This document shows positions 1 through 64,000 of a DNA stretch of 64,000 nucleotides, piece after piece; the first letter of the stretch is position 1, and each line of letters starts with the position of its first letter. Both the position numbers and the translations under genes were made by a program. This DNA is from Lachnospiraceae bacterium (GTDB taxonomy: Bacteria > Bacillota > Clostridia > Lachnospirales > Lachnospiraceae). The notes under the pieces were generated by a model. The model ran no database searches and was not told the DNA's origin. It saw nothing but the letters and a program-made list of their open reading frames with translations. Location: the NCBI GenBank assembly GCA_022483465.1, contig JAKVNF010000001.1, positions 868,001 through 932,000 of the forward strand, given 5' to 3'.

Positions 1-30
1 TAACAAACCCCACTAAAACATTATACCACG

Positions 31-67
31 TGACAATACAGCTCTCAATAAAGGCATTGTATTGTCA
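31..67. promoter_or_regulatory. Inverted repeat, possible phage operator
   Basis: TGACAATACA is repeated as its exact reverse complement 17 bases downstream, giving a 10+10 bp perfect inverted repeat. It lies in the non-coding stretch (1-280) ahead of the first prophage gene, beside AT-rich sequence with a TATACC. A dyad of this size is typical of a repressor operator. No repressor gene is in the window, so the partner is unknown. I see nothing else convincing in 68-270; the ATG that the ORF track places at 62 has no ribosome site. Confidence 0.4.
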
Positions 68-280
68 GAAATTTTTGCTCTTGTCAGCTTCACTTTCACA
101 GACGTTCACCCGGTGCACAGAGTGGCTCGAGCGGATGTGATGGTCACAAGTAAATATGTAAGTCCGGCTACGAGCATGGCGGACCAACAGAGCGAGTTTT
201 TTACCCCGTTCCGATGGTACCGCCATGCTTTTTTCATGCCTCCGGTTCTCCTCGGCAACGGGAAGAACAGGAGGTTTTTT

Positions 281-916
281 ATGAAATTACACAAGACCAG
301 GCGGAACCAGCGTGAGACCTACAAGTATTACGACGCAAACGGAAAGCTCGTAATCGAACTGAAACCCGGAGAAAACGATGTAACGGAAGCAGACATCCGC
401 ACTCTTCATCTTCTGGATGACAGTGAAGTCAGAAGCAATCTTAAGTATCTGCACGGGAATCAGAAGGAACAGAAAGCCATGGTCGAGAAATGGAAAAAGG
501 ACTACGTCACATGGTTTGAATCCGCCTATCACCGCATGCCGACTGAAGACGAACTTGCCGTCGCCATGGAAGAAGCTGTACCGAAGAACTGGCTTGGCTC
601 CATTGAAGAGATGATGGGTGACGGCGATGAGGACGGCGTCGGTGACAAGGCAAGATTCCTCTACACCATCGATGAGCACGACAAAAAGCTGCCGGCGGAT
701 ATCGAAAGACTGCACGAAGTCATTGCCACAATGAAGAAAAGCTGGCGGGAAATCTATGAAATGAAATTCATCGAAGGATACAACAACTGTGAAATTGCAG
801 ACAAGCGTGGTGTGTCCGAAAGCGCGATTCGAAAGACTCTGGGCAAAATCACTGAGACGATCAGTAAAGATCCCGTGCTAAGAAAAATGTATAAGAAGGG
901 TGCGAAATCAAACTGA
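281..916 (+). CDS. Sigma-70-like phage regulatory protein
   Basis: Small sigma-factor-like protein of 211 residues. Its C-terminal third carries a region 4-type helix-turn-helix (EIADKRGVSESAIRKTLGKI), preceded by a segment (MKKSWREIYEMKFIEGY) that matches the usual region 4 opening. The N-terminal half is charged and has no clear region 2, so it may be a transcription regulator rather than a full sigma factor. The start at 281 is chosen because AGGAGG lies directly upstream; the ORF track start at 62 would add an unsupported N-terminus. It stands alone before a terminator-like hairpin and likely controls early phage transcription. That role is inferred. Confidence 0.7.
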   Translation: MKLHKTRRNQRETYKYYDANGKLVIELKPGENDVTEADIRTLHLLDDSEVRSNLKYLHGNQKEQKAMVEKWKKDYVTWFESAYHRMPTEDELAVAMEEAVPKNWLGSIEEMMGDGDEDGVGDKARFLYTIDEHDKKLPADIERLHEVIATMKKSWREIYEMKFIEGYNNCEIADKRGVSESAIRKTLGKITETISKDPVLRKMYKKGAKSN

Positions 917-920
917 AAAC

Positions 921-933
921 GAGGACGGAAGAC
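921..933 (+). repeat. Copy 1 of a three-copy leader motif
   Basis: The 13-mer GAGGACGGAAGAC occurs here and again at 29150 and 39359. In this copy it runs straight into the left arm of the terminator-like hairpin at 931-960. All three copies sit in short spacers of the phage early regions, upstream of a ribosome site. Confidence 0.6.
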
Positions 934-967
934 CTGAGGAGAACTAACTCTCCCCAGGTCTTTCTTT
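931..967 (+). terminator. Intrinsic terminator after the sigma-like gene
   Basis: A 12-base arm (GACCTGAGGAGA) pairs with TCTCCCCAGGTC across a six-base loop and is followed by TTTCTTT. This is a good Rho-independent terminator or attenuator between the sigma-like gene and the DUF4406-type gene. Confidence 0.65.
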
Positions 968-986
968 ACAGATTAAGGAGGTTTTT

Positions 987-1319
987 ATGGAACACAGCTA
1001 TATGCCCGTGATCTACATCTGCGCTCCTTATGCAGATGATCCGAAAGGCAATACGGAAAAAGCAAAAAAGTATGCCCGGTTTGCAACGGACAGCGGATAC
1101 ATTCCGATCTCGCCCCATCTCCTGCTCTCCTTCATGGATGAAGCAACAGAGCGCAGGAAGGCCATGTTCATGGATCTGGTCCTGCTTGGGAAATGTTCTG
1201 AACTCTGGTATTTCGGAGACCGGATCACTTCCGGCATGGACATTGAACTGGAACGCGCCAGAAAGCGCCGCATGAAGATCAGACACTTCACTGAGGACTG
1301 CCGGGAGGTGACGTTATGA
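987..1319 (+). CDS. DUF4406/DUF7768-type nucleotide-hydrolase-like protein
   Basis: A 110-residue protein with the opening VIYICAPYADDP, then ARFATDSGYIPISPHL and a late WYFGDRITSGMDIE block. This pattern belongs to the small phage proteins related to nucleoside 2-deoxyribosyltransferases (DUF4406/DUF7768). The family may act on modified nucleotides, but its phage function is not settled. AGGAGG is 5-10 bases upstream of the ATG. The stop overlaps the VapE start (ATGA), so the two genes are translationally coupled. Confidence 0.65.
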   Translation: MEHSYMPVIYICAPYADDPKGNTEKAKKYARFATDSGYIPISPHLLLSFMDEATERRKAMFMDLVLLGKCSELWYFGDRITSGMDIELERARKRRMKIRHFTEDCREVTL

Positions 1320-3667
1320 GAGATCTTGCCATTGCCTACGGAAATTCCCGTCAGGCAAAAACATGGACCAATAAGACAACGACCTTTGATGACCTGAAGG
1401 CCCGTCTTAAGACTCCCATCCGCACGACTGAGTCGGCCGAGGAATATTCGAAAATGGCCAAGTTAGCCCGCGATGCTGCCAAGGACCACGGCGGCTTTGT
1501 CGGCGGCTCCCTGATCGGCGGACGCAGGAAGATCGACACGGTCGAGAAACGTTCCATGGTGGCTCTGGACGGCGACCGCATTACGCCAGAGTTCCTTGAT
1601 AACTACGAGAATCTCTGCCCGTACACCTCAGTGCTCTACACTACGCACAGTAGCACGCCCGACAACCCAAGAGTCCGTCTGGTCTTCCCTTTGACCCGAG
1701 ATGTGGCTCCGGAGGAATATGTCGCGGTCGCAAGATACCTCGCTCAGTCCCTGAACATTGAGTACTTCGACGAGTGCAGCTATCAGCCTAATCAGCTGAT
1801 GTACTGGCCTTCGTGCCCGTCAAACGGAACGTTCGTCTACAAGGAGACGGACGGCGGATGGCTGGATCCGGATGTGATTCTCTCTGCTCACCCGGAGTGG
1901 CAGGATCCGACACGGCTTCCCACCTCATCGAGGGAGAGCAAGGCCAATACCACCCAGCAGAAAAAGGTGCAGGATCCGCTTACGAAGTCCGGCGTCGTCG
2001 GGCTTTTCAATCGTACCTACTACCCCATTACGAAGGCTCTGGAGACTTTTCTCTCAGATGTATATGAGCCGACGACAAATCCAGAACGCTGGCACTTAAT
2101 CGAATCGAACTCCATGGCAGGCGTCGAGATCAAGGAGGACAAGTTCGTCTACTCCCACCACGCCAAGGATCCCGCCTACTTGCAACTCTGTAATGCTTTC
2201 GACATTGTGCGGATTCACCGCTTCGGCGACCTGGATGAAAAGAAATCCTTCAGCGCGATGTGCGACTTTGCCATGCAGCAGGACGACGTAAAGCTGGCTG
2301 CTTCCGAGGAACGCATGAAGGATGCCCAGTCCGATTTTACCGATGCCGGGGATGAGAACAATGACTGGAAGAAAAAGCTCAAGTACATGTCCCGTTCCAC
2401 GCTTCTCCAGAACACCGTGTACAACCTCAATCTGATTCTGGCCAATGATCCGGATTTCCAGAACTTTGCCTTCAACGAGATGGCAAACCGCATCCAGGTA
2501 ACCGGGCCGCTGCCGTGGGACAGACCCGAAGGAAATGAGTTCTGGAGGGATGCCGATACGGCGCAGCTGAAGTCCATCATCGACATCCGCTATCTGCCCT
2601 TCTCCAGCAGAAACTACGATGTTTCCTTTACAAAGACTGCAGACGACCGCCACTTCCATCCCATCCGCGACTATCTGGACAGTCTGCCAGAGTGGGATGG
2701 GATCGAGCGCGTGGAGGATCTCTTCATCCGCTACCTTCTGGCTGATGATACGGAATATGTCCGGACCGTCACCAGAAAGACCTTCGCCGCTGCGGTCGCA
2801 AGAATCTATGAGCCCGGAACGAAGTTTGACTGTGTGCCTGTTCTGGACGGCGATCAGGGAATCGGAAAATCCTCCATCGTAAAAGATCTCGTGACTTCGG
2901 ACTACTACAGCGAGACGCTCTCCCTCACTGATATGGACGACAAGTCAGGCGCAGAAAAGCTGCAAGGATTCTGGGTCGTCGAGATCGGAGAACTTGCCGG
3001 AATGAAGAAAGCCGACATCGAGAAGGTCAAGGCCTTCCTCTCAACATCCGACGACAAGTACCGTCCTTCTTACGGCAAGGTCGTAGAAAGCCATCCGAGG
3101 CAGTGCGTCATTATTGCGACCGTCAACGGCGAGCGCGGATACTTGCGTGATATCACCGGAAACCGCCGTTTCTGGATCATCAAATGCCATCAGAAAAAGC
3201 AGAGGAAGGCATGGAACTTCGACGAGAACTACCGTGCCCAGTTCTGGGCGGAGGCAAAGCAGATCTGGAAGGCTGGCGAAAAGCTGTACCTCGAGGGTGA
3301 CGTACTGGAAGCCGCCGAGAAAGAGCAGCGCGGCGCTATGGAGGCGGATGAGCGTGTCGGCATGGTCGAGGAGTACCTGAATACCCCTGTTCCCGCCAAC
3401 TGGGACGACATGGACCTTTATGCCAGAAAGAATTTTCTTCAGGGCTCTGAATTCGGAAATCCGGATCATGGGGAACTTCATCTTCGGAACGAAATCTCCA
3501 ATGCGGAAATCTGGTGCGAGTGTTTCAACAAGAACCTGCCGGAACTCAAATCATCCGACAGCTATCTGATTGCTGCCCTCATGACACAGGTCGATGGCTG
3601 GGAACGCACCAATGACAGGAAAAAGCAGGCCTTCTACGGAAGGCAGAGGCTCTATCGCAGGATTTGA
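1316..3667 (+). CDS. VapE-family phage primase/helicase
   Basis: A 783-residue replication protein. The C-terminal half is the virulence-associated E ATPase domain: Walker A GDQGIGKSS near residue 512, a Walker B-like FWVVEIGEL about 40 residues later, and the sensor segment CVIIATVN. The N-terminal part contains VALDGDRITPEF and SVLYTTHSSTPDNPRVRLVF, which resembles the archaeo-eukaryotic primase-like region often joined to VapE. It should unwind and prime phage DNA. The ATG overlaps the upstream stop. Directly downstream is a non-coding stretch with nine GGACA motifs, a plausible origin for it. Family call is firm; primase activity is inferred. Confidence 0.85.
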   Translation: MRDLAIAYGNSRQAKTWTNKTTTFDDLKARLKTPIRTTESAEEYSKMAKLARDAAKDHGGFVGGSLIGGRRKIDTVEKRSMVALDGDRITPEFLDNYENLCPYTSVLYTTHSSTPDNPRVRLVFPLTRDVAPEEYVAVARYLAQSLNIEYFDECSYQPNQLMYWPSCPSNGTFVYKETDGGWLDPDVILSAHPEWQDPTRLPTSSRESKANTTQQKKVQDPLTKSGVVGLFNRTYYPITKALETFLSDVYEPTTNPERWHLIESNSMAGVEIKEDKFVYSHHAKDPAYLQLCNAFDIVRIHRFGDLDEKKSFSAMCDFAMQQDDVKLAASEERMKDAQSDFTDAGDENNDWKKKLKYMSRSTLLQNTVYNLNLILANDPDFQNFAFNEMANRIQVTGPLPWDRPEGNEFWRDADTAQLKSIIDIRYLPFSSRNYDVSFTKTADDRHFHPIRDYLDSLPEWDGIERVEDLFIRYLLADDTEYVRTVTRKTFAAAVARIYEPGTKFDCVPVLDGDQGIGKSSIVKDLVTSDYYSETLSLTDMDDKSGAEKLQGFWVVEIGELAGMKKADIEKVKAFLSTSDDKYRPSYGKVVESHPRQCVIIATVNGERGYLRDITGNRRFWIIKCHQKKQRKAWNFDENYRAQFWAEAKQIWKAGEKLYLEGDVLEAAEKEQRGAMEADERVGMVEEYLNTPVPANWDDMDLYARKNFLQGSEFGNPDHGELHLRNEISNAEIWCECFNKNLPELKSSDSYLIAALMTQVDGWERTNDRKKQAFYGRQRLYRRI

Positions 3668-3670
3668 TTG

Positions 3671-3907
3671 GGACAAGATACGTGGACAGGACAAGATTTC
3701 TATATATATTCGAAATCCTTGTAACAAAAAGGAGTAGGTAATAACAACACACGCGTAAGGGTATATAGGGAGTTCTTGTCCTTTCTGTCCCCTTGTCCAA
3801 AAGAAAAATTGAATCCCCTATGGCATGAAAACAATTGATTTTAGCGGCTTTCCGGACATTTGGCTCCCTATGAAAAGACTCCTTTTCACGGGGACAAGCT
3901 CCGGACA
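3671..3907. other. Candidate phage replication origin with GGACA iterons
   Basis: This 263-base gap between VapE and the next gene has no plausible ORF but contains nine copies of GGACA in three triplets. Forward copies begin at 3671, 3684 and 3689; reverse copies (TGTCC) at 3777, 3786 and 3794; forward copies at 3854, 3892 and 3903. Seven of them extend to GGACAAG or GGACAG. A very AT-rich block (TCTATATATATTC) lies between the first two triplets. Iterons plus an AT-rich block beside a replicative helicase gene is the usual layout of a phage origin. Function is inferred. Confidence 0.5.
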
Positions 3908-3930
3908 GGCTATGGAAAGGATGATTTTTT

Positions 3931-4452
3931 ATGAAAGAACTTGATGAAAAGTATATCGCCCGATGCCACCGGAAATTAAAAGAATATGGTGCGCCTCTCT
4001 CCGGCTGGTATTGCGTAGAGGTGATCGACATTGCAGATGAAATGGATGACGAGGATGCAACAACCGAATGTGAACTCTGCGGCTGCAAGAAAGTGCGCTA
4101 TATCCATGTGATGCGCCATGACGACTACTTCGATGATTTCCGTGTTGGCTGCATCTGCGCCGGAATCATGGAAGGCGACATTCTTGAGGCCAAGGACCGT
4201 GAGCGCCGCTTCAAGAATCGTCAGAAACGGAAGCTGAACTTTCCGAGACGGAAATGGAGACCGCTCCGGAACGGAAATTACTACCTCAACTATCACGATC
4301 AGGGTGTATTCATCAACAGACTCGGAAACGGCCGGCTTTATGTGCGGTGTGGCAATGATAAAAGCTACCGCTACAAGGGAAGACCTATCGACAACTTCCT
4401 CTCCGCTGCTTATGCCGCCTTTGATCTGGCGGACCCGAAGGAGGCTTTATGA
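3931..4452 (+). CDS. Phage protein with a zinc-binding-like cysteine pair set
   Basis: A 173-residue protein I do not recognise by name. It has CELCGCKKV near residue 52 and VGCICAG near residue 75, which could form a small zinc site, followed by a very basic stretch (RRFKNRQKRKLNFPRRK) and an aromatic C-terminal half (NGNYYLNYHDQGVF). This suggests nucleic-acid binding. It starts with a ribosome site (GGAAAGGATG) and its stop overlaps the VRR-NUC start by four bases, so it belongs to the replication operon. Confidence 0.6.
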   Translation: MKELDEKYIARCHRKLKEYGAPLSGWYCVEVIDIADEMDDEDATTECELCGCKKVRYIHVMRHDDYFDDFRVGCICAGIMEGDILEAKDRERRFKNRQKRKLNFPRRKWRPLRNGNYYLNYHDQGVFINRLGNGRLYVRCGNDKSYRYKGRPIDNFLSAAYAAFDLADPKEAL

Positions 4453-4739
4453 GAGAAAAAGATATCGAACAGAAACTGGTGCAGGCAGTCAGTGCTGCCG
4501 GAGGGAAAGCATGGAAATTCACCTCTCCCGGAACGGCAGGTGTGCCAGACCGCATCCTGCTTTTCCCTTCCGGGCGGATGGCCTTTGCTGAACTGAAGGC
4601 ACCGGGCAAACACCTCCGTCCGCTCCAGAAACGGAGAAAGATCCAGCTCGAACACCTTGGCTTTACCGTATTCGTCATTGACGACCCGGAACAGATCGGC
4701 GAGGTCCTCCGGAAGATGGAAGGAGGTACTGGCCATTGA
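4449..4739 (+). CDS. VRR-NUC domain nuclease
   Basis: A 96-residue stand-alone VRR-NUC (PD-(D/E)XK) nuclease. Visible signatures are REKDIEQKLVQAV at the start, GKAWKFTSPGTAGVPDRILL (catalytic D in VPDR) and FAELKAPGKHLRPLQKR with the E-x-K pair. Family members cut branched or structured DNA. In phages of this type the gene almost always sits between VapE and the SNF2 helicase, as here. It is coupled on both sides by four-base overlaps. Confidence 0.85.
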   Translation: MREKDIEQKLVQAVSAAGGKAWKFTSPGTAGVPDRILLFPSGRMAFAELKAPGKHLRPLQKRRKIQLEHLGFTVFVIDDPEQIGEVLRKMEGGTGH

Positions 4740-6106
4740 AATTCGTACCGCATGACTACCAGAAATTCGCCATTCAATACATCATCGACCACCCCATTGC
4801 TGCGGTCCTGCTTGATATGGGTCTTGGCAAAACGGCGATCACGCTCACTGCCATCGAAGAGCTGATCCATGACCGCTTCGAAGTGAGATCCGTTCTCGTC
4901 GTAGCGCCTCTTCGGGTAGCCCGGGATACCTGGCCCTCTGAGATTGAAAAGTGGGATCACCTAAAAGACCTCACCTTTACGGTTGCCGTCGGAAGCGAAA
5001 AAGAACGACTGGATGCACTGAAGAAACCCGCCGACATCCATATCATTAACCGCGAGAACGTTCCGTGGCTCATTGAGAAATCAGGCATTCCCTTTGACTA
5101 CGACATGATCGTAATCGACGAGCTCTCCTCTTTCAAAAATCATCAGGCCAAGCGCTTCCGGGCGCTGATGAAGGTCCGTCCGACAATCACACGGATTGTC
5201 GGGCTCACCGGTACCCCTTCCTCCAATGGGCTCATGGACCTGTGGGCCGAGTACCGGATTCTGGATTTTGGAGAGCGGCTCGGAAGATATATTTCCAGAT
5301 ATCGCCTTCAATATTTCCGACCAGACAAGTACAACGGCCCTGTCGTTTACTCTTACAAGCCGCTACCCGGAGCTGAAGAACAGATCTACAACAAGATCTC
5401 CGATATCACGATTTCCATGAAAAGTACCGACTACCTGAAAATGCCGGAACGGATCATGAACGAAGTCAGGGTAAAGCTCGATGAAAAGGAACAGAAGCTC
5501 TACGACACGATGAGAAAGGAACTGACGATTTCCTTAAGGGACAAGGAAATCGATGCCGGGAATGCTGCTGCTCTCTCCGGAAAGCTGATCCAGATGGCGG
5601 ACGGTGCTGTCTATGACAACGACGGCGGAGTCGTGAAGATCCATGACAGGAAGCTCGATGCGCTGGAAGATCTGATCGAAGGCGCTAATGGAAAGCCGGT
5701 GCTGGTGAGCTACTGGTACCGCCATGATCTGGACCGCATCAAAGAGCGCTTCTCTTCAGCAAGAGAACTGAAGAGTCACGAGGACTTTACGGAATGGAAC
5801 AAAGGGCAAATTCCCATCGCCCTGATTCATCCGGCTTCCGCTGGTCACGGCCTCAATCTTCAGTCCGGCGGCAGCACCATCGTATGGTTCACTCTGACCT
5901 GGAGTCTTGAGCTTTACGAACAGATGAACGCCCGCCTCTGGAGACAGGGACAGAAGTCCGAAACCGTGGTCATCCATCACATCATTACCGAGGGCACCAT
6001 CGACGAGAACATCATGAAGGCGCTCCGGACTAAGGACAAGACGCAGTCCGCACTGATTAATGCAGTGAAGGCAAACCTGAAAGGAGATGCGAATGGATCC
6101 TTATGA
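4736..6106 (+). CDS. SNF2-family DEAD/DEAH-box helicase
   Basis: A 456-residue superfamily 2 ATPase. Motif I is LDMGLGKTAI near residue 29, motif II reads VIDELSSFK near residue 127 (DEL rather than DEAH), motif III is GLTGTPSSNGLMDLW, and the C-terminal lobe ends with QMNARLWRQGQKSE (motif VI). It is shorter than cellular SNF2 proteins, as is usual for phage versions. It starts with TTG; the preceding stop shares TTGA, and AGGAGG lies upstream. It likely remodels or unwinds DNA during replication with VapE and VRR-NUC. Confidence 0.85.
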   Translation: MKFVPHDYQKFAIQYIIDHPIAAVLLDMGLGKTAITLTAIEELIHDRFEVRSVLVVAPLRVARDTWPSEIEKWDHLKDLTFTVAVGSEKERLDALKKPADIHIINRENVPWLIEKSGIPFDYDMIVIDELSSFKNHQAKRFRALMKVRPTITRIVGLTGTPSSNGLMDLWAEYRILDFGERLGRYISRYRLQYFRPDKYNGPVVYSYKPLPGAEEQIYNKISDITISMKSTDYLKMPERIMNEVRVKLDEKEQKLYDTMRKELTISLRDKEIDAGNAAALSGKLIQMADGAVYDNDGGVVKIHDRKLDALEDLIEGANGKPVLVSYWYRHDLDRIKERFSSARELKSHEDFTEWNKGQIPIALIHPASAGHGLNLQSGGSTIVWFTLTWSLELYEQMNARLWRQGQKSETVVIHHIITEGTIDENIMKALRTKDKTQSALINAVKANLKGDANGSL

Positions 6107-6311
6107 AAAACTCGCCAACGCCATCGTCCTTCTGGCAGCGAAGGATTACCGGAGTGCCCTAAAGCGTCTGAAGAAAACTCCGAGGAACCGGGAAGCCAAG
6201 GCTGCTGCCTCTGATCTGGAGCGGTTCTTCCGCTCCGGATGGTATTCGGCTCTTACCTCTGTAGATGGAGAGTACCTGATAGAAAACATAAGAAAGGAGG
6301 TTCTCGAATGA
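6093..6311 (+). CDS. Small conserved phage protein
   Basis: A 72-residue, mostly helical, basic protein (MDPYEKLANAIVLLAAKDYR...). I know no function. The ATG at 6093 is preferred over 6087 because GGAG sits six bases before it. The gene overlaps the helicase end by 14 bases and the DUF1492 start by four, so it is part of the same operon and is probably made together with the late regulator. Confidence 0.6.
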   Translation: MDPYEKLANAIVLLAAKDYRSALKRLKKTPRNREAKAAASDLERFFRSGWYSALTSVDGEYLIENIRKEVLE

Positions 6312-6736
6312 CCCCAGAAGAATATCTCCAGCAGGCATATCGCCTCGACCAGCGCATACGTCTGGACACCGAGGAAGTAAAACGAATCCGGGAGCTGTCC
6401 TGCAGCGTTTCTGCGATCTGCTATGACAAGGAACACGTGCAGGCCTCCCATCCATCGGATGCACCTTTCGTGCAGGCACTGGAACGGTTGGAAGAACTAG
6501 AAGGAAAGATTGCGGATGAACTGAATCTCCTTTCCAAGCTGAAAAAACAGATCGGCGAAATGATCCGTTCCCTTCCTTCCACGGACGAGCAGTTGATTCT
6601 CTCCTACCGCTATCTCTGCGGGATGACCTGGAAAGAGATCGGAACGGAACTTCACATCGACCGGACCACTGCCTGCCGTTGGCATGACAACGCACTCGAT
6701 CACCTGAAGGTACCTGAAAATCCTGTAATGATTTAA
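6308..6736 (+). CDS. DUF1492/ArpU-like late transcription regulator
   Basis: A 142-residue protein with a long N-terminal coiled-coil (LERLEELEGKIADELNLLSKLKKQI) and a C-terminal sigma region 4-type helix-turn-helix (LCGMTWKEIGTELHIDRTTACRWHDNAL). This is the DUF1492/ArpU pattern, the class that switches on late genes in low-GC Gram-positive phages. The start at 6308 follows AAAGGAGG. It is the last gene before the packaging module, and a direct-repeat promoter-like region begins three bases after its stop, which fits a role as late activator. Confidence 0.75.
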   Translation: MTPEEYLQQAYRLDQRIRLDTEEVKRIRELSCSVSAICYDKEHVQASHPSDAPFVQALERLEELEGKIADELNLLSKLKKQIGEMIRSLPSTDEQLILSYRYLCGMTWKEIGTELHIDRTTACRWHDNALDHLKVPENPVMI

Positions 6737-6738
6737 AA

Positions 6739-6795
6739 GTTGCACGCAATACCACACGTTGCAACAAGACGCACGCCACCCCTGTATGTTATAGT
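6739..6795 (+). promoter_or_regulatory. Probable late promoter with GTTGCA direct repeats
   Basis: GTTGCA occurs at 6739 and again at 6758, 19 bases apart, followed by TATAGT at 6790-6795. The spacing between the second repeat and the -10 is too long for an ordinary -35, so it looks activator dependent. It lies just after the DUF1492/ArpU-like gene and just before the packaging genes, where late promoters of such phages are found. Confidence 0.5.
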
Positions 6796-6844
6796 AGAAT
6801 CAGCAAAAATGAATGATACAAAGTCGCGCAGGCGGCTGAACCGA

Positions 6845-6878
6845 AGCCTCGAAGGAAGATTCCTCCGGGGCTTTTGTT
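6845..6878 (+). terminator. Hairpin with T-run in the late leader
   Basis: AGCCTCGAAGGA pairs with TCCTCCGGGGCT around AGAT, followed by TTTTGTT. It falls between the late promoter and the HNH gene, so it is either the terminator of the early operon or an antitermination site in the late leader. Confidence 0.5.
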
Positions 6879-6901
6879 ATGCCAGAAAGGAGGCGGCAGG
6901 C

Positions 6902-7273
6902 ATGCCAAGGAAGCCGAAACGTCCCTGCCGGTATCCGGGATGCAGAGATCTCTGTGAGGACGGCGAACAGTACTGCCCCACGCATAAGAGACTGATGGAG
7001 AAGCACTACGATGACTTCACCCGGGGCTATAACGGACACAAGCGTTACGGCAGCCAGTGGAGAAAGATCCGGACACGCTACGTTCATAAGCACCCGCTCT
7101 GCGAGGAGTGCTTAAAGCATGGGCGATTCGTTCCGGTCGAGGAAGTCCACCACATCGTTCCGATCTCCGAGGGAGGAACCAACGACGAGAGCAATCTCAT
7201 GAGTCTTTGCCGGAGCTGTCACGAAAAAATCCACGAGAAACGTGGTGACAGGAAACCGGGAGGGGCGGTCTGA
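6902..7273 (+). CDS. HNH endonuclease
   Basis: A 123-residue HNH nuclease. It begins with a small cysteine cluster (CRYPGC...C...YCPTHK) and carries the HNH core CEECLKHGRFVPVEEVHHIVPISEGGTNDESNLMSLCRSCHEKIH, cited here in outline: HH-x3-P, N in SNL and the CxxCH zinc site. Phage HNH proteins beside terminase assist cos cleavage and packaging. The start at 6902 follows GGAGGCGGCAGGC; the ORF track start at 6740 runs through the late promoter and is rejected. Confidence 0.85.
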   Translation: MPRKPKRPCRYPGCRDLCEDGEQYCPTHKRLMEKHYDDFTRGYNGHKRYGSQWRKIRTRYVHKHPLCEECLKHGRFVPVEEVHHIVPISEGGTNDESNLMSLCRSCHEKIHEKRGDRKPGGAV

Positions 7274-7381
7274 ATCTCTAAAACCAAAAGGCTAAAAGAC
7301 CGCCGGCCCCTCTCGTGTGCGTTTTTTCCGGTTCAAACAGGGGATAAAACCCAGCCGCCTGCAGGAAAGGAAGTGTAACCC

Positions 7382-7963
7382 GTGGCAAAAGACGGAACAT
7401 ACCGTGGCGGCAGGCGAATTAAAGCCGGTGGCAAGCCCACTCCTGCTGCGGAAAAGATAGCAAATGGAAAGCCGGTTCAGATCATGAGAAATGACATTCC
7501 TGATCTGGAGCCGGATGAACTTGAGGCAGTGGATCTTCCGGAGGGAGCTGTGCTCGAAGGCGCAGATATGCCGAAGCCGGATGAATATCTCTCTGCCAAA
7601 CAGAAGAACGGCAAGCCTCTCGGGGCCGACGTTATCTACAAGGAAACCTGGCTCTGGCTGAAGCGCCGCCACTGCGAAAATCTCGTAAACAAGCGTCTCA
7701 TTGAATCCTACGCTCAGAACTTCGCTCGTTACATTCAGTGCGAGGATGCGATCAGTACCTACGGCCTTCTAGGCAAACATCCGACGACCGGCGGTGTTGT
7801 GAGCTCTCCCTTCGTCCAGATGGCCAGCCAGTTTCAGAAGGCTGCCAATCTCATCTGGATGGAAATCTACGACATTGTGAAACAGAACTGCACCGAGGAG
7901 TTTGAGGATGGAAATCCGAATGACACGATGGAGCAGCTTCTTCGTTCAAGGAAAGGACGATAA
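7382..7963 (+). CDS. terS: Terminase small subunit, P27 type
   Basis: A 193-residue protein with an acidic, low-complexity N-terminal third and a helical C-terminal domain (YKETWLWLKRRHCENLVNKRLIESYAQNFARYIQCEDAI... MASQFQKAANLIWMEIYDIV) characteristic of the P27/phage_term_Sma_2 family. It recognises the packaging site on phage DNA and recruits the large subunit. GTG start with AAGGAAG upstream. Unusually, it is separated from terL by about 3.8 kb holding a methyltransferase and small accessory genes. Confidence 0.75.
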   Translation: MAKDGTYRGGRRIKAGGKPTPAAEKIANGKPVQIMRNDIPDLEPDELEAVDLPEGAVLEGADMPKPDEYLSAKQKNGKPLGADVIYKETWLWLKRRHCENLVNKRLIESYAQNFARYIQCEDAISTYGLLGKHPTTGGVVSSPFVQMASQFQKAANLIWMEIYDIVKQNCTEEFEDGNPNDTMEQLLRSRKGR

Positions 7964-9214
7964 ATGGATACCGTAAAACTCGAGCAGGTACCAATTGATA
8001 AGCTGGTGCCTTATGCAAGGAATGCCAGAACACATTCCAAGGAACAGATCGCACAGCTAAGAGCAAGCCTTCGTGAATTTGGCTTTGTCTCCCCTGCCGT
8101 GATCGACAGTAAATACAACATCCTCGTCGGCCACGGACGTGTGCAGGCAGCACGCGAGGAAGGATATAAGACTATCCCCTGCGTCTTTGCCGAAAACCTG
8201 ACCGACGCTCAGAAGCGTGCCTATATCCTTGCCGACAATCAGCTGGCTCTGAATGCAGGATGGGATGAAGAGATGCTCTCTGTGGAACTGTCCGATTTGA
8301 AAGATGAATCCTTTGATCTGTCACTCCTCGGCTTTGACGAAAAGGATCTGGAAAAGCTGATGGCAGGCCCAGACGATGGCAGCGCACAAGATGATGATTT
8401 TGATCTCTCCGCTGCCCTTGAGAAGGCATCCTTCGTCGAAAAAGGTGATCTCTGGACGGTCGGAAAGCACCGACTGCTCTGCGGCGATGCTACTTCTCCT
8501 GAAGACGTCGAGCGCCTGATGGGAGGCAAGACCGCAAACCTGATCCTTACAGATCCGCCTTACGGAGTTTCCTTCAAAGCATCCGACGGGCTCACGATTG
8601 AAAACGACAGCCTGAAGGGCGATGAATTCTATAAGTTCCTGCTTTCTGCATTTACCAACATGGCCGCTCACCTTGAGAAAGGTGGTGCGGCTTATGTTTT
8701 CCACGCAGATACCGAGGGGCTTAACTTCCGAAAAGCCTTCATTGATGCCGGCTTCCATCTGGCAGGAGTGTGTATCTGGGTAAAAAACTCTCTGGTTCTC
8801 GGTCGTTCCGATTACCAGTGGCAGCATGAACCGATCCTCTACGGCTTCCTTCAGAATGGAAAGCATCCATGGTATTCCGACCGAAAGCAAACGACCATCT
8901 GGAACTTCAATAAGCCGAAGCGTAACAAGGATCACCCGACCAGCAAGCCGCTCGATCTTCTCTCCTACCCGATCAAGAATTCCAGTCAGGAGAACGCCAT
9001 CGTGCTCGATACCTTCGGCGGCTCCGGTTCCACGATGATGGCCTGTGAACAGATGAATCGAATCTGCTACATGTCAGAGCTTGATCCGAAATATGCCTCT
9101 GTGATCCTCCGCCGCTATGTCGAGGATACCGGTGATGCGGATGGTGTGTATGTAGAACGTGGCGGCAAGAAGCTCCCCTATTCCGACCTCGTAAAGGAAG
9201 TCGAAACCACATAA
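7964..9214 (+). CDS. ParB-like domain fused to DNA methyltransferase
   Basis: A 416-residue fusion. Residues 1-110 are a ParB/Srx-type domain (VPIDKLVPYARNARTHS, GHGRVQAAREEG). Residues about 150-416 are a beta-class amino-methyltransferase: catalytic TDPPYG near 196, then HPTSKP and the AdoMet loop DTFGGSGSTMMA near 350. It likely methylates adenine (N6) or cytosine (N4) in phage DNA to evade host restriction, with the ParB part guiding site choice; both are inferred. No paired restriction enzyme is nearby. It starts one base after terS ends. Confidence 0.85.
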   Translation: MDTVKLEQVPIDKLVPYARNARTHSKEQIAQLRASLREFGFVSPAVIDSKYNILVGHGRVQAAREEGYKTIPCVFAENLTDAQKRAYILADNQLALNAGWDEEMLSVELSDLKDESFDLSLLGFDEKDLEKLMAGPDDGSAQDDDFDLSAALEKASFVEKGDLWTVGKHRLLCGDATSPEDVERLMGGKTANLILTDPPYGVSFKASDGLTIENDSLKGDEFYKFLLSAFTNMAAHLEKGGAAYVFHADTEGLNFRKAFIDAGFHLAGVCIWVKNSLVLGRSDYQWQHEPILYGFLQNGKHPWYSDRKQTTIWNFNKPKRNKDHPTSKPLDLLSYPIKNSSQENAIVLDTFGGSGSTMMACEQMNRICYMSELDPKYASVILRRYVEDTGDADGVYVERGGKKLPYSDLVKEVETT

Positions 9215-9265
9215 ACTGCTGCGTTTCTTCGGCTTCTCTTTGGTAGTTATTTCATTTAGATTCTC

Positions 9266-9294
9266 TTGCTATATTCCGGGCACAGAGTGATGTA
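9266..9294 (+). promoter_or_regulatory. Promoter-like element A (TTGCTA-N17-GATGTA)
   Basis: TTGCTA, exactly 17 bases ending in AGAGT, then GATGTATGTAC. The same arrangement is found at 10483, 11388 and 39967. It stands about 30 bases before the virulence-related gene and is its likely promoter. Gap 9215-9323 holds nothing else. Confidence 0.55.
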
Positions 9295-9323
9295 TGTACT
9301 ACAAAACAAAGGAGGTACATACC

Positions 9324-10034
9324 ATGAAACTTGCATTTAACGTTACCAAGGAAAACAAGAAGGCTTTCGCAAAGGCCATCGGAGAGATCACCGGAGAAAA
9401 AGCAGTCTACCAGTTCACCCCGACCTACGCCTTCCAGATCGGCGACCTGACCGTAAACCGGGATGCAACCCTGACGGCTCCGGACGGAAAGGACCTCGGG
9501 AGCCTGCTCGAAGCCCTAAAAGCTCAGGGGTATGAATTGCTTGAAGCCAAGGGCGCCCCGGAAGCTGAGCCACAGGAAGAAACACCTGCCGCAGACGAGA
9601 AGACGGAAGCAGATGAGAAAGCGCCGGAGCTTACGGTGAGCCTCCCGCTCACAGCCGCAAACGTCGGAACCCTGACGAACATCCTCTCCTCCAAGGGAGA
9701 CCTGATCCGGCACGCCCTCGGGGTCACGGACCTTCGAATCAACGTCACCGAGGACAAGATTGAATTCCCATGGTTTACCCGGGAACTTACCGCCGAGGAA
9801 GCAAAAGCTTACACCACTTTCCTTTCCCTGCTCTGCAAGTTCTCAAAAGAGCTGAAACACGCCAGCAACAGGCCGGTAGAAACGGACAATGAGAAATACG
9901 CCTTCCGCTGCTTCCTTCTCCGCCTCGGCTTTATCGGACCGGAGTACAAGAAAGCAAGAAAGATCCTGCTTCAGAACCTGACCGGAAGCGCAGCCTTCCG
10001 AAACGGAGCTCCGTCAAAGGAGGCAAAGGCATGA
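9324..10034 (+). CDS. Phage 'virulence-related protein' family, function unknown
   Basis: A 236-residue protein commonly labelled virulence protein in Firmicute phages and conjugative elements, without biochemical support. The N-terminal domain (MKLAFNVTKENKKAFAKAIG... YAFQIGDLTVNRDGTL-like) is followed by an acidic linker rich in E, A and P (residues about 85-110) and a C-terminal helical domain (LTAEEAKAYTTFLSLLCKF). ATG at 9324 follows GGAGG. It has its own promoter-like element and heads a three-gene unit with the DUF4314 and DUF5049 genes, within an accessory block between the terminase genes. Confidence 0.6.
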   Translation: MKLAFNVTKENKKAFAKAIGEITGEKAVYQFTPTYAFQIGDLTVNRDATLTAPDGKDLGSLLEALKAQGYELLEAKGAPEAEPQEETPAADEKTEADEKAPELTVSLPLTAANVGTLTNILSSKGDLIRHALGVTDLRINVTEDKIEFPWFTRELTAEEAKAYTTFLSLLCKFSKELKHASNRPVETDNEKYAFRCFLLRLGFIGPEYKKARKILLQNLTGSAAFRNGAPSKEAKA

Positions 10035-10255
10035 GAATGATAAGCGAGACAGCACTCAAGGCTCTGCGGGAGAATTACCCGCAGGGCACACGAATCGAAC
10101 TGGTGCAGATGGATGATATTCAGGCGCCGCCTGCAGGAACCCTCGGAACCGTCATCGGAGTCGATGATACGGGGAGCCTTCTGGTGAACTGGGACAACGG
10201 CTCCGGCCTCAACGTGATCTACGGCGAAGATGTCGTAAGAAAGGTGGCAAGATGA
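10031..10255 (+). CDS. DUF4314 protein
   Basis: A 74-residue protein whose core GTRIELVQMDDIQAPPAGTLGTVIGVDDTGSLLVNWDNGSGLNVIYGEDVV matches the DUF4314 fold, a small beta-barrel of the SH3/KOW type (quoted in pieces). Function unknown. It overlaps the upstream stop by four bases and the DUF5049 start likewise, so the three are co-translated. Confidence 0.75.
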   Translation: MRMISETALKALRENYPQGTRIELVQMDDIQAPPAGTLGTVIGVDDTGSLLVNWDNGSGLNVIYGEDVVRKVAR

Positions 10256-10431
10256 TGGATCCGAAAGTAAAGGAACAGATCCTTTCGATCCGCGATACGG
10301 GACTTACGAACATGTTCGATCTTCCGATGGTTCAGCGCCTTGCCTACGAGAGAGGCTACTTCGAGCTGGTCCTCTACCTCGAGGATCACCGCGATGAATA
10401 TGCCCATCTCATCCTGCACGGCGAGGCATAA
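10252..10431 (+). CDS. DUF5049 protein (too short for the ORF track)
   Basis: A 59-residue ORF read directly from the sequence: MMDPKVKEQILSIRDTG, then TNMFDLPMVQRLAYERGY and FELVLYLEDHRDEYAHLIL. This is the DUF5049 pattern, which regularly accompanies DUF4314. Its ATGATG overlaps the DUF4314 stop. Function unknown; possibly an accessory or anti-defence product by context only. Confidence 0.75.
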   Translation: MMDPKVKEQILSIRDTGLTNMFDLPMVQRLAYERGYFELVLYLEDHRDEYAHLILHGEA

Positions 10432-10482
10432 ATTACACAGCTTTTGCCCTCAAATCTTGTGCAAATTATGATCTACATTTCC

Positions 10483-10511
10483 TTGCTATATCTTCCCGGT
10501 AGAGTGATTAA
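10483..10511 (+). promoter_or_regulatory. Promoter-like element B (TTGCTA-N17-GATTAA)
   Basis: Second copy of the TTGNTN-N17-GATNTA family, again with AGAGT just before GAT. Six bases further on begins a 14-codon ORF (MPKENKHKARRTKQ, 10517-10561) whose TGA overlaps the ATG of the next gene. If GATTAA is a -10, transcription would begin at about that ORF's ATG. Confidence 0.55.
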
Positions 10512-10557
10512 TACACATGCCAAAGGAAAACAAGCACAAAGCAAGGAGGACAAAGCA

Positions 10558-10992
10558 ATGACGAACATTTTCGAAGAAACCTACAACACCATCGCAGAAG
10601 CAAAGAAAGCCTACAAGGAAGCCACCACCGCAGAGGAGCGGGACGCCGCAAGAGAAGCCGGGAAGGAAGCCGAGGACAGGATCGATGCGATGGGCGACAT
10701 CGCCTGGAAGATCTGGAGGGCTTACGAGAAATCAAGAGACAACGAGAACGAGATCCTCGACTTCGACGACATCATCTGGGACCGGGATGTGGAAGCCCTC
10801 ACCGCATGCATGAAGGAGAACGGCATCAAGGCCTTCACCTACTCCTGCAGGGCAACGGATGCAATCGAAACCTTATGGCTTTTTAAAGAGGCAGGCTGCA
10901 CGATCGGCGAGATGGTTGAGGTCAACCTCCGGAAGGACCTCTGGGGCAAAGGATATGAAAAAGGCCACGCCTTCAAGATGATCCTGAATTAA
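10558..10992 (+). CDS. Hypothetical accessory phage protein
   Basis: A 144-residue acidic helical protein (MTNIFEETYNTIAEAKKAYK..., then DAMGDIAWKIWRAYEKSRDN and a C-terminal domain with CMKENGIKAFTYSCRATDAIETLWLFKEAGCTIGEM, cited in parts). I do not recognise a function. AAGGAGG precedes the ATG at 10558; the ORF track start at 10444 runs through the promoter. It is a single-gene unit flanked by promoter element B and a hairpin. Confidence 0.55.
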   Translation: MTNIFEETYNTIAEAKKAYKEATTAEERDAAREAGKEAEDRIDAMGDIAWKIWRAYEKSRDNENEILDFDDIIWDRDVEALTACMKENGIKAFTYSCRATDAIETLWLFKEAGCTIGEMVEVNLRKDLWGKGYEKGHAFKMILN

Positions 10993-10994
10993 GG

Positions 10995-11030
10995 GAATTG
11001 GGAGGGCCCTGAAGAGGGGCCTTCCAATTC
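10995..11030 (+). terminator. Strong hairpin without T-run
   Basis: GAATTGGGAGGGCCC pairs with GGGCCTTCCAATTC (one bulge). There is no T-run, so it may be an RNA-stability or processing hairpin rather than a terminator. Similar T-less hairpins follow the next two small genes (about 11296-11327 and 11705-11730) and the capsid gene (16768-16793). Confidence 0.4.
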
Positions 11031-11056
11031 TGGAACACGGAAAGGAGACAAAGACC

Positions 11057-11287
11057 ATGACAAGACAGAAAAAGGAAATCCTGAAGAAGATTGACGAAAT
11101 CGAAACATTTATTGCCGTCGATGATAAGCTTGGATGCGGAATGGCGCCTCCCGGTGCTTACGATTCTCTGTACGAGGAAGAGAACCGGCTCTGGGAAGAA
11201 CTAGCGCACTTAAGCCATTACCCGGATGCCATATCGATGCAGATGGATCCGAGAAGCATCGCCAGAGCGGAGGTGCCATTCAAGTAA
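11057..11287 (+). CDS. Hypothetical small phage protein
   Basis: A 76-residue acidic protein: an N-terminal helix (KKEILKKIDEIETFIAVDDKLG), a GCGMAPPGAYDSLYEEENRLW segment and a proline-poor tail. No family recognised. AAAGGAG lies upstream. It sits between two T-less hairpins inside the accessory block between terS and terL. Confidence 0.5.
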   Translation: MTRQKKEILKKIDEIETFIAVDDKLGCGMAPPGAYDSLYEEENRLWEELAHLSHYPDAISMQMDPRSIARAEVPFK

Positions 11288-11387
11288 AAAGAATCGGGAA
11301 CGGAGCCCTTATGAAAGGCCCTGTTCCTCGTACAAATACACACAATTTCTTCCGCTGATCTTTGTCACATATATGCGTTGGTTCTCC

Positions 11388-11416
11388 TTGCTTTATATCC
11401 GGCGCAGAGTGATATA
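11388..11416 (+). promoter_or_regulatory. Promoter-like element C (TTGCTT-N17-GATATA)
   Basis: Third copy of the element, with CAGAGT before GATATATGTAC. ATGCCAAAGGAAAA follows at 11422, as in copy B, and would be at the predicted transcription start. Here the MPKEK leader is in frame with the next gene. Confidence 0.55.
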
Positions 11417-11466
11417 TGTACATGCCAAAGGAAAAGGGCACACAAAAGAAACGGAGGAAAAAGACC

Positions 11467-11694
11467 ATGTGGAAAAAAGGAAGCATTAAGATCGAGAACC
11501 AGACATTCACCTACTGCGCAAAGGTATACGGAGAGCCTAGCGAGGACTACGGCATCGAAGGCGGCAAGATCAGCAAGCTTGAGATTTGCCTCGGAGACTT
11601 CCCGGTCGCAAGATACGACAGAGGCTGGGACATCGAGCCGGAAACAGAAAACGCACAGCTGGCGGTTCTTGCCATCATGAACAACTTCAGATAA
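11467..11694 (+). CDS. Hypothetical small accessory phage protein
   Basis: A 75-residue protein (MWKKGSIKIENQTFTYCAKVY, GIEGGKISKLEICLGDFPVA, then DNA...AVLAIMNNF). Short proteins of this shape recur in Firmicute phages and ICEs, but I know no function. ATG at 11467 has CGGAGG upstream. A longer form starting at ATG 11422 (MPKEKGTQKKRR...) is possible if the transcript is leaderless. Confidence 0.55.
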   Translation: MWKKGSIKIENQTFTYCAKVYGEPSEDYGIEGGKISKLEICLGDFPVARYDRGWDIEPETENAQLAVLAIMNNFR

Positions 11695-11751
11695 GAAAGC
11701 ACCGAGAGGGAGCCGCAAGGCTCTTTCTCTCGTACACAAACCACATGGTCT

Positions 11752-11775
11752 GGATCGCTTCGGCGGTCCTTTTTT
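11752..11775 (+). terminator. UUCG-loop intrinsic terminator before terL
   Basis: GGATCGC-TTCG-GCGGTCC followed by six T. A textbook terminator closing the accessory block, immediately ahead of the terL ribosome site. A T-less hairpin (AGAGGGAGCC-GCAA-GGCTCTTTCTCT, 11705-11730) lies just before it. Confidence 0.75.
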
Positions 11776-11799
11776 GATGCAAGGAAAGGAGGTCGCCTG

Positions 11800-13407
11800 A
11801 TGGCGATGCGAAAACTGAAGAATTACAAGCCGACACGCTTTATGGCGGAGACCTCCCACTACAGCAAGGAGGCTGCAGATTATGCCGTGCTCTTTATCGA
11901 AAGTCTCCGGCATACCAAAGGCAGCTGGTACCGGAAGCCCTTTGATCTGATTGACTGGCAGGAGCAGATCATCCGAGATCTTTTTGGTGTTTTGAAGCCA
12001 AACGGCTATCGCCAGTTCAATACAGCCTACATCGAGATTCCAAAGAAACAAGGAAAGTCCGAGCTTGCCGCGGCGGTCGCTCTGCTTCTCACCTGCGGCG
12101 ATGGGGAAGAGCGTGCAGAAGTCTACGGTTGTGCCGCAGACAGAAATCAGGCCAAGATCGTGTACGACGTGGCCGTTGATATGGTGCGGCTCTGCCCCGC
12201 TCTGGATAAACGAGTGAAGATTCTGGAATCCCAGAAGAAACTCATCTATCTTCCGACGAACAGTACCTATCAGGTGCTCTCTGCAGATGTCGCCAATAAA
12301 CACGGTTTTAATACGAGCGGCGTGATTTTCGATGAGCTTCACACCCAGCCGAATCGGAAATTATACGACGTTATGACAAAAGGATCCGGCGATGCCAGAA
12401 CCCAGCCGCTTTACTTTCTGATCACGACTGCAGGAACGGATACGAATAGCATCTGCTACGAGGTCCACCAGAAGGCACTCGATATTATCGCCGGAAGAAA
12501 GATTGATCCGACCTTCTACCCTGTGATCTACGGCGCAGCGGAATCCGACGACTGGACAGATCCGGAGGTCTGGAAGAAAGCGAATCCGTCGCTTGGCATC
12601 ACGGTCGGCATCGATAAGGTGCAAGATGCCTGCAACTCCGCCAAACAGAATCCCGGCGAAGAGAACGCCTTCCGGCAGCTGAGACTGAACCAATGGGTAA
12701 AACAGGCTGTCCGCTGGATGCCAATGGACAAATGGGACGCCTGTGCCTATCCTGTGGATCCGGATGAGCTGGAGGGCCGTGTCTGCTATGGCGGTCTTGA
12801 CCTTTCGTCCACAACGGATATCACAGCCTTTGTCCTCGTCTTCCCGCCAAGGGATGAGACGGATAAATATGTGGTTCTCCCCTACTTCTGGATTCCGGAG
12901 GACAACGTTGATCTTCGTGTGAGGCGTGATCACGTTCCTTACGACCTCTGGGAGAAGGAAGGCTATCTCGAAACGACCGAAGGCAATGTCATTCATTACG
13001 GATTTATCGAGAAGTTCATCGAGAATCTCGGGAACCGGTTCAATATCCGTGAGATCGCCTTTGACCGCTGGGGAGCTGTCCAGATGGTACAGAACCTCGA
13101 GGGCATGGGCTTTACCGTTGTTCCTTTCGGCCAGGGATTTAAAGATATGTCTCCGCCTACCAAGGAGCTCATGAATCTGGTCCTTGAGAAACGGATTGCC
13201 CACGGCGGGCATCCGGTGCTCCGCTGGATGATGGATAACATCTTCATCCGTCGTGATCCGGCAGGAAACATCAAGGCAGACAAGGAAAAGTCCACAGAGA
13301 AGATCGATGGCGCGGTCGCTATGATCATGGGCCTCGACCGGGCAATCCGGTGCGGCAACGATAGCGGCGAATCCGTCTACGACGACCGCGGCATCCTCTT
13401 TCTCTGA
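11800..13407 (+). CDS. terL: Terminase large subunit
   Basis: A 535-residue packaging motor (Terminase_1/P27-partner type). The N-terminal ATPase has the Walker A-like IEIPKKQGKSELAAAVAL near residue 80 and Walker B GVIFDELHTQ near 176. The C-terminal nuclease has GGLDLSSTTDITAFVLVF near 330 and later acidic residues in EIAFDRWGAVQ and KIDGAVAMIMGLD. It pumps DNA into the procapsid and cuts it. AAAGGAGG precedes the ATG. It heads the head-morphogenesis operon (portal, protease, capsid). Confidence 0.92.
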   Translation: MAMRKLKNYKPTRFMAETSHYSKEAADYAVLFIESLRHTKGSWYRKPFDLIDWQEQIIRDLFGVLKPNGYRQFNTAYIEIPKKQGKSELAAAVALLLTCGDGEERAEVYGCAADRNQAKIVYDVAVDMVRLCPALDKRVKILESQKKLIYLPTNSTYQVLSADVANKHGFNTSGVIFDELHTQPNRKLYDVMTKGSGDARTQPLYFLITTAGTDTNSICYEVHQKALDIIAGRKIDPTFYPVIYGAAESDDWTDPEVWKKANPSLGITVGIDKVQDACNSAKQNPGEENAFRQLRLNQWVKQAVRWMPMDKWDACAYPVDPDELEGRVCYGGLDLSSTTDITAFVLVFPPRDETDKYVVLPYFWIPEDNVDLRVRRDHVPYDLWEKEGYLETTEGNVIHYGFIEKFIENLGNRFNIREIAFDRWGAVQMVQNLEGMGFTVVPFGQGFKDMSPPTKELMNLVLEKRIAHGGHPVLRWMMDNIFIRRDPAGNIKADKEKSTEKIDGAVAMIMGLDRAIRCGNDSGESVYDDRGILFL

Positions 13408-13424
13408 TCATGCAGGAGGTATGA

Positions 13425-14762
13425 ATGAGCATCTTTTCAAAACTATTTAAATCCAGAGATAAGCCGCAGAACTCCACGAACGGGTCCGGCTATCGCTACT
13501 ACTTCGGCGGCACGACTTCCGGCAATACCGTAACGGAACGATCTGCCATGCAGATCTCAGCAGTCTATGCCTGCGTCCGTGTTCTCTCGGAGGCCATCGC
13601 AAGCCTGCCGCTTCACCTCTATGAATACACAGAGGAAGGCAGCAAGGTGAAAGCTGTGAAACATCCGCTTTACCGGCTTTTACATGATGAGCCGAATCCG
13701 GAAATGACATCGTATATCTTCCGGGAGACTTTGATGACGCATCTGCTCCTCTGGGGCAACGCTTACGCACAGATCATAAGGAACGGACGCGGTGAAGTCG
13801 TAGGGCTATATCCTCTGATGGCAAACCGGATGCGTGTGGACCGTGATGAGAACGGCCACATCTACTATGAGTACCAGATGAATACCTCGGATGCTCCCAC
13901 GATGAAAACCGGAACGGTCCGGCTCTCCCCGGAGGAAGTGCTGCATGTTCCCGGTCTTGGCTTTGACGGCCTTGTCGGTTACTCCCCTATCGCGATGGCG
14001 AAGAACTCCATCGGCATGGCAATGGCAACCGAAGAATACGGCGCGTCCTTCTTTAAGAACGGCGCGAATCCGTCCGGCGTGCTTTCCATGCCCGGGACGG
14101 TAAAGGATCCGGAGAAGATCCGCTCCTCTTGGGAAGCGGGCTTCGGAGGAAGCCACAAGGCCAACAAGGTTGCGATCTTAGAGGAGGGCATGACTTATAC
14201 CCCGATCTCCATCTCGCCCGAACAGGCGCAGTTTCTGGAGACTCGGAAATTCCAGCTGGATGAGATCGCAAGGATCTTCCGGATTCCACCCCACCTCATC
14301 GGTGATCTGGAGCATGCAACCTTCTCAAACATTGAGGAGCAGTCACTGGAATTTGTCACTTATACGCTGGAGCCGTGGCTCGTCCGCTGGGAACAGTCGA
14401 TGCAGCGCTCTCTCCTGCTTCCGCAGGAAAAGGAAAACTACTTCATCCGCTTCAACGTGGACGGCCTGCTTCGAGGAGATTACGGCAGCCGGATGAGCGG
14501 CTACGCCACCGGCATTCAGAACGGCATCTACTCCATCAATGATGTGAGAGAGCTTGAAAACATGGACCTGCTTTCTGATGAGGAAGGCGGCAACCTTCAC
14601 GTCCTGAACGGAAATGTCGTAAAACTCGCTGACGCAGGATCCGCGTATGAGAAGAATACAGAATCAGAAAATAAGGAGGACTCAGATGAATCCACAGAAG
14701 AAGTTCTGGAAATGGGTAAGAAACAAAACGCCCGTACCGGAAAATCCAAGCGAAACAACTGA
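13425..14762 (+). CDS. Portal protein, HK97 type
   Basis: A 445-residue portal protein. Recognisable blocks are SAMQISAVYACVRVLSEAIASLPLHLYE, LTPEVLH-type RLSPEEVLHVPGLGFDGLVGYSP and RIFRIPPHLIGDLEHATFSNIEEQ. It forms the dodecameric vertex ring through which DNA enters and to which connector proteins bind. The last 77 bases overlap the protease gene in another frame, typical for this gene pair. CAGGAGG precedes the ATG. Confidence 0.92.
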   Translation: MSIFSKLFKSRDKPQNSTNGSGYRYYFGGTTSGNTVTERSAMQISAVYACVRVLSEAIASLPLHLYEYTEEGSKVKAVKHPLYRLLHDEPNPEMTSYIFRETLMTHLLLWGNAYAQIIRNGRGEVVGLYPLMANRMRVDRDENGHIYYEYQMNTSDAPTMKTGTVRLSPEEVLHVPGLGFDGLVGYSPIAMAKNSIGMAMATEEYGASFFKNGANPSGVLSMPGTVKDPEKIRSSWEAGFGGSHKANKVAILEEGMTYTPISISPEQAQFLETRKFQLDEIARIFRIPPHLIGDLEHATFSNIEEQSLEFVTYTLEPWLVRWEQSMQRSLLLPQEKENYFIRFNVDGLLRGDYGSRMSGYATGIQNGIYSINDVRELENMDLLSDEEGGNLHVLNGNVVKLADAGSAYEKNTESENKEDSDESTEEVLEMGKKQNARTGKSKRNN

Positions 14763-15534
14763 ATCAAGAACCTTGTTCTTAAACGGAACAATCGCTGAAG
14801 AGTCGTGGTTTGACGATGACGTCACCCCGGCTCTTTTTCGTTCCGATCTTGAGAACGGAACCGGCGACATCACCGTCTGGGTAAACAGCCCCGGAGGCGA
14901 CTGCTTCGCGGCAGCTCAGATCTACAACATGCTCCGTGACTACAAGGGAAAGGTCACCGTCAAGGTAGACGGTCTTGCTGCATCGGCAGCGTCCGTCATT
15001 GCAATGGCAGGCGATACGGTTCTCGTCTCTCCTGTCTCGATGATCATGATCCATAACCCGAGCACTGTTGCGATGGGTGACACAGCAGAAATGCAGAAAG
15101 CCATCCAGATGCTCTCCGAGGTGAAGGATTCCATCATCAATGCCTATCAGGCAAAGACCGGTCTTTCGAGAAACAAGCTCTCGAAACTCATGGATGAGGA
15201 GACCTGGATGGATGCCGGCAAGGCTGTGGAGCTTCACTTTGCAGACGGCATGATCGAGCGCGACGAACTCTACGGTACCAAAACAGTACCTGAGCCTGAC
15301 GAAGAGGATGAGCCATCCGAGAGCGATGAGAAACCGGACGAGTCGTCAGAGGAGATTGAAGAGCAGCCTTCCGGCATGCTTTTCTCCCGCTACCAGGTGG
15401 CAGCAGCGATCAATAAGAAACTCTGCGACTACGCAAGGAACCACCCTGCAACCCCGCAGGCCAAAGATACCACTCACTTACACAGGGTCGATGACCTCGA
15501 AAAGAGACTCGATCTCATGAAACAGTTCATCTAA
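14686..15534 (+). CDS. Head maturation protease, ClpP (S14) type
   Basis: A 282-residue prohead protease. The ClpP-like core contains TVWVNSPGGDCFAAAQIYN, the serine in GLAASAASVIAMAGD near residue 98 and the histidine in MIMIHNPSTV near 122. An acidic tail (DEEDEPSESDEKPDESSEE) leads to a C-terminal helix that may act as scaffold. It cleaves the capsid delta domain during maturation. The start at 14686 follows AAGGAGG and lies inside the portal gene; the longer ORF from 14647 is less likely. Confidence 0.9.
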   Translation: MNPQKKFWKWVRNKTPVPENPSETTESRTLFLNGTIAEESWFDDDVTPALFRSDLENGTGDITVWVNSPGGDCFAAAQIYNMLRDYKGKVTVKVDGLAASAASVIAMAGDTVLVSPVSMIMIHNPSTVAMGDTAEMQKAIQMLSEVKDSIINAYQAKTGLSRNKLSKLMDEETWMDAGKAVELHFADGMIERDELYGTKTVPEPDEEDEPSESDEKPDESSEEIEEQPSGMLFSRYQVAAAINKKLCDYARNHPATPQAKDTTHLHRVDDLEKRLDLMKQFI

Positions 15535-15547
15535 GGAGGAAAATATT

Positions 15548-16744
15548 ATGACTTTACAGGAGCTTATGAACAAGAGAGCAAAGGCATGGGAAGCTGCAAA
15601 AGCCTTCCTTGACTCTCACAGAAACACCGACGGACTTCTCTCTCAGGAGGACGGTGAAACCTACGACCGCATGGAGAAGGAAATCACCGACTACACCAAG
15701 GAAATCGACCGTCTGAACAGACAGGCAGCTATTGAGGAGCAGATGGGAAAGCCGACCGCTTCTCCCCTCACTGGAAAGCCGGGAGCCGGCGTAAAGGACG
15801 AGCCGGAGAAAAAAGGCCGTGCTTCTCACGCATACGCCAAGGCAATGATCGCTGCCATGCGTACCGGATTCCACCAGGTATCCGATGTTCTGGAAGAAGG
15901 CAATGACGCGAACGGCGGCTACCTTGTTCCGGAGGAATGGGATTCCCGTCTGATCGACAGACTCGAGGAGGAGAATATCTTCCGCGGACTTGCGACTACC
16001 ATCACCACATCCGGCGAGCACAAGATCAACATTGCTGCGACTAAGCCCGCGGCTGCATGGATTGAGGAAGGTCAGGAGCTCACCTTCGGCGACGCTACTT
16101 TCGACCAGGTGATCCTCGATGCCCACAAACTGCACGTAGCCATCAAGGTAACGGAGGAACTGCTCTACGACAACGCCTTCAATCTTGAGAACTATATCAT
16201 CGATACCTTCGGAAAGGCCATCGGCAATGCCGAGGAGGATGCTTTCTTGAACGGTGACGGCAAGGGCAAGCCGACCGGCATCTTCGCTGAGACCGGTGGC
16301 GGCCAGACTGGTGTGACCATCTCCGGCACTAAGATTACTGCCGATGATGTGATCTCCCTCATCTACGCCCTCAAGCGTCCGTACAGAAAGAATGCCCTTT
16401 TCATTCTGAACGACTCCACTCTTGCAGTTCTCCGCAAGCTCAAGGATTCGAACGGTGCGTACATCTGGCAGCCTTCCTACACTGCCGGTGAGCCGGATCG
16501 TCTCTGCGGATATTCCGTTCTGACCTCTGCTTATGCTCCGGCGCTGGAAGCTGGAAAGCCTGCCATCGCATTCGGCGACTTCTCCTACTACAACATCGGA
16601 GACCGTGGCACTCGTTCCGTTCAGGAACTCCGTGAGCTTTTCGCAGGCAACGGAATGATCGGCTACGTCGCCAAGGAGCGTGTTGACGGCAAGCTCGTTC
16701 TTCCGGAGGCTGTACAGATTCTGAAGGCTGGAGCATCCGCCTGA
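15548..16744 (+). CDS. Major capsid protein, HK97 fold
   Basis: A 398-residue capsid protein. Residues 1 to about 105 are the charged coiled-coil delta domain that the protease removes. The mature part begins near SHAYAKAMIAAMRTGFHQV and shows the family motifs GGYLVPEEWDSRLID, KINIAATKPAAAWIEEGQ and EDAFLNGDGKGKPTGIF. AAGGAGG precedes the ATG. Position after portal and protease is canonical. Confidence 0.93.
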   Translation: MTLQELMNKRAKAWEAAKAFLDSHRNTDGLLSQEDGETYDRMEKEITDYTKEIDRLNRQAAIEEQMGKPTASPLTGKPGAGVKDEPEKKGRASHAYAKAMIAAMRTGFHQVSDVLEEGNDANGGYLVPEEWDSRLIDRLEEENIFRGLATTITTSGEHKINIAATKPAAAWIEEGQELTFGDATFDQVILDAHKLHVAIKVTEELLYDNAFNLENYIIDTFGKAIGNAEEDAFLNGDGKGKPTGIFAETGGGQTGVTISGTKITADDVISLIYALKRPYRKNALFILNDSTLAVLRKLKDSNGAYIWQPSYTAGEPDRLCGYSVLTSAYAPALEAGKPAIAFGDFSYYNIGDRGTRSVQELRELFAGNGMIGYVAKERVDGKLVLPEAVQILKAGASA

Positions 16745-16767
16745 CGGATTTCCTCTTAACTAGTAAA

Positions 16768-16793
16768 GGGGCCGGAGCCAATCACTCCGGTCC
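16768..16793 (+). terminator. Hairpin between capsid and connector genes
   Basis: GGCCGGAG pairs with CTCCGGTCC over a seven-base loop. No T-run follows. Such a hairpin after the capsid gene may raise capsid mRNA stability or partly reduce transcription of the connector genes. Confidence 0.4.
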
Positions 16794-16813
16794 ATATCAT
16801 TATGGAGGTGCTT

Positions 16814-17083
16814 ATGGTAAAGCTTGAGGACGCCAAGAAATATCTCCGAATTGATTATTCGGATGAAGATGCACTCCTGCAAAGCGAGATCTCCGCAGCA
16901 GAACGTCTGGTAGCTGATGTGCTGAGGAAGGACTCGCTCGACGACAGTGACAGCCCTCTCGTCATGGCTGCTGTTCTCTATGCCCTCGCTTACTTAAATG
17001 AGCACCGGGAGGAAGCAGACCATCACGCACTGATTCTTACCCTCCGCGCCATTCTGTTTGGAGAAAGGAGCCCTGGATTCTGA
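16814..17083 (+). CDS. Head-tail connector protein
   Basis: An 89-residue protein of the gp6/YqbG-like connector family (VKLEDAKKYLRIDYSDEDALLQSEISAAERLVADVL, quoted loosely; LYALAYLNEHREEADHHAL). It joins the portal to the neck. The ATG at 16814 is preferred because GGAGG lies seven bases before it; the ATG at 16802 has none. It ends in TGATG with the next gene. Confidence 0.8.
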   Translation: MVKLEDAKKYLRIDYSDEDALLQSEISAAERLVADVLRKDSLDDSDSPLVMAAVLYALAYLNEHREEADHHALILTLRAILFGERSPGF

Positions 17084-17415
17084 TGAACATTGCAGGCATG
17101 AACATCCGCATCACGATTCAGAAAAATGAAATCGTGAAGGACAAGTACGGAAACCACACCAATGCGTGGACGGACTTTTTCACCTGCTGGGCAACGCCAG
17201 TTCAAAGCGGCGGCTCAGAGAAACAGGAAGCCGGAACTACGAACAGTACGGAGGCACTTGATTTCACGGTCCGGTATGCGGAATGCCTCGAAGGGCTCGA
17301 CTCCACGAAGCTCAGGATCCGACACGGCGATGATCTCTACAACGTGACGGCGATAGACCCGATGGGATTCCATCACCGAAGTCTGAAATTCCGATGTGAG
17401 AAGGTGAAGCGATGA
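17083..17415 (+). CDS. Head closure protein
   Basis: A 110-residue protein of the SPP1 gp16/phage head closure family: MNIRITIQKNEIVKDKYGN, FFTCWATPVQSGGSEKQEAG and LRIRHGDDLYNVTAIDPMG are typical strands. It seals the capsid after packaging. The start may be ATG 17083 or ATG 17098. Overlaps both neighbours. Confidence 0.8.
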   Translation: MNIAGMNIRITIQKNEIVKDKYGNHTNAWTDFFTCWATPVQSGGSEKQEAGTTNSTEALDFTVRYAECLEGLDSTKLRIRHGDDLYNVTAIDPMGFHHRSLKFRCEKVKR

Positions 17416-17782
17416 AGATAAAAGCAGACGATCTTGCTGCAACGGTTGAGAAGACACTCTCCGACTACGTGGAGGATGTGAACGATGTTGTAAAGCAGGA
17501 AATCAAGGATGCCGGCAAGGAAGCTGTAAAGGAACTGAAGGAAAAATCACCCAAGCGCAGAGGCAAGTACGCCAAGAGTTGGCGATCCACAGTTCAGAAG
17601 GAAACGGCTGTCGGCGCTGAAGTCGTCGTTCATAACAAGATCTATGGACTCACCCATCTTCTGGAAAAAGGTCATGCCAAGCGTGGCGGAGGTCGCGTTG
17701 ATGGTATCCCGCATATCTCGACCGTGGAGGAAGGCATCACCGGAAAGCTATCCGACGAGATTGAGAAGGAGTTGAAAAGCTG

Positions 17783-17783
<1 letters not shown>
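17412..17783 (+). CDS. HK97 gp10-like neck/tail completion protein
   Basis: A 123-residue protein with a helical N-terminus and the family segments KSPKRRGKYAKSWRS and HNKIYGLTHLLEKGHAKRGGGRV. HK97 gp10-like proteins help attach or complete the tail. Translationally coupled to its neighbours by ATGA-type overlaps. Confidence 0.85.
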
Positions 17784-18737
<954 letters not shown>

Positions 18738-18752
18738 TAAGGAGGAACGATC

Positions 18753-19127
18753 ATGTATCAGGAGATTTCGCTCCGGCTCAGTGATGGGTCGGAGCAGAAT
18801 TTCCCGTTTCTCGCAACGGGAACAACAGCCTACCGCTTTAAGCAGGTATTCCATCAGGATCTGATGATCCTCTTGAACAAGATGGAAAACAGCGAGGATG
18901 ATCAAACCGATATGACAGTCGGTGACAAACTCGCTTTCATCATGAATGCACAGGCAGAAAAGAAGGATATGAATCATCTGAGCGTAGATGCTTTCCTTAC
19001 CTGGGCAGACCAGTTCGATGGCGCAGAACTCTTCCTTCACATGCAGGAGTTCGTTACTCTCTATCTTGGCTCCAGAAGGACAACCTCAAAGCCAAAAAAA
19101 GAAGTCGCCCAACTGAACGGGAAGTAA
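18753..19127 (+). CDS. Tail assembly chaperone, short form (gpG-like)
   Basis: A 124-residue protein directly before the tape measure gene, the fixed place of the gpG-type chaperone. It binds the tape measure and recruits tail tube subunits. Near its end the codons CCA AAA AAA GAA provide a slippery A AAA AAA, and a -1 reading frame is open from there, giving a longer form (see next entries). AAGGAGG lies upstream. Confidence 0.85.
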   Translation: MYQEISLRLSDGSEQNFPFLATGTTAYRFKQVFHQDLMILLNKMENSEDDQTDMTVGDKLAFIMNAQAEKKDMNHLSVDAFLTWADQFDGAELFLHMQEFVTLYLGSRRTTSKPKKEVAQLNGK

Positions 19128-19165
19128 ACACGGCTGTGTTTATGCTGCGTGCCAAACAGCTGGGC
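19094..19165 (+). promoter_or_regulatory. Programmed -1 frameshift site with stimulatory stem
   Basis: The heptamer A AAA AAA is at 19094-19100 in the correct phase. After a six-base spacer, GCCCAACTG (19107-19115) can pair with CAGCTGGGC (19157-19165), eight of nine pairs, and this encloses a perfect inner hairpin AAACAC-GGCT-GTGTTT (19126-19141). Spacer and stem fit known -1 frameshift signals. Confidence 0.75.
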
Positions 19166-19294
19166 TTTTCCTTAGAGGAACTCGACAACGTGGAGGAAGG
19201 ACTCGTGATGGATATGATCATTGAATCCGGAAATGATCTCTGTGATGACGAGTACAGGCAGGTTGCAACGCAGCAGGATTTCGATTCGTTTTAA
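19100..19294 (+). CDS. Frameshift extension of the tail chaperone (gpGT-like T part)
   Basis: Reading in the -1 frame from AGA at 19100, the sequence is open through RSRPTEREVNTAVFMLRAKQ, then LGFSLEELDNVEEGLVMDMI and ends QQDFDSF at the TAA 19292-19294. The fusion would have 116 residues of the short form plus 64, in total 180. The T part is acidic and helical, as in lambda gpT-like extensions. Too short for the ORF track when read alone from ATG 19142. The existence of the fused product is inferred from the sequence. Confidence 0.75.
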   Translation, partial: RSRPTEREVNTAVFMLRAKQLGFSLEELDNVEEGLVMDMIIESGNDLCDDEYRQVATQQDFDSF

Positions 19295-19351
19295 TCAGCA
19301 TCGGTAAAAGCCGGTGCTTTTTTCATGCCGTTTTTCAGGAGGTTATGAGCT

Positions 19352-22003
19352 ATGGCAGATCGTATCAAGGGCATAACGATTGAGCTGGACGGCGATACTA
19401 CCAAGCTCTCCAATGCCCTGAAAGGTGTAAACAAGGAAATCCGTGATACCCAGAGCAATCTGAAGGATGTAAACAAGCTCCTGAAGATGGATCCGGGTAA
19501 TGCCGATCTTCTTGCACAGAAGCAGAAATATCTGACTGACGCCATCGATGCCACGAAGAGGAAGCTTGCTGAGGAGAAGGAAGCCTTAGCTCAGCTCAAG
19601 GCAGGGCCGCAGACCGAGGAGACGCAGAAACAGCAGGAAGCGCTCACCCGGGAGATCGAAGCGACAAAGCAGTCCCTCGAAGGTCTGGAGGACGAATATA
19701 AGAAGTTCGACTCTGTCGCCAGTCAGCAGCTGCAGGTCGCCGGTGACAAGATGAAGGAAGTCGGCGGCAAGATCAATGATGTGGGAGAGGGACTCACCAA
19801 AGGCATCACGGTCCCTGTTGCTGCGGTGGGTGCTGCCTCGGTTGCCGCTTGGAAGGAAGTCGATGAAGCGCTCGATACCGTGACGCAGAAGACAGGCGCA
19901 AGCGGTGCAGCCCTTGAGGACATGCAGAAGCGCGCCAAGTCAATCGCAGAGACGATTCCGACGGACTTTCAGACTGCCGGGGATGCCATTGGCGAAGTAA
20001 ACACCAGGTTTGGTCTGACGGGGGATGCTTTGGAAGACCTCTCTAAGAAGTTTGTGGAGTTCTCGACGTTGAATTCTACCGATGTTTCTACTTCTGTCGA
20101 TAACGTATCTTCCGTCCTCAATGCCTTCGGTCAGTCGTCTGATGATGCCGGGAACCTCCTCGATGCTTTGAATCAGGTCGGACAGGCAACCGGAGTGTCG
20201 ATGGATACGCTCTCGCAGGATCTTTCCAAGAATGCCGCACAGTTCCAGTCGATGGGGCTTTCTGCAGAACAGGCAGCAGGCTTCATGGGTGCCGTCGAGA
20301 TGTCTGGTCTGGATACCTCCACAATGCTCACTGGCCTCACCAAAGCGCAGAAGGTTGCAACGAAGAATGGTCAATCCCTCAGTGATGCATTGAAGGACTT
20401 CTCCAAAACGATGAACAGCAACCAGAGTGACACGGAGAAGCTGCAGGCAGCATACGACCTGTTCGGCTCTCGTGCTGGTGGTGCCATCTATAACGCTGTG
20501 CAGAGTGGTAAGCTCTCCCTCGATGACCTGTCCTCTACTCTCGGAGATTATGCAGGATCCGTAGAGAATACCTTCAACGAAACGCTGGATCCTCTGGATC
20601 AGATGACGGTTGTGATGAACAACCTGAAAGATCTCGGCGCAGAAATCGTCGATGCTTCTGCACCGATGATCACTGAAGCCATGACGCAGATCAAAGACGT
20701 GGTGACCGAACTCAAGGATGCATGGGACGGATTATCCCCGGGCATGCAGGAAGCCATCGTAAAAGCAGCGCTCATCGCTGCCGCTGTCGGCCCAGTCGTT
20801 GTTGGCGTTGGCAAGGTTGTCACCGCTGTGGGTTCCGTCACAAGTGTGGTCGGAAAGCTGGTCGGTTTCCTTTCCACAACGGCAATCCCGGCGATCACAG
20901 CAGTTTCCGTTCCGATTCTTCCGATCATCGCCATCATCGCGGCGGTGGTGGCTGCTGTAGTCGCAGTGATTGAGATCGTGAAGCACTGGGGAGAAATCTC
21001 TGAGTGGTTCGGCGGCGTCTGGTCTACCGTTTGCTCTGGTGTACAGAGCATTGGTGAAGGCCTCGGCGACTTCTTTTCCGGGCTCTGGGATGGAATCCAG
21101 TCTGTGACTGAGACTGTGTGGAATGGGATCAGCGGCTTCTTCACAGGACTCTGGGAAGGGATCAGCACGACAGCTACCACGGTCTTTACTGGCATTTCGG
21201 ATTTTCTCGGAAATACCTGGACGACCATCAGCTCTGTTGCCACCACCACATGGAACGGCATCACGACGACGCTTTCCGGTGTGTGGAACGGAATCAAGAC
21301 GACAGCAGGTACGACCTTTGACAACATCAAGACCACAATCGGTACTGCGTGGGAGACCGTAAAGACGAACACCGGGAATGCATGGGATGCGATTCAGTCA
21401 TCCATCGATCAGCACGGCGGCGGGATCAAGGGCATCATCGGAACGGCTGTGGATGCTTACAAGTCGATCTGGGAGGCGGGCTTTACTACCATCAATAATC
21501 TCACAGGCGGCAAGCTTGGTGATGCGCTTTCTTCCGCACAGGGGAAACTTGGAGCAATACGGAATGCTTTCTCCTCCATGATCGAAAATGCCAAGAGCAT
21601 TGTAAGCGGTGGCCTGAGCAGGATCAGCGGATTCTTTTCCGGCTGCCACCTGGAACTTCCACATATCAAGCTCCCGCACTTCTCGATCAGCGGAAAGCTT
21701 TCCATTGATCCTCCGTCGGTTCCGCACCTGTCGGTCAGCTGGTACCGGAAGGCTATGGATGATGCCTATCTCTTAAACAGCCCGACGATCTTCGGAGCTT
21801 CCGGAGGAAGGCTCCTTGGAGGCGGCGAAGCCGGGCAGGAAGCCGTGGTTGGTACGGATAAACTTGTGGAAATTGTGAAGGGTGCCCTCGCAGGAGTAGG
21901 TGGCGGTGACATCATTATCCCTGTCTACATCGGGCAGGAGAGAATTGATGAGATCGTCGTCCGGGCGACCCAGCGGAGCAACTATCGGTCAGGAGGTCGA
22001 TGA
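19352..22003 (+). CDS. Tape measure protein
   Basis: An 883-residue tape measure. An N-terminal coiled-coil (residues 1-120, KGVNKEIRDTQSNLKDVNKLLK) is followed by the TP901-type core (SIAETIPTDFQTAGDAIGEVNTRFGLTG, FGSRAGGAIYNAV), a hydrophobic stretch (about residues 465-540) and a region of degenerate Trp-rich repeats (TVWNGISGFFTGLWEGI, TTWNGITTTLSGVWNGI). Length sets the tail length. It is on the short side for siphophages, implying a tail of moderate length. Confidence 0.93.
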   Translation: MADRIKGITIELDGDTTKLSNALKGVNKEIRDTQSNLKDVNKLLKMDPGNADLLAQKQKYLTDAIDATKRKLAEEKEALAQLKAGPQTEETQKQQEALTREIEATKQSLEGLEDEYKKFDSVASQQLQVAGDKMKEVGGKINDVGEGLTKGITVPVAAVGAASVAAWKEVDEALDTVTQKTGASGAALEDMQKRAKSIAETIPTDFQTAGDAIGEVNTRFGLTGDALEDLSKKFVEFSTLNSTDVSTSVDNVSSVLNAFGQSSDDAGNLLDALNQVGQATGVSMDTLSQDLSKNAAQFQSMGLSAEQAAGFMGAVEMSGLDTSTMLTGLTKAQKVATKNGQSLSDALKDFSKTMNSNQSDTEKLQAAYDLFGSRAGGAIYNAVQSGKLSLDDLSSTLGDYAGSVENTFNETLDPLDQMTVVMNNLKDLGAEIVDASAPMITEAMTQIKDVVTELKDAWDGLSPGMQEAIVKAALIAAAVGPVVVGVGKVVTAVGSVTSVVGKLVGFLSTTAIPAITAVSVPILPIIAIIAAVVAAVVAVIEIVKHWGEISEWFGGVWSTVCSGVQSIGEGLGDFFSGLWDGIQSVTETVWNGISGFFTGLWEGISTTATTVFTGISDFLGNTWTTISSVATTTWNGITTTLSGVWNGIKTTAGTTFDNIKTTIGTAWETVKTNTGNAWDAIQSSIDQHGGGIKGIIGTAVDAYKSIWEAGFTTINNLTGGKLGDALSSAQGKLGAIRNAFSSMIENAKSIVSGGLSRISGFFSGCHLELPHIKLPHFSISGKLSIDPPSVPHLSVSWYRKAMDDAYLLNSPTIFGASGGRLLGGGEAGQEAVVGTDKLVEIVKGALAGVGGGDIIIPVYIGQERIDEIVVRATQRSNYRSGGR

Positions 22004-22006
22004 TGC

Positions 22007-22375
22007 ATGTTAAGTGATTACCCCATCTACTTTGATGACGTAAAGCTCTTCACACCGGAAAGCTGGGAGGAGAGCTACGCTGTCGTTGAGAGTACCAATC
22101 AAACCGAGGCAGGAACGGATCAGGTCATTGTCACCAGGTATGACAAGCTGTCCGTCTCTGCCTCTTTTCCGTGTTCGAGCCGGTGGGCAGCGACCTTTGC
22201 CACGTTCCGGGATAAGGATTCGATACAGGTAAAGCTCTATGATCTGAAGACGCAGGGCTACAAGACAAGAACCATGCGGATGCGGAACTTCAAAACCGGA
22301 CCGGAGAAGCATTCAGAGAAGACGAGAGGAACGAATGGACTCTACACCGTAAGCTTCGATCTGGAAGAGTTCTAA
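22007..22375 (+). CDS. Phage tail protein, probable tail-tip component
   Basis: A 122-residue protein with beta-rich character (YPIYFDDVKLFTPESWEESYAVVES, IQVKLYDLKTQGYKTRTMRMRNFKTG, TVSFDLEEF). It lies where a distal tail or tip-adapter protein is expected, between tape measure and the large tip protein. The exact family is not recognised. AGGAGG is ten bases before the ATG. Confidence 0.65.
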   Translation: MLSDYPIYFDDVKLFTPESWEESYAVVESTNQTEAGTDQVIVTRYDKLSVSASFPCSSRWAATFATFRDKDSIQVKLYDLKTQGYKTRTMRMRNFKTGPEKHSEKTRGTNGLYTVSFDLEEF

Positions 22376-22390
22376 GAAAGGAGGCGCTTC

Positions 22391-24520
22391 ATGTACGCTG
22401 TAAGTGAACAATACAAGGCCGCCATGAAGCAGCCGGTACAAAGCTTTCGTATGAAGGGAACGATTGGAGCAGTTCCTTTTTGGGATGAAAACATCCTCTC
22501 TGGGTCTTTTTCGATTACGAATCAGTGCTCGGATGAAACAAACGTGGGGATCGGACAGGTTTATATCGGGCAGTTAAAGGCAACTTTTAATGGCCTTCAT
22601 TTAGAGAAGAGAACACTTCTCGGAAAACCGATAACTCCAGTCTGTGGGCTAAAACTTGCGGACGGAAGCTACGAGGACGTGCCGCTTGGTGTGTTTTACA
22701 TTGCCGAAGCAAACTGGACCTTGTCGGGAGTTGAAATCACAGCCTATGACGGAATGGGCCTGTTTGATAAGACGGTTTCACTATCATCTTCACAGGGCAC
22801 CATTTATGATTTTCTGCACCTGGCGTGTAACGCCTGCGGTGTGTTGATGGCGCAGAGCAAGACAGATCTTCAGTTATTCCCAAACGGCAAAGAGAATCTT
22901 GCCGTGTATGAGGACAACGACATAGAAACCTGGCGGGATCTGGTGAGCTGGACCGCTCAGGCAGCGGGTTCCTTTGCCACAATGGATCGAGAGGGAAAGC
23001 TTATCCTTCGACGGTACACAAAGGAACCGGTGGATACGATCGATTCCAGGCATCGCTATACTGGAGCGAAGTTCTCAGATTTTGAGACTCGCTACACGGG
23101 CGTCTCAAGAGTGGATATCTCAACACAGACAACGAAATACTACTGTCTTGATGCGGATGATGGCTTAACCTACAACCTCGGCGCAAACCCTCTGCTCCAG
23201 TATGGCGTTTCCGATACGCTTGAGCAGCAGACCAGGGCTGTCCTTAGTGCGCTTTCTGCAATTGATTACGTGCCAATGGAAGTGTCCATGATCGGTAACC
23301 CAGCCTATGATCTTGGAGACGTACTGGTATTTTCTGATGGGATTGCAGATGGAGACAAGCTCTACTGCATCACAAAGTACGACTGGACATATGGCGGTGA
23401 GTACAAGGTAAAAGGTGTCGGTCAGAACCCGGCACTTGCAAGCGCCAGAAGCAAGGTGGATAAGAACCTCGCGGGGCTTATGAACCGGGTCGATGGAGAT
23501 GCAGTCCACTATTACGATTACCAGAATGCACAGGACATCCACATCGGGGATGGTCAGAGTGGAAAGATCATTGAATTTCATTACGTCACGACAAAAGACA
23601 CCCATGTGGACTTTCATGCAGAGATCATCTATCAGCTCAATACAACAGAATCCATTCTGGAAGGGACCTTTTCCGAACAGGAAGGAATCCTGAAGGTCAG
23701 CTACGAACTAAACGGCGAGTCAATCACAGACTACTATCCTGTGGAGACCGCGTCAGACGGAACGCATCTGCTTCATCTGTTATACACCTGGAACTCTACG
23801 GCAAATATCATCGGATCCTTTCTGGTAAACATCACGATGGAAGGCGGAGAAATTGACATCGGCATGGCGCAGGCGAGGGCATATATTTCCGGTCAGGGAC
23901 TTGTCGGGGATGGTGCCTGGGATGGGACGACCCAAGTGGAGGATACGCTTCCTGCAACGGATCTTCGGGAAGTGCTTCTTGGAGATTTTGAGGATTCTGT
24001 TTCTTCTGTATTCGCGGCAGCAAAAGACTTTGCACTTAACGACCAAATCAGCCATCTCGATGTCGCAGAGGTACTGTTGAGAGCATTCTCAGATGCAATC
24101 GGTCCTATTTTCCGGTTGCATCAGTTCACAGTATCCTACGCAAAGGATGTCATGGCTTATGACAGAGTCACTTATGACGGCGCCGTTTGGAAGAACGCGG
24201 ATGGGGCAAGCCTGGGAACCCTGACCACGCCCGTTTGTGAAGTTTCCGCCATTATGCAGATTACATCCAAGCATTCCGGGGACGATGTCGCATACCTGGT
24301 GTCATTTGATAAAGGAAAAAGCTGGTGGACCTATGCGGATGAGTGGGTGACACCGGATTATACCCAGGATGTGTACGGCATGTTTGAGGGAACAATGCGC
24401 TCGATTACCCCTTCGACGTGGGCGGAAAAATGCACCGGTTCCGTGATGGTGCGCGCGATTTTGACAGAGTCCGCAACCGTTACGGACATTCAGATTTATG
24501 AGGAGGAAATATCGGCATGA
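22391..24520 (+). CDS. Large tail-tip protein (Tal/Gp37-like)
   Basis: A 709-residue protein. The N-terminal 370 residues resemble the ReqiPepy6 Gp37-like/prophage tail domain (SGSFSITNQCSDETNVGIGQVY, TAYDGMGLFDKTVSLSSSQGTIYDFL, GDVLVFSDGIADGDKLYCITKYDWTYGG). The C-terminal half holds beta-rich segments that may fold as carbohydrate-binding modules. It forms the tail tip that contacts the host. No peptidase motif is obvious. Confidence 0.8.
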   Translation: MYAVSEQYKAAMKQPVQSFRMKGTIGAVPFWDENILSGSFSITNQCSDETNVGIGQVYIGQLKATFNGLHLEKRTLLGKPITPVCGLKLADGSYEDVPLGVFYIAEANWTLSGVEITAYDGMGLFDKTVSLSSSQGTIYDFLHLACNACGVLMAQSKTDLQLFPNGKENLAVYEDNDIETWRDLVSWTAQAAGSFATMDREGKLILRRYTKEPVDTIDSRHRYTGAKFSDFETRYTGVSRVDISTQTTKYYCLDADDGLTYNLGANPLLQYGVSDTLEQQTRAVLSALSAIDYVPMEVSMIGNPAYDLGDVLVFSDGIADGDKLYCITKYDWTYGGEYKVKGVGQNPALASARSKVDKNLAGLMNRVDGDAVHYYDYQNAQDIHIGDGQSGKIIEFHYVTTKDTHVDFHAEIIYQLNTTESILEGTFSEQEGILKVSYELNGESITDYYPVETASDGTHLLHLLYTWNSTANIIGSFLVNITMEGGEIDIGMAQARAYISGQGLVGDGAWDGTTQVEDTLPATDLREVLLGDFEDSVSSVFAAAKDFALNDQISHLDVAEVLLRAFSDAIGPIFRLHQFTVSYAKDVMAYDRVTYDGAVWKNADGASLGTLTTPVCEVSAIMQITSKHSGDDVAYLVSFDKGKSWWTYADEWVTPDYTQDVYGMFEGTMRSITPSTWAEKCTGSVMVRAILTESATVTDIQIYEEEISA

Positions 24521-25977
24521 GAGGGATCACAACGATAGAACTTTTTAATGCAAAGACGGGGAAGCTGGAGAAGAAGGCAGAGGATCATAACCTCGTCACG
24601 GATGCGCTCCGGTACGTGATGAATATCGCGCAGAACTGTGGGGCCAATCTGGATAGCGAGGTGTTTCCGATTGCGACCAATGCCCTCGGCGGCATCCTTC
24701 TTTTTGATGGGACGCTTACGGAGGACATCCGTAACGTACATTTTCCGACAAAGGACGTGCACCTCGTAGGATATGCAGACGGCTCTACAAACACATCGGA
24801 TATCCACAGAGGCTCGTTTAATGCTGCAGAATCGGGACCTGTGGAGAATGGATATAAAAGCGTCTGGGACTTCGGTACGTCACAGGCGAACGGGACGATC
24901 AAAGCGTTGGCACGTACCAGTAATTACGCGGCTTCCAATCCGCTGATCAATTACATGGGCTACTACAGCAGCTCGTCCAATGGAAGCCCTTCCACAGACG
25001 GAAGCTGGTATCCAGTTCGATATGATGGGGAATACCTGTATATGTTTAAAAATGTCAAGGATTCGATTCGGGTATCTCGTGTCCGCAGAGCTATGCTCCA
25101 CCATAACGTGTACGACTTTGCTTCCCGCGTGGAGGATTATGAAGCGGTTACGGAATTTGACACGACGTGCTGTTCTTTCACATATGTATCGAGCAGTTCC
25201 GGAGCAACGAATTCCTATACCTACCGCTGCCGGAACGAGAAGCTGTATTTTGATGGCGGAGACGGATTCCTTTACTGTGTTTACGCGGGATTTGATCCCG
25301 AAAAAGAGCCCGGCCACGTATTCAACTGGTTTACCATCAAGTATTCAGATGGCTCTTACAGCAAATCTGACATCCACACGATGACGATAGCGCCGAGAGT
25401 TTTATGCAATTATGACACGGTATCCGTCTATGACAAAACAAAGAAAATCTATGTGTCGCAATATGTCAGTTACTTCAGCGATCCTTATCAGATCCGGGTT
25501 CGGAATGGCTATCTGTATGTGATTGCGGTAAACCAGAAAGAGGTGCTTAAGGTGAGTCTCAAAAATCCCGTGGATGTCAAAGCAATCCGGGTGATTGAGG
25601 ACGGATCCAGTGACTATATCTACAGTTTTCAGCAGATCACCCCTTATAACGGAGGTGTTCCGCTGAACCTCTATCATTACACCAAGGACGGCTATGAATG
25701 GCGAAACGGTCTGGTGTATGAAGACGGAACTGTATTTCTCCATAACTTTAAAGGCACCCGCCGCGAGTCGGACTGGTCGGATCATTTCCAGGTATGCGGG
25801 GACCATCTGGAGTGTTTTGGCTATTATGACTCGTCCCGGATCTACCGTGGTTATGTTGCCAACTATCTCGGGACGATTGCCAACCTCTCAAGTCCTATCG
25901 AAAAGAATGCCTCACAGACGATGAAGATCACATACACGCTGCTTGATGAGGATAAGACAAAGGAGGCAGGCTCATGA
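24517..25977 (+). CDS. Tail fibre/receptor-binding protein candidate
   Basis: A 486-residue, beta-rich protein with many Tyr, Ser and Asp (TSNYAASNPLINYMGYYSSS; VSVYDKTKKIYVSQYVSYF). It begins with a conserved anchor-like N-terminus (MRGITTIELFNAKTGKLEKKA). The repeated short aromatic strands suggest a beta-propeller-like host-binding domain. It overlaps its neighbours by four bases. Role inferred from place and composition. Confidence 0.65.
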   Translation: MRGITTIELFNAKTGKLEKKAEDHNLVTDALRYVMNIAQNCGANLDSEVFPIATNALGGILLFDGTLTEDIRNVHFPTKDVHLVGYADGSTNTSDIHRGSFNAAESGPVENGYKSVWDFGTSQANGTIKALARTSNYAASNPLINYMGYYSSSSNGSPSTDGSWYPVRYDGEYLYMFKNVKDSIRVSRVRRAMLHHNVYDFASRVEDYEAVTEFDTTCCSFTYVSSSSGATNSYTYRCRNEKLYFDGGDGFLYCVYAGFDPEKEPGHVFNWFTIKYSDGSYSKSDIHTMTIAPRVLCNYDTVSVYDKTKKIYVSQYVSYFSDPYQIRVRNGYLYVIAVNQKEVLKVSLKNPVDVKAIRVIEDGSSDYIYSFQQITPYNGGVPLNLYHYTKDGYEWRNGLVYEDGTVFLHNFKGTRRESDWSDHFQVCGDHLECFGYYDSSRIYRGYVANYLGTIANLSSPIEKNASQTMKITYTLLDEDKTKEAGS

Positions 25978-26825
25978 ATTATTTCCGGATTGCTTACAAG
26001 GGGAAATCTAAAATCCTTAAAAAGTTATGCGAGCTCTCGAACGCTCTCGTTGATGTGGTTTCTTCCTTTGATGCCGACGGGGACGGAGTTGTGGACAATG
26101 CCGCCAAGGTGAACGGACACACGGTAGCCTGCGACGTACCTGAGAATGCGGTCTTTACGGATACCGCCTATGACGATACGGAAATCAAAGCTGCCGTGAA
26201 GAAAAACACCGATGCCATCCAGAAAAATACAGAAGCTCTTGGCGGGCATACCGTAAAATCGGATGTCCCGGAAGGAGCCGTCTTTTCCGATACGACCTAC
26301 ACCTTTGAGCTGAGCGACGGCAAGCTCACCATCCGCTCCTCGGAAGGAACCAAACAGGTGCTGACTCTTCCGACATCCGGATCTGGAGGATCTTCCAGTG
26401 ACGTCATGGAGGTACGCAAGCCCTCCTTCGATCACATCAAGAACGTCGCTGCTGTGACAAAGCTTGCGCTGGATGTGGATGACGGGAGGGGCTTCATTAC
26501 CCATCCCGCAAACAGCGCTGTGCATTTGAAGAGATCCTCAATCACGAAGAGCGATCCGGATATCCGCCTGAAAGTCGTGGAAGTACAGCTTTCGGACGGA
26601 ACCCTGTCAACGGACATGGATACCTATAACGGATTCCGGTTCTATGCCACAACAGGAAAGTGCATCGTAGATAGCGAAGACAACGGAACAACCAGCTACC
26701 CGGATGCGGACCAGATCGGGCATTTCAAGTTTGCCGATGGTGTTGCCAATGATGAGACAACTCTGATGGCTTATAACCAAGCAACGCTTAAGTACAAGTA
26801 CCTGATGGTATATGTGGAGGATTAA
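25974..26825 (+). CDS. Baseplate/tail fibre protein with repeated motif
   Basis: A 283-residue protein. Two imperfect copies of GHTV-x4-VPE-x-AVF-x-DT-x-Y occur at about residues 49-66 and 92-110, with an Asn/Lys spacer (KKNTDAIQKNTEAL). This repeat is common in Clostridial phage fibres. The C-terminal half is a beta-rich domain. Probably a host-contact protein next to the fibre gene. Confidence 0.65.
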   Translation: MNYFRIAYKGKSKILKKLCELSNALVDVVSSFDADGDGVVDNAAKVNGHTVACDVPENAVFTDTAYDDTEIKAAVKKNTDAIQKNTEALGGHTVKSDVPEGAVFSDTTYTFELSDGKLTIRSSEGTKQVLTLPTSGSGGSSSDVMEVRKPSFDHIKNVAAVTKLALDVDDGRGFITHPANSAVHLKRSSITKSDPDIRLKVVEVQLSDGTLSTDMDTYNGFRFYATTGKCIVDSEDNGTTSYPDADQIGHFKFADGVANDETTLMAYNQATLKYKYLMVYVED

Positions 26826-26842
26826 GGAAGGAGGTGATTCCA

Positions 26843-27169
26843 TTGATCGACTTCATTTTGAAGTATTGGATTCAGGAGTTGTTCGCTCTGGTCATCGCCA
26901 TCATCACATGGCTTTGGCGAGCACTTCTGCGAAGAAAACAGGAAAACGAACAGATCAGAGAAGGAATGATGGCACTGCTGCACGACCGGATTTATCAGGC
27001 CTGCAGCTTTTTTATTGCTCGGGGATACTGCACTCCGGAAGATCGGAGCAATCTTGAGTACCTGTACAAACCATACAAGGCACTTGGCGGCAACGGAACC
27101 GGAGAAACCCTGTACAAAAAGTGTCAGGAACTGCCCCTCTCGGCAGACAGTAAAGAAAAGGAGGAATGA
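26843..27169 (+). CDS. Membrane-anchored lysis-region phage protein
   Basis: A 108-residue protein with one N-terminal membrane helix (LFALVIAIITWLWRALL) and a soluble C-terminal part (DRIYQACSFFIARGYCTPEDRSNLEYLYKPYKALGGNGTGETLYKKC). It always precedes the holin in related phages, but its task is unknown to me. TTG at 26843 is chosen as start because GGAGG is eight bases upstream; GTG 26834 overlaps that site. Confidence 0.65.
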   Translation: MIDFILKYWIQELFALVIAIITWLWRALLRRKQENEQIREGMMALLHDRIYQACSFFIARGYCTPEDRSNLEYLYKPYKALGGNGTGETLYKKCQELPLSADSKEKEE

Positions 27170-27173
27170 AGCT

Positions 27174-27443
27174 ATGGACTTTGGAATCGCTAGTGTGGCA
27201 GCAATCACGGTGATCGCCTATCTCGTCGGTATCGGCTGCAAGGCGGCTGGCTCCGTGAAGGATGAGCTGATCCCGGTGATCTGCGGTTGCGTCGGTGCCG
27301 TGCTCGGAATCGCCGGGCTGTATCTCATGCCGGACTTCCCAGCCAAGGATATCATCAACGCCCTCGCAGTCGGCATCGTATCCGGTCTTGCAGCAACCGG
27401 TGTAAACCAGATCTACAAGCAGCTGACCAAAACGAATCAGTGA
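27174..27443 (+). CDS. Phage holin
   Basis: An 89-residue protein with two or three hydrophobic segments (ASVAAITVIAYLVGIGCKAAG; LIPVICGCVGAVLGIAGLYLM; IINALAVGIVSGLAATGVNQI) and a charged C-terminus, matching small phage holins. It would permeabilise the membrane and release the lysin. ATG at 27174 follows AAGGAGG; the ORF track start at 27015 lies in the upstream gene. Confidence 0.8.
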   Translation: MDFGIASVAAITVIAYLVGIGCKAAGSVKDELIPVICGCVGAVLGIAGLYLMPDFPAKDIINALAVGIVSGLAATGVNQIYKQLTKTNQ

Positions 27444-27495
27444 GAGGAGGTGATCCTCATATCTCGGCTGCTCCTTCCGTCAAAGGAGCGCTTCC

Positions 27496-27531
27496 GGCTC
27501 TTTGGGCTTCAAAACCCAGGGAGCCTTTCTT
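27496..27531 (+). terminator. Terminator-like hairpin between holin and lysin
   Basis: GGCTCTTTGGG pairs with CCCAGGGAGCC (11 pairs, two G-U) over eight bases, followed by TTTCTT. It could attenuate transcription into the lysin gene. Confidence 0.55.
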
Positions 27532-27560
27532 ATTGTCACAAATCTTAAGGAGGTAAGAAC

Positions 27561-28529
27561 ATGAGTGAGTTCAGAGGTATTGACGTCAGCCACTGGCAAG
27601 GAGCCATTGACTGGACAAGAGTCAAAGCAGCCGGTATTCAGTTCGCCATTATCAAGTCTGGCGGATCGGATGACGGATTCTACACAGATCCCAGATGGGA
27701 AGAAAACTACAGAAATGCGAAGGCTAACGGCGTCGCTGTCGGAGCGTATTATTTTGTCGGGCCTGGCTGCACTTCCGCAGCAGACGGAAAGGCAGATGCA
27801 GAACGCTTCCTTGCACAGCTCAAGGGAAAGCAGCTCGAATATCCTGTCTTTATTGATCTGGAAGCCACTGCTCCTTCTGCCAAGGCAGGCGCTACGGAAG
27901 CTGCGATTGCATTCTGCCGAGCACTGGAAGCGGCTGGATATTTTGCAGGGATTTACAGCTCCACCGATTCCGGCTTCCGTGAGAGACTGGATGATTCCAA
28001 GCTCACGCCATTCACACATTGGGTCGCTCAGTATGCTTCCAAATGTACCTATTGCGGGGCTTACGGGATCTGGCAGTATTCTTCCACCGGCTCAGTAAAC
28101 GGCATCAGCGGAAACGTCGATATGGATATTTCCTACATCGACTATCCGTCCACTATTAAGACCGGTGGATTCAACGGGTTTGCAAAGCAGCAGGCTCCTG
28201 CTCCCACTCCGGCACCAGCGCCGGCAAGAAAGAGCGTGGATGAAATCGCGCATGAAGTTCTGAGCGGTTCATGGGGAAACGGAGACGACAGAAAGAACCG
28301 TCTTGCTGCCGCTGGATACAGCTATGACGCTGTTCAGGCCAGAGTAAATGAGCTGATGGGGGCCCATAGCCAGCCGCAGGTGATCTATTACACCGTGCGT
28401 TCCGGTGATACGCTCTCTGCCATTGCAAGGAAGTACGGCACATCTGTCGGCACAATCCAAAAGCTCAATCCTACGCTGATCCGAAATGTGAACCTGATCC
28501 AGGTTGGATGGAAAATTCGTGTGGAATAA
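27561..28529 (+). CDS. Endolysin: GH25 muramidase with CW_7 and LysM
   Basis: A 322-residue lysin. Residues 1-190 are a glycoside hydrolase 25 domain ([28 protein letters not shown] with catalytic D and E near 97-100; GIWQYSS). An Ala/Pro linker ([13 protein letters not shown]) leads to a CW_7 (Cpl-7-like) repeat near 222-265 ([21 protein letters not shown]) and a C-terminal LysM ([20 protein letters not shown]). It cleaves the glycan strands of peptidoglycan at lysis. AAGGAGG precedes the ATG. Confidence 0.92.
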
Positions 28530-28535
28530 AGAAAT

Positions 28536-28584
28536 GGCCAGAGGACTACTCTTATGAGTGTTATCCTCTGGCCTTATTTTTTTT
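28536..28584 (+). terminator. Strong terminator ending the late operon
   Basis: GGCCAGAGGA pairs perfectly with TCCTCTGGCC, followed by a long T-rich tract. It separates the + strand lysin from the - strand moron gene and can serve both. Confidence 0.85.
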
Positions 28585-28601
28585 CTCTACAAACTGGAAT
28601 T

Positions 28602-28982
28602 TTATTCTTTGTCGTTCAAAAGCTTATTTACTCTTTCAACTGGAAATCTGTCTTCAATGTCAATTATTTCAAACAAATTTAGGGGTAATTCTTTCTCCCC
28701 AATCAGAGTAAGATATTCATTAACAGCTCTGCGGTCAATCATAATTTTCCCATGACCGGCCCAATGACGATTGCTCTCTCTCTTTTTCAAGCCAGAAATC
28801 CAATATTCATCGCCGTTTTCAATATCTACATAGTTAGAATAACCACCATTATATTTTTGAAAAGCATGGTCATTAAAGTAAATGGTTTTCTTGGTTTTTG
28901 AAGTTTTCACATATCCAATCCATGCTGGACCATCATCAGAATATCCTGTTTTTAGTTCAATATACATTAAATCTTTAATCAT
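28602..28982 (-). CDS. Lysogenic-conversion (moron) candidate of unknown function
   Basis: A 126-residue protein on the opposite strand, visibly more AT-rich than the flanking phage genes. Segments PAWIGYVKTSKTKKTIYFNDHAFQ, IENGDEYWISGLKKRESNRHWAGHGKI match short proteins in databases that are often mislabelled 1-deoxy-D-xylulose-5-phosphate synthase; length and motifs do not support that enzyme. It has its own promoter (29026-29054), a TAGGAGT ribosome site and the shared terminator, so it can be expressed from the lysogen. Function unknown; superinfection or defence roles are only guesses. Confidence 0.65.
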   Translation of the reverse strand: MIKDLMYIELKTGYSDDGPAWIGYVKTSKTKKTIYFNDHAFQKYNGGYSNYVDIENGDEYWISGLKKRESNRHWAGHGKIMIDRRAVNEYLTLIGEKELPLNLFEIIDIEDRFPVERVNKLLNDKE

Positions 28983-29025
28983 TTATATTACTCCTAAATT
29001 CTAATTTGTTGTTCTCTAATCTGAT

Positions 29026-29054
29026 TCTATACCACTCTGATCTATACCGTTCAA
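29026..29054 (-). promoter_or_regulatory. Sigma-A promoter of the moron gene
   Basis: On the minus strand TTGAAC, 17 bases, TATAGA. Downstream is AT-rich leader with TAGGAGT seven bases before the ATG. Confidence 0.6.
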
Positions 29055-29124
29055 TAAATATCTGTTCCTTGCCTGAAGGTATCCTCTTCGAATGCCCGCA
29101 GGCTTTTTTTATTTTTTCTCATTC

Positions 29125-29172
29125 AGGGGTGCGTTTCTCCCCTCCTTTCGAGGACGGAAGACATGAAGGGAG
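29125..29172 (+). repeat. Copy 2 of the leader motif
   Basis: AGGGGTGCGTTTCTCCCCT, which can form a hairpin, then GAGGACGGAAGACATGAAGG. Nearly the same block is at 39334-39380 and the 13-mer alone at 921. A T-rich tract (29104-29119) after a short GCCTG/CAGGC stem lies just upstream. Confidence 0.6.
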
Positions 29173-29197
29173 AACAACAAAGAATCGAGGTGATGAC

Positions 29198-29419
29198 ATG
29201 AAACTCAGACACAGAATCCGCATCAACGTCACGGACAGCTCCGGACGCAGGACAAAGGTAGTAAGCAGCGGTGTCCGCCACCTTCCGATGAAACTCCTCA
29301 CAGCTCTCTTCGGGGAAAACACGGAAGTACTAATCCTCTCTCCTGGTCAGAGCGTCCAGTCAGTAGAAATCCATGAAATGAAAGGAGGCGAAACAAATGA
29401 CTCAGGAAGAACTGCTTAA
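29198..29419 (+). CDS. Small conserved early phage protein
   Basis: A 73-residue basic protein (MKLRHRIRINVTDSSGRRTKVVSSGVRHLPMKLLTALFG in outline), beta-rich at the N-terminus. No function recognised. ATG at 29198 follows GAGGTGATGAC; the ORF track start at 29006 crosses the leader repeat. Overlaps the next gene by 23 bases and opens the DUF2800/DUF2815 operon. Confidence 0.55.
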   Translation: MKLRHRIRINVTDSSGRRTKVVSSGVRHLPMKLLTALFGENTEVLILSPGQSVQSVEIHEMKGGETNDSGRTA

Positions 29420-29720
29420 GGCAATCGCAGAAGATTTCCGCAGAACAGCCGACCACATTGAAAAGCTCACAGGTGCAGGTGTAGAAAGCCCCGCCGATCC
29501 TAAAGCGGAAACGGCCCCGTCTGCAGAAAACGTACCGGATGAAAAGCCGGTGACACTCGAGGAAGTTCGCACGGTTCTCTCTGCAAAGAGCAGCGAAGGC
29601 TATGGAAGCCAGGTCCGCGATCTCATCCACTCATTCGGTGCAGAGAAGCTCAGCGCGGTCGATCCCTCGCACTACAGGGAAATGCTGAAGAAAGCTGAGG
29701 TGATCGGGAATGCCGGTTAA
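29397..29720 (+). CDS. Small phage protein of the so-called Rrp5-like family
   Basis: A 107-residue protein: an N-terminal helix (TQEELLKAIAEDFRRTADHIEKL), a low-complexity middle and a C-terminal helical pair (VTLEEVRTVLSAKSSEGYGSQVRDLIHSFG; LSAVDPSHYREMLKKAEVI). Databases often call this rRNA biogenesis protein Rrp5, a label not supported by size. The C-terminal pattern suggests a small helix-extended-loop-helix or SAP-like DNA-binding module. It overlaps the DUF2800 gene by 11 bases. Confidence 0.6.
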   Translation: MTQEELLKAIAEDFRRTADHIEKLTGAGVESPADPKAETAPSAENVPDEKPVTLEEVRTVLSAKSSEGYGSQVRDLIHSFGAEKLSAVDPSHYREMLKKAEVIGNAG

Positions 29721-30843
29721 TCACGCAATGCTCTCTCCTTCCAGTGCACACAGGTGGCTTCACTGTACGCCTTCCGCACTGCTCGAGAAATCCTTCAGTG
29801 ATACCAGCTCTCCTGCTTCAGCGGAAGGAACTGCCGCTCATGCCCTTGCTGACCACAAAGTAAAGCGAGCTCTCAAGCGTCGCAGCAAACGTCCGGTGTC
29901 TGATTACAACACAGACGAGATGGAGGAATGCACTGACGATTACCGTGACTTTGTCATGGAGCAGCTTGGCAAGGAAAGACAGACCTGCAGTGATGCTCAG
30001 GCTTACACGGAGATCGAACTTGACCTTTCAGCTTACATTCCGCATGGCTTTGGGACCAGCGACTGCATCATTGTTTCCGATAACAGGATGCATGTCATTG
30101 ATCTGAAGTACGGTCAGGGAGTGCTCGTGGAGTCAGAAGAAAACCCGCAGATGATGCTCTATGCACTCGGCGCACTGGATCTCTTCGGAGATCTGTACAA
30201 CTTCGAGGAAGTATCGCTGACCATCTTCCAGCCGAGACGAGACAATATTTCGACCTGGAACACCACGGTATCACACCTCAGGGAATGGGCAGATGAAGTC
30301 TTAAAACCTAAAGTTGCTCTGGCCAATGAAGGACTCGGCGATTACTGCTCCGGCGACTGGTGCCGCTTTTGCAAAGCAGCAGTCAAGTGCCGTGCAAGAG
30401 CCGAAAAGCAGCTCGCTCTCGCAAAGTACGAATTCCAGAAGCCACCCCTCCTCTCGGATGAAGAGATTGATGAGATCCTTCCCGATCTCGATCCACTGAT
30501 GAAATGGGCTGAAGATCTGATGCAGTATGCCACAGATGAAGCTGCCGAACATGGGAAGAAGTGGAAAACCTACAAACTTGTCGAGGGACGCTCAAAGAGA
30601 AAGTACACAGATGAGCAGGCTGTATCAGAGGCCGCGAAGAATGCCGGCTATACCGACATTTACAGGAGAAGCCTCATCCCCATCACGGAAATGGAACGCC
30701 TGATGGGTAAGAAAACGTTCCATGAAGTTCTTGGCGGACTTGTGATGAAGCCGCCGGGCAAACCGACGCTCGTACCGAGATCGGACGGGCGACCGGAAAT
30801 AATGGCAGATGATGTTCATAACGAATTCAAGGAGGAAATTTAA
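29710..30843 (+). CDS. DUF2800 protein, Cas4/RecB-like nuclease
   Basis: A 377-residue protein of the DUF2800 family, a PD-(D/E)XK nuclease relative. Visible are the N-terminal LSPSSAHRWLHCTPSALLE, the nuclease core FGTSDCIIVSDNRMHVIDLKYGQG with D and K, and a cysteine cluster in the C-terminal half (YCSGDWCRFCKAAVKC) that may bind Fe-S or zinc as in Cas4/AddB. It likely processes DNA ends together with DUF2815, a single-strand binding partner. Its TAA lies inside the five-base target duplication of the IS4-family element. Confidence 0.85.
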   Translation: MPVNHAMLSPSSAHRWLHCTPSALLEKSFSDTSSPASAEGTAAHALADHKVKRALKRRSKRPVSDYNTDEMEECTDDYRDFVMEQLGKERQTCSDAQAYTEIELDLSAYIPHGFGTSDCIIVSDNRMHVIDLKYGQGVLVESEENPQMMLYALGALDLFGDLYNFEEVSLTIFQPRRDNISTWNTTVSHLREWADEVLKPKVALANEGLGDYCSGDWCRFCKAAVKCRARAEKQLALAKYEFQKPPLLSDEEIDEILPDLDPLMKWAEDLMQYATDEAAEHGKKWKTYKLVEGRSKRKYTDEQAVSEAAKNAGYTDIYRRSLIPITEMERLMGKKTFHEVLGGLVMKPPGKPTLVPRSDGRPEIMADDVHNEFKEEI

Positions 30844-30938
30844 TTACTCAAACTTCCCACTTGGTCCGACCCTCGAAAAACGTTGAAAATACGCCCAAAA
30901 TTGAGCTTTTTACTATGAGTTTTTCGGCTTCTTGACAA

Positions 30939-30967
30939 TTGAAAAAGCACTCTGTGCCTTCTATAAT
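30939..30967 (+). promoter_or_regulatory. Transposase promoter of the IS4-family element
   Basis: TTGAAA, 17 bases, TATAAT; close to consensus, about 40 bases before the transposase ATG. Confidence 0.65.
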
Positions 30968-31006
30968 ATGATCATCCACAATCAAAAGAAAGTACAGGTG
31001 CTCACA

Positions 31007-32416
31007 ATGAGTATACATCAAAACAAGCCAATTGCAACTGCTAATTTCGAGGACGAATGTGCGTTTGGAAACGCCATGAAAGAGCTTGGCGTAAGCGCTC
31101 TCCTGAAGGCCTCCAATATCACCAAGGCGAAGGGTGCCTCTGCATATGAGCTCTTTCAGTTTCTTGTAATCCTCGTGTTCCAGAAGTGCAACCTGTATCA
31201 CTTCCTCAACTCCAAGAAGAAGGATACTGCCTATGACGATAACACCTACTACCGCTTCCTGAATGAAGGACGCTACAACTGGAGAAAGTTCATCCTGCTC
31301 CTCTCCGCCAGGATTGCCGCCTATTTCACTACTCTTACCCGCGAGGACAGAGCACGATGCTTCGTGCTCGATGACTCTGTCATCGCCCGTAACCGTTCCA
31401 AAAAGGTGGAGCTGCTCTCCAATGTCTACAATCACGTGATCCACAGAACCGAGAGGGGATTTAATCTCCTTCTTCTTGGGTGGACCGATGGATACAGCTT
31501 CCTTCCGGTCCAGTACATCATGCTTGCTTCGGCCAAGGCTAAGAGCCGCATCTGCGACGTATACGACAAGCACCTGCGTCATAACACCAACGCGTACAAG
31601 AGACGGGTGGATGCAATTACGCAAAAGCCCGTGATTGCACTTCAGTTGCTTCGCTTCGCCATTGACGCTGATATCAAAGCCGAATACGTGCTCATGGATA
31701 CCTGGTTCACGACAGAATCGTTCATCTGCAACATCAAGAACCTCGGCCTTGAGGTGATCGGCATGCTCAAAGATACCAAGCAGCAGTATTGGTACAAAGG
31801 CAGGCTGTATAACCTGAAAGGCCTTGCGAAGACTGCCATCCGTCATTGCCCGCAGGGGAACCTGTTCGGGTCCATTGTTGTCAAAACGAAGTATCAGCAG
31901 CTTCCTGTCAAGCTGGTCTTTGTCCGCAATCGCAACAAGAAGGACGAGTACATCATCCTTCTAACCACTGCGGTGACTCTGCCCGACAGTGAGGTAGTCA
32001 GAATCTATGGCTACAGGTGGGGCATCGAGGTATGCTTCAGGGCATGTAAGTCCCTTCTCAAGCTTGGCAAGGAGTTTCAAGGACTCAGCTACGACGTAAC
32101 CGACAGCACAACTGCACTCGTGCTCACACGATTTCTCATTCTCGAGTATATCCGTCGCAAGAAGAATGATCCCAAGACCATCTGTGAGCTGTTCTTCGTC
32201 TGCTGTGATGACATTCAGGATATTTCCCTGAAGCAGTCGATTGACCGTCTTGCTGCAATGCTGATCGAGGGGGTCAGAACAGGTGATGTCTCCATTCAGA
32301 TCTCCGAAAAGATGCGTAGCGACCTGACGAACTGGTTTTCGACACAGCCTGAGTTTATACAGAACCTGTTCCGCGACTTCCTAAATTTGTTTCTAACAAG
32401 CGATAAAGTTGCATAA
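31007..32416 (+). CDS. IS4-family DDE transposase
   Basis: A 469-residue transposase. The IS4 signature Y-x2-R-x3-E-x6-K is present in full (YGYRWGIEVCFRACK), and acidic residues appear in CFVLDDSVIARNRSKK and VLMDTWFTTESF. It catalyses cut-and-paste movement of the surrounding element. The ATG at 31007 (MSIHQNKPIATANFEDE) is preferred over the upstream TTG at 30932, which lies before the promoter -10. Confidence 0.9.
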   Translation: MSIHQNKPIATANFEDECAFGNAMKELGVSALLKASNITKAKGASAYELFQFLVILVFQKCNLYHFLNSKKKDTAYDDNTYYRFLNEGRYNWRKFILLLSARIAAYFTTLTREDRARCFVLDDSVIARNRSKKVELLSNVYNHVIHRTERGFNLLLLGWTDGYSFLPVQYIMLASAKAKSRICDVYDKHLRHNTNAYKRRVDAITQKPVIALQLLRFAIDADIKAEYVLMDTWFTTESFICNIKNLGLEVIGMLKDTKQQYWYKGRLYNLKGLAKTAIRHCPQGNLFGSIVVKTKYQQLPVKLVFVRNRNKKDEYIILLTTAVTLPDSEVVRIYGYRWGIEVCFRACKSLLKLGKEFQGLSYDVTDSTTALVLTRFLILEYIRRKKNDPKTICELFFVCCDDIQDISLKQSIDRLAAMLIEGVRTGDVSIQISEKMRSDLTNWFSTQPEFIQNLFRDFLNLFLTSDKVA

Positions 32417-32501
32417 TGCTGTCAAGTTTCAAAAAATCACCTGTTGAGCAAGAAACCATCGGCTGTTACAGCATTTTTCAAGTGGGAAGTTTGAGTTAAT
32501 T

Positions 32502-33062
32502 ATGCCTATTAACAATCATTCTACAAAAGTCGTAACCGGTATCGTAAGACTCTCTTATGCAAATGTATGGGAACCGAAGTCCATCAACGGAGGCAAGGAA
32601 AAGTACAGCGTTTCGCTGATCATCCCGAAGTCCGACAAGAAGACCATTGACGCTATCAACAAGGCGGTCGATGCGGCTATCGAGGACGGCGTAAGCAAGT
32701 TCGGCGGCAAGAAGCCGAACAAGGCAGCCATCAAGCTCCCTCTCCGCGACGGTGATATTGAGCGTGATGACGAGGCCTACAAGGACAGCTTCTTCGTCAA
32801 TGCCAACAGCACCACTCCGCCCCAGATCGTTGACGCTCATGTTCAGCCGATTCTAGATCGCAGCGAAGTTTACAGCGGCTGCTATGCGAGGGTATCCGTC
32901 ACTTTCTACGCTTTCAACTCCAATGGAAACAAGGGCGTGGCCTGCGGCCTTGGTAACATTCAGAAGATCAGGGACGGAGAGCCTCTCGGCGGTCATAGCA
33001 GTGCTGCTGATGATTTCTCCGACTTCTCCGACAACAACGGCGATGATGATTTTCTTGGCTAA
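32502..33062 (+). CDS. DUF2815 protein, probable single-strand DNA-binding protein
   Basis: A 186-residue DUF2815 protein. KVVTGIVRLSYANVWEPKSINGGKEKYSVSLIIPKSD and CYARVSVTFYAFNSNGNKGVACGLGNIQKIRDGEPLGG (in parts) show the OB-fold-like family core; the C-terminus is acidic and ends DDDFLG, like SSB tips that recruit partners. It should coat single-strand phage DNA beside DUF2800 and the polymerase. Because of the IS insertion its ATG now lacks a good ribosome site (only GGGAAG 12 bases upstream). Confidence 0.85.
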   Translation: MPINNHSTKVVTGIVRLSYANVWEPKSINGGKEKYSVSLIIPKSDKKTIDAINKAVDAAIEDGVSKFGGKKPNKAAIKLPLRDGDIERDDEAYKDSFFVNANSTTPPQIVDAHVQPILDRSEVYSGCYARVSVTFYAFNSNGNKGVACGLGNIQKIRDGEPLGGHSSAADDFSDFSDNNGDDDFLG

Positions 33063-33089
33063 TAGCAGAAAGGCAACGATATGAAATCC

Positions 33090-33148
33090 AAATACCTGTG
33101 TTACAATAAAACTGTATCACAAATACCTGTGTTACAATAAAACTGTAT
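33090..33148. repeat. Tandem 31-bp-period repeat upstream of the oxidoreductase
   Basis: A 28-base unit (AAATACCTGTGTTACAATAA...) occurs twice with a three-base gap. Each unit contains TACAAT, a possible -10. It lies 25 bases before the Lactobacillus-like gene and is probably its duplicated promoter/operator. Confidence 0.7.
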
Positions 33149-33172
33149 TGGGAACAAGAAAGGAAGATTCAA

Positions 33173-33814
33173 ATGGCAAATATCATGATCTTAGGCGCAC
33201 ACGGGCAAATTGCAACGTTAGCGCGGCATCAGTTGCTGAAAGAAACCGATCATCACCTGAGTTTGTTTCTACGCAATGCCGGGCGGCTACAAGACGTCAA
33301 TCCGCAACGGGAGACGGTGATTGACGGGGATGTCACCGACACCGCCAAGTTGACCAAGGCGCTTGCTGGCATTGACGTTGTCTATGCCAACCTTGGCAAC
33401 AAGGGAATTGAAGATCAGGCAAAATCCGTCGTGAAAGCGATGGATGCTGCAGGTGTGAGTCGATTGATTTGGATTTCGACGTTGGGAATTTACGATGAAG
33501 TCCCCGGCGCTTTTGGCAAGTGGAATCATCAAATGCTTGATGGTGGTTATCTTGAAACCTACGCCGCAGCCGCCAAAGTCATTGAAAATTCTGACTTAAA
33601 ATATACGATCATTCGGCCAGCTTGGCTTTCCAATAAAAACATTGTCAGTTATGAATTAACGGAAAAAGGCGAGCCATTTAAGGGCACAGAAGTCTCTCGG
33701 CGCAGCATCGCTGACTTCGTCGTCAAGCTGATTAACGATCCAAGCAAACACATCGGTGCTTCACTTGGCGTTGACCAACCTAACACCCAAGGCGATAAGC
33801 CTTCCTTCTATTAA
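33173..33814 (+). CDS. NAD(P)-binding SDR/NmrA-like oxidoreductase, Lactobacillus type
   Basis: A 213-residue atypical SDR. The nucleotide-binding motif is GAHGQIA (residues 8-14); later blocks are VYANLGNKGIEDQAKSVVKAM, RLIWISTLGIYDEVPGAFGKW and YTIIRPAWLSNKN. By recollection it closely resembles proteins of the Lacticaseibacillus casei group. Flavin or quinone reductase-like activity is possible. Its codon use (TTG, CAA, CGG) differs from phage neighbours; it has its own promoter repeats and terminator and is not a phage gene, so it looks like recently acquired cargo. Confidence 0.75.
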   Translation: MANIMILGAHGQIATLARHQLLKETDHHLSLFLRNAGRLQDVNPQRETVIDGDVTDTAKLTKALAGIDVVYANLGNKGIEDQAKSVVKAMDAAGVSRLIWISTLGIYDEVPGAFGKWNHQMLDGGYLETYAAAAKVIENSDLKYTIIRPAWLSNKNIVSYELTEKGEPFKGTEVSRRSIADFVVKLINDPSKHIGASLGVDQPNTQGDKPSFY

Positions 33815-33837
33815 AGTAACCAGTCATCGGCCAAATC

Positions 33838-33884
33838 AAAAAGAGTTTATTTCCGTGTTCATCACTGGGAAATAAACTCTTTTC
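33838..33884 (+). terminator. Terminator of the imported oxidoreductase
   Basis: AAGAGTTTATTTCC pairs perfectly (14 bp) with GGAAATAAACTCTT, with A-run before and T-run after, so it works in both directions. Confidence 0.85.
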
Positions 33885-33909
33885 TGTTGCCATGCCCTTT
33901 ACTTGGCTA

Positions 33910-34053
33910 TCAAAGTATTATCTTTTTAAGCTCGTCAGGTTCATTGACAGAAGCTTCAAGCAATTCTTGAATATCAATTTGCCAAGGATCAGTAAGCATT
34001 TCATCGATTGGTTTTAATACTTTCTTTTCGTCCAGCTTGATTACTCCTAACAT
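33910..34053 (-). CDS. Small AT-rich ORF, possible gene remnant
   Basis: A 47-residue ORF read on the minus strand (MLGVIKLDEKKVLKPIDEML, then TDPWQIDIQELLEASVNEPD). No ribosome site precedes its ATG, but AGGAG lies inside its first codons. It shares the AT-rich composition of the imported segment and may be the end of a transferred gene. Function unknown. Confidence 0.3.
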   Translation of the reverse strand: MLGVIKLDEKKVLKPIDEMLTDPWQIDIQELLEASVNEPDELKKIIL

Positions 34054-34080
34054 CAAAATAATAATTTCAGTTTAGATACG

Positions 34081-34347
34081 CAGTTCTTAGACATTCTTGA
34101 TACAGTTCTCTACATCATCTACGCCCTCTTCGGGCTCGGCGGACTGGGACTCACGATCATTATGGTCGTGATTTCCATCCGGAATACAAAGCGCGACGAT
34201 GCGTTTGAGAAGGAACTGCACGACCAGAAGATGAAAAACGAGGCAGCCGCTGCAGAGCGTGACAAGGAATTCGCAGCGGAAAAACAGCAGTGGGACAAGG
34301 AATACCATGAAAGACGCATGGCTGCTCTCGAAGATCTGAAGCACTGA
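34081..34347 (+). pseudogene. 5'-truncated gene: membrane helix plus coiled coil
   Basis: An open frame from 34051 has no start codon but encodes DILDTVLYIIYALFGLGGLG LTIIMVVISIR followed by a charged coiled coil (KMKNEAAAAERDKEFAAEKQ) and ends at TGA 34347. Codon use is phage-like again. The missing 5' end coincides with the edge of the imported segment, so the import or a deletion removed the start. A terminator follows. The original role is unknown. Confidence 0.55.
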
Positions 34348-34373
34348 CAACTGAATAACGGCAACATATAACG

Positions 34374-34411
34374 GCGGCGGGAGGCAGAATTCCCGCCGCT
34401 TATTTTTTTTT
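34374..34411 (+). terminator. Intrinsic terminator
   Basis: GCGGCGGGA pairs with TCCCGCCGC over eight bases, followed by TTATTTTTTTTT. The T-run directly borders the left end of the IS91-like element. Confidence 0.85.
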
Positions 34412-34722
34412 GAACCAAATCGCGCGAGCGCGATGCTCCATCAAAGTTATCCCTAAAGCTCACAGCTTTCTCTGTTGGGGATACCATGACAAACTTCAGC
34501 ATAGACAAAAGAGGAAGAAATGATCTTGTCATCTCTTCCTCTTTTCTGTATTCTACAAAAAAAATAACCCACAGATGACCTTGATTGGCGTCGAGCGTTC
34601 ATCCATGGGGCTCTCATAAGCAAGGTGAGTTTATCAAGTCCCTTGCAAATCTGCAAGCCCCATCTTTGTCGGCCGGCCAATCATGAGTTTCATCCCCATA
34701 CCATCATTGCCGGAACGATTTC

Positions 34723-35643
34723 ATGAGATACCTTGATTCCCCGAAATTCAAAACCGAACTGTCCAGGCTGGAAGTATTTCTGTCCCTGATCGACTACCGC
34801 GAGTCTACCATTCAGGGCTATCTGCAGACCGTCTTCGAGTGCTGTGAATGGCTTGAGAGAACCTATCATGTTTCCCTCGATGATGCTGATCTTGAACAGC
34901 TTCAGAGTTTTCTCGTTTATCTCCATAAGCCCATAAGCAAAGGCGGGAGAGAGCTCAAGCCCAGATCTGTCAACGTCTACAACGTCAGCATCCGGCGTTA
35001 TCATGCTTCCGTTGCGCATGCTCCCATCCCTCTGGAAAACCTTCCGCTGATGAAGGTGGATCATACCCTCCCGAAGGTACCGACGCGTCAGGAAGTGCAG
35101 AAGCTGATTATGGGGACGAAAGATCCGAGAAACCGCCTGATTCTCGCCCTCGGCTTTGGCTGTGCGCTCCGTCTGAATGAAGTCCTGTCTCTGCGCTTCG
35201 GTGATATCTCCATCAAAAGAATGCAGATCACAATTCGTGCGGAAGTCAGCAAGAACCGAAATGAAGGGAAGGTCGAACTTCCAAAAGATCTCGCGCGGAT
35301 GCTCTACTTCTACTTCAAAAGATTCCGTCGGGATGCCGGAGAGGGGGACTACCTTTTTCCCGGCAGAGATGCCGCACATCATCTGTCTGACGGAGCAGTG
35401 CAGCGCTTCTTTCAGAAGCGCCTGAAAGAACTCGGATGGGAAAACCGCGGATATCATTTCCATTCCCTCCGACACGCCCATGCGCTTTTCTACTATCAGG
35501 GCGGCGCTGATCTCTTTCAGGTACAGGTCAGACTTCGGCACCGCTCCATTGCTTCCACGATGATCTACGTACAGCTGGATGGTCAGCTTCAGGAGAGAAA
35601 AAACGTTGCAAACCCCTTCGACGGAAACGGCTTCGCGCTCTGA
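34723..35643 (+). CDS. Tyrosine recombinase of the IS91-like element
   Basis: A 306-residue tyrosine recombinase: N-terminal SAM-like core-binding domain (ESTIQGYLQTVFECCEWLER) and catalytic domain with R in GCALRLNEVLSLR, H-x2-R in FHSLRHAHALFYY, H/R in RLRHRSIASTMIYVQLD where Y is the nucleophile. Such genes accompany IS91/IS801-type transposases in Firmicutes and may resolve intermediates. It is not the prophage integrase. Overlaps the transposase by 65 bases. Confidence 0.85.
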   Translation: MRYLDSPKFKTELSRLEVFLSLIDYRESTIQGYLQTVFECCEWLERTYHVSLDDADLEQLQSFLVYLHKPISKGGRELKPRSVNVYNVSIRRYHASVAHAPIPLENLPLMKVDHTLPKVPTRQEVQKLIMGTKDPRNRLILALGFGCALRLNEVLSLRFGDISIKRMQITIRAEVSKNRNEGKVELPKDLARMLYFYFKRFRRDAGEGDYLFPGRDAAHHLSDGAVQRFFQKRLKELGWENRGYHFHSLRHAHALFYYQGGADLFQVQVRLRHRSIASTMIYVQLDGQLQERKNVANPFDGNGFAL

Positions 35644-37063
35644 AAAAACAAAAAAGATGGTACCCTCGAGCCGGCCAGGCAGAACCTTCCGCCTTCCTGA
35701 CAGTCAGACTGCGATCAGAGTTCGCAGATGCATTACCGGCTTCAGACAGGAAAAAGAGCCTTCAAGATATCGAATCCGCCAGATCTTCCGGAGATTTCTC
35801 CCAGACTATCTGGCAAAGCACGGAAAGGAAATGCCGCCCGAAAAGGTGAAGATTCTCCGTCTCATGGCACAATGCGGCACGGGAGATCTGGGTTATATTG
35901 TCTCCATCTGCCCTGACTGCGGAGAAATTTCGTTTACACCGAGATCCTGCGGCAACTCGAACTGCCCCTGCTGTGGCTTTTTTCGCCGTGAAAAGTGGAT
36001 CGCTGAGCGCAGGTCCGAAGTCATTCACGGGATGTCCTACCATCATCTTGTGTTCACGGTTCCCCACGATCTGAATGAGTTGATCTACAACAATCAGAAG
36101 GCTCTGCTGGATCTTCTGTTTCATTCCGCGCAGGATGCCCTTCTGGAGCTCTGCCTTGAAAGGCACAACATTAAGCCCGGAATCATCATGGTGCTCCACA
36201 CTTTTGGGAGCAGTATGACGCTCCACTACCACCTGCACGTGCTGATCTCCGCAGGCGGACTGACACCGGATGACGCCTCCTTTAAGAAGATCAGGGGCTT
36301 CTTCCTCCCTGTCCAGAAGATATCCGGACGATACCGGAAGCACTTCATGAGAGGACTCAAGCGGCTCTACAGAAAGGGAAAACTATCCTTCAATGGCTCT
36401 GCCGCACCTTATGAGAGTGAGGAGTCATTCCAGAATTTATGCGACGAGTGCTACAAGTGCCTTTGGAATGTCAACCTCAAGAGGTATGGCTCTTATTCTG
36501 AAGAAGACAGAGAACGGGATCCGTCACTTCCGGATGTGGAGGATGTCATAGGTTATTTTGGGCGGTACGCCGACAGAACGGCAATCACATCCTCCCGGAT
36601 CAGGGACGTCTCGGACAGCGGTATCACGTTTGAGTACAAGGACTATCATACCGATGGCTCGTATGACAAGAAGGACATGGTACTCACGCCGGAAGAATTC
36701 ATCCGACGGTTTTCACTTCACATCCTTCCGAAGGGAGTACGCAAGATCCGGATGGCAGGGTATCTTGCCGGGAATGTCCGTAAAAAGAAGCTTGCAAGGA
36801 TCCACGAAATTCTGGGTGATGAATATGTACCGAGTCTGATTCGCGGAATGAAAAGCTGTGAGGTCATGAAGGCCCTTTTTGATAAGGATCCGGCCCGCTG
36901 CTCCAACTGTGGGGCACAGATGCATGCCTTTCTCTTCAGCATGGATAAGACAGCGATCTATCTCAGAGCAATGGGGAAGGTTGAAGGAAGCAGCTATATC
37001 GAAATACCCCGGTATTGCCGGGGACCGGATGGAATGTTGGATGTCTCCCATCCGCGCTTTTAA
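35579..37063 (+). CDS. IS91-family HUH (Y2) transposase
   Basis: Up to 494 residues. An N-terminal zinc-binding domain (CPDCGEISFTPRSCGNSNCPCCG) is followed by the HUH motif (LHYHLHVLISAGG) and the tyrosine pair Y-x3-Y in VIGYFGRYADRTAITSSRI. It moves the element by rolling-circle replication. The exact start is uncertain: ATG 35579 lies in the recombinase and no clear ribosome site is seen, so coupling or an internal start is possible. Confidence 0.85.
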   Translation: MVSFRREKTLQTPSTETASRSEKTKKMVPSSRPGRTFRLPDSQTAIRVRRCITGFRQEKEPSRYRIRQIFRRFLPDYLAKHGKEMPPEKVKILRLMAQCGTGDLGYIVSICPDCGEISFTPRSCGNSNCPCCGFFRREKWIAERRSEVIHGMSYHHLVFTVPHDLNELIYNNQKALLDLLFHSAQDALLELCLERHNIKPGIIMVLHTFGSSMTLHYHLHVLISAGGLTPDDASFKKIRGFFLPVQKISGRYRKHFMRGLKRLYRKGKLSFNGSAAPYESEESFQNLCDECYKCLWNVNLKRYGSYSEEDRERDPSLPDVEDVIGYFGRYADRTAITSSRIRDVSDSGITFEYKDYHTDGSYDKKDMVLTPEEFIRRFSLHILPKGVRKIRMAGYLAGNVRKKKLARIHEILGDEYVPSLIRGMKSCEVMKALFDKDPARCSNCGAQMHAFLFSMDKTAIYLRAMGKVEGSSYIEIPRYCRGPDGMLDVSHPRF

Positions 37064-37254
37064 TAAAGATTCTTTTCAGGTCATCTGCCCGGATGGCCTA
37101 TTTCTCATGTCACAACGTCTGTAAATCCCACCCGGTCAACGGTTCAGAAGAAGAAAGATGGGTTTCTGAGCCAGGGTATTCAAGCCAAGTCGGATGCTAA
37201 AAATTCCTAACTATTCCCATAGTCTACGCTGAGAGCGATTCGGTTCAAAACAAA

Positions 37255-37293
37255 GGATAGTTGCCGGCCCCCTACGGGAACCGGCAACTATCC
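37255..37293. terminator. Perfect 13-bp hairpin before DNA polymerase
   Basis: GGATAGTTGCCGG pairs perfectly with CCGGCAACTATCC over 13 bases. There is no clear T-run. It lies just outside the IS91-like right end and 24 bases before the polymerase ATG. Could be a leader structure or processing site. Confidence 0.45.
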
Positions 37294-37316
37294 TTCACAA
37301 TTTATGGAGACACATT

Positions 37317-39299
37317 ATGAAATCACTTAGTATCGATCTCGAAACATTCTCAGACGTCGATCTGAACAAGTCTGGTGTGTACCGGTACACGGAAAGTCCG
37401 GCCTTTGAGATTCTTCTCTTCGGATTTGCCAGAGATGATGATCCGGTAACCGTCCTGGATCTGACTGCCGGCGATACCGTTCCTGAAGATGTTCTGGATG
37501 CACTGACAGACGAAACAGTGACAAAGTGGGCATTTAATGCAAGTTTTGAACGGATCTGTCTTTCCGCATATCTTAGAAAATATTACCCGGAGTGCTTTGT
37601 CACCTACAGTATTCCGGAAGACAGCGTCCGAAATTACCTCGACCCGGCATCCTGGCGCTGTTCCATGATCTGGTCTGCCTATCTTGGCCTTCCCCTCTCT
37701 CTGAAAGGCGTCGGCGAGGCATTAGATCTCGAAGAACAGAAAATGGCAGAAGGCAAGGAACTCCTCCGCTACTTCTGCACTCCGTGCAAGCCGACAAAGG
37801 CGAACGGCGGCAGAACAAGGAATCTCCCCTCTGACGCACCGGATAAATGGGAGGTCTTTAAGAAATACAACCGCCGCGATGTCGAGGCGGAAATGTCCAT
37901 CAAAAAGCACCTGCGTAACTTCCCTGTCCCGGAATCAGTCTGGGAGGAATACCACATCGATCAGGAGATTAATGACCGAGGCATTCTTGTAGACCTTGAG
38001 ATGGCAGAACAGGCCATTGCAATTGACAGCCGGTCAAGAGCCTCTCTTACCGAGAAGCTCAAGAAGCTGACCGGTCTTTCCAATCCGAACTCTGTCGTGC
38101 AGATGAAGGACTGGCTGAGTGCCCACGGCCTTAAGACAGATACCCTTGGCAAGAAGGCTGTGGCATCCCTTCTGGAAACTGCTCCGGATGATCTGAAGGA
38201 AGTGTTAAAGCTCCGTCAGCAAATTGCCAAATCCTCTGTAAAGAAGTATCAGGCCATGCAGAACGCTGCCTGTCGGGACCACAGAGCAAGAGGAATGTTC
38301 CAGTTCTATGGGGCAAACCGCAGTGGACGGTTCTCCGGGCGGCTGATTCAGTTACAGAACCTTCCTCAGAACCACATGCCGGATCTGGCGGAGGCAAGAG
38401 CCCTCGTGAAAAGCGGCGACTATGATTCTCTGGATCTTCTCTATGATTCCGTTCCGAATGTTCTGTCCGAACTGATCCGAACTGCTTTTATTCCCCGTCC
38501 CGGTATGAAATTCATTGTCAGTGACTTCTCTTCCATCGAGGCAAGAGTCCTGGCTTATCTGTCCGGTGAACAGCATACGATAGACTCCTTTGCCAAAGGC
38601 GAAGATATCTACTGTGCAACTGCATCAGCCATGTTCCACAAACCTGTGGTCAAGCATGGCATCAACGGTGAGCTCCGCCAGAAAGGTAAGATTGCGACGC
38701 TGGCCTGCGGTTATGGCGGTTCCGTGGGCGCTCTGAAGGCGATGGGTGCCCTTGATATGGGACTCAAGGAAGAAGATCTCCAGCCCATCGTGGACGCTTG
38801 GCGTGCCGCAAACCCGAATATCACGCAGTTTTGGTGGGACGTCGACCGTGCCGTGAAGGAAGTTATCCGGACAAAGGGAACCAGGGAAGTCAGGGGAATC
38901 CGGTTCTTCTACAAAAGCCAGATGCTCTTTATCCATCTTCCTTCCGGCAGAGATCTGGCCTACGTGAAGCCGATGATCCAGCCGAATCAGTATGGCGGCG
39001 AATCCATCACATACATGGGCATCGGATCCACGAAGAAGTGGGAACGCATTGAATCATACGGTCCGAAGATCGTGGAGAACATTACCCAGGCGATCAGCCG
39101 CGACATTCTCTGCTACGCCATGCGGACGCTCTCCCACTGCTTTATCTGCGCTCATGTACACGATGAGCTGATCATCGAATGCGGCATGGACGTATCCGTC
39201 GACGCGGTCTGCAAGCAGATGGGAAGAACCCCTCCGTGGGCACCCGGACTTCTGCTCCGTGCGGACGGCTACGAATGCGAATTTTATAAGAAAGACTGA
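37317..39299 (+). CDS. Phage DNA polymerase, family A with 3'-5' exonuclease
   Basis: A 660-residue polymerase. The exonuclease domain opens with SIDLETFSDVDL (D-x-E) and continues to WAFNASFERICLS. Polymerase motif A is VSDFSSIEARVLAYLSGE near residue 400, motif B region RQKGKIATLACGYGGSVGAL, and motif C HVHDELIIECG near 613. It replicates phage DNA with DUF2815 and VapE. TATGGAGACAC gives the ribosome site. Shorter than Pol I because the 5' nuclease is absent, usual for this phage group. Confidence 0.92.
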   Translation: MKSLSIDLETFSDVDLNKSGVYRYTESPAFEILLFGFARDDDPVTVLDLTAGDTVPEDVLDALTDETVTKWAFNASFERICLSAYLRKYYPECFVTYSIPEDSVRNYLDPASWRCSMIWSAYLGLPLSLKGVGEALDLEEQKMAEGKELLRYFCTPCKPTKANGGRTRNLPSDAPDKWEVFKKYNRRDVEAEMSIKKHLRNFPVPESVWEEYHIDQEINDRGILVDLEMAEQAIAIDSRSRASLTEKLKKLTGLSNPNSVVQMKDWLSAHGLKTDTLGKKAVASLLETAPDDLKEVLKLRQQIAKSSVKKYQAMQNAACRDHRARGMFQFYGANRSGRFSGRLIQLQNLPQNHMPDLAEARALVKSGDYDSLDLLYDSVPNVLSELIRTAFIPRPGMKFIVSDFSSIEARVLAYLSGEQHTIDSFAKGEDIYCATASAMFHKPVVKHGINGELRQKGKIATLACGYGGSVGALKAMGALDMGLKEEDLQPIVDAWRAANPNITQFWWDVDRAVKEVIRTKGTREVRGIRFFYKSQMLFIHLPSGRDLAYVKPMIQPNQYGGESITYMGIGSTKKWERIESYGPKIVENITQAISRDILCYAMRTLSHCFICAHVHDELIIECGMDVSVDAVCKQMGRTPPWAPGLLLRADGYECEFYKKD

Positions 39300-39309
39300 C
39301 GTTTCTGAT

Positions 39310-39358
39310 GGGCAGACGCACTTTTTAATCCGAAGGGGTGCGTTCTGCCCGTCTTTTT
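39310..39358 (+). terminator. Terminator after DNA polymerase
   Basis: GGGCAGACGCAC pairs with GTGCGTTCTGCCC with one bulge, followed by GTCTTTTT. The right arm is part of leader motif copy 3. Confidence 0.75.
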
Positions 39359-39380
39359 GAGGACGGAAGACATGAAGGAG
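39334..39380 (+). repeat. Copy 3 of the leader motif
   Basis: AGGGGTGCGTTCTGCCC then TCTTTTTGAGGACGGAAGAC and ATGAAGGAG. It matches copy 2 (29125-29172) over almost its whole length although the genes that follow are unrelated. Confidence 0.65.
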
Positions 39381-39390
39381 GTGCTCATCC

Positions 39391-39807
39391 ATGACCGATG
39401 AACAGAAAACCCGTATCTTCCGTATGAGAGAACAGGGAATGAGCTATGACGCGATTGCCGAGTCCCTCTCCCTTTCCAAGAATACCGTCAAGTCTTACTG
39501 CCGCCGGAACAACCTTTCCGGACGCAGGAAACAGGAGTCTGATGATGCAAAGCCTGCGGAATTCTGTCCGAACTGCGGAAAGCCCGTCCGGCAGATTCCG
39601 GGAAGAAAACATATCCGGTTCTGCAGCAGTGCCTGCCGTCAGGAATGGTGGAACAGCCATCTGGACCAGGTGAACCGGAAGGCTGTCTACGAATACACAT
39701 GTGCCTACTGTGGTCGACACTTCACCGCCTATGGCAACTCACACCGGAAATACTGCTCCCATGCCTGCTATATCGCAGATCGGTTTGGAGGTGATCCACA
39801 TGAGTAA
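39391..39807 (+). CDS. HTH and zinc-ribbon phage regulator
   Basis: A 138-residue protein. Residues 1-45 form a sigma region 4/Hin-like helix-turn-helix (EQGMSYDAIAESLSLSKNTVKSYCRRNNL). The rest holds two cysteine modules (CPNCGKPVRQ...RFCSSAC and CAYCGRHFTA...KYCSHACY), likely zinc ribbons. It probably binds DNA and regulates early phage genes or the recombinases. GAAGGAGGTG precedes the ATG. Confidence 0.75.
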   Translation: MTDEQKTRIFRMREQGMSYDAIAESLSLSKNTVKSYCRRNNLSGRRKQESDDAKPAEFCPNCGKPVRQIPGRKHIRFCSSACRQEWWNSHLDQVNRKAVYEYTCAYCGRHFTAYGNSHRKYCSHACYIADRFGGDPHE

Positions 39808-39970
39808 AAAGGATTTTGAACGTGAAACCGACTACATGCTCTCCATCCAGATCGCCAAAAATCTCCTTGAGAAAGGACTTCTCACCGAGGAAGAATACGC
39901 AGTAATTGATACAAAATTGATTGAGAAATACCAGCCGAAATTCGGCACATTATTCTCGGAAACAACTTGA
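39800..39970 (+). CDS. Small phage protein, SHOCT-like
   Basis: A 56-residue protein (MSKKDFERETDYMLSIQIAK, NLLEKGLLTEEEYAVIDTKL). The LL-x-x-G-LLTEEEY pattern resembles SHOCT-type or conjugative-element accessory peptides that precede serine recombinases. ATG at 39800 follows GGAGGTG; overlaps the HTH gene by eight bases. Function unknown. Confidence 0.65.
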   Translation: MSKKDFERETDYMLSIQIAKNLLEKGLLTEEEYAVIDTKLIEKYQPKFGTLFSETT

Positions 39971-39995
39971 TGTGTGTGGCCTTCAGAGTGATCTA
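39967..39995 (+). promoter_or_regulatory. Promoter-like element D before recombinase 1
   Basis: TTGATG, 17 bases ending AGAGT, GATCTATAGAC. Fourth copy of the family at 9266, 10483 and 11388. It overlaps the stop of the SHOCT-like gene and lies 24 bases before the recombinase start. Confidence 0.5.
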
Positions 39996-40019
39996 TAGAC
40001 ACGGAAAGGAGCTGATTTT

Positions 40020-41762
40020 ATGGGAAAAATCACGAAGATTGAGCCAACTGTAAAGGCTCTTCCGAAAAGGAAAAAAGTCGCAGCTTACGCCCGTGTATCG
40101 ATGGAAACCGAGCGACTGCACCATTCGCTTTCTGCCCAGGTAAGCTACTACTCCGATTTGATTCAAAAGAATCCCGAATGGGAGTACGCCGGTGTGTATG
40201 CCGACGAAGGCATCTCCGGCACATCCACATCGAAACGCCCGGAATTCCAGCGCCTGCTTTCCGACTGCGAAGCCGGTAAGATTGACATCGTTCTAACGAA
40301 GTCCATCAGCCGGTTTGCCCGGAACACGGTCGACCTGCTGGAGACCGTCCGGCACTTAAAGGAGCTGGGCATCGAGGTACGATTCGAGAAGGAGCACATC
40401 AATTCCCTTTCCGGCGATGGCGAGGTTATGCTCACGCTTCTGGCTTCCTTCGCTCAAAGCGAATCGGAAAGCATCTCGACCAACGTGAAATGGGGCATCC
40501 GGAAGCGGATGCAGGCAGGAATTCCATATGCCAACGGTCACATGAACGTCTACGGCTACCGATGGGAAGGCGATGAGCTGGTTATTGTTCCCGAAGAAGC
40601 GGCAGTCGTAAAAAGGATTTACCAGAACTTCCTTGATGGAAAGTCGAGGCTGGAGACCGAGAAGGAATTCGCCGCTGAAGGAATCACAACCCGCGCCGGT
40701 GCACGATGGGTAGATTCCAACCTGAAGGTTGTGCTTTCGAACGTCACCTACACCGGCAACATGCTCTACCAGAAGGAGTACATCACCGACCCGATTACCA
40801 AAAAGGTAAAGAAGAATCACGGCGAGCTTCCCCAATACTATGTGGAGAATACCCACCCGGCCATCATCGACAAAGAGACCTTCGACTATGTGCAGCGTGA
40901 GATGGCCCGTAGAAAAGAACTCGGGTGCTTCGCAAACAAAGCCCTGACGCTCAACTGCTTCTCAACGAAGATCAAGTGCGGCTGCTGCGGCAGAAGTTTT
41001 GTCCGGTCAAAGAAGAAAAACAAGGCAAAGCACAGCAACCTCGGCGAATACGATGTCTTCTGGCTCTGCACAAGCCACAAGAAGAAAAAGCATCCCGGAC
41101 AGGTTGCCTGCACCAGCGGCGTTATCCGGGAGTCGGTTCTCAAGGAAGAAATCGCTAAGGTTCTCAGCCTTCCCGATTTTGACGAAGATGCCTTTACCGC
41201 AAGGGTAAAGCAGATCACCATCCCGGAAACCGGAACGCTCATCTTCGAGTTTATCGACGGCACCACGCTGGAGCACCATTGGCACCGCAACTTCAAAAAG
41301 GATGCCTGGACCAAAGAACTGCGGGAACAGGCATCGGCGTATCGACGGACGCACCCAGCAAACAAGAAGGGAAAGACCTGCTTCACCGCCAAAATCCGCT
41401 GCGAGAAATGCGGCGGCAATTACCGCAGGCAGGCGGTGACGATGGCGGATGGCCATCAGAACAGCTACTGGCACTGCTGCAGCGGCAAGAGCCTTCGGGA
41501 TGATCATCTAAAAGAGCTTACTGCTGAGGTGCTTGGGCTTGAATCTTTCGACGAAGAAGTTTTTCTGAAGCAGATCGACTACATTTCCGTCCGAGACGTC
41601 ACGCATCTCACCTTTCATTTCTACGACGGCCATACTGAAGGACGAGAATACGAATTTCGTAAAGAAGGTGTCAAATGGACCGATGACCGGCGTGTAAAGC
41701 AGACGCAGGCCATCCGTGAAAGCTTCACTCCGGAGCGAAGACAGAAAATGAGTAGGCGTTAG
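40020..41762 (+). CDS. Large serine recombinase 1, C-terminus altered by IS
   Basis: A 580-residue large serine recombinase. The resolvase domain shows KVAAYARVSMETE (nucleophile S27), YADEGISGTSTSKRPEFQ, VLTKSISRFARNTVDLL. A recombinase domain and two zinc-ribbon parts follow (IKCGCCGRSF; IRCEKCGGNY). It integrates or excises the prophage, probably with recombinase 2. The last codons and TAG come from the IS1595 element; without it the frame would read KKMKKIRSEKYWNSKRK and stop at 43029, inside the next gene. Function may survive because only the tail is changed. Confidence 0.85.
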   Translation: MGKITKIEPTVKALPKRKKVAAYARVSMETERLHHSLSAQVSYYSDLIQKNPEWEYAGVYADEGISGTSTSKRPEFQRLLSDCEAGKIDIVLTKSISRFARNTVDLLETVRHLKELGIEVRFEKEHINSLSGDGEVMLTLLASFAQSESESISTNVKWGIRKRMQAGIPYANGHMNVYGYRWEGDELVIVPEEAAVVKRIYQNFLDGKSRLETEKEFAAEGITTRAGARWVDSNLKVVLSNVTYTGNMLYQKEYITDPITKKVKKNHGELPQYYVENTHPAIIDKETFDYVQREMARRKELGCFANKALTLNCFSTKIKCGCCGRSFVRSKKKNKAKHSNLGEYDVFWLCTSHKKKKHPGQVACTSGVIRESVLKEEIAKVLSLPDFDEDAFTARVKQITIPETGTLIFEFIDGTTLEHHWHRNFKKDAWTKELREQASAYRRTHPANKKGKTCFTAKIRCEKCGGNYRRQAVTMADGHQNSYWHCCSGKSLRDDHLKELTAEVLGLESFDEEVFLKQIDYISVRDVTHLTFHFYDGHTEGREYEFRKEGVKWTDDRRVKQTQAIRESFTPERRQKMSRR

Positions 41763-41860
41763 TAAGAAAACGGGTTGATAAGCTCCAAAGCATTTTAGCA
41801 GAAGTATAAAATATGCCGTTTTGTACATTCTGCTGTACAACGGCCTTCTCTAACTTGAAC

Positions 41861-41890
41861 TACAATAGTCTTGCCAGGAGGGCAAGACTA
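41861..41890 (+). promoter_or_regulatory. Hairpin covering the IS1595 transposase start
   Basis: TAGTCTTGCC (41866-41875) pairs perfectly with GGCAAGACTA (41881-41890), with the AGGAG ribosome site in the loop and the A of the ATG in the stem. A TACAAT at 41861-41866 would start transcripts inside the left arm, so only read-through transcripts form the full hairpin. Confidence 0.6.
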
Positions 41891-42918
41891 TGAGCTGCAT
41901 TGAGCGCATACTGACCGAAGCCAGAGATCTTTCCAGGGACGACCTGATTCTTCTTGTTAACAAGCTCATGGAGGGCTTCTCCCATGAGAGTGCAACCTCT
42001 TCTCCGAAGAAGATGATTGCTCCCCGTTTGGATTGTCCGATCTGCCATTCCAATGCTCATGTTGTTAGGAATGGACACAAACATGGAAAACAGGCATACA
42101 TCTGCAGGCAATGTGGAACGTCATTTGTTACAACGAGCAACACTTTGCTCTCAGGCTCACACTTTGGTACTGAGATCTGGACCAAGGTTCTGGAAGAGAC
42201 GCTCAGGGGGACCTCTCTGGATAAGACGGTCAAGTCACTTGCCAGCCATGGATGCAAGATCAGCCATAGCAGTCTGTTCTTCATGCGGCATAAGATCATG
42301 CTTGCTCTCGAGGACATGCAGGTGGAGCAGCCAGCCACGGTGGAAGATGTCGTGGAAGCGGATGAAACCTACGTTCCGGAGTCCAAAAAAGGTACGAAAT
42401 TTGGCCCTGATGCCAGTCGAAAGCCCCGCAAGCGTGGCACTCCCGCATCCAAACGCGGCCTTTCAGACGAGCAGATCTGTATCTGCACCGCAGTACAGCG
42501 CAAGACTGGCGATCTGATCGTGAAATCCGAGAACCGGGCAAGGCCTTCCAGTGCGGATGTTGTTGATATCTATACTGGTCATGTCCAGAAGGGAACACTT
42601 TTCCTGACGGACGGCATGAATGTGTATCCAAGACTGGGCAAGATCCTGGGAATCACGGTCATGAATGTGAAGAAGGAGTCGGCAAGTTTCTTCAATCTGA
42701 ACACTGTGAACAACCTTCACTCCTTTATCAAGCACCGCTATATCGAATATCGCGGCGTGGCTACCAAGTATTTGAACCGTTACAACCTCGTATTCCGGGC
42801 AGCGTACAGGCAGAGGACCACGATTGGGGAACTTGCGGACGCTCTCTTTGCATCCAGGAATCCCAAGAAGGTACACCATTATGGAGATGTTAAGGAGCTC
42901 AATCTGCTTGCAATTTGA
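41890..42918 (+). CDS. IS1595-family transposase (ISXO2-like)
   Basis: A 342-residue transposase: zinc ribbon CPICHSNAHVVRNGHKHGKQ...CRQCGTSF near residues 50-80, a helical segment, then the ISXO2-like DDE-type domain with VVEADETYVPESKKG, FLTDGMNVYP and NNLHSFIKHRYIEYRGV where the third residue of the triad or its histidine/asparagine variant is expected. It mobilises the surrounding element. Confidence 0.9.
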   Translation: MSCIERILTEARDLSRDDLILLVNKLMEGFSHESATSSPKKMIAPRLDCPICHSNAHVVRNGHKHGKQAYICRQCGTSFVTTSNTLLSGSHFGTEIWTKVLEETLRGTSLDKTVKSLASHGCKISHSSLFFMRHKIMLALEDMQVEQPATVEDVVEADETYVPESKKGTKFGPDASRKPRKRGTPASKRGLSDEQICICTAVQRKTGDLIVKSENRARPSSADVVDIYTGHVQKGTLFLTDGMNVYPRLGKILGITVMNVKKESASFFNLNTVNNLHSFIKHRYIEYRGVATKYLNRYNLVFRAAYRQRTTIGELADALFASRNPKKVHHYGDVKELNLLAI

Positions 42919-43007
42919 TGACTACAAGATGCACTTATTGCTTATCAACCCGTTTTCTTACTAACGCCAATGAGTAAAAAGATGAAGAAAATAAGGAGTG
43001 AGAAATA

Positions 43008-44591
43008 TTGGAACAGCAAAAGAAAGTAACAACGATTCCGGCTTCCATCAGCAAATTTACTGCTGCTCCCATCGATAAGCCAGTCAAAAGGAAGGTTGCC
43101 GGATACGCACGAGTTTCAACGGACCACGACGAGCAGTTCACCAGCTACGAAGCTCAGATCGACTACTACACCAAATACATCCAGTCCCGAGACGACTGGG
43201 AATTCGTCAAGGTCTACACCGATGAAGGAATTTCCGGTACAGGAACGAAAAAGAGAGTCGGCTTCCGCACCATGATCGATGATGCACTGGCCGGGAAAAT
43301 CGACCTGATTGTCACCAAGTCGGTCAGCCGATTCGCCAGAAACACGGTCGACAGCCTTTCCACCATTCGAGAGCTGAAGGATCACGGCGTTGAGTGCTAT
43401 TTTGAGAAGGAAAACATCTGGACCTTCGACGGCAAGGGCGAGCTTCTGATTACCATCATGTCAAGCCTTGCTCAGGAGGAATCCCGATCCATTTCTGAAA
43501 ACTGCACCTGGGGTCAGCGGAAGCGATTCGCCGACGGAAAGGTCAGCGTCCCGTTCAGCAGATTCCTCGGTTACGACAGAGGTCCGAACGGGGAGCTTGT
43601 AGTCAACCCTGAGGAGGCGAAAACCATAAAGGAAATCTACCGCCTCTTTCTGCAAGGTCAGACACCATACGGCATCGCCAAGCAGCTCACCAGCGAAGGC
43701 ATCCTGACGCCAGGAGGCAAAACCAAATGGTCTGTCACTACTGTCAAGGGAATTCTCAAAAACGAGAAGTACAAGGGCGATGCCCTGCTCCAGAAATCCT
43801 ACACCGTCGATTACCTGACAAAGAAAACAAAAACGAACGAAGGCGAGATTCCACAGTACTATGTAGAAGGCGACCACGAGGCTATCATTGAGCCTGCCAT
43901 TTTTGACCAGGTGCAGATTGAACTAGAACGCCGCTGCCCAGGTCGGAACCGGCACAGCGGAGTCCACGACTTTTCCGGTATGATCAAGTGCGGACAATGC
44001 GGCAGCTGGTACGGCTCAAAGGTCTGGCACTCAACCAGCAAGTACCGCAAAATGATCTGGCAATGCAACCACAAATTCGATGGCGATGAAAAATGCACCA
44101 CGCCGCACCTGACGGACGATGAGATCAAGGCTGCCTTCGTAAGCGCCGCAAACAAAGTGCTATCCAACCGGAAGAACGTCATCGAGACCTTCCGATCCAT
44201 CAAAGACACGACCTTCGATACCAGCGCCCTTGAAAAAGAGCAGGATGACCTTACCCTTGAGGTCAACCTTGTTGCCGGGCAGATTCAGGACGGCATTTAC
44301 AAGAATGCCCACGTTGCGCAGGACCAGACCGAATATGAAAAGAGCTACGAGGCCCTCACCGCCCGCTACGAAAAAGCAAAAGCCCGGCTTGACGAAGTCA
44401 CCGCCTCCATTCACGACAAGCGCTCCCGCTGCCAATCCATCGGCTACTACCTCGACCTGCTCGAACAGCAGGACAGTCCGATTCAGAAATACGAAGCCAG
44501 ACTCTGGCACGGCATGGTCGACCACGTGACCGTCTTCTCAAAGGACGACATTCGTTTTACCATGAAGGACGGCACAGAAGTCAAGGCATAA
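43008..44591 (+). CDS. Large serine recombinase 2
   Basis: A 527-residue large serine recombinase. KVAGYARVSTDHDEQFTSYE holds nucleophile S37; YTDEGISGTGTKKRVGFRTM, IVTKSVSRFARNTVDSL follow; then the recombinase domain, a zinc ribbon (IKCGQCGSWYGSKV...CNH...C) and a C-terminal coiled coil (LEKEQDDLTLEVNLVAGQIQ). TTG start at 43008 with AAGGAG upstream. Originally it overlapped recombinase 1 by 22 bases. Tandem pairs like this drive integration and excision of Clostridial prophages and ICEs. Confidence 0.9.
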   Translation: MEQQKKVTTIPASISKFTAAPIDKPVKRKVAGYARVSTDHDEQFTSYEAQIDYYTKYIQSRDDWEFVKVYTDEGISGTGTKKRVGFRTMIDDALAGKIDLIVTKSVSRFARNTVDSLSTIRELKDHGVECYFEKENIWTFDGKGELLITIMSSLAQEESRSISENCTWGQRKRFADGKVSVPFSRFLGYDRGPNGELVVNPEEAKTIKEIYRLFLQGQTPYGIAKQLTSEGILTPGGKTKWSVTTVKGILKNEKYKGDALLQKSYTVDYLTKKTKTNEGEIPQYYVEGDHEAIIEPAIFDQVQIELERRCPGRNRHSGVHDFSGMIKCGQCGSWYGSKVWHSTSKYRKMIWQCNHKFDGDEKCTTPHLTDDEIKAAFVSAANKVLSNRKNVIETFRSIKDTTFDTSALEKEQDDLTLEVNLVAGQIQDGIYKNAHVAQDQTEYEKSYEALTARYEKAKARLDEVTASIHDKRSRCQSIGYYLDLLEQQDSPIQKYEARLWHGMVDHVTVFSKDDIRFTMKDGTEVKA

Positions 44592-44595
44592 AGAA

Positions 44596-44650
44596 ACTCC
44601 TCGGAACCAGCAGATTGCTGAAACACCGGGGAGTCTCTTGATAGTTCTAT
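44596..44650 (+). terminator. Hairpin after recombinase 2, near the prophage end
   Basis: ACTCCTCGG pairs with CCGGGGAGT, with an inner CAGCA/TGCTG stem, followed by CTCTTG. The T-run is weak. The prophage attachment site should lie in or near 44592-44670, but no core can be identified because the left end is missing. Confidence 0.5.
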
Positions 44651-44660
44651 AAAGACATAT

Positions 44661-45068
44661 TCATATCCGGAGTGTACTTTCTTTTAATCTCATGATGTTT
44701 TTCTCAATTTCCTGAATGACTTTTAAATATACTTCATCCGCCTGCCCGGTCGGGTCGGGCAGTTCCCAGTCTTCATCAAACGGTCTCCCAATATATGGAC
44801 ATCCACCCAAGCAGCCCATCGAAATGACAATATCCGGCTTGGGGATCTGGTCGATGGTTTTGCTGTACTGATCTTTTTCCATGTCGATTCCATAAAGCTC
44901 TTTCATCAACCGGACGGCATCCGGATTGATGTTTTCTTTTAATGCAGTTCCGGCGGAATAACTTTCGAACACATCAGAAGCATATTTTTTTCCGAGCGCC
45001 TCCGCAATCTGGCTGCGGCAGGAATTATGAACGCAGATAAACGCCACCTTCGGCTTTCTTTTTCCCAT
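44661..45068 (-). CDS. arsC: Arsenate reductase ArsC, thioredoxin-dependent type
   Basis: A 135-residue low-molecular-weight phosphatase-like arsenate reductase. The P-loop C-x5-R is CVHNSCR (C12-R18), with further cysteines in SMGCLGGCPYIG for the disulfide relay, and the DPTGQADEVY acid loop. It reduces As(V) to As(III) for export by Acr3. The ORF overlaps the acr3 end by 44 bases; start with AAAGGATGG. Its 3' end lies 69 bases from recombinase 2, so the last codons could be affected by phage integration. Confidence 0.92.
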   Translation of the reverse strand: MGKRKPKVAFICVHNSCRSQIAEALGKKYASDVFESYSAGTALKENINPDAVRLMKELYGIDMEKDQYSKTIDQIPKPDIVISMGCLGGCPYIGRPFDEDWELPDPTGQADEVYLKVIQEIEKNIMRLKESTLRI

Positions 45069-46110
45069 AATTGAACCATCCTTTCGTAGAATTGGCGATC
45101 TTCACAAGCGTCAGCATGACTGGGACTTCTGTCAGGACGCCGACCGTTGTGGCAAGAGCCGCGGGGCTTGTTGTCCCGAACAGTGCGATGGCAACTGCTA
45201 CGGCGAGTTCAAAGAAGTTCGATGCTCCGATCATACCGGCAGGTGCAGCTATATCAAACGGCAGTTTCACAAGTCTTGACGCTCCGTAGGCAATGAAGAA
45301 GATCAGGAAGGTCTGAAGAATCAGAGGGACGGCGATTAGCACGATATGTAGCGGATTCGAGAGAATCATTTCCGCCTGTGAGCTGAAAATGATAACGAGC
45401 GTGAGCAAAAGTCCAATCGTCATTACGTTGTCGAACTTGTGGATGAAAACCTCATCCAGATATTTTTCGCCTTTGCTTTTCGTAATTGTGATACGCGTCA
45501 AAATGCCTGCAGCAAGTGGGATCACAACGAACAGGAAGATGCTGACGAACAGCGTACTGTAAGGGACCGTCACATTGGAAACTCTGAGAAGGAATTTCAC
45601 AATCGGGACGAACGCGATCAGGATGATGAGATCATTTGTCGCTACCTGAACAACCGTATAGGCAGGATTCCCGTGCGTCAGGCTGCTCCAGACGAAGACC
45701 ATCGCCGTACAGGGCGCGGCTCCGAGAAGAACGGCACCGGCCAGATACTGCGTCGCGAGATCCGCCGGGATCAGGCTACGGAAAACCACAAACAGGAAGA
45801 AGTAAACGATCCCGTACATTGTAAACGGCTTGATCAGCCAGTTCGTGATCCATGTAACAAAAAGACCTTTCGGATTCTTTCCGACATTTTTAATACTCTG
45901 GAAATCTACCTTGATCATCATCGGATAGATCATGATCCAGATGAGCACCGCGATCGGAATGGAAATACCCGCGATCTGCAGCTTCCCGAGGAATTCCGAG
46001 ACTGCCGGAATAAAGTGCCCAATCAGCACACCTGCCGCCATGCAGAGCAATACCCAGATCGTAAGATAGCGCTGATAGAAACTGATTGATGCATTTTTTT
46101 CATTATCCAT
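45025..46110 (-). CDS. acr3: Arsenite efflux permease Acr3
   Basis: A 361-residue Acr3-type permease with ten predicted membrane helices. Family blocks: YLTIWVLLCMAAGVLIGHF, GAAPCTAMVFVWSSLTHGNP with the functional cysteine, and ASNFFELAVAVAIALFG. It exports As(III), and with ArsA it may be ATP driven. AGGAGG precedes the ATG. 11 bases separate it from arsA. Confidence 0.93.
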   Translation of the reverse strand: MDNEKNASISFYQRYLTIWVLLCMAAGVLIGHFIPAVSEFLGKLQIAGISIPIAVLIWIMIYPMMIKVDFQSIKNVGKNPKGLFVTWITNWLIKPFTMYGIVYFFLFVVFRSLIPADLATQYLAGAVLLGAAPCTAMVFVWSSLTHGNPAYTVVQVATNDLIILIAFVPIVKFLLRVSNVTVPYSTLFVSIFLFVVIPLAAGILTRITITKSKGEKYLDEVFIHKFDNVMTIGLLLTLVIIFSSQAEMILSNPLHIVLIAVPLILQTFLIFFIAYGASRLVKLPFDIAAPAGMIGASNFFELAVAVAIALFGTTSPAALATTVGVLTEVPVMLTLVKIANSTKGWFNYGKKKAEGGVYLRS

Positions 46111-46121
46111 TTTACTGCCTC

Positions 46122-47867
46122 CTAAAATAATTCACGGAGTGCTTTCCCTTTGATTTCATCGGGACTCCATCGGACTACGGCAAAGGTTCCATCTGTATGT
46201 TCGGCCACCCGGTTGATCCATGAGATTTCGTGTTCAGCCTTCGCTTCTATAAGAGGATCACTTGTCTGCGCGCCGTAGAAAGAAGAATTGACGATCCACC
46301 ATTTGACGGCAATACCAGAACGTTTCAGATCTTTTTCCAGACGGAGCGCCTCATAAACCGGAGTGGCTTCTGCCAGTGTGACAATGATAACTTCAGCTTC
46401 CGGAGAACGAAGTCTCGGCAGGAGTTTCCGGACAGACTCCGGGATATCAGCCCCCTCAGTACGTTCCACTTCCCGGTGGTAACTCAGGGAAGAATCCAGG
46501 AGAAGCAGCGTGTGTCCCGTCGGAGCAGTATCAATAACCACAGTTTCCTTCTTCGAACTTTCCACGATGTCTGCAAAAGCCCGGAATACAGCGATTTCCT
46601 GCGTGCATGGAGAGCGGAGATCCTCCTCCACATAATCGAGATCTGATTCAGACATACTTTCTCTTGCTTTTGCAAGAACCTCTTCCTGATACGATTTCAA
46701 TTCTTTTTCGGCGTCGATGTAACTCATTCTGATCCGGGCGGACTGGTCAATGACATATTTCAGATGGGCCGCCGGATCCGTTGTTGCAAGATGAACATGT
46801 ACTCCCTTGTCCGCAAGGCCAAGAGCAATGGCTGCCGCGATTGTCGTCTTTCCGACACCGCCCTTTCCCATCGTGAAGATGACTTTCTTTTCTGCCTTAT
46901 AAAGATCATCTATGACATCCTGAAGGCGGTTCAACTTTAAAGAGACGAGCGTTTCCGTCTCAGGCTCGATTTCGTCCTCCTTCAGCAGCGCACGGATGTG
47001 CGCGATGCCTTCCACGTTATAAGCACGAAGCGGAACATAAAATACCTTCATTCCGGCAAGTGCAGGCGGCATTTCAGACAGCGCCTCCTGCTGCTTTCTG
47101 TACATCTCAGCAGACAACTTATCTTCCGAATGAACGTCCAGAAGGCCATTGATAATCAGGATCTGGTTCTGTATTCCCAACTGCCCGAGCTGAACGGATG
47201 CATTGGCTGCTTCTTTTAAAGGCAGGGATTCCGGTCTTGTTACAAGGACAAGTGTAGTAAGACTCTTATCTCCAAGCACTCTCACAGCGTGTTTATAAAT
47301 ATCTTTCTTTGATTCCAGACCGGAAAGCTGACCCAGACAGGATGCGCCTTTTTTATTATCTTCAAGAAATCCGCTCCACGCAGATGGGAGCTGGAGCATC
47401 CGGAGAGTATGGCCCGTGGGTGCTGTATCGAAAATAATATGGTCATACGCCTGATTCAGTTTCCTGTCTGTAAGATAGCCGGAGAAAGCATTAAATGCTG
47501 CGATTTCTACTGTACAGGATCCGGAAAGCTGTTCTTCCATGTTGGCAATGGCGGATTCGGGAAGCTTTTCTCTGTAAGGAGCCACAACACTTTCACGGTA
47601 TTCTGCCGCAGCTTTTTCCGGATCGATATTCACCGCCGTAAGACCCGGGACATCCGGAACTTCGGTCTCATGATTTTCAAGATCGATACCGAATACGTCC
47701 TGCAGATTGGAAGCGGGATCTGTACTGATCAGAAGCACCTTTTTCCCCTGATCTGCAAGGCTGACCGCCACGGCGCATGCAATTGACGTTTTGCCGACAC
47801 CGCCTTTGCCGGTAAAGAAAATGTACTTTGTAAAATTCACTTCATTCAGGCTGAATGGTTTCATCAT
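46122..47867 (-). CDS. arsA: Arsenite-stimulated ATPase ArsA
   Basis: A 581-residue tandem ATPase. Each half has a deviant Walker A, FFTGKGGVGKTSIACAV near residue 20 and FTMGKGGVGKTTIAAAI near 338, and the signal segment DTAPTGHTLRML/DTAPTGHTLLLL. Cysteines in SGSCTVEI and RSPCTQEIAVF bind As(III). It energises Acr3. Full length for ArsA. Confidence 0.93.
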   Translation of the reverse strand: MMKPFSLNEVNFTKYIFFTGKGGVGKTSIACAVAVSLADQGKKVLLISTDPASNLQDVFGIDLENHETEVPDVPGLTAVNIDPEKAAAEYRESVVAPYREKLPESAIANMEEQLSGSCTVEIAAFNAFSGYLTDRKLNQAYDHIIFDTAPTGHTLRMLQLPSAWSGFLEDNKKGASCLGQLSGLESKKDIYKHAVRVLGDKSLTTLVLVTRPESLPLKEAANASVQLGQLGIQNQILIINGLLDVHSEDKLSAEMYRKQQEALSEMPPALAGMKVFYVPLRAYNVEGIAHIRALLKEDEIEPETETLVSLKLNRLQDVIDDLYKAEKKVIFTMGKGGVGKTTIAAAIALGLADKGVHVHLATTDPAAHLKYVIDQSARIRMSYIDAEKELKSYQEEVLAKARESMSESDLDYVEEDLRSPCTQEIAVFRAFADIVESSKKETVVIDTAPTGHTLLLLDSSLSYHREVERTEGADIPESVRKLLPRLRSPEAEVIIVTLAEATPVYEALRLEKDLKRSGIAVKWWIVNSSFYGAQTSDPLIEAKAEHEISWINRVAEHTDGTFAVVRWSPDEIKGKALRELF

Positions 47868-47880
47868 GGATCAATCCTCC

Positions 47881-48330
47881 TCAACAGCAGCCTCCGCAGC
47901 AGCACCCGCTCTCCGGTTTCTCCTCTTTGGCTGAATCACCACAGCAGGATTCCCCTGCTGCATCCGAACAACAGGATCCATTCTTGTCTTCATTCTCTTC
48001 TTTAACATCAGATGAAAGCATACTTTCCGGAAGTCCAAGAAGGCTGATCACTTCCTCATTGGAAGGATACCTTCCGGTAATCACAATATCTCCGTCTACA
48101 GTGATGACAGGAAGGCCCTCTGCTCCTTCTGAACGGAGGAATGCACTTACCGGTTCACTTTCCACGAACTTCATCGGAGCACTGCTCAAGTTATAACGTT
48201 CTATGGAAATTCCTTCTTTTTTAAGAGTACTGACGGCAGCTGAAATTCTCAGTAGTTCGGGATCCACGCCCACTCCGCAGACTCCTGTTTCACAGCACAT
48301 CGCCGGTTCATAGATAACCATCTTTTTCAT
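47881..48330 (-). CDS. arsD: Arsenic metallochaperone ArsD
   Basis: A 149-residue ArsD. The chaperone core has MCCETGVCGVGVDPEL with the three arsenic-binding cysteines, then ISIERYNLSSAPMKFVESEPV. The C-terminal tail is cysteine rich (CCSDAAGESCCGDS; SGCCCGGCC), which gives extra metal-binding pairs. It passes As(III) to ArsA and weakly represses the operon. ATG at 48330 follows GGAG; the ORF track TTG start 18 bases upstream overlaps that site. Confidence 0.9.
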   Translation of the reverse strand: MKKMVIYEPAMCCETGVCGVGVDPELLRISAAVSTLKKEGISIERYNLSSAPMKFVESEPVSAFLRSEGAEGLPVITVDGDIVITGRYPSNEEVISLLGLPESMLSSDVKEENEDKNGSCCSDAAGESCCGDSAKEEKPESGCCCGGCC

Positions 48331-48350
48331 CGTTTTTCTCCTTTTCAAGT

Positions 48351-48377
48351 ATAGAAGTATTGAAATAATTCTATGTG
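48351..48377 (-). promoter_or_regulatory. Operator-like site before arsD
   Basis: ATAGAA and TTCTAT flank a TTGAAATAA core; the 21 bases GTATTGAAATAATTCTATGTG match the site before arsR at nearly all positions. Likely ArsR or ArsD site in the arsR-arsD spacer. Confidence 0.6.
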
Positions 48378-48391
48378 TTTGTTAAAATATT

Positions 48392-48413
48392 CCGATGCCT
48401 TTTAAGGCATCGG
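48392..48413 (-). terminator. Palindrome between arsR and arsD
   Basis: CCGATGCCTT followed by its complement AAGGCATCGG over two bases. On the minus strand it is followed by AATATTTT. It may partly terminate transcription after arsR. Confidence 0.5.
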
Positions 48414-48418
48414 GTTAC

Positions 48419-48739
48419 TTAATCTGCACAGCAATTTTGGTTCTGACAGATACAGTTCTCTTTTTCCGTAAAAATGGATGCAAGAGTTTTCTGAAGCTGA
48501 TCGAGAACATCATTGTTCAGGGAATAATAGATGTTCTTTCCTTCCCTCCGATCATTGACAATCCCGGCATCTACAAGAAGTTTCATGTCATGGGAAAGCG
48601 TCGGCTGTGTAATCTGAAATGCATCAAGGATTCTGCATGCGCACAATTCCCCGCAGGAAAGCATATCTACGATCTTCAGCCTCTTCGGATCAGCAATGAC
48701 TTTTAATAACTTGGCTGCATCTGTATAAACCTTTTCCAT
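48419..48739 (-). CDS. arsR: Arsenic-responsive repressor ArsR
   Basis: A 106-residue ArsR/SmtB repressor. The metal site ELCACRIL lies in the alpha-3 region, followed by the recognition helix QPTLSHDMKLLVDAGIV and wing REGKNIYYSL. C-terminal cysteines (CICQNQNCCAD) may also bind As(III). It represses its own operon until arsenite binds. Good ribosome site GAGGAA. Confidence 0.93.
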   Translation of the reverse strand: MEKVYTDAAKLLKVIADPKRLKIVDMLSCGELCACRILDAFQITQPTLSHDMKLLVDAGIVNDRREGKNIYYSLNNDVLDQLQKTLASIFTEKENCICQNQNCCAD

Positions 48740-48749
48740 CTGTGTTCCT

Positions 48750-48802
48750 CACATTGAATTATTTCTATGTGTTATAATATCGCACAGATAGAAGAATGTC
48801 AA
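48750..48802 (-). promoter_or_regulatory. ars operon promoter and operator
   Basis: On the minus strand TTGACA, 17 bases, TATTAT, then an imperfect dyad CACAT...ATGTG with ATAGAA inside, overlapping the start region. This is a near-consensus sigma-A promoter with the operator just downstream, the usual ArsR arrangement. Confidence 0.75.
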
Positions 48803-48816
48803 TGTGTTTTTTCAAC

Positions 48817-48864
48817 TGCACCCCCTTGGAGGCAAATGCACCCCATCAATGTGCCTTGCACCCC
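48817..48864. repeat. Three TGCACCCC repeats at exact 20-bp spacing
   Basis: TGCACCCC begins at 48817, 48837 and 48857. Helically phased repeats like this occur at the ends of IS21-type elements. No transposase is present, so it may be a remnant end. It lies between the ars promoter and the broken GH28 gene. Confidence 0.5.
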
Positions 48865-48899
48865 TCGATATCAGGCAGCTGTAGCTTCGTTAAATTGTA

Positions 48900-49346
48900 T
48901 CAATCTCTGAGTATTGATTTCATATCTCCATGCAGAAACAGAGCCCCTGCTGCGTATGTCCCCTCCGGGATCACAAGGGTGCCGTTTTCCGGGCAGGCAT
49001 CGATGGCGCGCTGAAGGGCTGCCGTGTTGCACCTTACAGCCTCGGGATCTTGTCTGTCTCTCACAAGGCAAAAGTCTGCGGCGCTTATGGTTTCTCCCGG
49101 TGCTTTCGTTGTCATGGCTTCCTCCGCGGATCTCTCCAGGATCCGGCCATTCTCATCCAGTGCCTGTACGAGGGCAAGATACCGCGTTTTTTCCCGGAGC
49201 CCTGTCAGCTTTGCATCCGTGACAGAAACTTCCGCCACGATCACTCCATCCAGAAGGACCCGATAGGCGCTTGCGCCCTCGATCCTGTCCCAGCATAGGA
49301 CCGCGCTCGTTTGGGTAACCGCTTCCTTTGAAATCACAAGCTTCAT
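48900..49346 (-). pseudogene. Truncated GH28 polygalacturonase-like gene
   Basis: A 148-residue ORF. Residues 1-85 are a fibronectin III-like domain (TSAVLCWDRIEGASAYRVLLDG), then the start of a GH28 beta-helix (NTAALQRAIDACPENGTLVI, PEGTYAAGALFLHGDMKS). Full enzymes are around 500 residues; here the frame stops right after HGDMKS with ILRD. The whole catalytic domain is missing, so it cannot cut pectin. AAAGGAG precedes the ATG, so the fragment may still be translated. Confidence 0.75.
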
Positions 49347-49472
49347 TCTCTTCTCTCCTTTTGAACATGAGCTCTCAAAGAGCCCTTTGCGCCTTCAGGA
49401 GAGATTCTTCCTCTCCTGACAGCTGCCGATCCCCTGCCCCCTATTTTCGCGGCAGGAGGTCAGCTTCTCTCC

Positions 49473-50816
49473 TTACACAAGTTTCTTTGTCTTCCACTTC
49501 CCGCTGTAATAGCGAACAACCGGAATCACACAGCCGCAGCTCCAGGAGAGGGGTGTCGCAAGCCAGATCCCGGTGGAGCCGATCCTGGGGGCAAGAAGGT
49601 AGGCAAAAAATATCCTTCCTGCCAGCTCCGAGAGGCCCGCAACCATGCAGGTGTTCACATCCCCCGCCCCGCGGATCACGTTCTGATAGCTCTGCATCAC
49701 GGCACAGACAAGATAGGCGACACCGATGATACTGAGGTACGAAGCGCCCACTTCCGTCGCCTCTGCAGCGGTTACCGGATCCAGGAAGAGTCCCATGATG
49801 GGATAGCGGAAAACGTGCGCCGCCGCGGCGATCACCGCCGCAGAAACGAGCATGATGATGCGGGACTTCCAGAGGCCCTCCCGGATTCTTGCCAGGTTCC
49901 CGGATCCGATGTTCTGTCCCGTGAAGACGCACAGCGCATTGCCGACGGAGAGAATCACCTGGATGGCAAGCTGGTCCACTTTTCCGGCCGCCGTGTAGCC
50001 CGCCATCGTCTGGACCCCGAAGGAATTGATGAGCCTCTGTACAGAGAGATTCCCGATCGAGATCATGCAGCTCTGGAAGGAACTGGGAACAGAGGTCTCA
50101 ATCACCTTCACAACGTGATCCCTCGCGGGGACAAGACCTCTCCCGTACTCCCTCGAGAGTCCGAAGTCCTCCCTCTGCACGGCGATCCGGTGCACGCTGA
50201 CGGCCGCCGCGGCAAACTGGGATACCACGGTCGCCACCGCGGCACCTGCCACCCCCATGGGGAACACGACAACAAGGAGCAGGTCCAGCCCCACGTTCAT
50301 GAACGACGAGACGATAAGGGCGTAAAGCGGCGTCTTCGAGTCGCCGACACTCCGGAGGATCGCCGCTGTTCCGTTGTAGAGCATGGAGGAAGCCGAGAAC
50401 AGCAGGATGATCCGGATATAGGTGAGGGCATAGGGAAGGGCACTCTCCGGGACATTCAGAAGGAGAAGGAGCGGCCTTGCAAAAATCAATCCGATGACAG
50501 AGAGGAGAAGGCACAGAATGCCCATCGTCCACGCCATCGCAAGGATCGTCTCCCGCATCTGTGTCCGATCTCTCTTCCCGTAGCACTGGGAGACGATGAG
50601 GCCGCCGCCATTTGCCATACCAAGCGCAAAGTTAAGAAGGAGGAAGGTTAAAGTCCCCGTGGCGCCCACACCCGCGAGCGCATCGGGCCCCAGAAACCTG
50701 CCCACGATCAGCGTATCCACGAGGTTATAGAGCTGCTGAAAAATGCTCGCAAACAGCATCGGCACCGCAAAGCTCATGATCTGGCGTAGGGGGTTGCCCT
50801 CTGTCATGTCTCTCAT
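49473..50816 (-). CDS. MATE-family efflux transporter
   Basis: A 447-residue MATE exporter with twelve membrane helices in two six-helix halves; segments MTEGNPLRQIMSFAVPMLFA, NLVDTLIVGRFLGPDALAGV and the mirrored YTAAGKVDQLAIQVILSVGNALCVFTGQNIGSG are diagnostic. It likely exports drugs or metabolites with Na+ or H+. ATG at 50816 follows GGGGAG; the longer ORF form has no ribosome site. 49347-49472 holds only a T-less hairpin (49395-49419). Confidence 0.88.
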   Translation of the reverse strand: MRDMTEGNPLRQIMSFAVPMLFASIFQQLYNLVDTLIVGRFLGPDALAGVGATGTLTFLLLNFALGMANGGGLIVSQCYGKRDRTQMRETILAMAWTMGILCLLLSVIGLIFARPLLLLLNVPESALPYALTYIRIILLFSASSMLYNGTAAILRSVGDSKTPLYALIVSSFMNVGLDLLLVVVFPMGVAGAAVATVVSQFAAAAVSVHRIAVQREDFGLSREYGRGLVPARDHVVKVIETSVPSSFQSCMISIGNLSVQRLINSFGVQTMAGYTAAGKVDQLAIQVILSVGNALCVFTGQNIGSGNLARIREGLWKSRIIMLVSAAVIAAAAHVFRYPIMGLFLDPVTAAEATEVGASYLSIIGVAYLVCAVMQSYQNVIRGAGDVNTCMVAGLSELAGRIFFAYLLAPRIGSTGIWLATPLSWSCGCVIPVVRYYSGKWKTKKLV

Positions 50817-50866
50817 AAGATCTCCCCGGACGGTTTCCCGTCCCATCCTGCTTTGCGCAAGCATAC

Positions 50867-50914
50867 AAAAATACTGCACAGTCTTCTTCCCGTTTTTGGA
50901 AGAAAACTGTGCAG
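50867..50914 (-). terminator. Terminator after the amidohydrolase
   Basis: CTGCACAGT and ACTGTGCAG frame an extended stem (TTCTTCC/GGAAGAA). On the minus strand TATTTTT follows. It separates the amidohydrolase from the MATE gene. Confidence 0.75.
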
Positions 50915-50966
50915 ATCCAACATTTCTGCATGCGCCTGATCCCGGGATCTCACTCCCCGCTGTTAT

Positions 50967-51761
50967 TCAGTCTGTCTCCGGCAGCCCAAAGATCCTCTCA
51001 GCATTTTTATGAAAGATATTTTGAAGATCCCTCTCTGCGAGATGCTCCCCATAGACCGCCTGCACATACATGCGGGGATTGCAGATCGGGTAGTCCGTGC
51101 CGAACAGAATCCGCTCCGACCCCACGGCATCCACGAGGAAGCGCAGCATTCCGAACCGGAACAGTCCCGTTCCGGACAGATCCAGATACAGATTCGGATA
51201 CTGCTTCATCCTCTCAACATGGCGGTCTACCTGGGGCCTCTCCCCCGGATGGGCGGCGAGGAACGTAAGCCCCGGATGATCCTCCACCATTCTCGAAAAC
51301 TCATACCCCGTGGAGTGGAAGCTGACAATCATATGGTACTGCTCTGCCGTATCGAGGATCTCCTTCATGGCCTTGCTGTCATAGTCGTACCAGACGTGCA
51401 TGTATGGCACCAGCTCCCCGATCAGGCGTAGGCCGCGCGCCTGCATGGCCTCAATCTCGTCGCAGGATTCCTGGACGAAATCCGGGTGTACATGAAAGCC
51501 CGGTGTGTAAAAACCGTCCAGTTCTTTCGCAAGCCCGCATGCGGTCTCATTGAGCGCATGGATATGCTGCCAGATCTCCGGGTTTTTCCTGTCCACCCCC
51601 TGCATGATTCCGTCGATGACAGAGCCGCAGACATGGGAGATTCCCGCTTCCTCCAGTTCCTCCCGGTACCCAGCGGGGTCTTGGATCATGTACCCGCTGT
51701 AGTTGCCGATGATCTGTGCCGCTTTCCTGTAAAGATGAACATGACTGTCAATGATTTTCAT
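50967..51761 (-). CDS. Amidohydrolase-2 family metal-dependent hydrolase
   Basis: A 264-residue TIM-barrel hydrolase: KIIDSHVHLYRK gives the H-x-H metal site, IVSFHSTGYEF and FLAAHPGERPQVDRH supply further ligands, and ILFGTDYPICNP the catalytic D. Substrate unknown; related proteins decarboxylate or hydrolyse small carboxylates or lactones. ATG 51761 follows AAGGGAG. Divergent from the AraC regulator across 270 bases, which may control it. Confidence 0.8.
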   Translation of the reverse strand: MKIIDSHVHLYRKAAQIIGNYSGYMIQDPAGYREELEEAGISHVCGSVIDGIMQGVDRKNPEIWQHIHALNETACGLAKELDGFYTPGFHVHPDFVQESCDEIEAMQARGLRLIGELVPYMHVWYDYDSKAMKEILDTAEQYHMIVSFHSTGYEFSRMVEDHPGLTFLAAHPGERPQVDRHVERMKQYPNLYLDLSGTGLFRFGMLRFLVDAVGSERILFGTDYPICNPRMYVQAVYGEHLAERDLQNIFHKNAERIFGLPETD

Positions 51762-52031
51762 TTTCCTTTTCTCCCTTCTTCCCCGGTTTCGGATACCCTC
51801 CCTCCCGGCGGGATTTTCCGAAACCGCTGCAAAGGGAAGTGTATTTGAAATCATTTGCGAGATCAAGAACATCTCTGAACCCTCTGAGGCAGCGCGGCAC
51901 CGCGCCGGGAAAGGATCCAGGTTCCTGAAGGAATCTCTGCCGTTCCGACTCTGCCCGCTCTCTCCCTCCGGCTGTTTGCGTCTCCCACCCGCATGTCATA
52001 AGATAATCGATATTCCCCGGAGGTATCTGCC

Positions 52032-52901
52032 ATGCTTTCCACAGAACAGAAGGTTGCTGCGGGATCGGACTACTACGTCCACAGCCCCAGCGTCACTGCA
52101 CATGATCTGCTCTTCTATCCCCTGATCGTCGGCCGCTTTGCCTATGAGCCCGGCTACCACCTTCACCGGACAAGCTTTGGCAGCTTTCTCCTCATGCTGG
52201 TTGAGAGCGGATCGATCTGGGTGCAGAGAGACCGGAAGAAAATCACTGCGCTTACGGGCAGTGCCGTACTGCTTGACTGCTATGCGGTACAGGAATACGG
52301 CTCGGCATCGGGCGCGGAGGTCCTGTGGATTCACTTCGATGGCCCGATGGCGCAGGCCTTCGTGGAGCACATCCTGGCAAACCCCGGCTGCGTCTCCGCC
52401 CCCAGGGACTACGCCCTCATCCGCGATGACATCCAGGCAGTCTACGAGGATTTCCGAAACGGAAGGCCTGCAGAGGAGTGCCTGGAATCCGGGCGTCTCT
52501 ATCATGCACTCCTGTGTCTTCTCTCCATGACGGATGTGCGTGCGGATGCCTCATCCGGTATCCGAAGGGCAATGACCTACATCAGCGAGCACTTTCAGGA
52601 GCCGCTCCGGCTTGACACCCTGGCCCGGACTGCCTGCCTGAGTCCCTGCTACTTTTCCCGCGCCTTCCAGCGCACCACCGGCATGACGCCGCATCAGTAC
52701 GTACTGGAAACCAGGCTTCGGTCTGCGCGCTATCTGCTCTCGTCGACGCAGCGCTCCGTGAAGGAGATCGCTGCGGACACCGGTTTTGCGGATGCGAGCA
52801 GTTTCTGCGCCTTTTTCCGGGCAAGAACAGGCTATACGCCCTCCGCATACCGGAAAAGCCTCCTCGGCATCAGGCCCCAGGGAAAGGATCCCCTGGCATA
52901 A
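52032..52901 (+). CDS. AraC-family transcription regulator
   Basis: A 289-residue AraC/XylS regulator. The N-terminal cupin sensor spans residues 1-150 (GYHLHRTSFGSFLLMLVESG; LLDCYAVQEYGSASGAEVLWIHFDGP). Two helix-turn-helix motifs follow (PLRLDTLARTACLSPCYFSR and SVKEIAADTGFADASSFCAFFR). Senses a sugar or related compound and probably activates the divergent amidohydrolase or MATE genes. AGGTATCTGCC with GGAGG precedes the ATG. Confidence 0.88.
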   Translation: MLSTEQKVAAGSDYYVHSPSVTAHDLLFYPLIVGRFAYEPGYHLHRTSFGSFLLMLVESGSIWVQRDRKKITALTGSAVLLDCYAVQEYGSASGAEVLWIHFDGPMAQAFVEHILANPGCVSAPRDYALIRDDIQAVYEDFRNGRPAEECLESGRLYHALLCLLSMTDVRADASSGIRRAMTYISEHFQEPLRLDTLARTACLSPCYFSRAFQRTTGMTPHQYVLETRLRSARYLLSSTQRSVKEIAADTGFADASSFCAFFRARTGYTPSAYRKSLLGIRPQGKDPLA

Positions 52902-52940
52902 AAGCGATTCCGGAAACAGGAGAGCTTTTGACGCGCTAAA

Positions 52941-52972
52941 GAGCAGCCGGGGGGGATCTCCCCCGGCTGCTC
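52941..52972. terminator. Bidirectional terminator
   Basis: GAGCAGCCGGGGG pairs with CCCCCGGCTGCTC over a short loop. It lies between the convergent AraC gene and the DUF5107/TPR gene; the minus side has TTTAG. Confidence 0.7.
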
Positions 52973-52985
52973 CCTTCTGTGATCT

Positions 52986-54424
52986 TCAGATCATCGGAAT
53001 TTCTCTTTGGATCATCCGAAGATAGTCCTTCGCGTTCTGGTGATTCCGGTCTATTGCAAGGACCCTCTCAAACTCCTGTGCTGCTTCCTCTCTCCTGCCA
53101 AGTCCCAGCTTTCCAAGACCCATGAGATACCGGCAGTGGGCGCGGTTCTTCGCATCCAGGTCGGCGTCGAACACGGTCATGTCCGGCATGGAGACCGCGA
53201 AGTAATCCATCACGATGGAATCGCGGATATGCTGCTCCCCGTAGTCAAGGAGCCTGTAAAATCTTGCATTCGCCTCTTTTTGATCCCCGAGTTTCAGTTT
53301 GGCAAGTCCCTGGTAGAGGATCATGTCCGCGGGCTGATCGTAGTAGTACAGCATGCCGGCGGGTTCTGCTGCGCCGAGCGTTGCAAGCTCATAGGCTTGC
53401 CTTGCCTCCTCCTCTTTCTGCTGCCTCTCAAGTGCCAGTCCCAGTGTGTAGTAGATGTCGTTGTTCTTTGTTCCCTCGAGCCGTCCCTCCCCGAGATTTT
53501 CGGGACACAGCAGTGCCATCCTAAGAAGCCTCTCCGCCTCTGCCGCATCGCCATCTTTTAAGGCGGCCTTTGCCAGCTCCCGGAGACAGATCCTGTACTG
53601 CATGGAGATCCTTCCCTCTGCGCCCTCCCAGGTGCGGAACGTGTGCCGCATGATGGCCTCATAGGATTCCTGGTATTTTCCTGCAAGGTTCAGTGCCGTG
53701 ACGTACTCACAGTAGAGATCATCGCGCTCCTTCGTGAGAGTGATGTGTGCCGCAAAGTTATACAGGCGCTCGCTGACATCCACCTGGAGCCTCTGCCAGA
53801 GCTGATCCCTCTCGAGGAAGACGCCCGCATCATCGGGATCCAGCAAAAAGGCCTTCTCCATCTCGCTTCCTGCCCTCTTCCCGTCTCCCCGCTTGTTGAA
53901 GTATGCGATGGCAAGATTCCGCCTCACGGTCGGGAACGTGCCGTCAAGCTTTTCCGAGGTCTCCCAGAGGCTGATTGCGGTGTCGTACTGGAGTTTGTCA
54001 TAGTAGAGGCAGCCGAGGTAGTAATACGCCTTTGCCCCCTCCGGGTTGGCTTCTATGGCAGCGCGGAGCACCGCGATGTCCCCGAGCCTGTTGGGGAAGC
54101 ACAGATACGGGGAATCCCGTTCCGCCTCCTGATACGCAAGGAGCGCCTCCCTCGTCCTTCCGAGCTTCTGCAGGTAATAGCCGGTGCGGTAGAGGACCAT
54201 GGGCTTTGTCCTGTCTGCAAGAGAGAGGACGTGCAGCGCCTCCTCGTAGAACCCGGCCGCCGCGAAATCTCCTGCAGCGAGCAGATAGGTCTCCTGGCAG
54301 CCGCGCATCAGTTTTTGGATCGGCGCCTCGGACTCTCCGGTGAGCGATGCGCGCACAAACATGGAGACATAGTCAAAAGGATCCACCCTCAGGTTCTCCC
54401 GGATCCAGGAATAGGCCTCCTCCT
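52986..54424 (-). pseudogene. 3' part of DUF5107/TPR gene split by IS110-family element
   Basis: A continuous frame of about 479 codons whose ATG at 54386 is internal: reading upstream it continues EEAYSWIRENLRVDPFDYVS up to the IS border. The product is nearly all TPR-type helical repeats (GRTREALLAYQEAE; NPEGAKAYYYLGCLYYDKLQ; ALAIDRNHQNAKDYLRMI-like end). Without the IS the frame joins the 5' part at 56416 exactly. The intact protein would be near 1,100 residues, the common size for DUF5107 proteins with C-terminal TPRs. An orphan C-terminal fragment may still be produced. Confidence 0.8.
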
Positions 54425-55155
54425 CTCTAGATAAATTTGTACATAATCCACAATGAGCCTTAATCTATAGGGGTTTGAGAGTAAGACCTCTGTGAAAAAT
54501 GTATGCTTTAACATTACAACAGTGCATGACTACGGGTGAAATCGGTGTCTCTGGAGGTCCGGACACCTATGATTTCTGTGTTCAGGGTACAAAAAGAAAA
54601 GCATCCTCTTAATTGTCTGACAATAGTGACATTAGCTGTCAGTATAAGAAACGCGTTTCAATCTCCCTGCTTCACCATGGCTGCCAACCTCTCATGTCTA
54701 GCGGAGTCTGCCTTCGGTCCCACCCGGAGGCATCCCAAATTCCTTCGTACAGCCGATCCCATAGTTCGGAGCGCCGCTTATGCTTTCGTTCGGGGTCATA
54801 TGCCCCATGGAGTAAATCCTGCGGCTACGCTCATGCTCTGTTTGTTTGAGAGCACCCCTGTAATTCAGTAAATCTCGGAAATCCCGGGGGACGCATCCCT
54901 GGATCCACACTGAAGTACATGGTGCGGTTAATACGTTACAGTTGAGGGGGAGTCATCCTAACGGTGTTGCCTGGTAGATAACCGCCCTGTTGGTCCTTGA
55001 AACTGTCTGCTGTCCGGCTGCGCGTTATGCAGGCATCATACCTGCCGCAGGATCGTGAATGACCTTAGACGGGTCAAAATCAACGCCTTTACGGAGGATT
55101 GCGTGGAAGATCCTCAAAGCCTTGCATGCCACTACTACGCGCGCCTGACGCCGTT
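54425..55155 (-). ncRNA. Long non-coding 3' part of the IS110 element, candidate bridge RNA
   Basis: No plausible ORF. IS1111-group elements are known to encode their targeting (bridge) RNA downstream of the transposase. Hairpin-forming stretches are present, for example GCAGG-CATCATA-CCTGC (about 55031-55047) and GGGGTCATATGCCCC (54795-54809). I could not place the target-binding loops. Low confidence for exact ends. Confidence 0.4.
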
Positions 55156-56310
55156 TTAGAGGGTTCGTTGTCCGTGTGGTGTATATTTGACCTGTAAGGC
55201 CTTAAATGCACTGTTCCAGGCTATCAGAGACCCCGCAGCTTCATACATGACTCGTCTTAAGGCAGAACGCCCTCGCTTGCTGATGCGATGTTCACCGACC
55301 TTCTTGCAGGATTCGTTGTTAATCGCATTCAGTCCGGCAAGCTTCACCAGCTGCTTGGGATCGCTGAAGCGGTTGACATCGCCCACCTCTGCAATGAATC
55401 CCACAACTGTCTGCATTCCGACTCCGCGTATACTCAACAGCTTGTCGACGTTAGGAAGCCGGCGAACCTGCTCTTCAAGTTTCCTGTCAAGCTCCTCCAG
55501 CCGTTCACTGTTCCTGCGGAAATCCTCAAGAATGTACAGGAAGGCAACTTTTTCAGCGGCGCAATAGTCCAGCCACATGTTTGCTGCAGCGGCCTCCACA
55601 AGCTTTTCAGCCTTTTTCCTGCCGCCGGTGCCCCGCATCTTTTTCGATTTCCACAAGAGCAGAATTCCGTCAACGCCAAGTTCATATACGTCTCGAGGCA
55701 GCGATGCTATTTCCAGGACAGCCAGGCCGCCCTTGGAATCATACTTTGAATAGCAATTCAGGTATTCCGGGAAGTTTCTGCGCAGCCATGCCTGCATACG
55801 GTTCCGGGCCCTCGCCATGTTCTTCACAACGCTTTCCCTGACATTGAACAGGCTGCGGATCTCAGCGTAATCTCCCTGCGGATCATACGGTTCAAAGAAA
55901 CGTCCTTCCCGCACCAGATCCGCAATGACTCGGGGATCCTTCTTGTCGTCCTTGCTTGGGGAGTTATCATCCAGCTCCTTCGATCTATGGACATGGAGTG
56001 TGTTCACCGTAACAATCTTGAAGCCCTTTTTGGTCAGATACTGTTTGAAGCATAGCCAGTACACACCCGTGGGCTCACAGCCGATAATAACCTCCGTAAG
56101 GCCGCTCCTGGCCTGTATCTCCTCAATCCACTTGATGAGGAGCAAAAAGCCTTTTTCGTTGTTGGGGAAGAAGAAAGCCTTTTTGGTGTACTCCTCGCCC
56201 CGCCAGTTCATGGCCCGTGCATAGTTTTTCTCGGAGCCAATGTCAACTCCGATGATCAGATGGTGTTCTGATACTTGATGCAGCTTCTTTGCTCGTGTAG
56301 AATTCTTCAT
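55156..56310 (-). CDS. IS110/IS1111-family transposase
   Basis: A 384-residue recombinase. The RuvC-like DEDD domain opens with LIIGVDIGSEKNYARAM and contains EVIIGCEPTGVYW and NSPSKDDKKDPRVIADL. The C-terminal Tnp_20 domain has LLSIRGVGMQTVVGFIAEVG, LAGLNAINNESCKKVGEHRI and the catalytic-serine region SKRGRSALRRVMYEAA. ATG 56310 follows AAGGAGA; the ORF track ATG at 56376 would add 22 residues without a ribosome site. Confidence 0.9.
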   Translation of the reverse strand: MKNSTRAKKLHQVSEHHLIIGVDIGSEKNYARAMNWRGEEYTKKAFFFPNNEKGFLLLIKWIEEIQARSGLTEVIIGCEPTGVYWLCFKQYLTKKGFKIVTVNTLHVHRSKELDDNSPSKDDKKDPRVIADLVREGRFFEPYDPQGDYAEIRSLFNVRESVVKNMARARNRMQAWLRRNFPEYLNCYSKYDSKGGLAVLEIASLPRDVYELGVDGILLLWKSKKMRGTGGRKKAEKLVEAAAANMWLDYCAAEKVAFLYILEDFRRNSERLEELDRKLEEQVRRLPNVDKLLSIRGVGMQTVVGFIAEVGDVNRFSDPKQLVKLAGLNAINNESCKKVGEHRISKRGRSALRRVMYEAAGSLIAWNSAFKALQVKYTPHGQRTL

Positions 56311-56385
56311 AGATGGTCTCCTTACCGTGTGTTGGATTGCGTCTCGATGGACGTCCTCCATGGTAACAGAGGCCATTTTAATTTC

Positions 56386-58269
56386 CTATTGGCGATTTAC
56401 TGAATTACAGGAATGCTTTCGGCAGAGCCTGGCAAGAAGCGCCGCCTTGAGGCCCCGGGCCCTGACGTTATGCGCGTTGCGGACAAGGCTCCTGTCCGCA
56501 AATTCGAGGGCCTCCTCATAATTTGCCTTCCGCGCGGCAATCAGCGCAAGGCTGTAGAAGCTCATCTCCTGCTCCTCGCTCGTCCAGGCTGCCTTGTAAA
56601 AGGCGTCGTATGCCTCCTCTTCCCTTTCCTGATACAGAAGCGCAAGTCCCAGGTTGTAGAACGGCTCGGAGTCATACGGATTCGGAACATACATGGTCAG
56701 CCTCCGGATGGCAGTCCGAAAGTGCTTCTCCGCCTTTGCAAAGCACCCCCTGCGAAGGAGGAGAAGGCCGTATGCGTTGTTGATGCGCGCATCCCCCGGA
56801 TCGCGCTTCAATCCCTCCAGATAATAGGGATCCGGGCGCCAGGTCGCGTGACGGTACTGCTCGATGCGCTGCGCCGTGATAAAGAGCTCCTCGTTCGTCC
56901 GGATTTCTTCCGGCTGCTTTGCCGCGCTGACGGGCTCTGCGGGCACCGGGATTCCCTGGTCCTTTGGCTGATAGGAGACAAGCTCTTTTCCCGCGCACTC
57001 CGCACAGACGCGGATCTGATAAATATCCGAAATCCGAAGCGGGATTGTCCTTTCATAGACATCCGTCGGAGACAGGCACGTCTCCTCCCGGAAGATCTCC
57101 CTGCCGTTTTCCAGAACACGGATCACGGCGGGATCATACCTCTGCGTCGCATAGACGCAGACATACAGGCCGTTTTCCTTCTGCTCCATGTTCAGTGCCG
57201 CATGGATGGTCGCATTCTTCACGCAGCCGGCTTTCTTGTACGGCATAAAGTACTGCGTAAAGACCTTCTCCTCATAAGGCTTCAGCCAGGAAAAATCCGG
57301 CTGGTTGTCGCAGTACATCCCCGTCATGAGCTCGATGTAAGGGCCATCGGAATCCGTCAGCTGGCGGTCCCACGCCTTTCCGAAGTCCCCGCAGCCCCAG
57401 GTCCACTGCTTCTTTCCGGGGGAGATATGGTGATCCGCGACATGCAGAAGCCCTGCCTCCTTCCCGTAGTCATAGCCGCCAACAAAGTCGTAGTCGGACT
57501 TTGCCGCCATGTAGGATGTGGGGACGGGGATATTTTTGTAGCGGGAGATATCGACCCCCTCGCTGTAATCGTGCTTGTAGTAGATGCCGGTCGCAATCGG
57601 AAAGCGGGATACGGCTCGCTTGCCGTGGTCATAGACACTGTGGACGTCGGGAGGGAACACAGACTGCGTGTTGTCGTTGACAGATACCGCGGGGTTTGCC
57701 CACCAGAGGAATGTCTGCGCAAGCGACGTGCGGTTGTAGAGCTGTCCGCGGACCTCGAGGTAGGCCCTGTCCGGATACACGGTAAATGTCGTGATCTCCT
57801 TTGTCCCGTACATCCGGTCCACGTCGTTCACGAGCACGGACTTGCTGCCGTCGCCGTTGTCGCGCAGGGAATAATCCACCGGGGAGAAGGTCGTAGGGCG
57901 GTGATGCTGCGGCCAGTTGAACTCAATGCCGCCGGAGATCCATGGCCCGCAAAGGCCCACAAGCGCCGGCTTGATGACCTCGTTGTAGTACACAAAGTCA
58001 TAGCCGTTCGTCTTGTCATACGCGCGCTGAATGCGGCCGCCCAGTTCCGGAAGAATCATGATGCGGATGTATTGGTTCTCAAGAAATACCGCTTTCCAGG
58101 CGTGATCTGTCTTCTCTCTGCTGATCTTCTGCGTGGTCGGATAGGGATAGATCTTCCCGGAGCTGCCCTGATAGACCCGCTTCTCCAGAAACATCGGATT
58201 CCTGTCCGGTTCGCCGACCTCATAGGTCGGAATCATGACCTCTTCCTCCCACACCCTTGCTTCTTCCAT
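56386..58269 (-). pseudogene. 5' part of DUF5107/TPR gene split by IS110-family element
   Basis: 618 original codons plus a tail from the IS (HSCNSVNRQ, stop at 56386). The N-terminal 300 residues are a galactose-mutarotase-like beta-sandwich of the DUF5107 type (FLENQYIRIMILPELGGRIQ; GPWISGGIEFNWPQHHRPTT; TYPDRAYLEVRGQLYN). Helical repeats begin near residue 430. Such proteins accompany glycan-use loci and probably bind or act on sugars; no catalytic role is proven. The last genuine residues are ARLCRK, which join to EEAYSW after removal of the IS. Confidence 0.8.
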
Positions 58270-58500
58270 CGTCTTCCCCTCTCTGCCGGTCCGCTCCCGC
58301 GCACCGGCTGCCTCGTTGTTTTTCTGTTAAAAGAAATCTGCAGTTGCTCCGGCTCCCGCCTGATTGCCCACTCCCCTCATGTATGTTTTATCAGATGGAA
58401 TCCCCTCTGTAATTGAGAAACCTTGACCCATTATGTTGAAAAATTGCGCTCATCAGATGAGATCTAATGCCTTTCCAAGAGCGACTCCCTTTTCAGCACG

Positions 58501-58531
58501 AAAAAGGGAAGGGCACGAATGTCCTTCCCCC
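58501..58531 (-). terminator. Terminator of the arabinoside operon
   Basis: On the minus strand GGGGAAGGAC pairs with GCCCTTCCC around ATTCGT, followed by TTTTT. It lies 64 bases after the GH51 stop. The rest of 58270-58594 is the upstream region of the DUF5107 gene; no clear promoter seen. Confidence 0.75.
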
Positions 58532-58594
58532 GCATTCCCTCACAAACTATTTCAAAGATCAACCAGTACCCTGATACTGACTCCGCCTGAATTT

Positions 58595-60139
58595 TTATGG
58601 TCTGTCTGGCAAATCCTCTTTTGCCTGGAAGCGAAATACATTCCACGAATATGGCTTCAACACAACCTGCAACACTCCATTTGTCGGATCCTCGAGAGGA
58701 AGGACAGTGGGAATCACCCTGTTTTCATCCTCAAAAGTGTTCACCGCAGAGGGATCTTCGCTGTGAAGTTCCCTTCGCTCAACGCCCTTGATCTGCCCGA
58801 ATCCCCTAAGGATTAAATCCAGCATGCAACATTCTTCCCCATCTGTATTGGCAGCAAAGACAGTCAGCATGCCGGTCTTCGGATCATAGGCTGCCACTGT
58901 CTGGATTGTTATCTGGCTTCCGTAGTGGCCGGTCTCCTTTTTCGGAAAGTTTCCTGCTGCCCGGAGGGCGATGCCGCGGCCAAAATGTGCCGCATCGCAG
59001 AACGGATAAAATGTCGTCTGCCGGATTGCCTTTCCATTTGGATCCGTGCTGATCATCCCGCCCTCATTTACAAGGAGCGACTGGCAGGCGATGCGGATCG
59101 TGTCCGCATTATTCAGTAACGTGCAGAGGATGCCACCGTACACAACTGCATCAAGTGCTGAAAAGCTGGCGTAGCCGTAGTTCTGTGAACCAACCCCAGG
59201 AATTGCCCCGGTTTCCGTGACAACACCCCACTCGTCGAAAGAGAGCTTTACAGTCTTCTCCGAGTGCTTTTCTTCCTTTACGAGGCGTATTGCGCCATTC
59301 ACCGCATCGATATAATTCTGCAGGTCACGAAACAGATAGGGCACATCGGATTCCTCGTTGATGCAGGGATAGGCGAGCTTCTTGTCCGGGCGATAATTGA
59401 GGTACCGATGGATCGAGAGGTAGTCGATGACGTCGTAGCACTCTTCAAGTACGGTACGATCGAAGATACCAAATGGCGCATGCCCTACCTCATTTGTGCA
59501 GCTCCCACAGGCAATAACCTCGGTGTTGGGGTCCTCCCACTTTACAATTTTTGCTGTCTCGCGGCATAGCCTTGCGTACTCCTGTGGTGTATGGGCACAG
59601 ATCTGCCAGGAACCGTCCATTTCATTTCCGAGACACCAGGTTCTTATTCCATAAGGAGATGCATGACCATTTTTTACGCGTTCGTCTGCCCATTTTGTAC
59701 CGGCATTTCCGTTGCAGTACTCGACTTCCTCTCCTGCCTCCATGGGAGTTCCAGTGCCAAGATTTACTGCCATGTAGACTTCCGTACCACAGTCTCTTGC
59801 AAACTGCATGAATTCATCGGTTCCGACCTCATTGGTCTCTGTAACTCCCCATGCAAGATCCTTTTTAACAGGACGCGCATTTCTCGGCCCAATGCCATCC
59901 TTCCAGTCATAGCCGGAAACAAAGTTACCACCAGGATAGCGAAGGCCTGTGATTCCGGCTTCCCGAACAAGTTCCTTGACATCATTTCGAAAGCCAAGCG
60001 CATCCGAATTTTTGTTCATCGGTTCGTATATACCGCCATAGCAGCAGCGTCCAAGATGCTCTACAAAGGATCCAAACAGCCGCGGATCAATCAAGCCGAT
60101 TTCATAGTCTCTGTCATAAATCAGTCGTGCTTTTTTCAT
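58595..60139 (-). CDS. abfA: Alpha-L-arabinofuranosidase, GH51
   Basis: A 514-residue GH51 enzyme. The family signature FGSFVEHLGRCCYGGIYEP is near residue 22; the acid/base Glu is in TWCLGNEMDGSW (E173) and the nucleophile Glu in LSFDEWGV (near 303). A C-terminal beta-sandwich closes the protein. No signal peptide, so it acts in the cytoplasm on imported arabino-oligosaccharides, releasing L-arabinose. It is the last gene of the transport operon, ten bases after the permease. Confidence 0.93.
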   Translation of the reverse strand: MKKARLIYDRDYEIGLIDPRLFGSFVEHLGRCCYGGIYEPMNKNSDALGFRNDVKELVREAGITGLRYPGGNFVSGYDWKDGIGPRNARPVKKDLAWGVTETNEVGTDEFMQFARDCGTEVYMAVNLGTGTPMEAGEEVEYCNGNAGTKWADERVKNGHASPYGIRTWCLGNEMDGSWQICAHTPQEYARLCRETAKIVKWEDPNTEVIACGSCTNEVGHAPFGIFDRTVLEECYDVIDYLSIHRYLNYRPDKKLAYPCINEESDVPYLFRDLQNYIDAVNGAIRLVKEEKHSEKTVKLSFDEWGVVTETGAIPGVGSQNYGYASFSALDAVVYGGILCTLLNNADTIRIACQSLLVNEGGMISTDPNGKAIRQTTFYPFCDAAHFGRGIALRAAGNFPKKETGHYGSQITIQTVAAYDPKTGMLTVFAANTDGEECCMLDLILRGFGQIKGVERRELHSEDPSAVNTFEDENRVIPTVLPLEDPTNGVLQVVLKPYSWNVFRFQAKEDLPDRP

Positions 60140-60149
60140 CTCATGTCCC

Positions 60150-61013
60150 TTATCCCTTGATTCCTGATGTAGCCTGGCCTGCGACGAAATATTTCTGGAA
60201 AAACAGGTACAGAATCAGCATCGGAATCATCGAGACAGCTGCTGCGGTGAAAGCAAGGCTGTAATCATCCGTGCGGTCACCGATGAACATGGCAAGACCA
60301 TTGGAGAGCGTGCGCATATTGGTCTTGCTCGCCACGATCAGCGGCCACAGAAGATCATTCCAGCAATTGTTGATGGAGAGCAGGAAGACGGTAACCATAG
60401 CAGGCTTGATAAGCGGGATCATGATGTGCAGGTAGATACCGAATTCTCCCATGCCGTCGATTCTCGCCGCCTCTTCCAGATCCTTCGGGAGCTGCTCAAA
60501 ATTTGCCCTGCATAGGAAGATCCAGTAGGCAGAGGCAATCTTTGGGATGATAAGGCCCCAATAGGTGTTCAGCCAATGCAGGCTGTAGACTTCGAGGTAG
60601 AGAGGGACCATGATGACCTGAAAGGGGATCATCATCGTCGCAAGGAACAGAATAAAGATTACATTTTTTCCGCGGAAGTTAAACCTTGCAAAGGCATAGG
60701 CAGCAAGGGAATTTACAAACATCGCAGGAATTGTGGTGCCGATTGCATAGATCGAGGTGTTCAGGATCAGCTTCCACATGTCAATCGTAGACTGCACATG
60801 CTTCCAGTTATCTGCAAAGTGGTTGGCAACAGGGAAGAATTTTGGCGGATAGGACAGAACCTCCGCATCACTCTTGAAGGCGCCAAGCATCATCCAGATG
60901 AGCGGTGTGAGAAGCAGAAAAGCAAAAATCAGAAGAATCGCGACTACTATGATGCGGAGTACGAGCTTTTTTCCCGATATCTTCTTTGTATTTACAATAA
61001 CTTTTTCGCTCAT
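60150..61013 (-). CDS. Carbohydrate ABC transporter permease (MalG-like)
   Basis: A 287-residue permease with six membrane helices. The EAA loop is LEEAARIDGMGEFGIYLHIMIPLIKP. It pairs with the next permease to import oligosaccharides delivered by the binding lipoprotein. No ATPase gene is in the window; a shared MsmX-type ATPase elsewhere is likely, as usual in Firmicutes. Confidence 0.92.
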   Translation of the reverse strand: MSEKVIVNTKKISGKKLVLRIIVVAILLIFAFLLLTPLIWMMLGAFKSDAEVLSYPPKFFPVANHFADNWKHVQSTIDMWKLILNTSIYAIGTTIPAMFVNSLAAYAFARFNFRGKNVIFILFLATMMIPFQVIMVPLYLEVYSLHWLNTYWGLIIPKIASAYWIFLCRANFEQLPKDLEEAARIDGMGEFGIYLHIMIPLIKPAMVTVFLLSINNCWNDLLWPLIVASKTNMRTLSNGLAMFIGDRTDDYSLAFTAAAVSMIPMLILYLFFQKYFVAGQATSGIKG

Positions 61014-61027
61014 TTTTGTTTTTCTCC

Positions 61028-61939
61028 TTAGTCATCCGAGGTCTTGCCCATGATGTAGTACAAAATAATCGTAATCACCATGATGAAGGCAAACAAGATC
61101 TCACTCATGGCTGTTGCATAGCCCATCTTATTCATGGAGTTGAACGCGGTATCATAGATGTAAACGACGATTGTTGTCGTCGATCGGCTCGGTCCTCCGC
61201 CCGTCAGTGTATAGACGATATCAAACATCTGTAGAGAACCGATCAGTCTTGTCATAAGAAGGAACCAGAAAGAAGGCATGATCCCGGGAAGCGTCACATG
61301 GAAAAACTGGGCTATCTTTCCCGCGCCATCAATTGCCGATGCCTCGTAGAGGGAGTCCGGTACGTTCTGAATGGCAGAGACCAGGATAATCGTCGAGATC
61401 CCAAATGTTTTCCAGATGGCAACAAAAACCACCACATACAGAGCGGAGCCCGGATCGTTGAGAAGATTCACGTTTGTGAAGCCAAGGCACTTCAGCCAGT
61501 AGGTAAAGATACCGATGTTGGAGTGAAGAACGAGCTGCCAGGTGACACCGACCACCACGGCCGAGCAGACAACCGGAAGGAAATAGATGCCTCGGATTGT
61601 CTTATTGAATTGTGTGTTCTTTGACAGCATCGCAGAAAGCAGGACACCAATAATCATCTGTAGCGGAACTTCAATCGCCGTGTACTTCAATGAAATTTGG
61701 ATACTTTGCAAAAATCTGCGATCTGAGAATGCACGAATGAAGTTGTCAAATCCCACAAACTTTGCCTGGCTGAGATCTACCCCCATGTTCTGGGTGCTGA
61801 CCCAGAACGAAGCGATAAGCGGGATGATATTGAAGATGATAAGCAGTATCGCCGCGGGTGCAATGAACAGATACGCTGTCCGTTCCAGCTTTTTCTGGAA
61901 CTTTCCACGCGGCCTGGAACTGCTTCTTGCTGCTGCCAT
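61028..61939 (-). CDS. Sugar ABC transporter permease (MalF-like)
   Basis: A 303-residue permease with six membrane helices and the EAA loop YEASAIDGAGKIAQFFHVTLPGIMP. The start at 61939 is set by GGAGG; the ORF track form begins inside the upstream terminator. Forms the channel with the MalG-like partner 14 bases downstream. Confidence 0.92.
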   Translation of the reverse strand: MAAARSSSRPRGKFQKKLERTAYLFIAPAAILLIIFNIIPLIASFWVSTQNMGVDLSQAKFVGFDNFIRAFSDRRFLQSIQISLKYTAIEVPLQMIIGVLLSAMLSKNTQFNKTIRGIYFLPVVCSAVVVGVTWQLVLHSNIGIFTYWLKCLGFTNVNLLNDPGSALYVVVFVAIWKTFGISTIILVSAIQNVPDSLYEASAIDGAGKIAQFFHVTLPGIMPSFWFLLMTRLIGSLQMFDIVYTLTGGGPSRSTTTIVVYIYDTAFNSMNKMGYATAMSEILFAFIMVITIILYYIMGKTSDD

Positions 61940-61953
61940 GATTTTCCTCCTGC

Positions 61954-61993
61954 AAAAAAGGAGAGACGTCTGATGGGTCTCTGACATCTCTCC
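61954..61993 (-). terminator. Attenuator between binding protein and permeases
   Basis: On the minus strand GGAGAGATGTC pairs with GACGTCTCTCC, with one bulged position, followed by six T. It should lower transcription of the permeases compared with the binding protein, a common stoichiometry control. Confidence 0.75.
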
Positions 61994-62039
61994 TTTGCCT
62001 TTGTTATTTCAAGATGCCCTGTTCTCTTCTGGAAAACGC

Positions 62040-63494
62040 TCAATAGTACTCGGAAATATAGCTCTCGAGGTCTTCCTGATAAGGCTCAAAGAAGCTCTGA
62101 ACATCATCATAGGTCGGATTTGTCGGTCCATTGAAGACCCAGTCCTGAACATAATCCGCCTGGCAAGTTGCAACGTCACTCCAGAACAGTGTCCCAGGCG
62201 CTGCAAACATCTGAACCTGTGCAGAATCCGAAGGAGTGAGATCGACAAGAACCTGATTTCCCTGGTAATCAGCGCTCTCAACCGTCGGCGTGTAGGCATT
62301 CAAATAGCACATGGACACAGACCACTCGGTGTTCGGCGTCATGCCGCTATAATCCACCTGCTGTGTCACATCGGAAGCTTCCAGGCCTTCTCCGGTCATC
62401 CACCACTCGATGAACTTCTCTGCTGCTGCCTTTTCCTCATCGGATGCAGAAGAAGTGATATAGAAGCAGTTTACATCGCCAAGCGCCCAGTCATCCTGAT
62501 CGTCTCCAGTGACTGTCGGAACCTTCGCAATGCCATAGTTGATATCGGAAGCATCCAGTGTGCCCTTCAGCCAGCCGCCATTGATCTCAAGTCCAATCTG
62601 GCCTGCAGCCATCATGGAATCAATGTCCTTTTCCTTCGGGTTGTCTCCATTATCATAGAGATTCTTCATCCAGATCATGGCATTGGCAAATGCCTCGTTG
62701 TCGAGAAGGTTTGCCTTGAAGCCGTTCTCCTCATCACCGGTGATGATATAGTCGGTTCCAAATCTCTGAATGGCCGCCTGATTCTGCCCATTGTAGCAGT
62801 AGAACAGGCCGGAGCCGTAGATGGGTTTGTCGGCAGTAGACAGCGCAGTGATCTTCTCAGCTGCTTCTGTCCACTCGTCAAAGGTTGTCGGGATCTCATC
62901 CTCGCCGTACCCCGCCTGCTCAAGAAGGTCTTTGTTGTAGTAGAGCATGTAGGTAGAAATCTGGAACGGAATTCCGTAAAGCTGGTCGTTGTTATAGCAA
63001 AGATTCAGGTACGTATCAGAGAAGTCCTCTTTCTTGAGGGAGGTATTGTCCCAGATATCATCAATCGGGAGCAGATAGCTCGAGTACTTCGTGAAATCAT
63101 TGCTGTTGAGGAGAATGAGGTCTGCCGCTTCACCGGTCGGCATGTTCGTCTGCAGCATGTCGGCAAAGGAGGTGGTCCTTGTCATGTCGATATATACATC
63201 CGACTGGGAAGTGTTGAACTTGTCGACAAGTGCCTGCAGGGTATCGCCATCACCGCCGGTCCAGCTGTTCCAGAAAACAACCTTTGTCGCATTTGGATTA
63301 GAAGGCTCTGCATTTTCTGTTGTACTTTCTGCAGCGGCTTCTGTTTCAGTCTCCGCAGCAGCTTCTGTCGCTGCCGCTGTGCCTGCCGTGGTACTGGAAG
63401 TGCTTCCCGAGGAACCTGAAGAGCTGCTTCCGCATCCGGCAACTGCGCACGCTGCCATTGCCGCTGTGAGTAGTACTACGAGTCTCTTTTTCAT
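62040..63494 (-). CDS. Extracellular sugar-binding lipoprotein
   Basis: A 484-residue family 1 solute-binding protein. A lipoprotein signal peptide (MKKRLVVLLTAAMAACAVAGC) puts lipidation on C21, followed by a Ser/Thr/Ala/Glu-rich linker (residues 22-75) and the binding fold (ATKVVFWNSWTGGDGDTLQA; WTEAAEKITALSTADKPIYG). Likely ligand is arabino-oligosaccharide, from the GH51 neighbour. ATG at 63494 follows GGAAGGAAA; the longer ORF track start has no ribosome site. Confidence 0.92.
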   Translation of the reverse strand: MKKRLVVLLTAAMAACAVAGCGSSSSGSSGSTSSTTAGTAAATEAAAETETEAAAESTTENAEPSNPNATKVVFWNSWTGGDGDTLQALVDKFNTSQSDVYIDMTRTTSFADMLQTNMPTGEAADLILLNSNDFTKYSSYLLPIDDIWDNTSLKKEDFSDTYLNLCYNNDQLYGIPFQISTYMLYYNKDLLEQAGYGEDEIPTTFDEWTEAAEKITALSTADKPIYGSGLFYCYNGQNQAAIQRFGTDYIITGDEENGFKANLLDNEAFANAMIWMKNLYDNGDNPKEKDIDSMMAAGQIGLEINGGWLKGTLDASDINYGIAKVPTVTGDDQDDWALGDVNCFYITSSASDEEKAAAEKFIEWWMTGEGLEASDVTQQVDYSGMTPNTEWSVSMCYLNAYTPTVESADYQGNQVLVDLTPSDSAQVQMFAAPGTLFWSDVATCQADYVQDWVFNGPTNPTYDDVQSFFEPYQEDLESYISEYY

Positions 63495-63566
63495 TTTCCT
63501 TCCTTCTTTCTTTGCCGCATCGGTGACGGCAACCCCTGGATTTTGGTTTTGAGGATTTGCACTTTG

Positions 63567-63618
63567 CGTATACGTATCCTCACAATCAAAATTATACATC
63601 TTTGCCAACCTTCCGCAA
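63567..63618 (-). promoter_or_regulatory. Promoter and palindrome before the binding-protein gene
   Basis: On the minus strand TTGCGG, 16 bases, TATAAT (63591-63596). Just downstream is GGATACGTATACGC, containing the palindrome ATACGTAT, well placed as an operator for the LacI-type regulator upstream. A second TATAAT occurs further up near 63626. Gap 63495-63700 holds nothing else clear. Confidence 0.5.
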
Positions 63619-63705
63619 GATGCAAATTATAATCCTCTCATATTTTGTGCAATATCTCCATATATTACTCGTAGATTTAGATATGTTGCACATTCCCTTG
63701 GATAT

Positions 63706-63760
63706 AAAAAGCGCCCTCGGAATCGGAGATCGCAGATTTCCATCTCCTGCCCGAGAGCGC
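63706..63760 (-). terminator. Terminator of the LacI-type regulator
   Basis: On the minus strand GCGCTCTCGG pairs with CCGAGGGCGC with an inner GGAGAT/ATCTCC stem, followed by TTTTTATA. Confidence 0.8.
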
Positions 63761-63794
63761 CTTTGCGCATGATCTTAACAACATGGCAACCGCA

Positions 63795-64000
63795 CTACAG
63801 CGAATTGCCATTTACGATAGTAAAGGGGATATTAATCCTTTCCGGGACATTCTGTCCCTCGCACAGACCGATGATCGTATCCGCAGCGAGTTTTCCGATC
63901 CGGTCTACATTGTTGTCGAGATATGCAAGGCGGATGTTGCTGCTGCTAGCCATCTCCGGCACCTTGTCGAAAGTCATCATCCCGTACTCTCTTCCGGGCT
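63795..64000 (-). CDS. LacI/GalR-type regulator, C-terminal end only
   Basis: The last 68 codons of a gene continuing past the window (PGREYGMMTFDKVPEMASSS, IRLAYLDNNVDRIGKLAADT, then ITGLCEG-like GQNVPERINIPFTIV). The periplasmic-binding-like effector domain of LacI family proteins ends in this way (GxxAA...L...G....P....P...V). The DNA-binding N-terminus is not visible. It probably senses arabinose or oligosaccharide and controls the operon downstream. Confidence 0.65.
   Translation of the reverse strand, partial: PGREYGMMTFDKVPEMASSSNIRLAYLDNNVDRIGKLAADTIIGLCEGQNVPERINIPFTIVNGNSL

Follow-up and report, generated by a model that had tools for sequence, protein, structure and literature searches.

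Lambda O and the initiators of iteron plasmids act on repeated sites beside an AT-rich melting region; none of them is itself a helicase, and one has to be recruited. The alpha protein of satellite phage P4 is a primase-helicase with a C-terminal origin-binding domain, and its origin has short iterons with a GAACA core and a separate crr region. The closest described systems to the locus presented here are the SaPI/PICI Rep origins. The C-terminal domain of SaPI Rep recognises an iteron origin directly downstream of its gene (PMC7581432), and PICI origins always have two iteron sets on either side of an AT-rich region (PMC6092414). The mechanism proposed for these Rep proteins is one of facing hexamers and melting, and in 2018 the design was reported from no other replicon. 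Another self-loading helicase is SCCmec Cch2, whose C-terminal domain, in isolation, binds direct AAGTG repeats that closely follow the Cch2 gene (PMC7581432).

Here, we analysed a window of 64,000 nt, the whole stretch of Lachnospiraceae DNA under study, in which nine GGACA copies lie within 237 nt (3671-3907), directly 3' of the stop codon of a VapE gene (Table 1). The array starts 4 nt past this stop codon, and the repeats of relatives begin at the equivalent place. GGACA is found on the + strand at 3671, 3684, 3689, 3854, 3892 and 3903, and on the - strand at 3777, 3786 and 3794. From the window's rate, the expectation for a stretch of this length is 0.51 copies (Poisson P 3.9e-9); 5000 dinucleotide shuffles of the gap gave a mean of 0.52 and a maximum of 4, and the second-densest place in the window also holds 4. 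The preliminary description, which had counted nine copies where chance predicts fewer than one, is borne out in this respect, as it is for the forward, reverse and forward triplets and for the AT-rich block between the first two (66% AT over 3694-3776 against 49% in the window). These two triplets are mutually inverted, on either side of an AT-rich stretch (3696-3773) that contains ACACGCGTAAGGGTATATAGGG. The proposed GGACAAG and GGACAG forms hold for eight of the nine copies and fail for the one at 3854, which reads GGACATT.

Table 1. Features of the VapE gene and the adjoining gap in the window.
Feature	Positions	Strand	Details
VapE-type helicase, putative initiator	1316-3667	+	783 aa; PF05272 at residues 454-673
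Predicted winged-helix origin-binding domain	3383-3664	+	VapE residues 690-783; wing strands 762-771 and 775-782; putative specificity residues R768 and R776
First iteron set (forward)	3671-3695	+	GGACAAG, GGACAG, GGACAAG
AT-rich tract, putative melting region	3696-3744		starts ATTTCTATATATATT
Conserved alternating purine-pyrimidine element	3745-3770	+	CGCGTA at 3752, then AGGGTATATAGGG
Second iteron set (inverted)	3775-3798	-	GGACAAG, GGACAG, GGACAAG
Third iteron set (forward)	3854-3908	+	GGACATT, GGACAAG, GGACAG

By sequence and by predicted fold, the VapE protein of the window is homologous to Rep with its AAA+ helicase core. Its PF05272 (VapE-like) domain scores 251.9 bits against a gathering cut-off of 25, its first 340 residues match no Pfam family, and the annotations of its relatives read DNA primase or helicase. 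The sole credible solved relative by sequence is PriRep1 (7PDS chain A), with phmmer matching the helicase core at 5e-65 over 348-696. According to an AlphaFold2 model (pLDDT 87.9, pTM 0.55), the C-terminal end of VapE is a winged helix, with predicted helices at 729-736 and 746-757 and with residues 768 and 776 on the two wing strands. The top fold match of the model is again 7PDS, "PriRep1 with dsDNA" (TM 0.75-0.79 by target). For the C-terminal domain folded alone, 7PDS is the only credible PDB match (TM 0.75-0.81 by query, E ~0.01), pointing to the same C-terminal domain fold in both proteins.

The locus resembles the SaPI/PICI systems (Rep and Pri-Rep; PriRep1, 7PDS; SaPI5 primase-helicase, 7OLA) in its helicase with a predicted C-terminal DNA-binding domain and in its iterons directly 3' of the helicase gene, two sets of which flank an AT-rich region; the third set of the window is extra. 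P4 alpha and its origin would share the C-terminal origin-binding domain on a helicase and the short iterons, whereas the difference from lambda O and the iteron plasmids is that VapE is itself the helicase. SCCmec Cch2 differs in belonging to another helicase family (D5/Primase_Cterm) and in having only three iterons (PMC7581432). The locus also departs from SaPIs and PICIs: it sits in a tailed prophage, its VapE has 783 aa against 477 aa in the PriRep1 chain, and loci of this kind carry an additional conserved CGCGTA element, with iteron sets that often number more than two. A PICI is a satellite without capsid, portal and tail genes of its own. Because genes for a capsid protein (15548-16744), a Clp-type protease, a tape measure protein and an endolysin are present, we regard the element as a phage and not as a PICI; by analogy, its gap would work like a PICI origin without the element being one. 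The preliminary description knew of no published origin of this form. This may hold for these phages, whose origins we found nowhere described in a literature search that reached few subscription papers; the form itself is known from PICIs. What is new is probably that the PICI-type design occurs in numerous tailed phages, where it has a specificity code that can be read and one further conserved element.

Elsewhere in the prophage, the region 29710-44591 encodes a DUF2800/PDDEXK nuclease, a DUF2815-type ssDNA-binding protein (32502-33062), PolA and two serine recombinases at the right end, with VapE lying at the left. The DUF2815-type gene, which had been coupled with VapE in naming the phage type, does not adjoin it in the window. 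The prophage is possibly circularly permuted, with the attachment site between PolA and VapE. Its right part also holds three transposase genes (DDE, IS91-type and IS1595-type; 30932-32416, 35579-37063 and 41890-42918), and the prophage is perhaps not intact any more.

A set of 322 VapE loci, taken from genomes, viral contigs and named phages, yielded 176 distinct gaps, and 51 further distinct gaps were fetched later for a blind test, giving 227 in total. In their common layout, the VapE stop codon is immediately followed by repeats of a short word, arranged in inverted sets that enclose an AT-rich tract and the CGCGTA element. The repeat word varies with lineage (GGACA, GGAACA, CACAA, TGACA and others), and GGACA itself is not conserved, most relatives lacking it. 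The closest phage contigs (VapE 76-80% identical) have no GGACA after VapE and carry CACAA repeats instead; other relatives have GGAACA, GTGACAA and similar words, always at the same site and around a similar central tract, which is ~80% AT in aligned relatives. Absence of the array from related phages had been named in advance as an observation against an origin: GGACA is indeed usually missing, but an equivalent array of another word takes its place. In a de novo search for repeated words, the 176 distinct gaps had a median score of 6.7, compared with 2.7 for shuffled gaps, 3.0 within VapE and 3.1 at +1 kb downstream, and 74% of the gaps scored above all 20 shuffles. About a quarter had no significant word, although some of these still hold an array, as in the CACAA phages, which the Markov model scores low. 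A chance cluster or a relic of base composition would agree with the poor conservation of GGACA as such, but not with the local P value of the array or with the recurrence of arrays made of other words. It is refuted by the blind test described below, and its probability is negligible.

Short VapE genes (~350-500 aa) of other Clostridia (L555-L570) are also mostly followed by word repeats right after the stop codon (GGGAC, CGACAACG, CGGCAACG, GTAACA and GTTACA), without CGCGTA. These repeats are perhaps origins of satellites or integrative elements.

The base preceding ACA could be called from the DNA alone in 127 loci, and it was compared with all 769 comparable VapE columns in an unbiased scan. 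Residue 768 ranked first of the 769, with a label-entropy fraction of 0.58 (mean over all columns 0.027, sd 0.049), followed by residues 776 and 767. In the first set of loci, Arg768 is present in 31 of 31 GACA phages and Ile768 in 27 of 27 CACA phages, and the AACA phages have residues other than Arg or Ile, with one exception (L227). On a tree that leaves out the C-terminal part of VapE, 14 independent pairs differ in both GACA and Arg768, with none against (p 1.2e-4). The rule for residue 768 was then fixed in writing before new loci were fetched. The base could be called in 38 of the 51 new distinct gaps, and the rule predicted it correctly in 37 (G for Arg in 14/14, C for Ile in 5/5, and A or T for other residues in 18/19). 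The exception, L510, has Lys at the rule position and Arg immediately after, and its wing register may be different.

With all loci combined, Arg768 goes with GACA in 45 of 46 cases (Fisher 3e-38), Ile768 with CACA in 32 of 32 (Fisher 7e-35) and other residues with AACA or TACA, leaving L227 and L510 as the two exceptions. The combined independent evolutionary pairs (n=17) are ~16.4 concordant and 0 discordant (p 3e-5); the statistical weight of the Ile-CACA coupling across the tree is small because it comprises only 4 independent pairs (p 0.125). Among GACA phages, R776 occurs with GGACA in 32 of 32, and other residues there mostly accompany T, A or C in place of the first G (10 independent pairs, p 0.008). 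Both arginines, R768 and R776, are present in the VapE of the window, in line with its GGACA word. Mutual-information maps of the other iteron positions gave weak signals only (K770 at -2). The coupling is not an artefact of composition, by which GC-rich phages would have both Arg and GACA: no other column couples this strongly, and 87 of 87 loci agree with the rule at matched GC content. Nor is it circular, since codon 768 is upstream of the counted stretch, which starts 33 nt ahead of the stop codon's last base. The array, its conserved layout and this coupling were computed directly, and the word shifts together with one or two residues in the helicase's putative DNA-reading tail. The covariation suggests that the C-terminal domain recognises the iterons, as in SaPIs and PICIs, and that R768 and R776 read the two G's of GGACA by direct contact.

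Two candidates for the initiator had been suggested, VapE and the small protein that follows. The covariation with residues 768 and 776, including the blind test, strongly supports the former. The latter, a 173-aa protein (3931-4452), has no Pfam match. It is encoded by the next gene, and the third iteron set ends just upstream of its start; homologues, however, were found beside the array at just 12 of the 227 loci, although arrays are present in most gaps, and the coupling to VapE residues would be left unexplained. As a general reader of the iterons it is refuted by its rarity, and we give it hardly any credence.

We are confident that the gap (3668-3930) is a phage replication origin at which VapE binds the GGACA repeats. 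VapE most probably does so as a self-loading origin helicase like the SaPI/PICI Rep proteins, to judge from the covariation and from the likeness to these systems. The beta-wing of its C-terminal winged-helix domain would make the contacts, the inverted site sets flanking the AT-rich tract would load VapE hexamers face to face, and the facing hexamers would melt the tract. By homology with PICI/SaPI origins, replication would start at the gap; GC skew has no clean switch in the left flank or around the gap. That the repeats are instead operators, through which VapE or another regulator controls downstream genes, with replication starting elsewhere, would fit the intergenic position of the array and the one promoter-like match that overlaps it. 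A single such match is at shuffle level (1.0 expected), however, and a promoter and terminator scan found nothing beyond chance. In addition, the repeat word tracks the wing of the helicase, and the published layout of PICI origins is the one seen here, with an AT-rich tract between inverted sets immediately 3' of the helicase gene. We consider operators with replication starting elsewhere unlikely, although VapE may have a regulatory side effect when it binds.

The conserved object might also be an RNA or cruciform hairpin formed by the inverted sets. The RNA of the gap folds better than shuffles (z -4.4), as do those of 45 relatives (mean z -3.5), in which half of the iteron bases pair with an opposite iteron. 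Since any inverted sets of one word fold in this way, we do not take the strong folding as evidence for an RNA. The gap has no Rfam match, and a hairpin leaves unexplained why the word follows VapE residue 768. It is very improbable as the conserved object, and an RNA hairpin may arise as a by-product of the origin.

CGCGTA is found on the + strand in 154 of 227 gaps, against 2 among 220 control stretches. Its surrounding consensus, cgtaTATaCGCGCGTAtAGGAaaTtT, shows purine-pyrimidine alternation of up to 0.91 and is preceded by ~40 nt of roughly 80% AT. The element co-occurs with different iteron words. We tentatively propose that VapE phages share one origin design of interchangeable specificity, in which a two-residue wing code (768 and 776) sets the word and CGCGTA is a separate, new and lineage-independent module beside the melting tract, such as a site of helicase loading or primer start used by the enzyme's N-terminal part; the case for this falls somewhat short of even.

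The coupling of residue to base amounts to a rule for reading the origin word from the tail of the helicase, which substitutions of single residues would put to the test. The same coupling is relevant to the question of whether satellites and helper phages have origins in common or steer clear of one another's.
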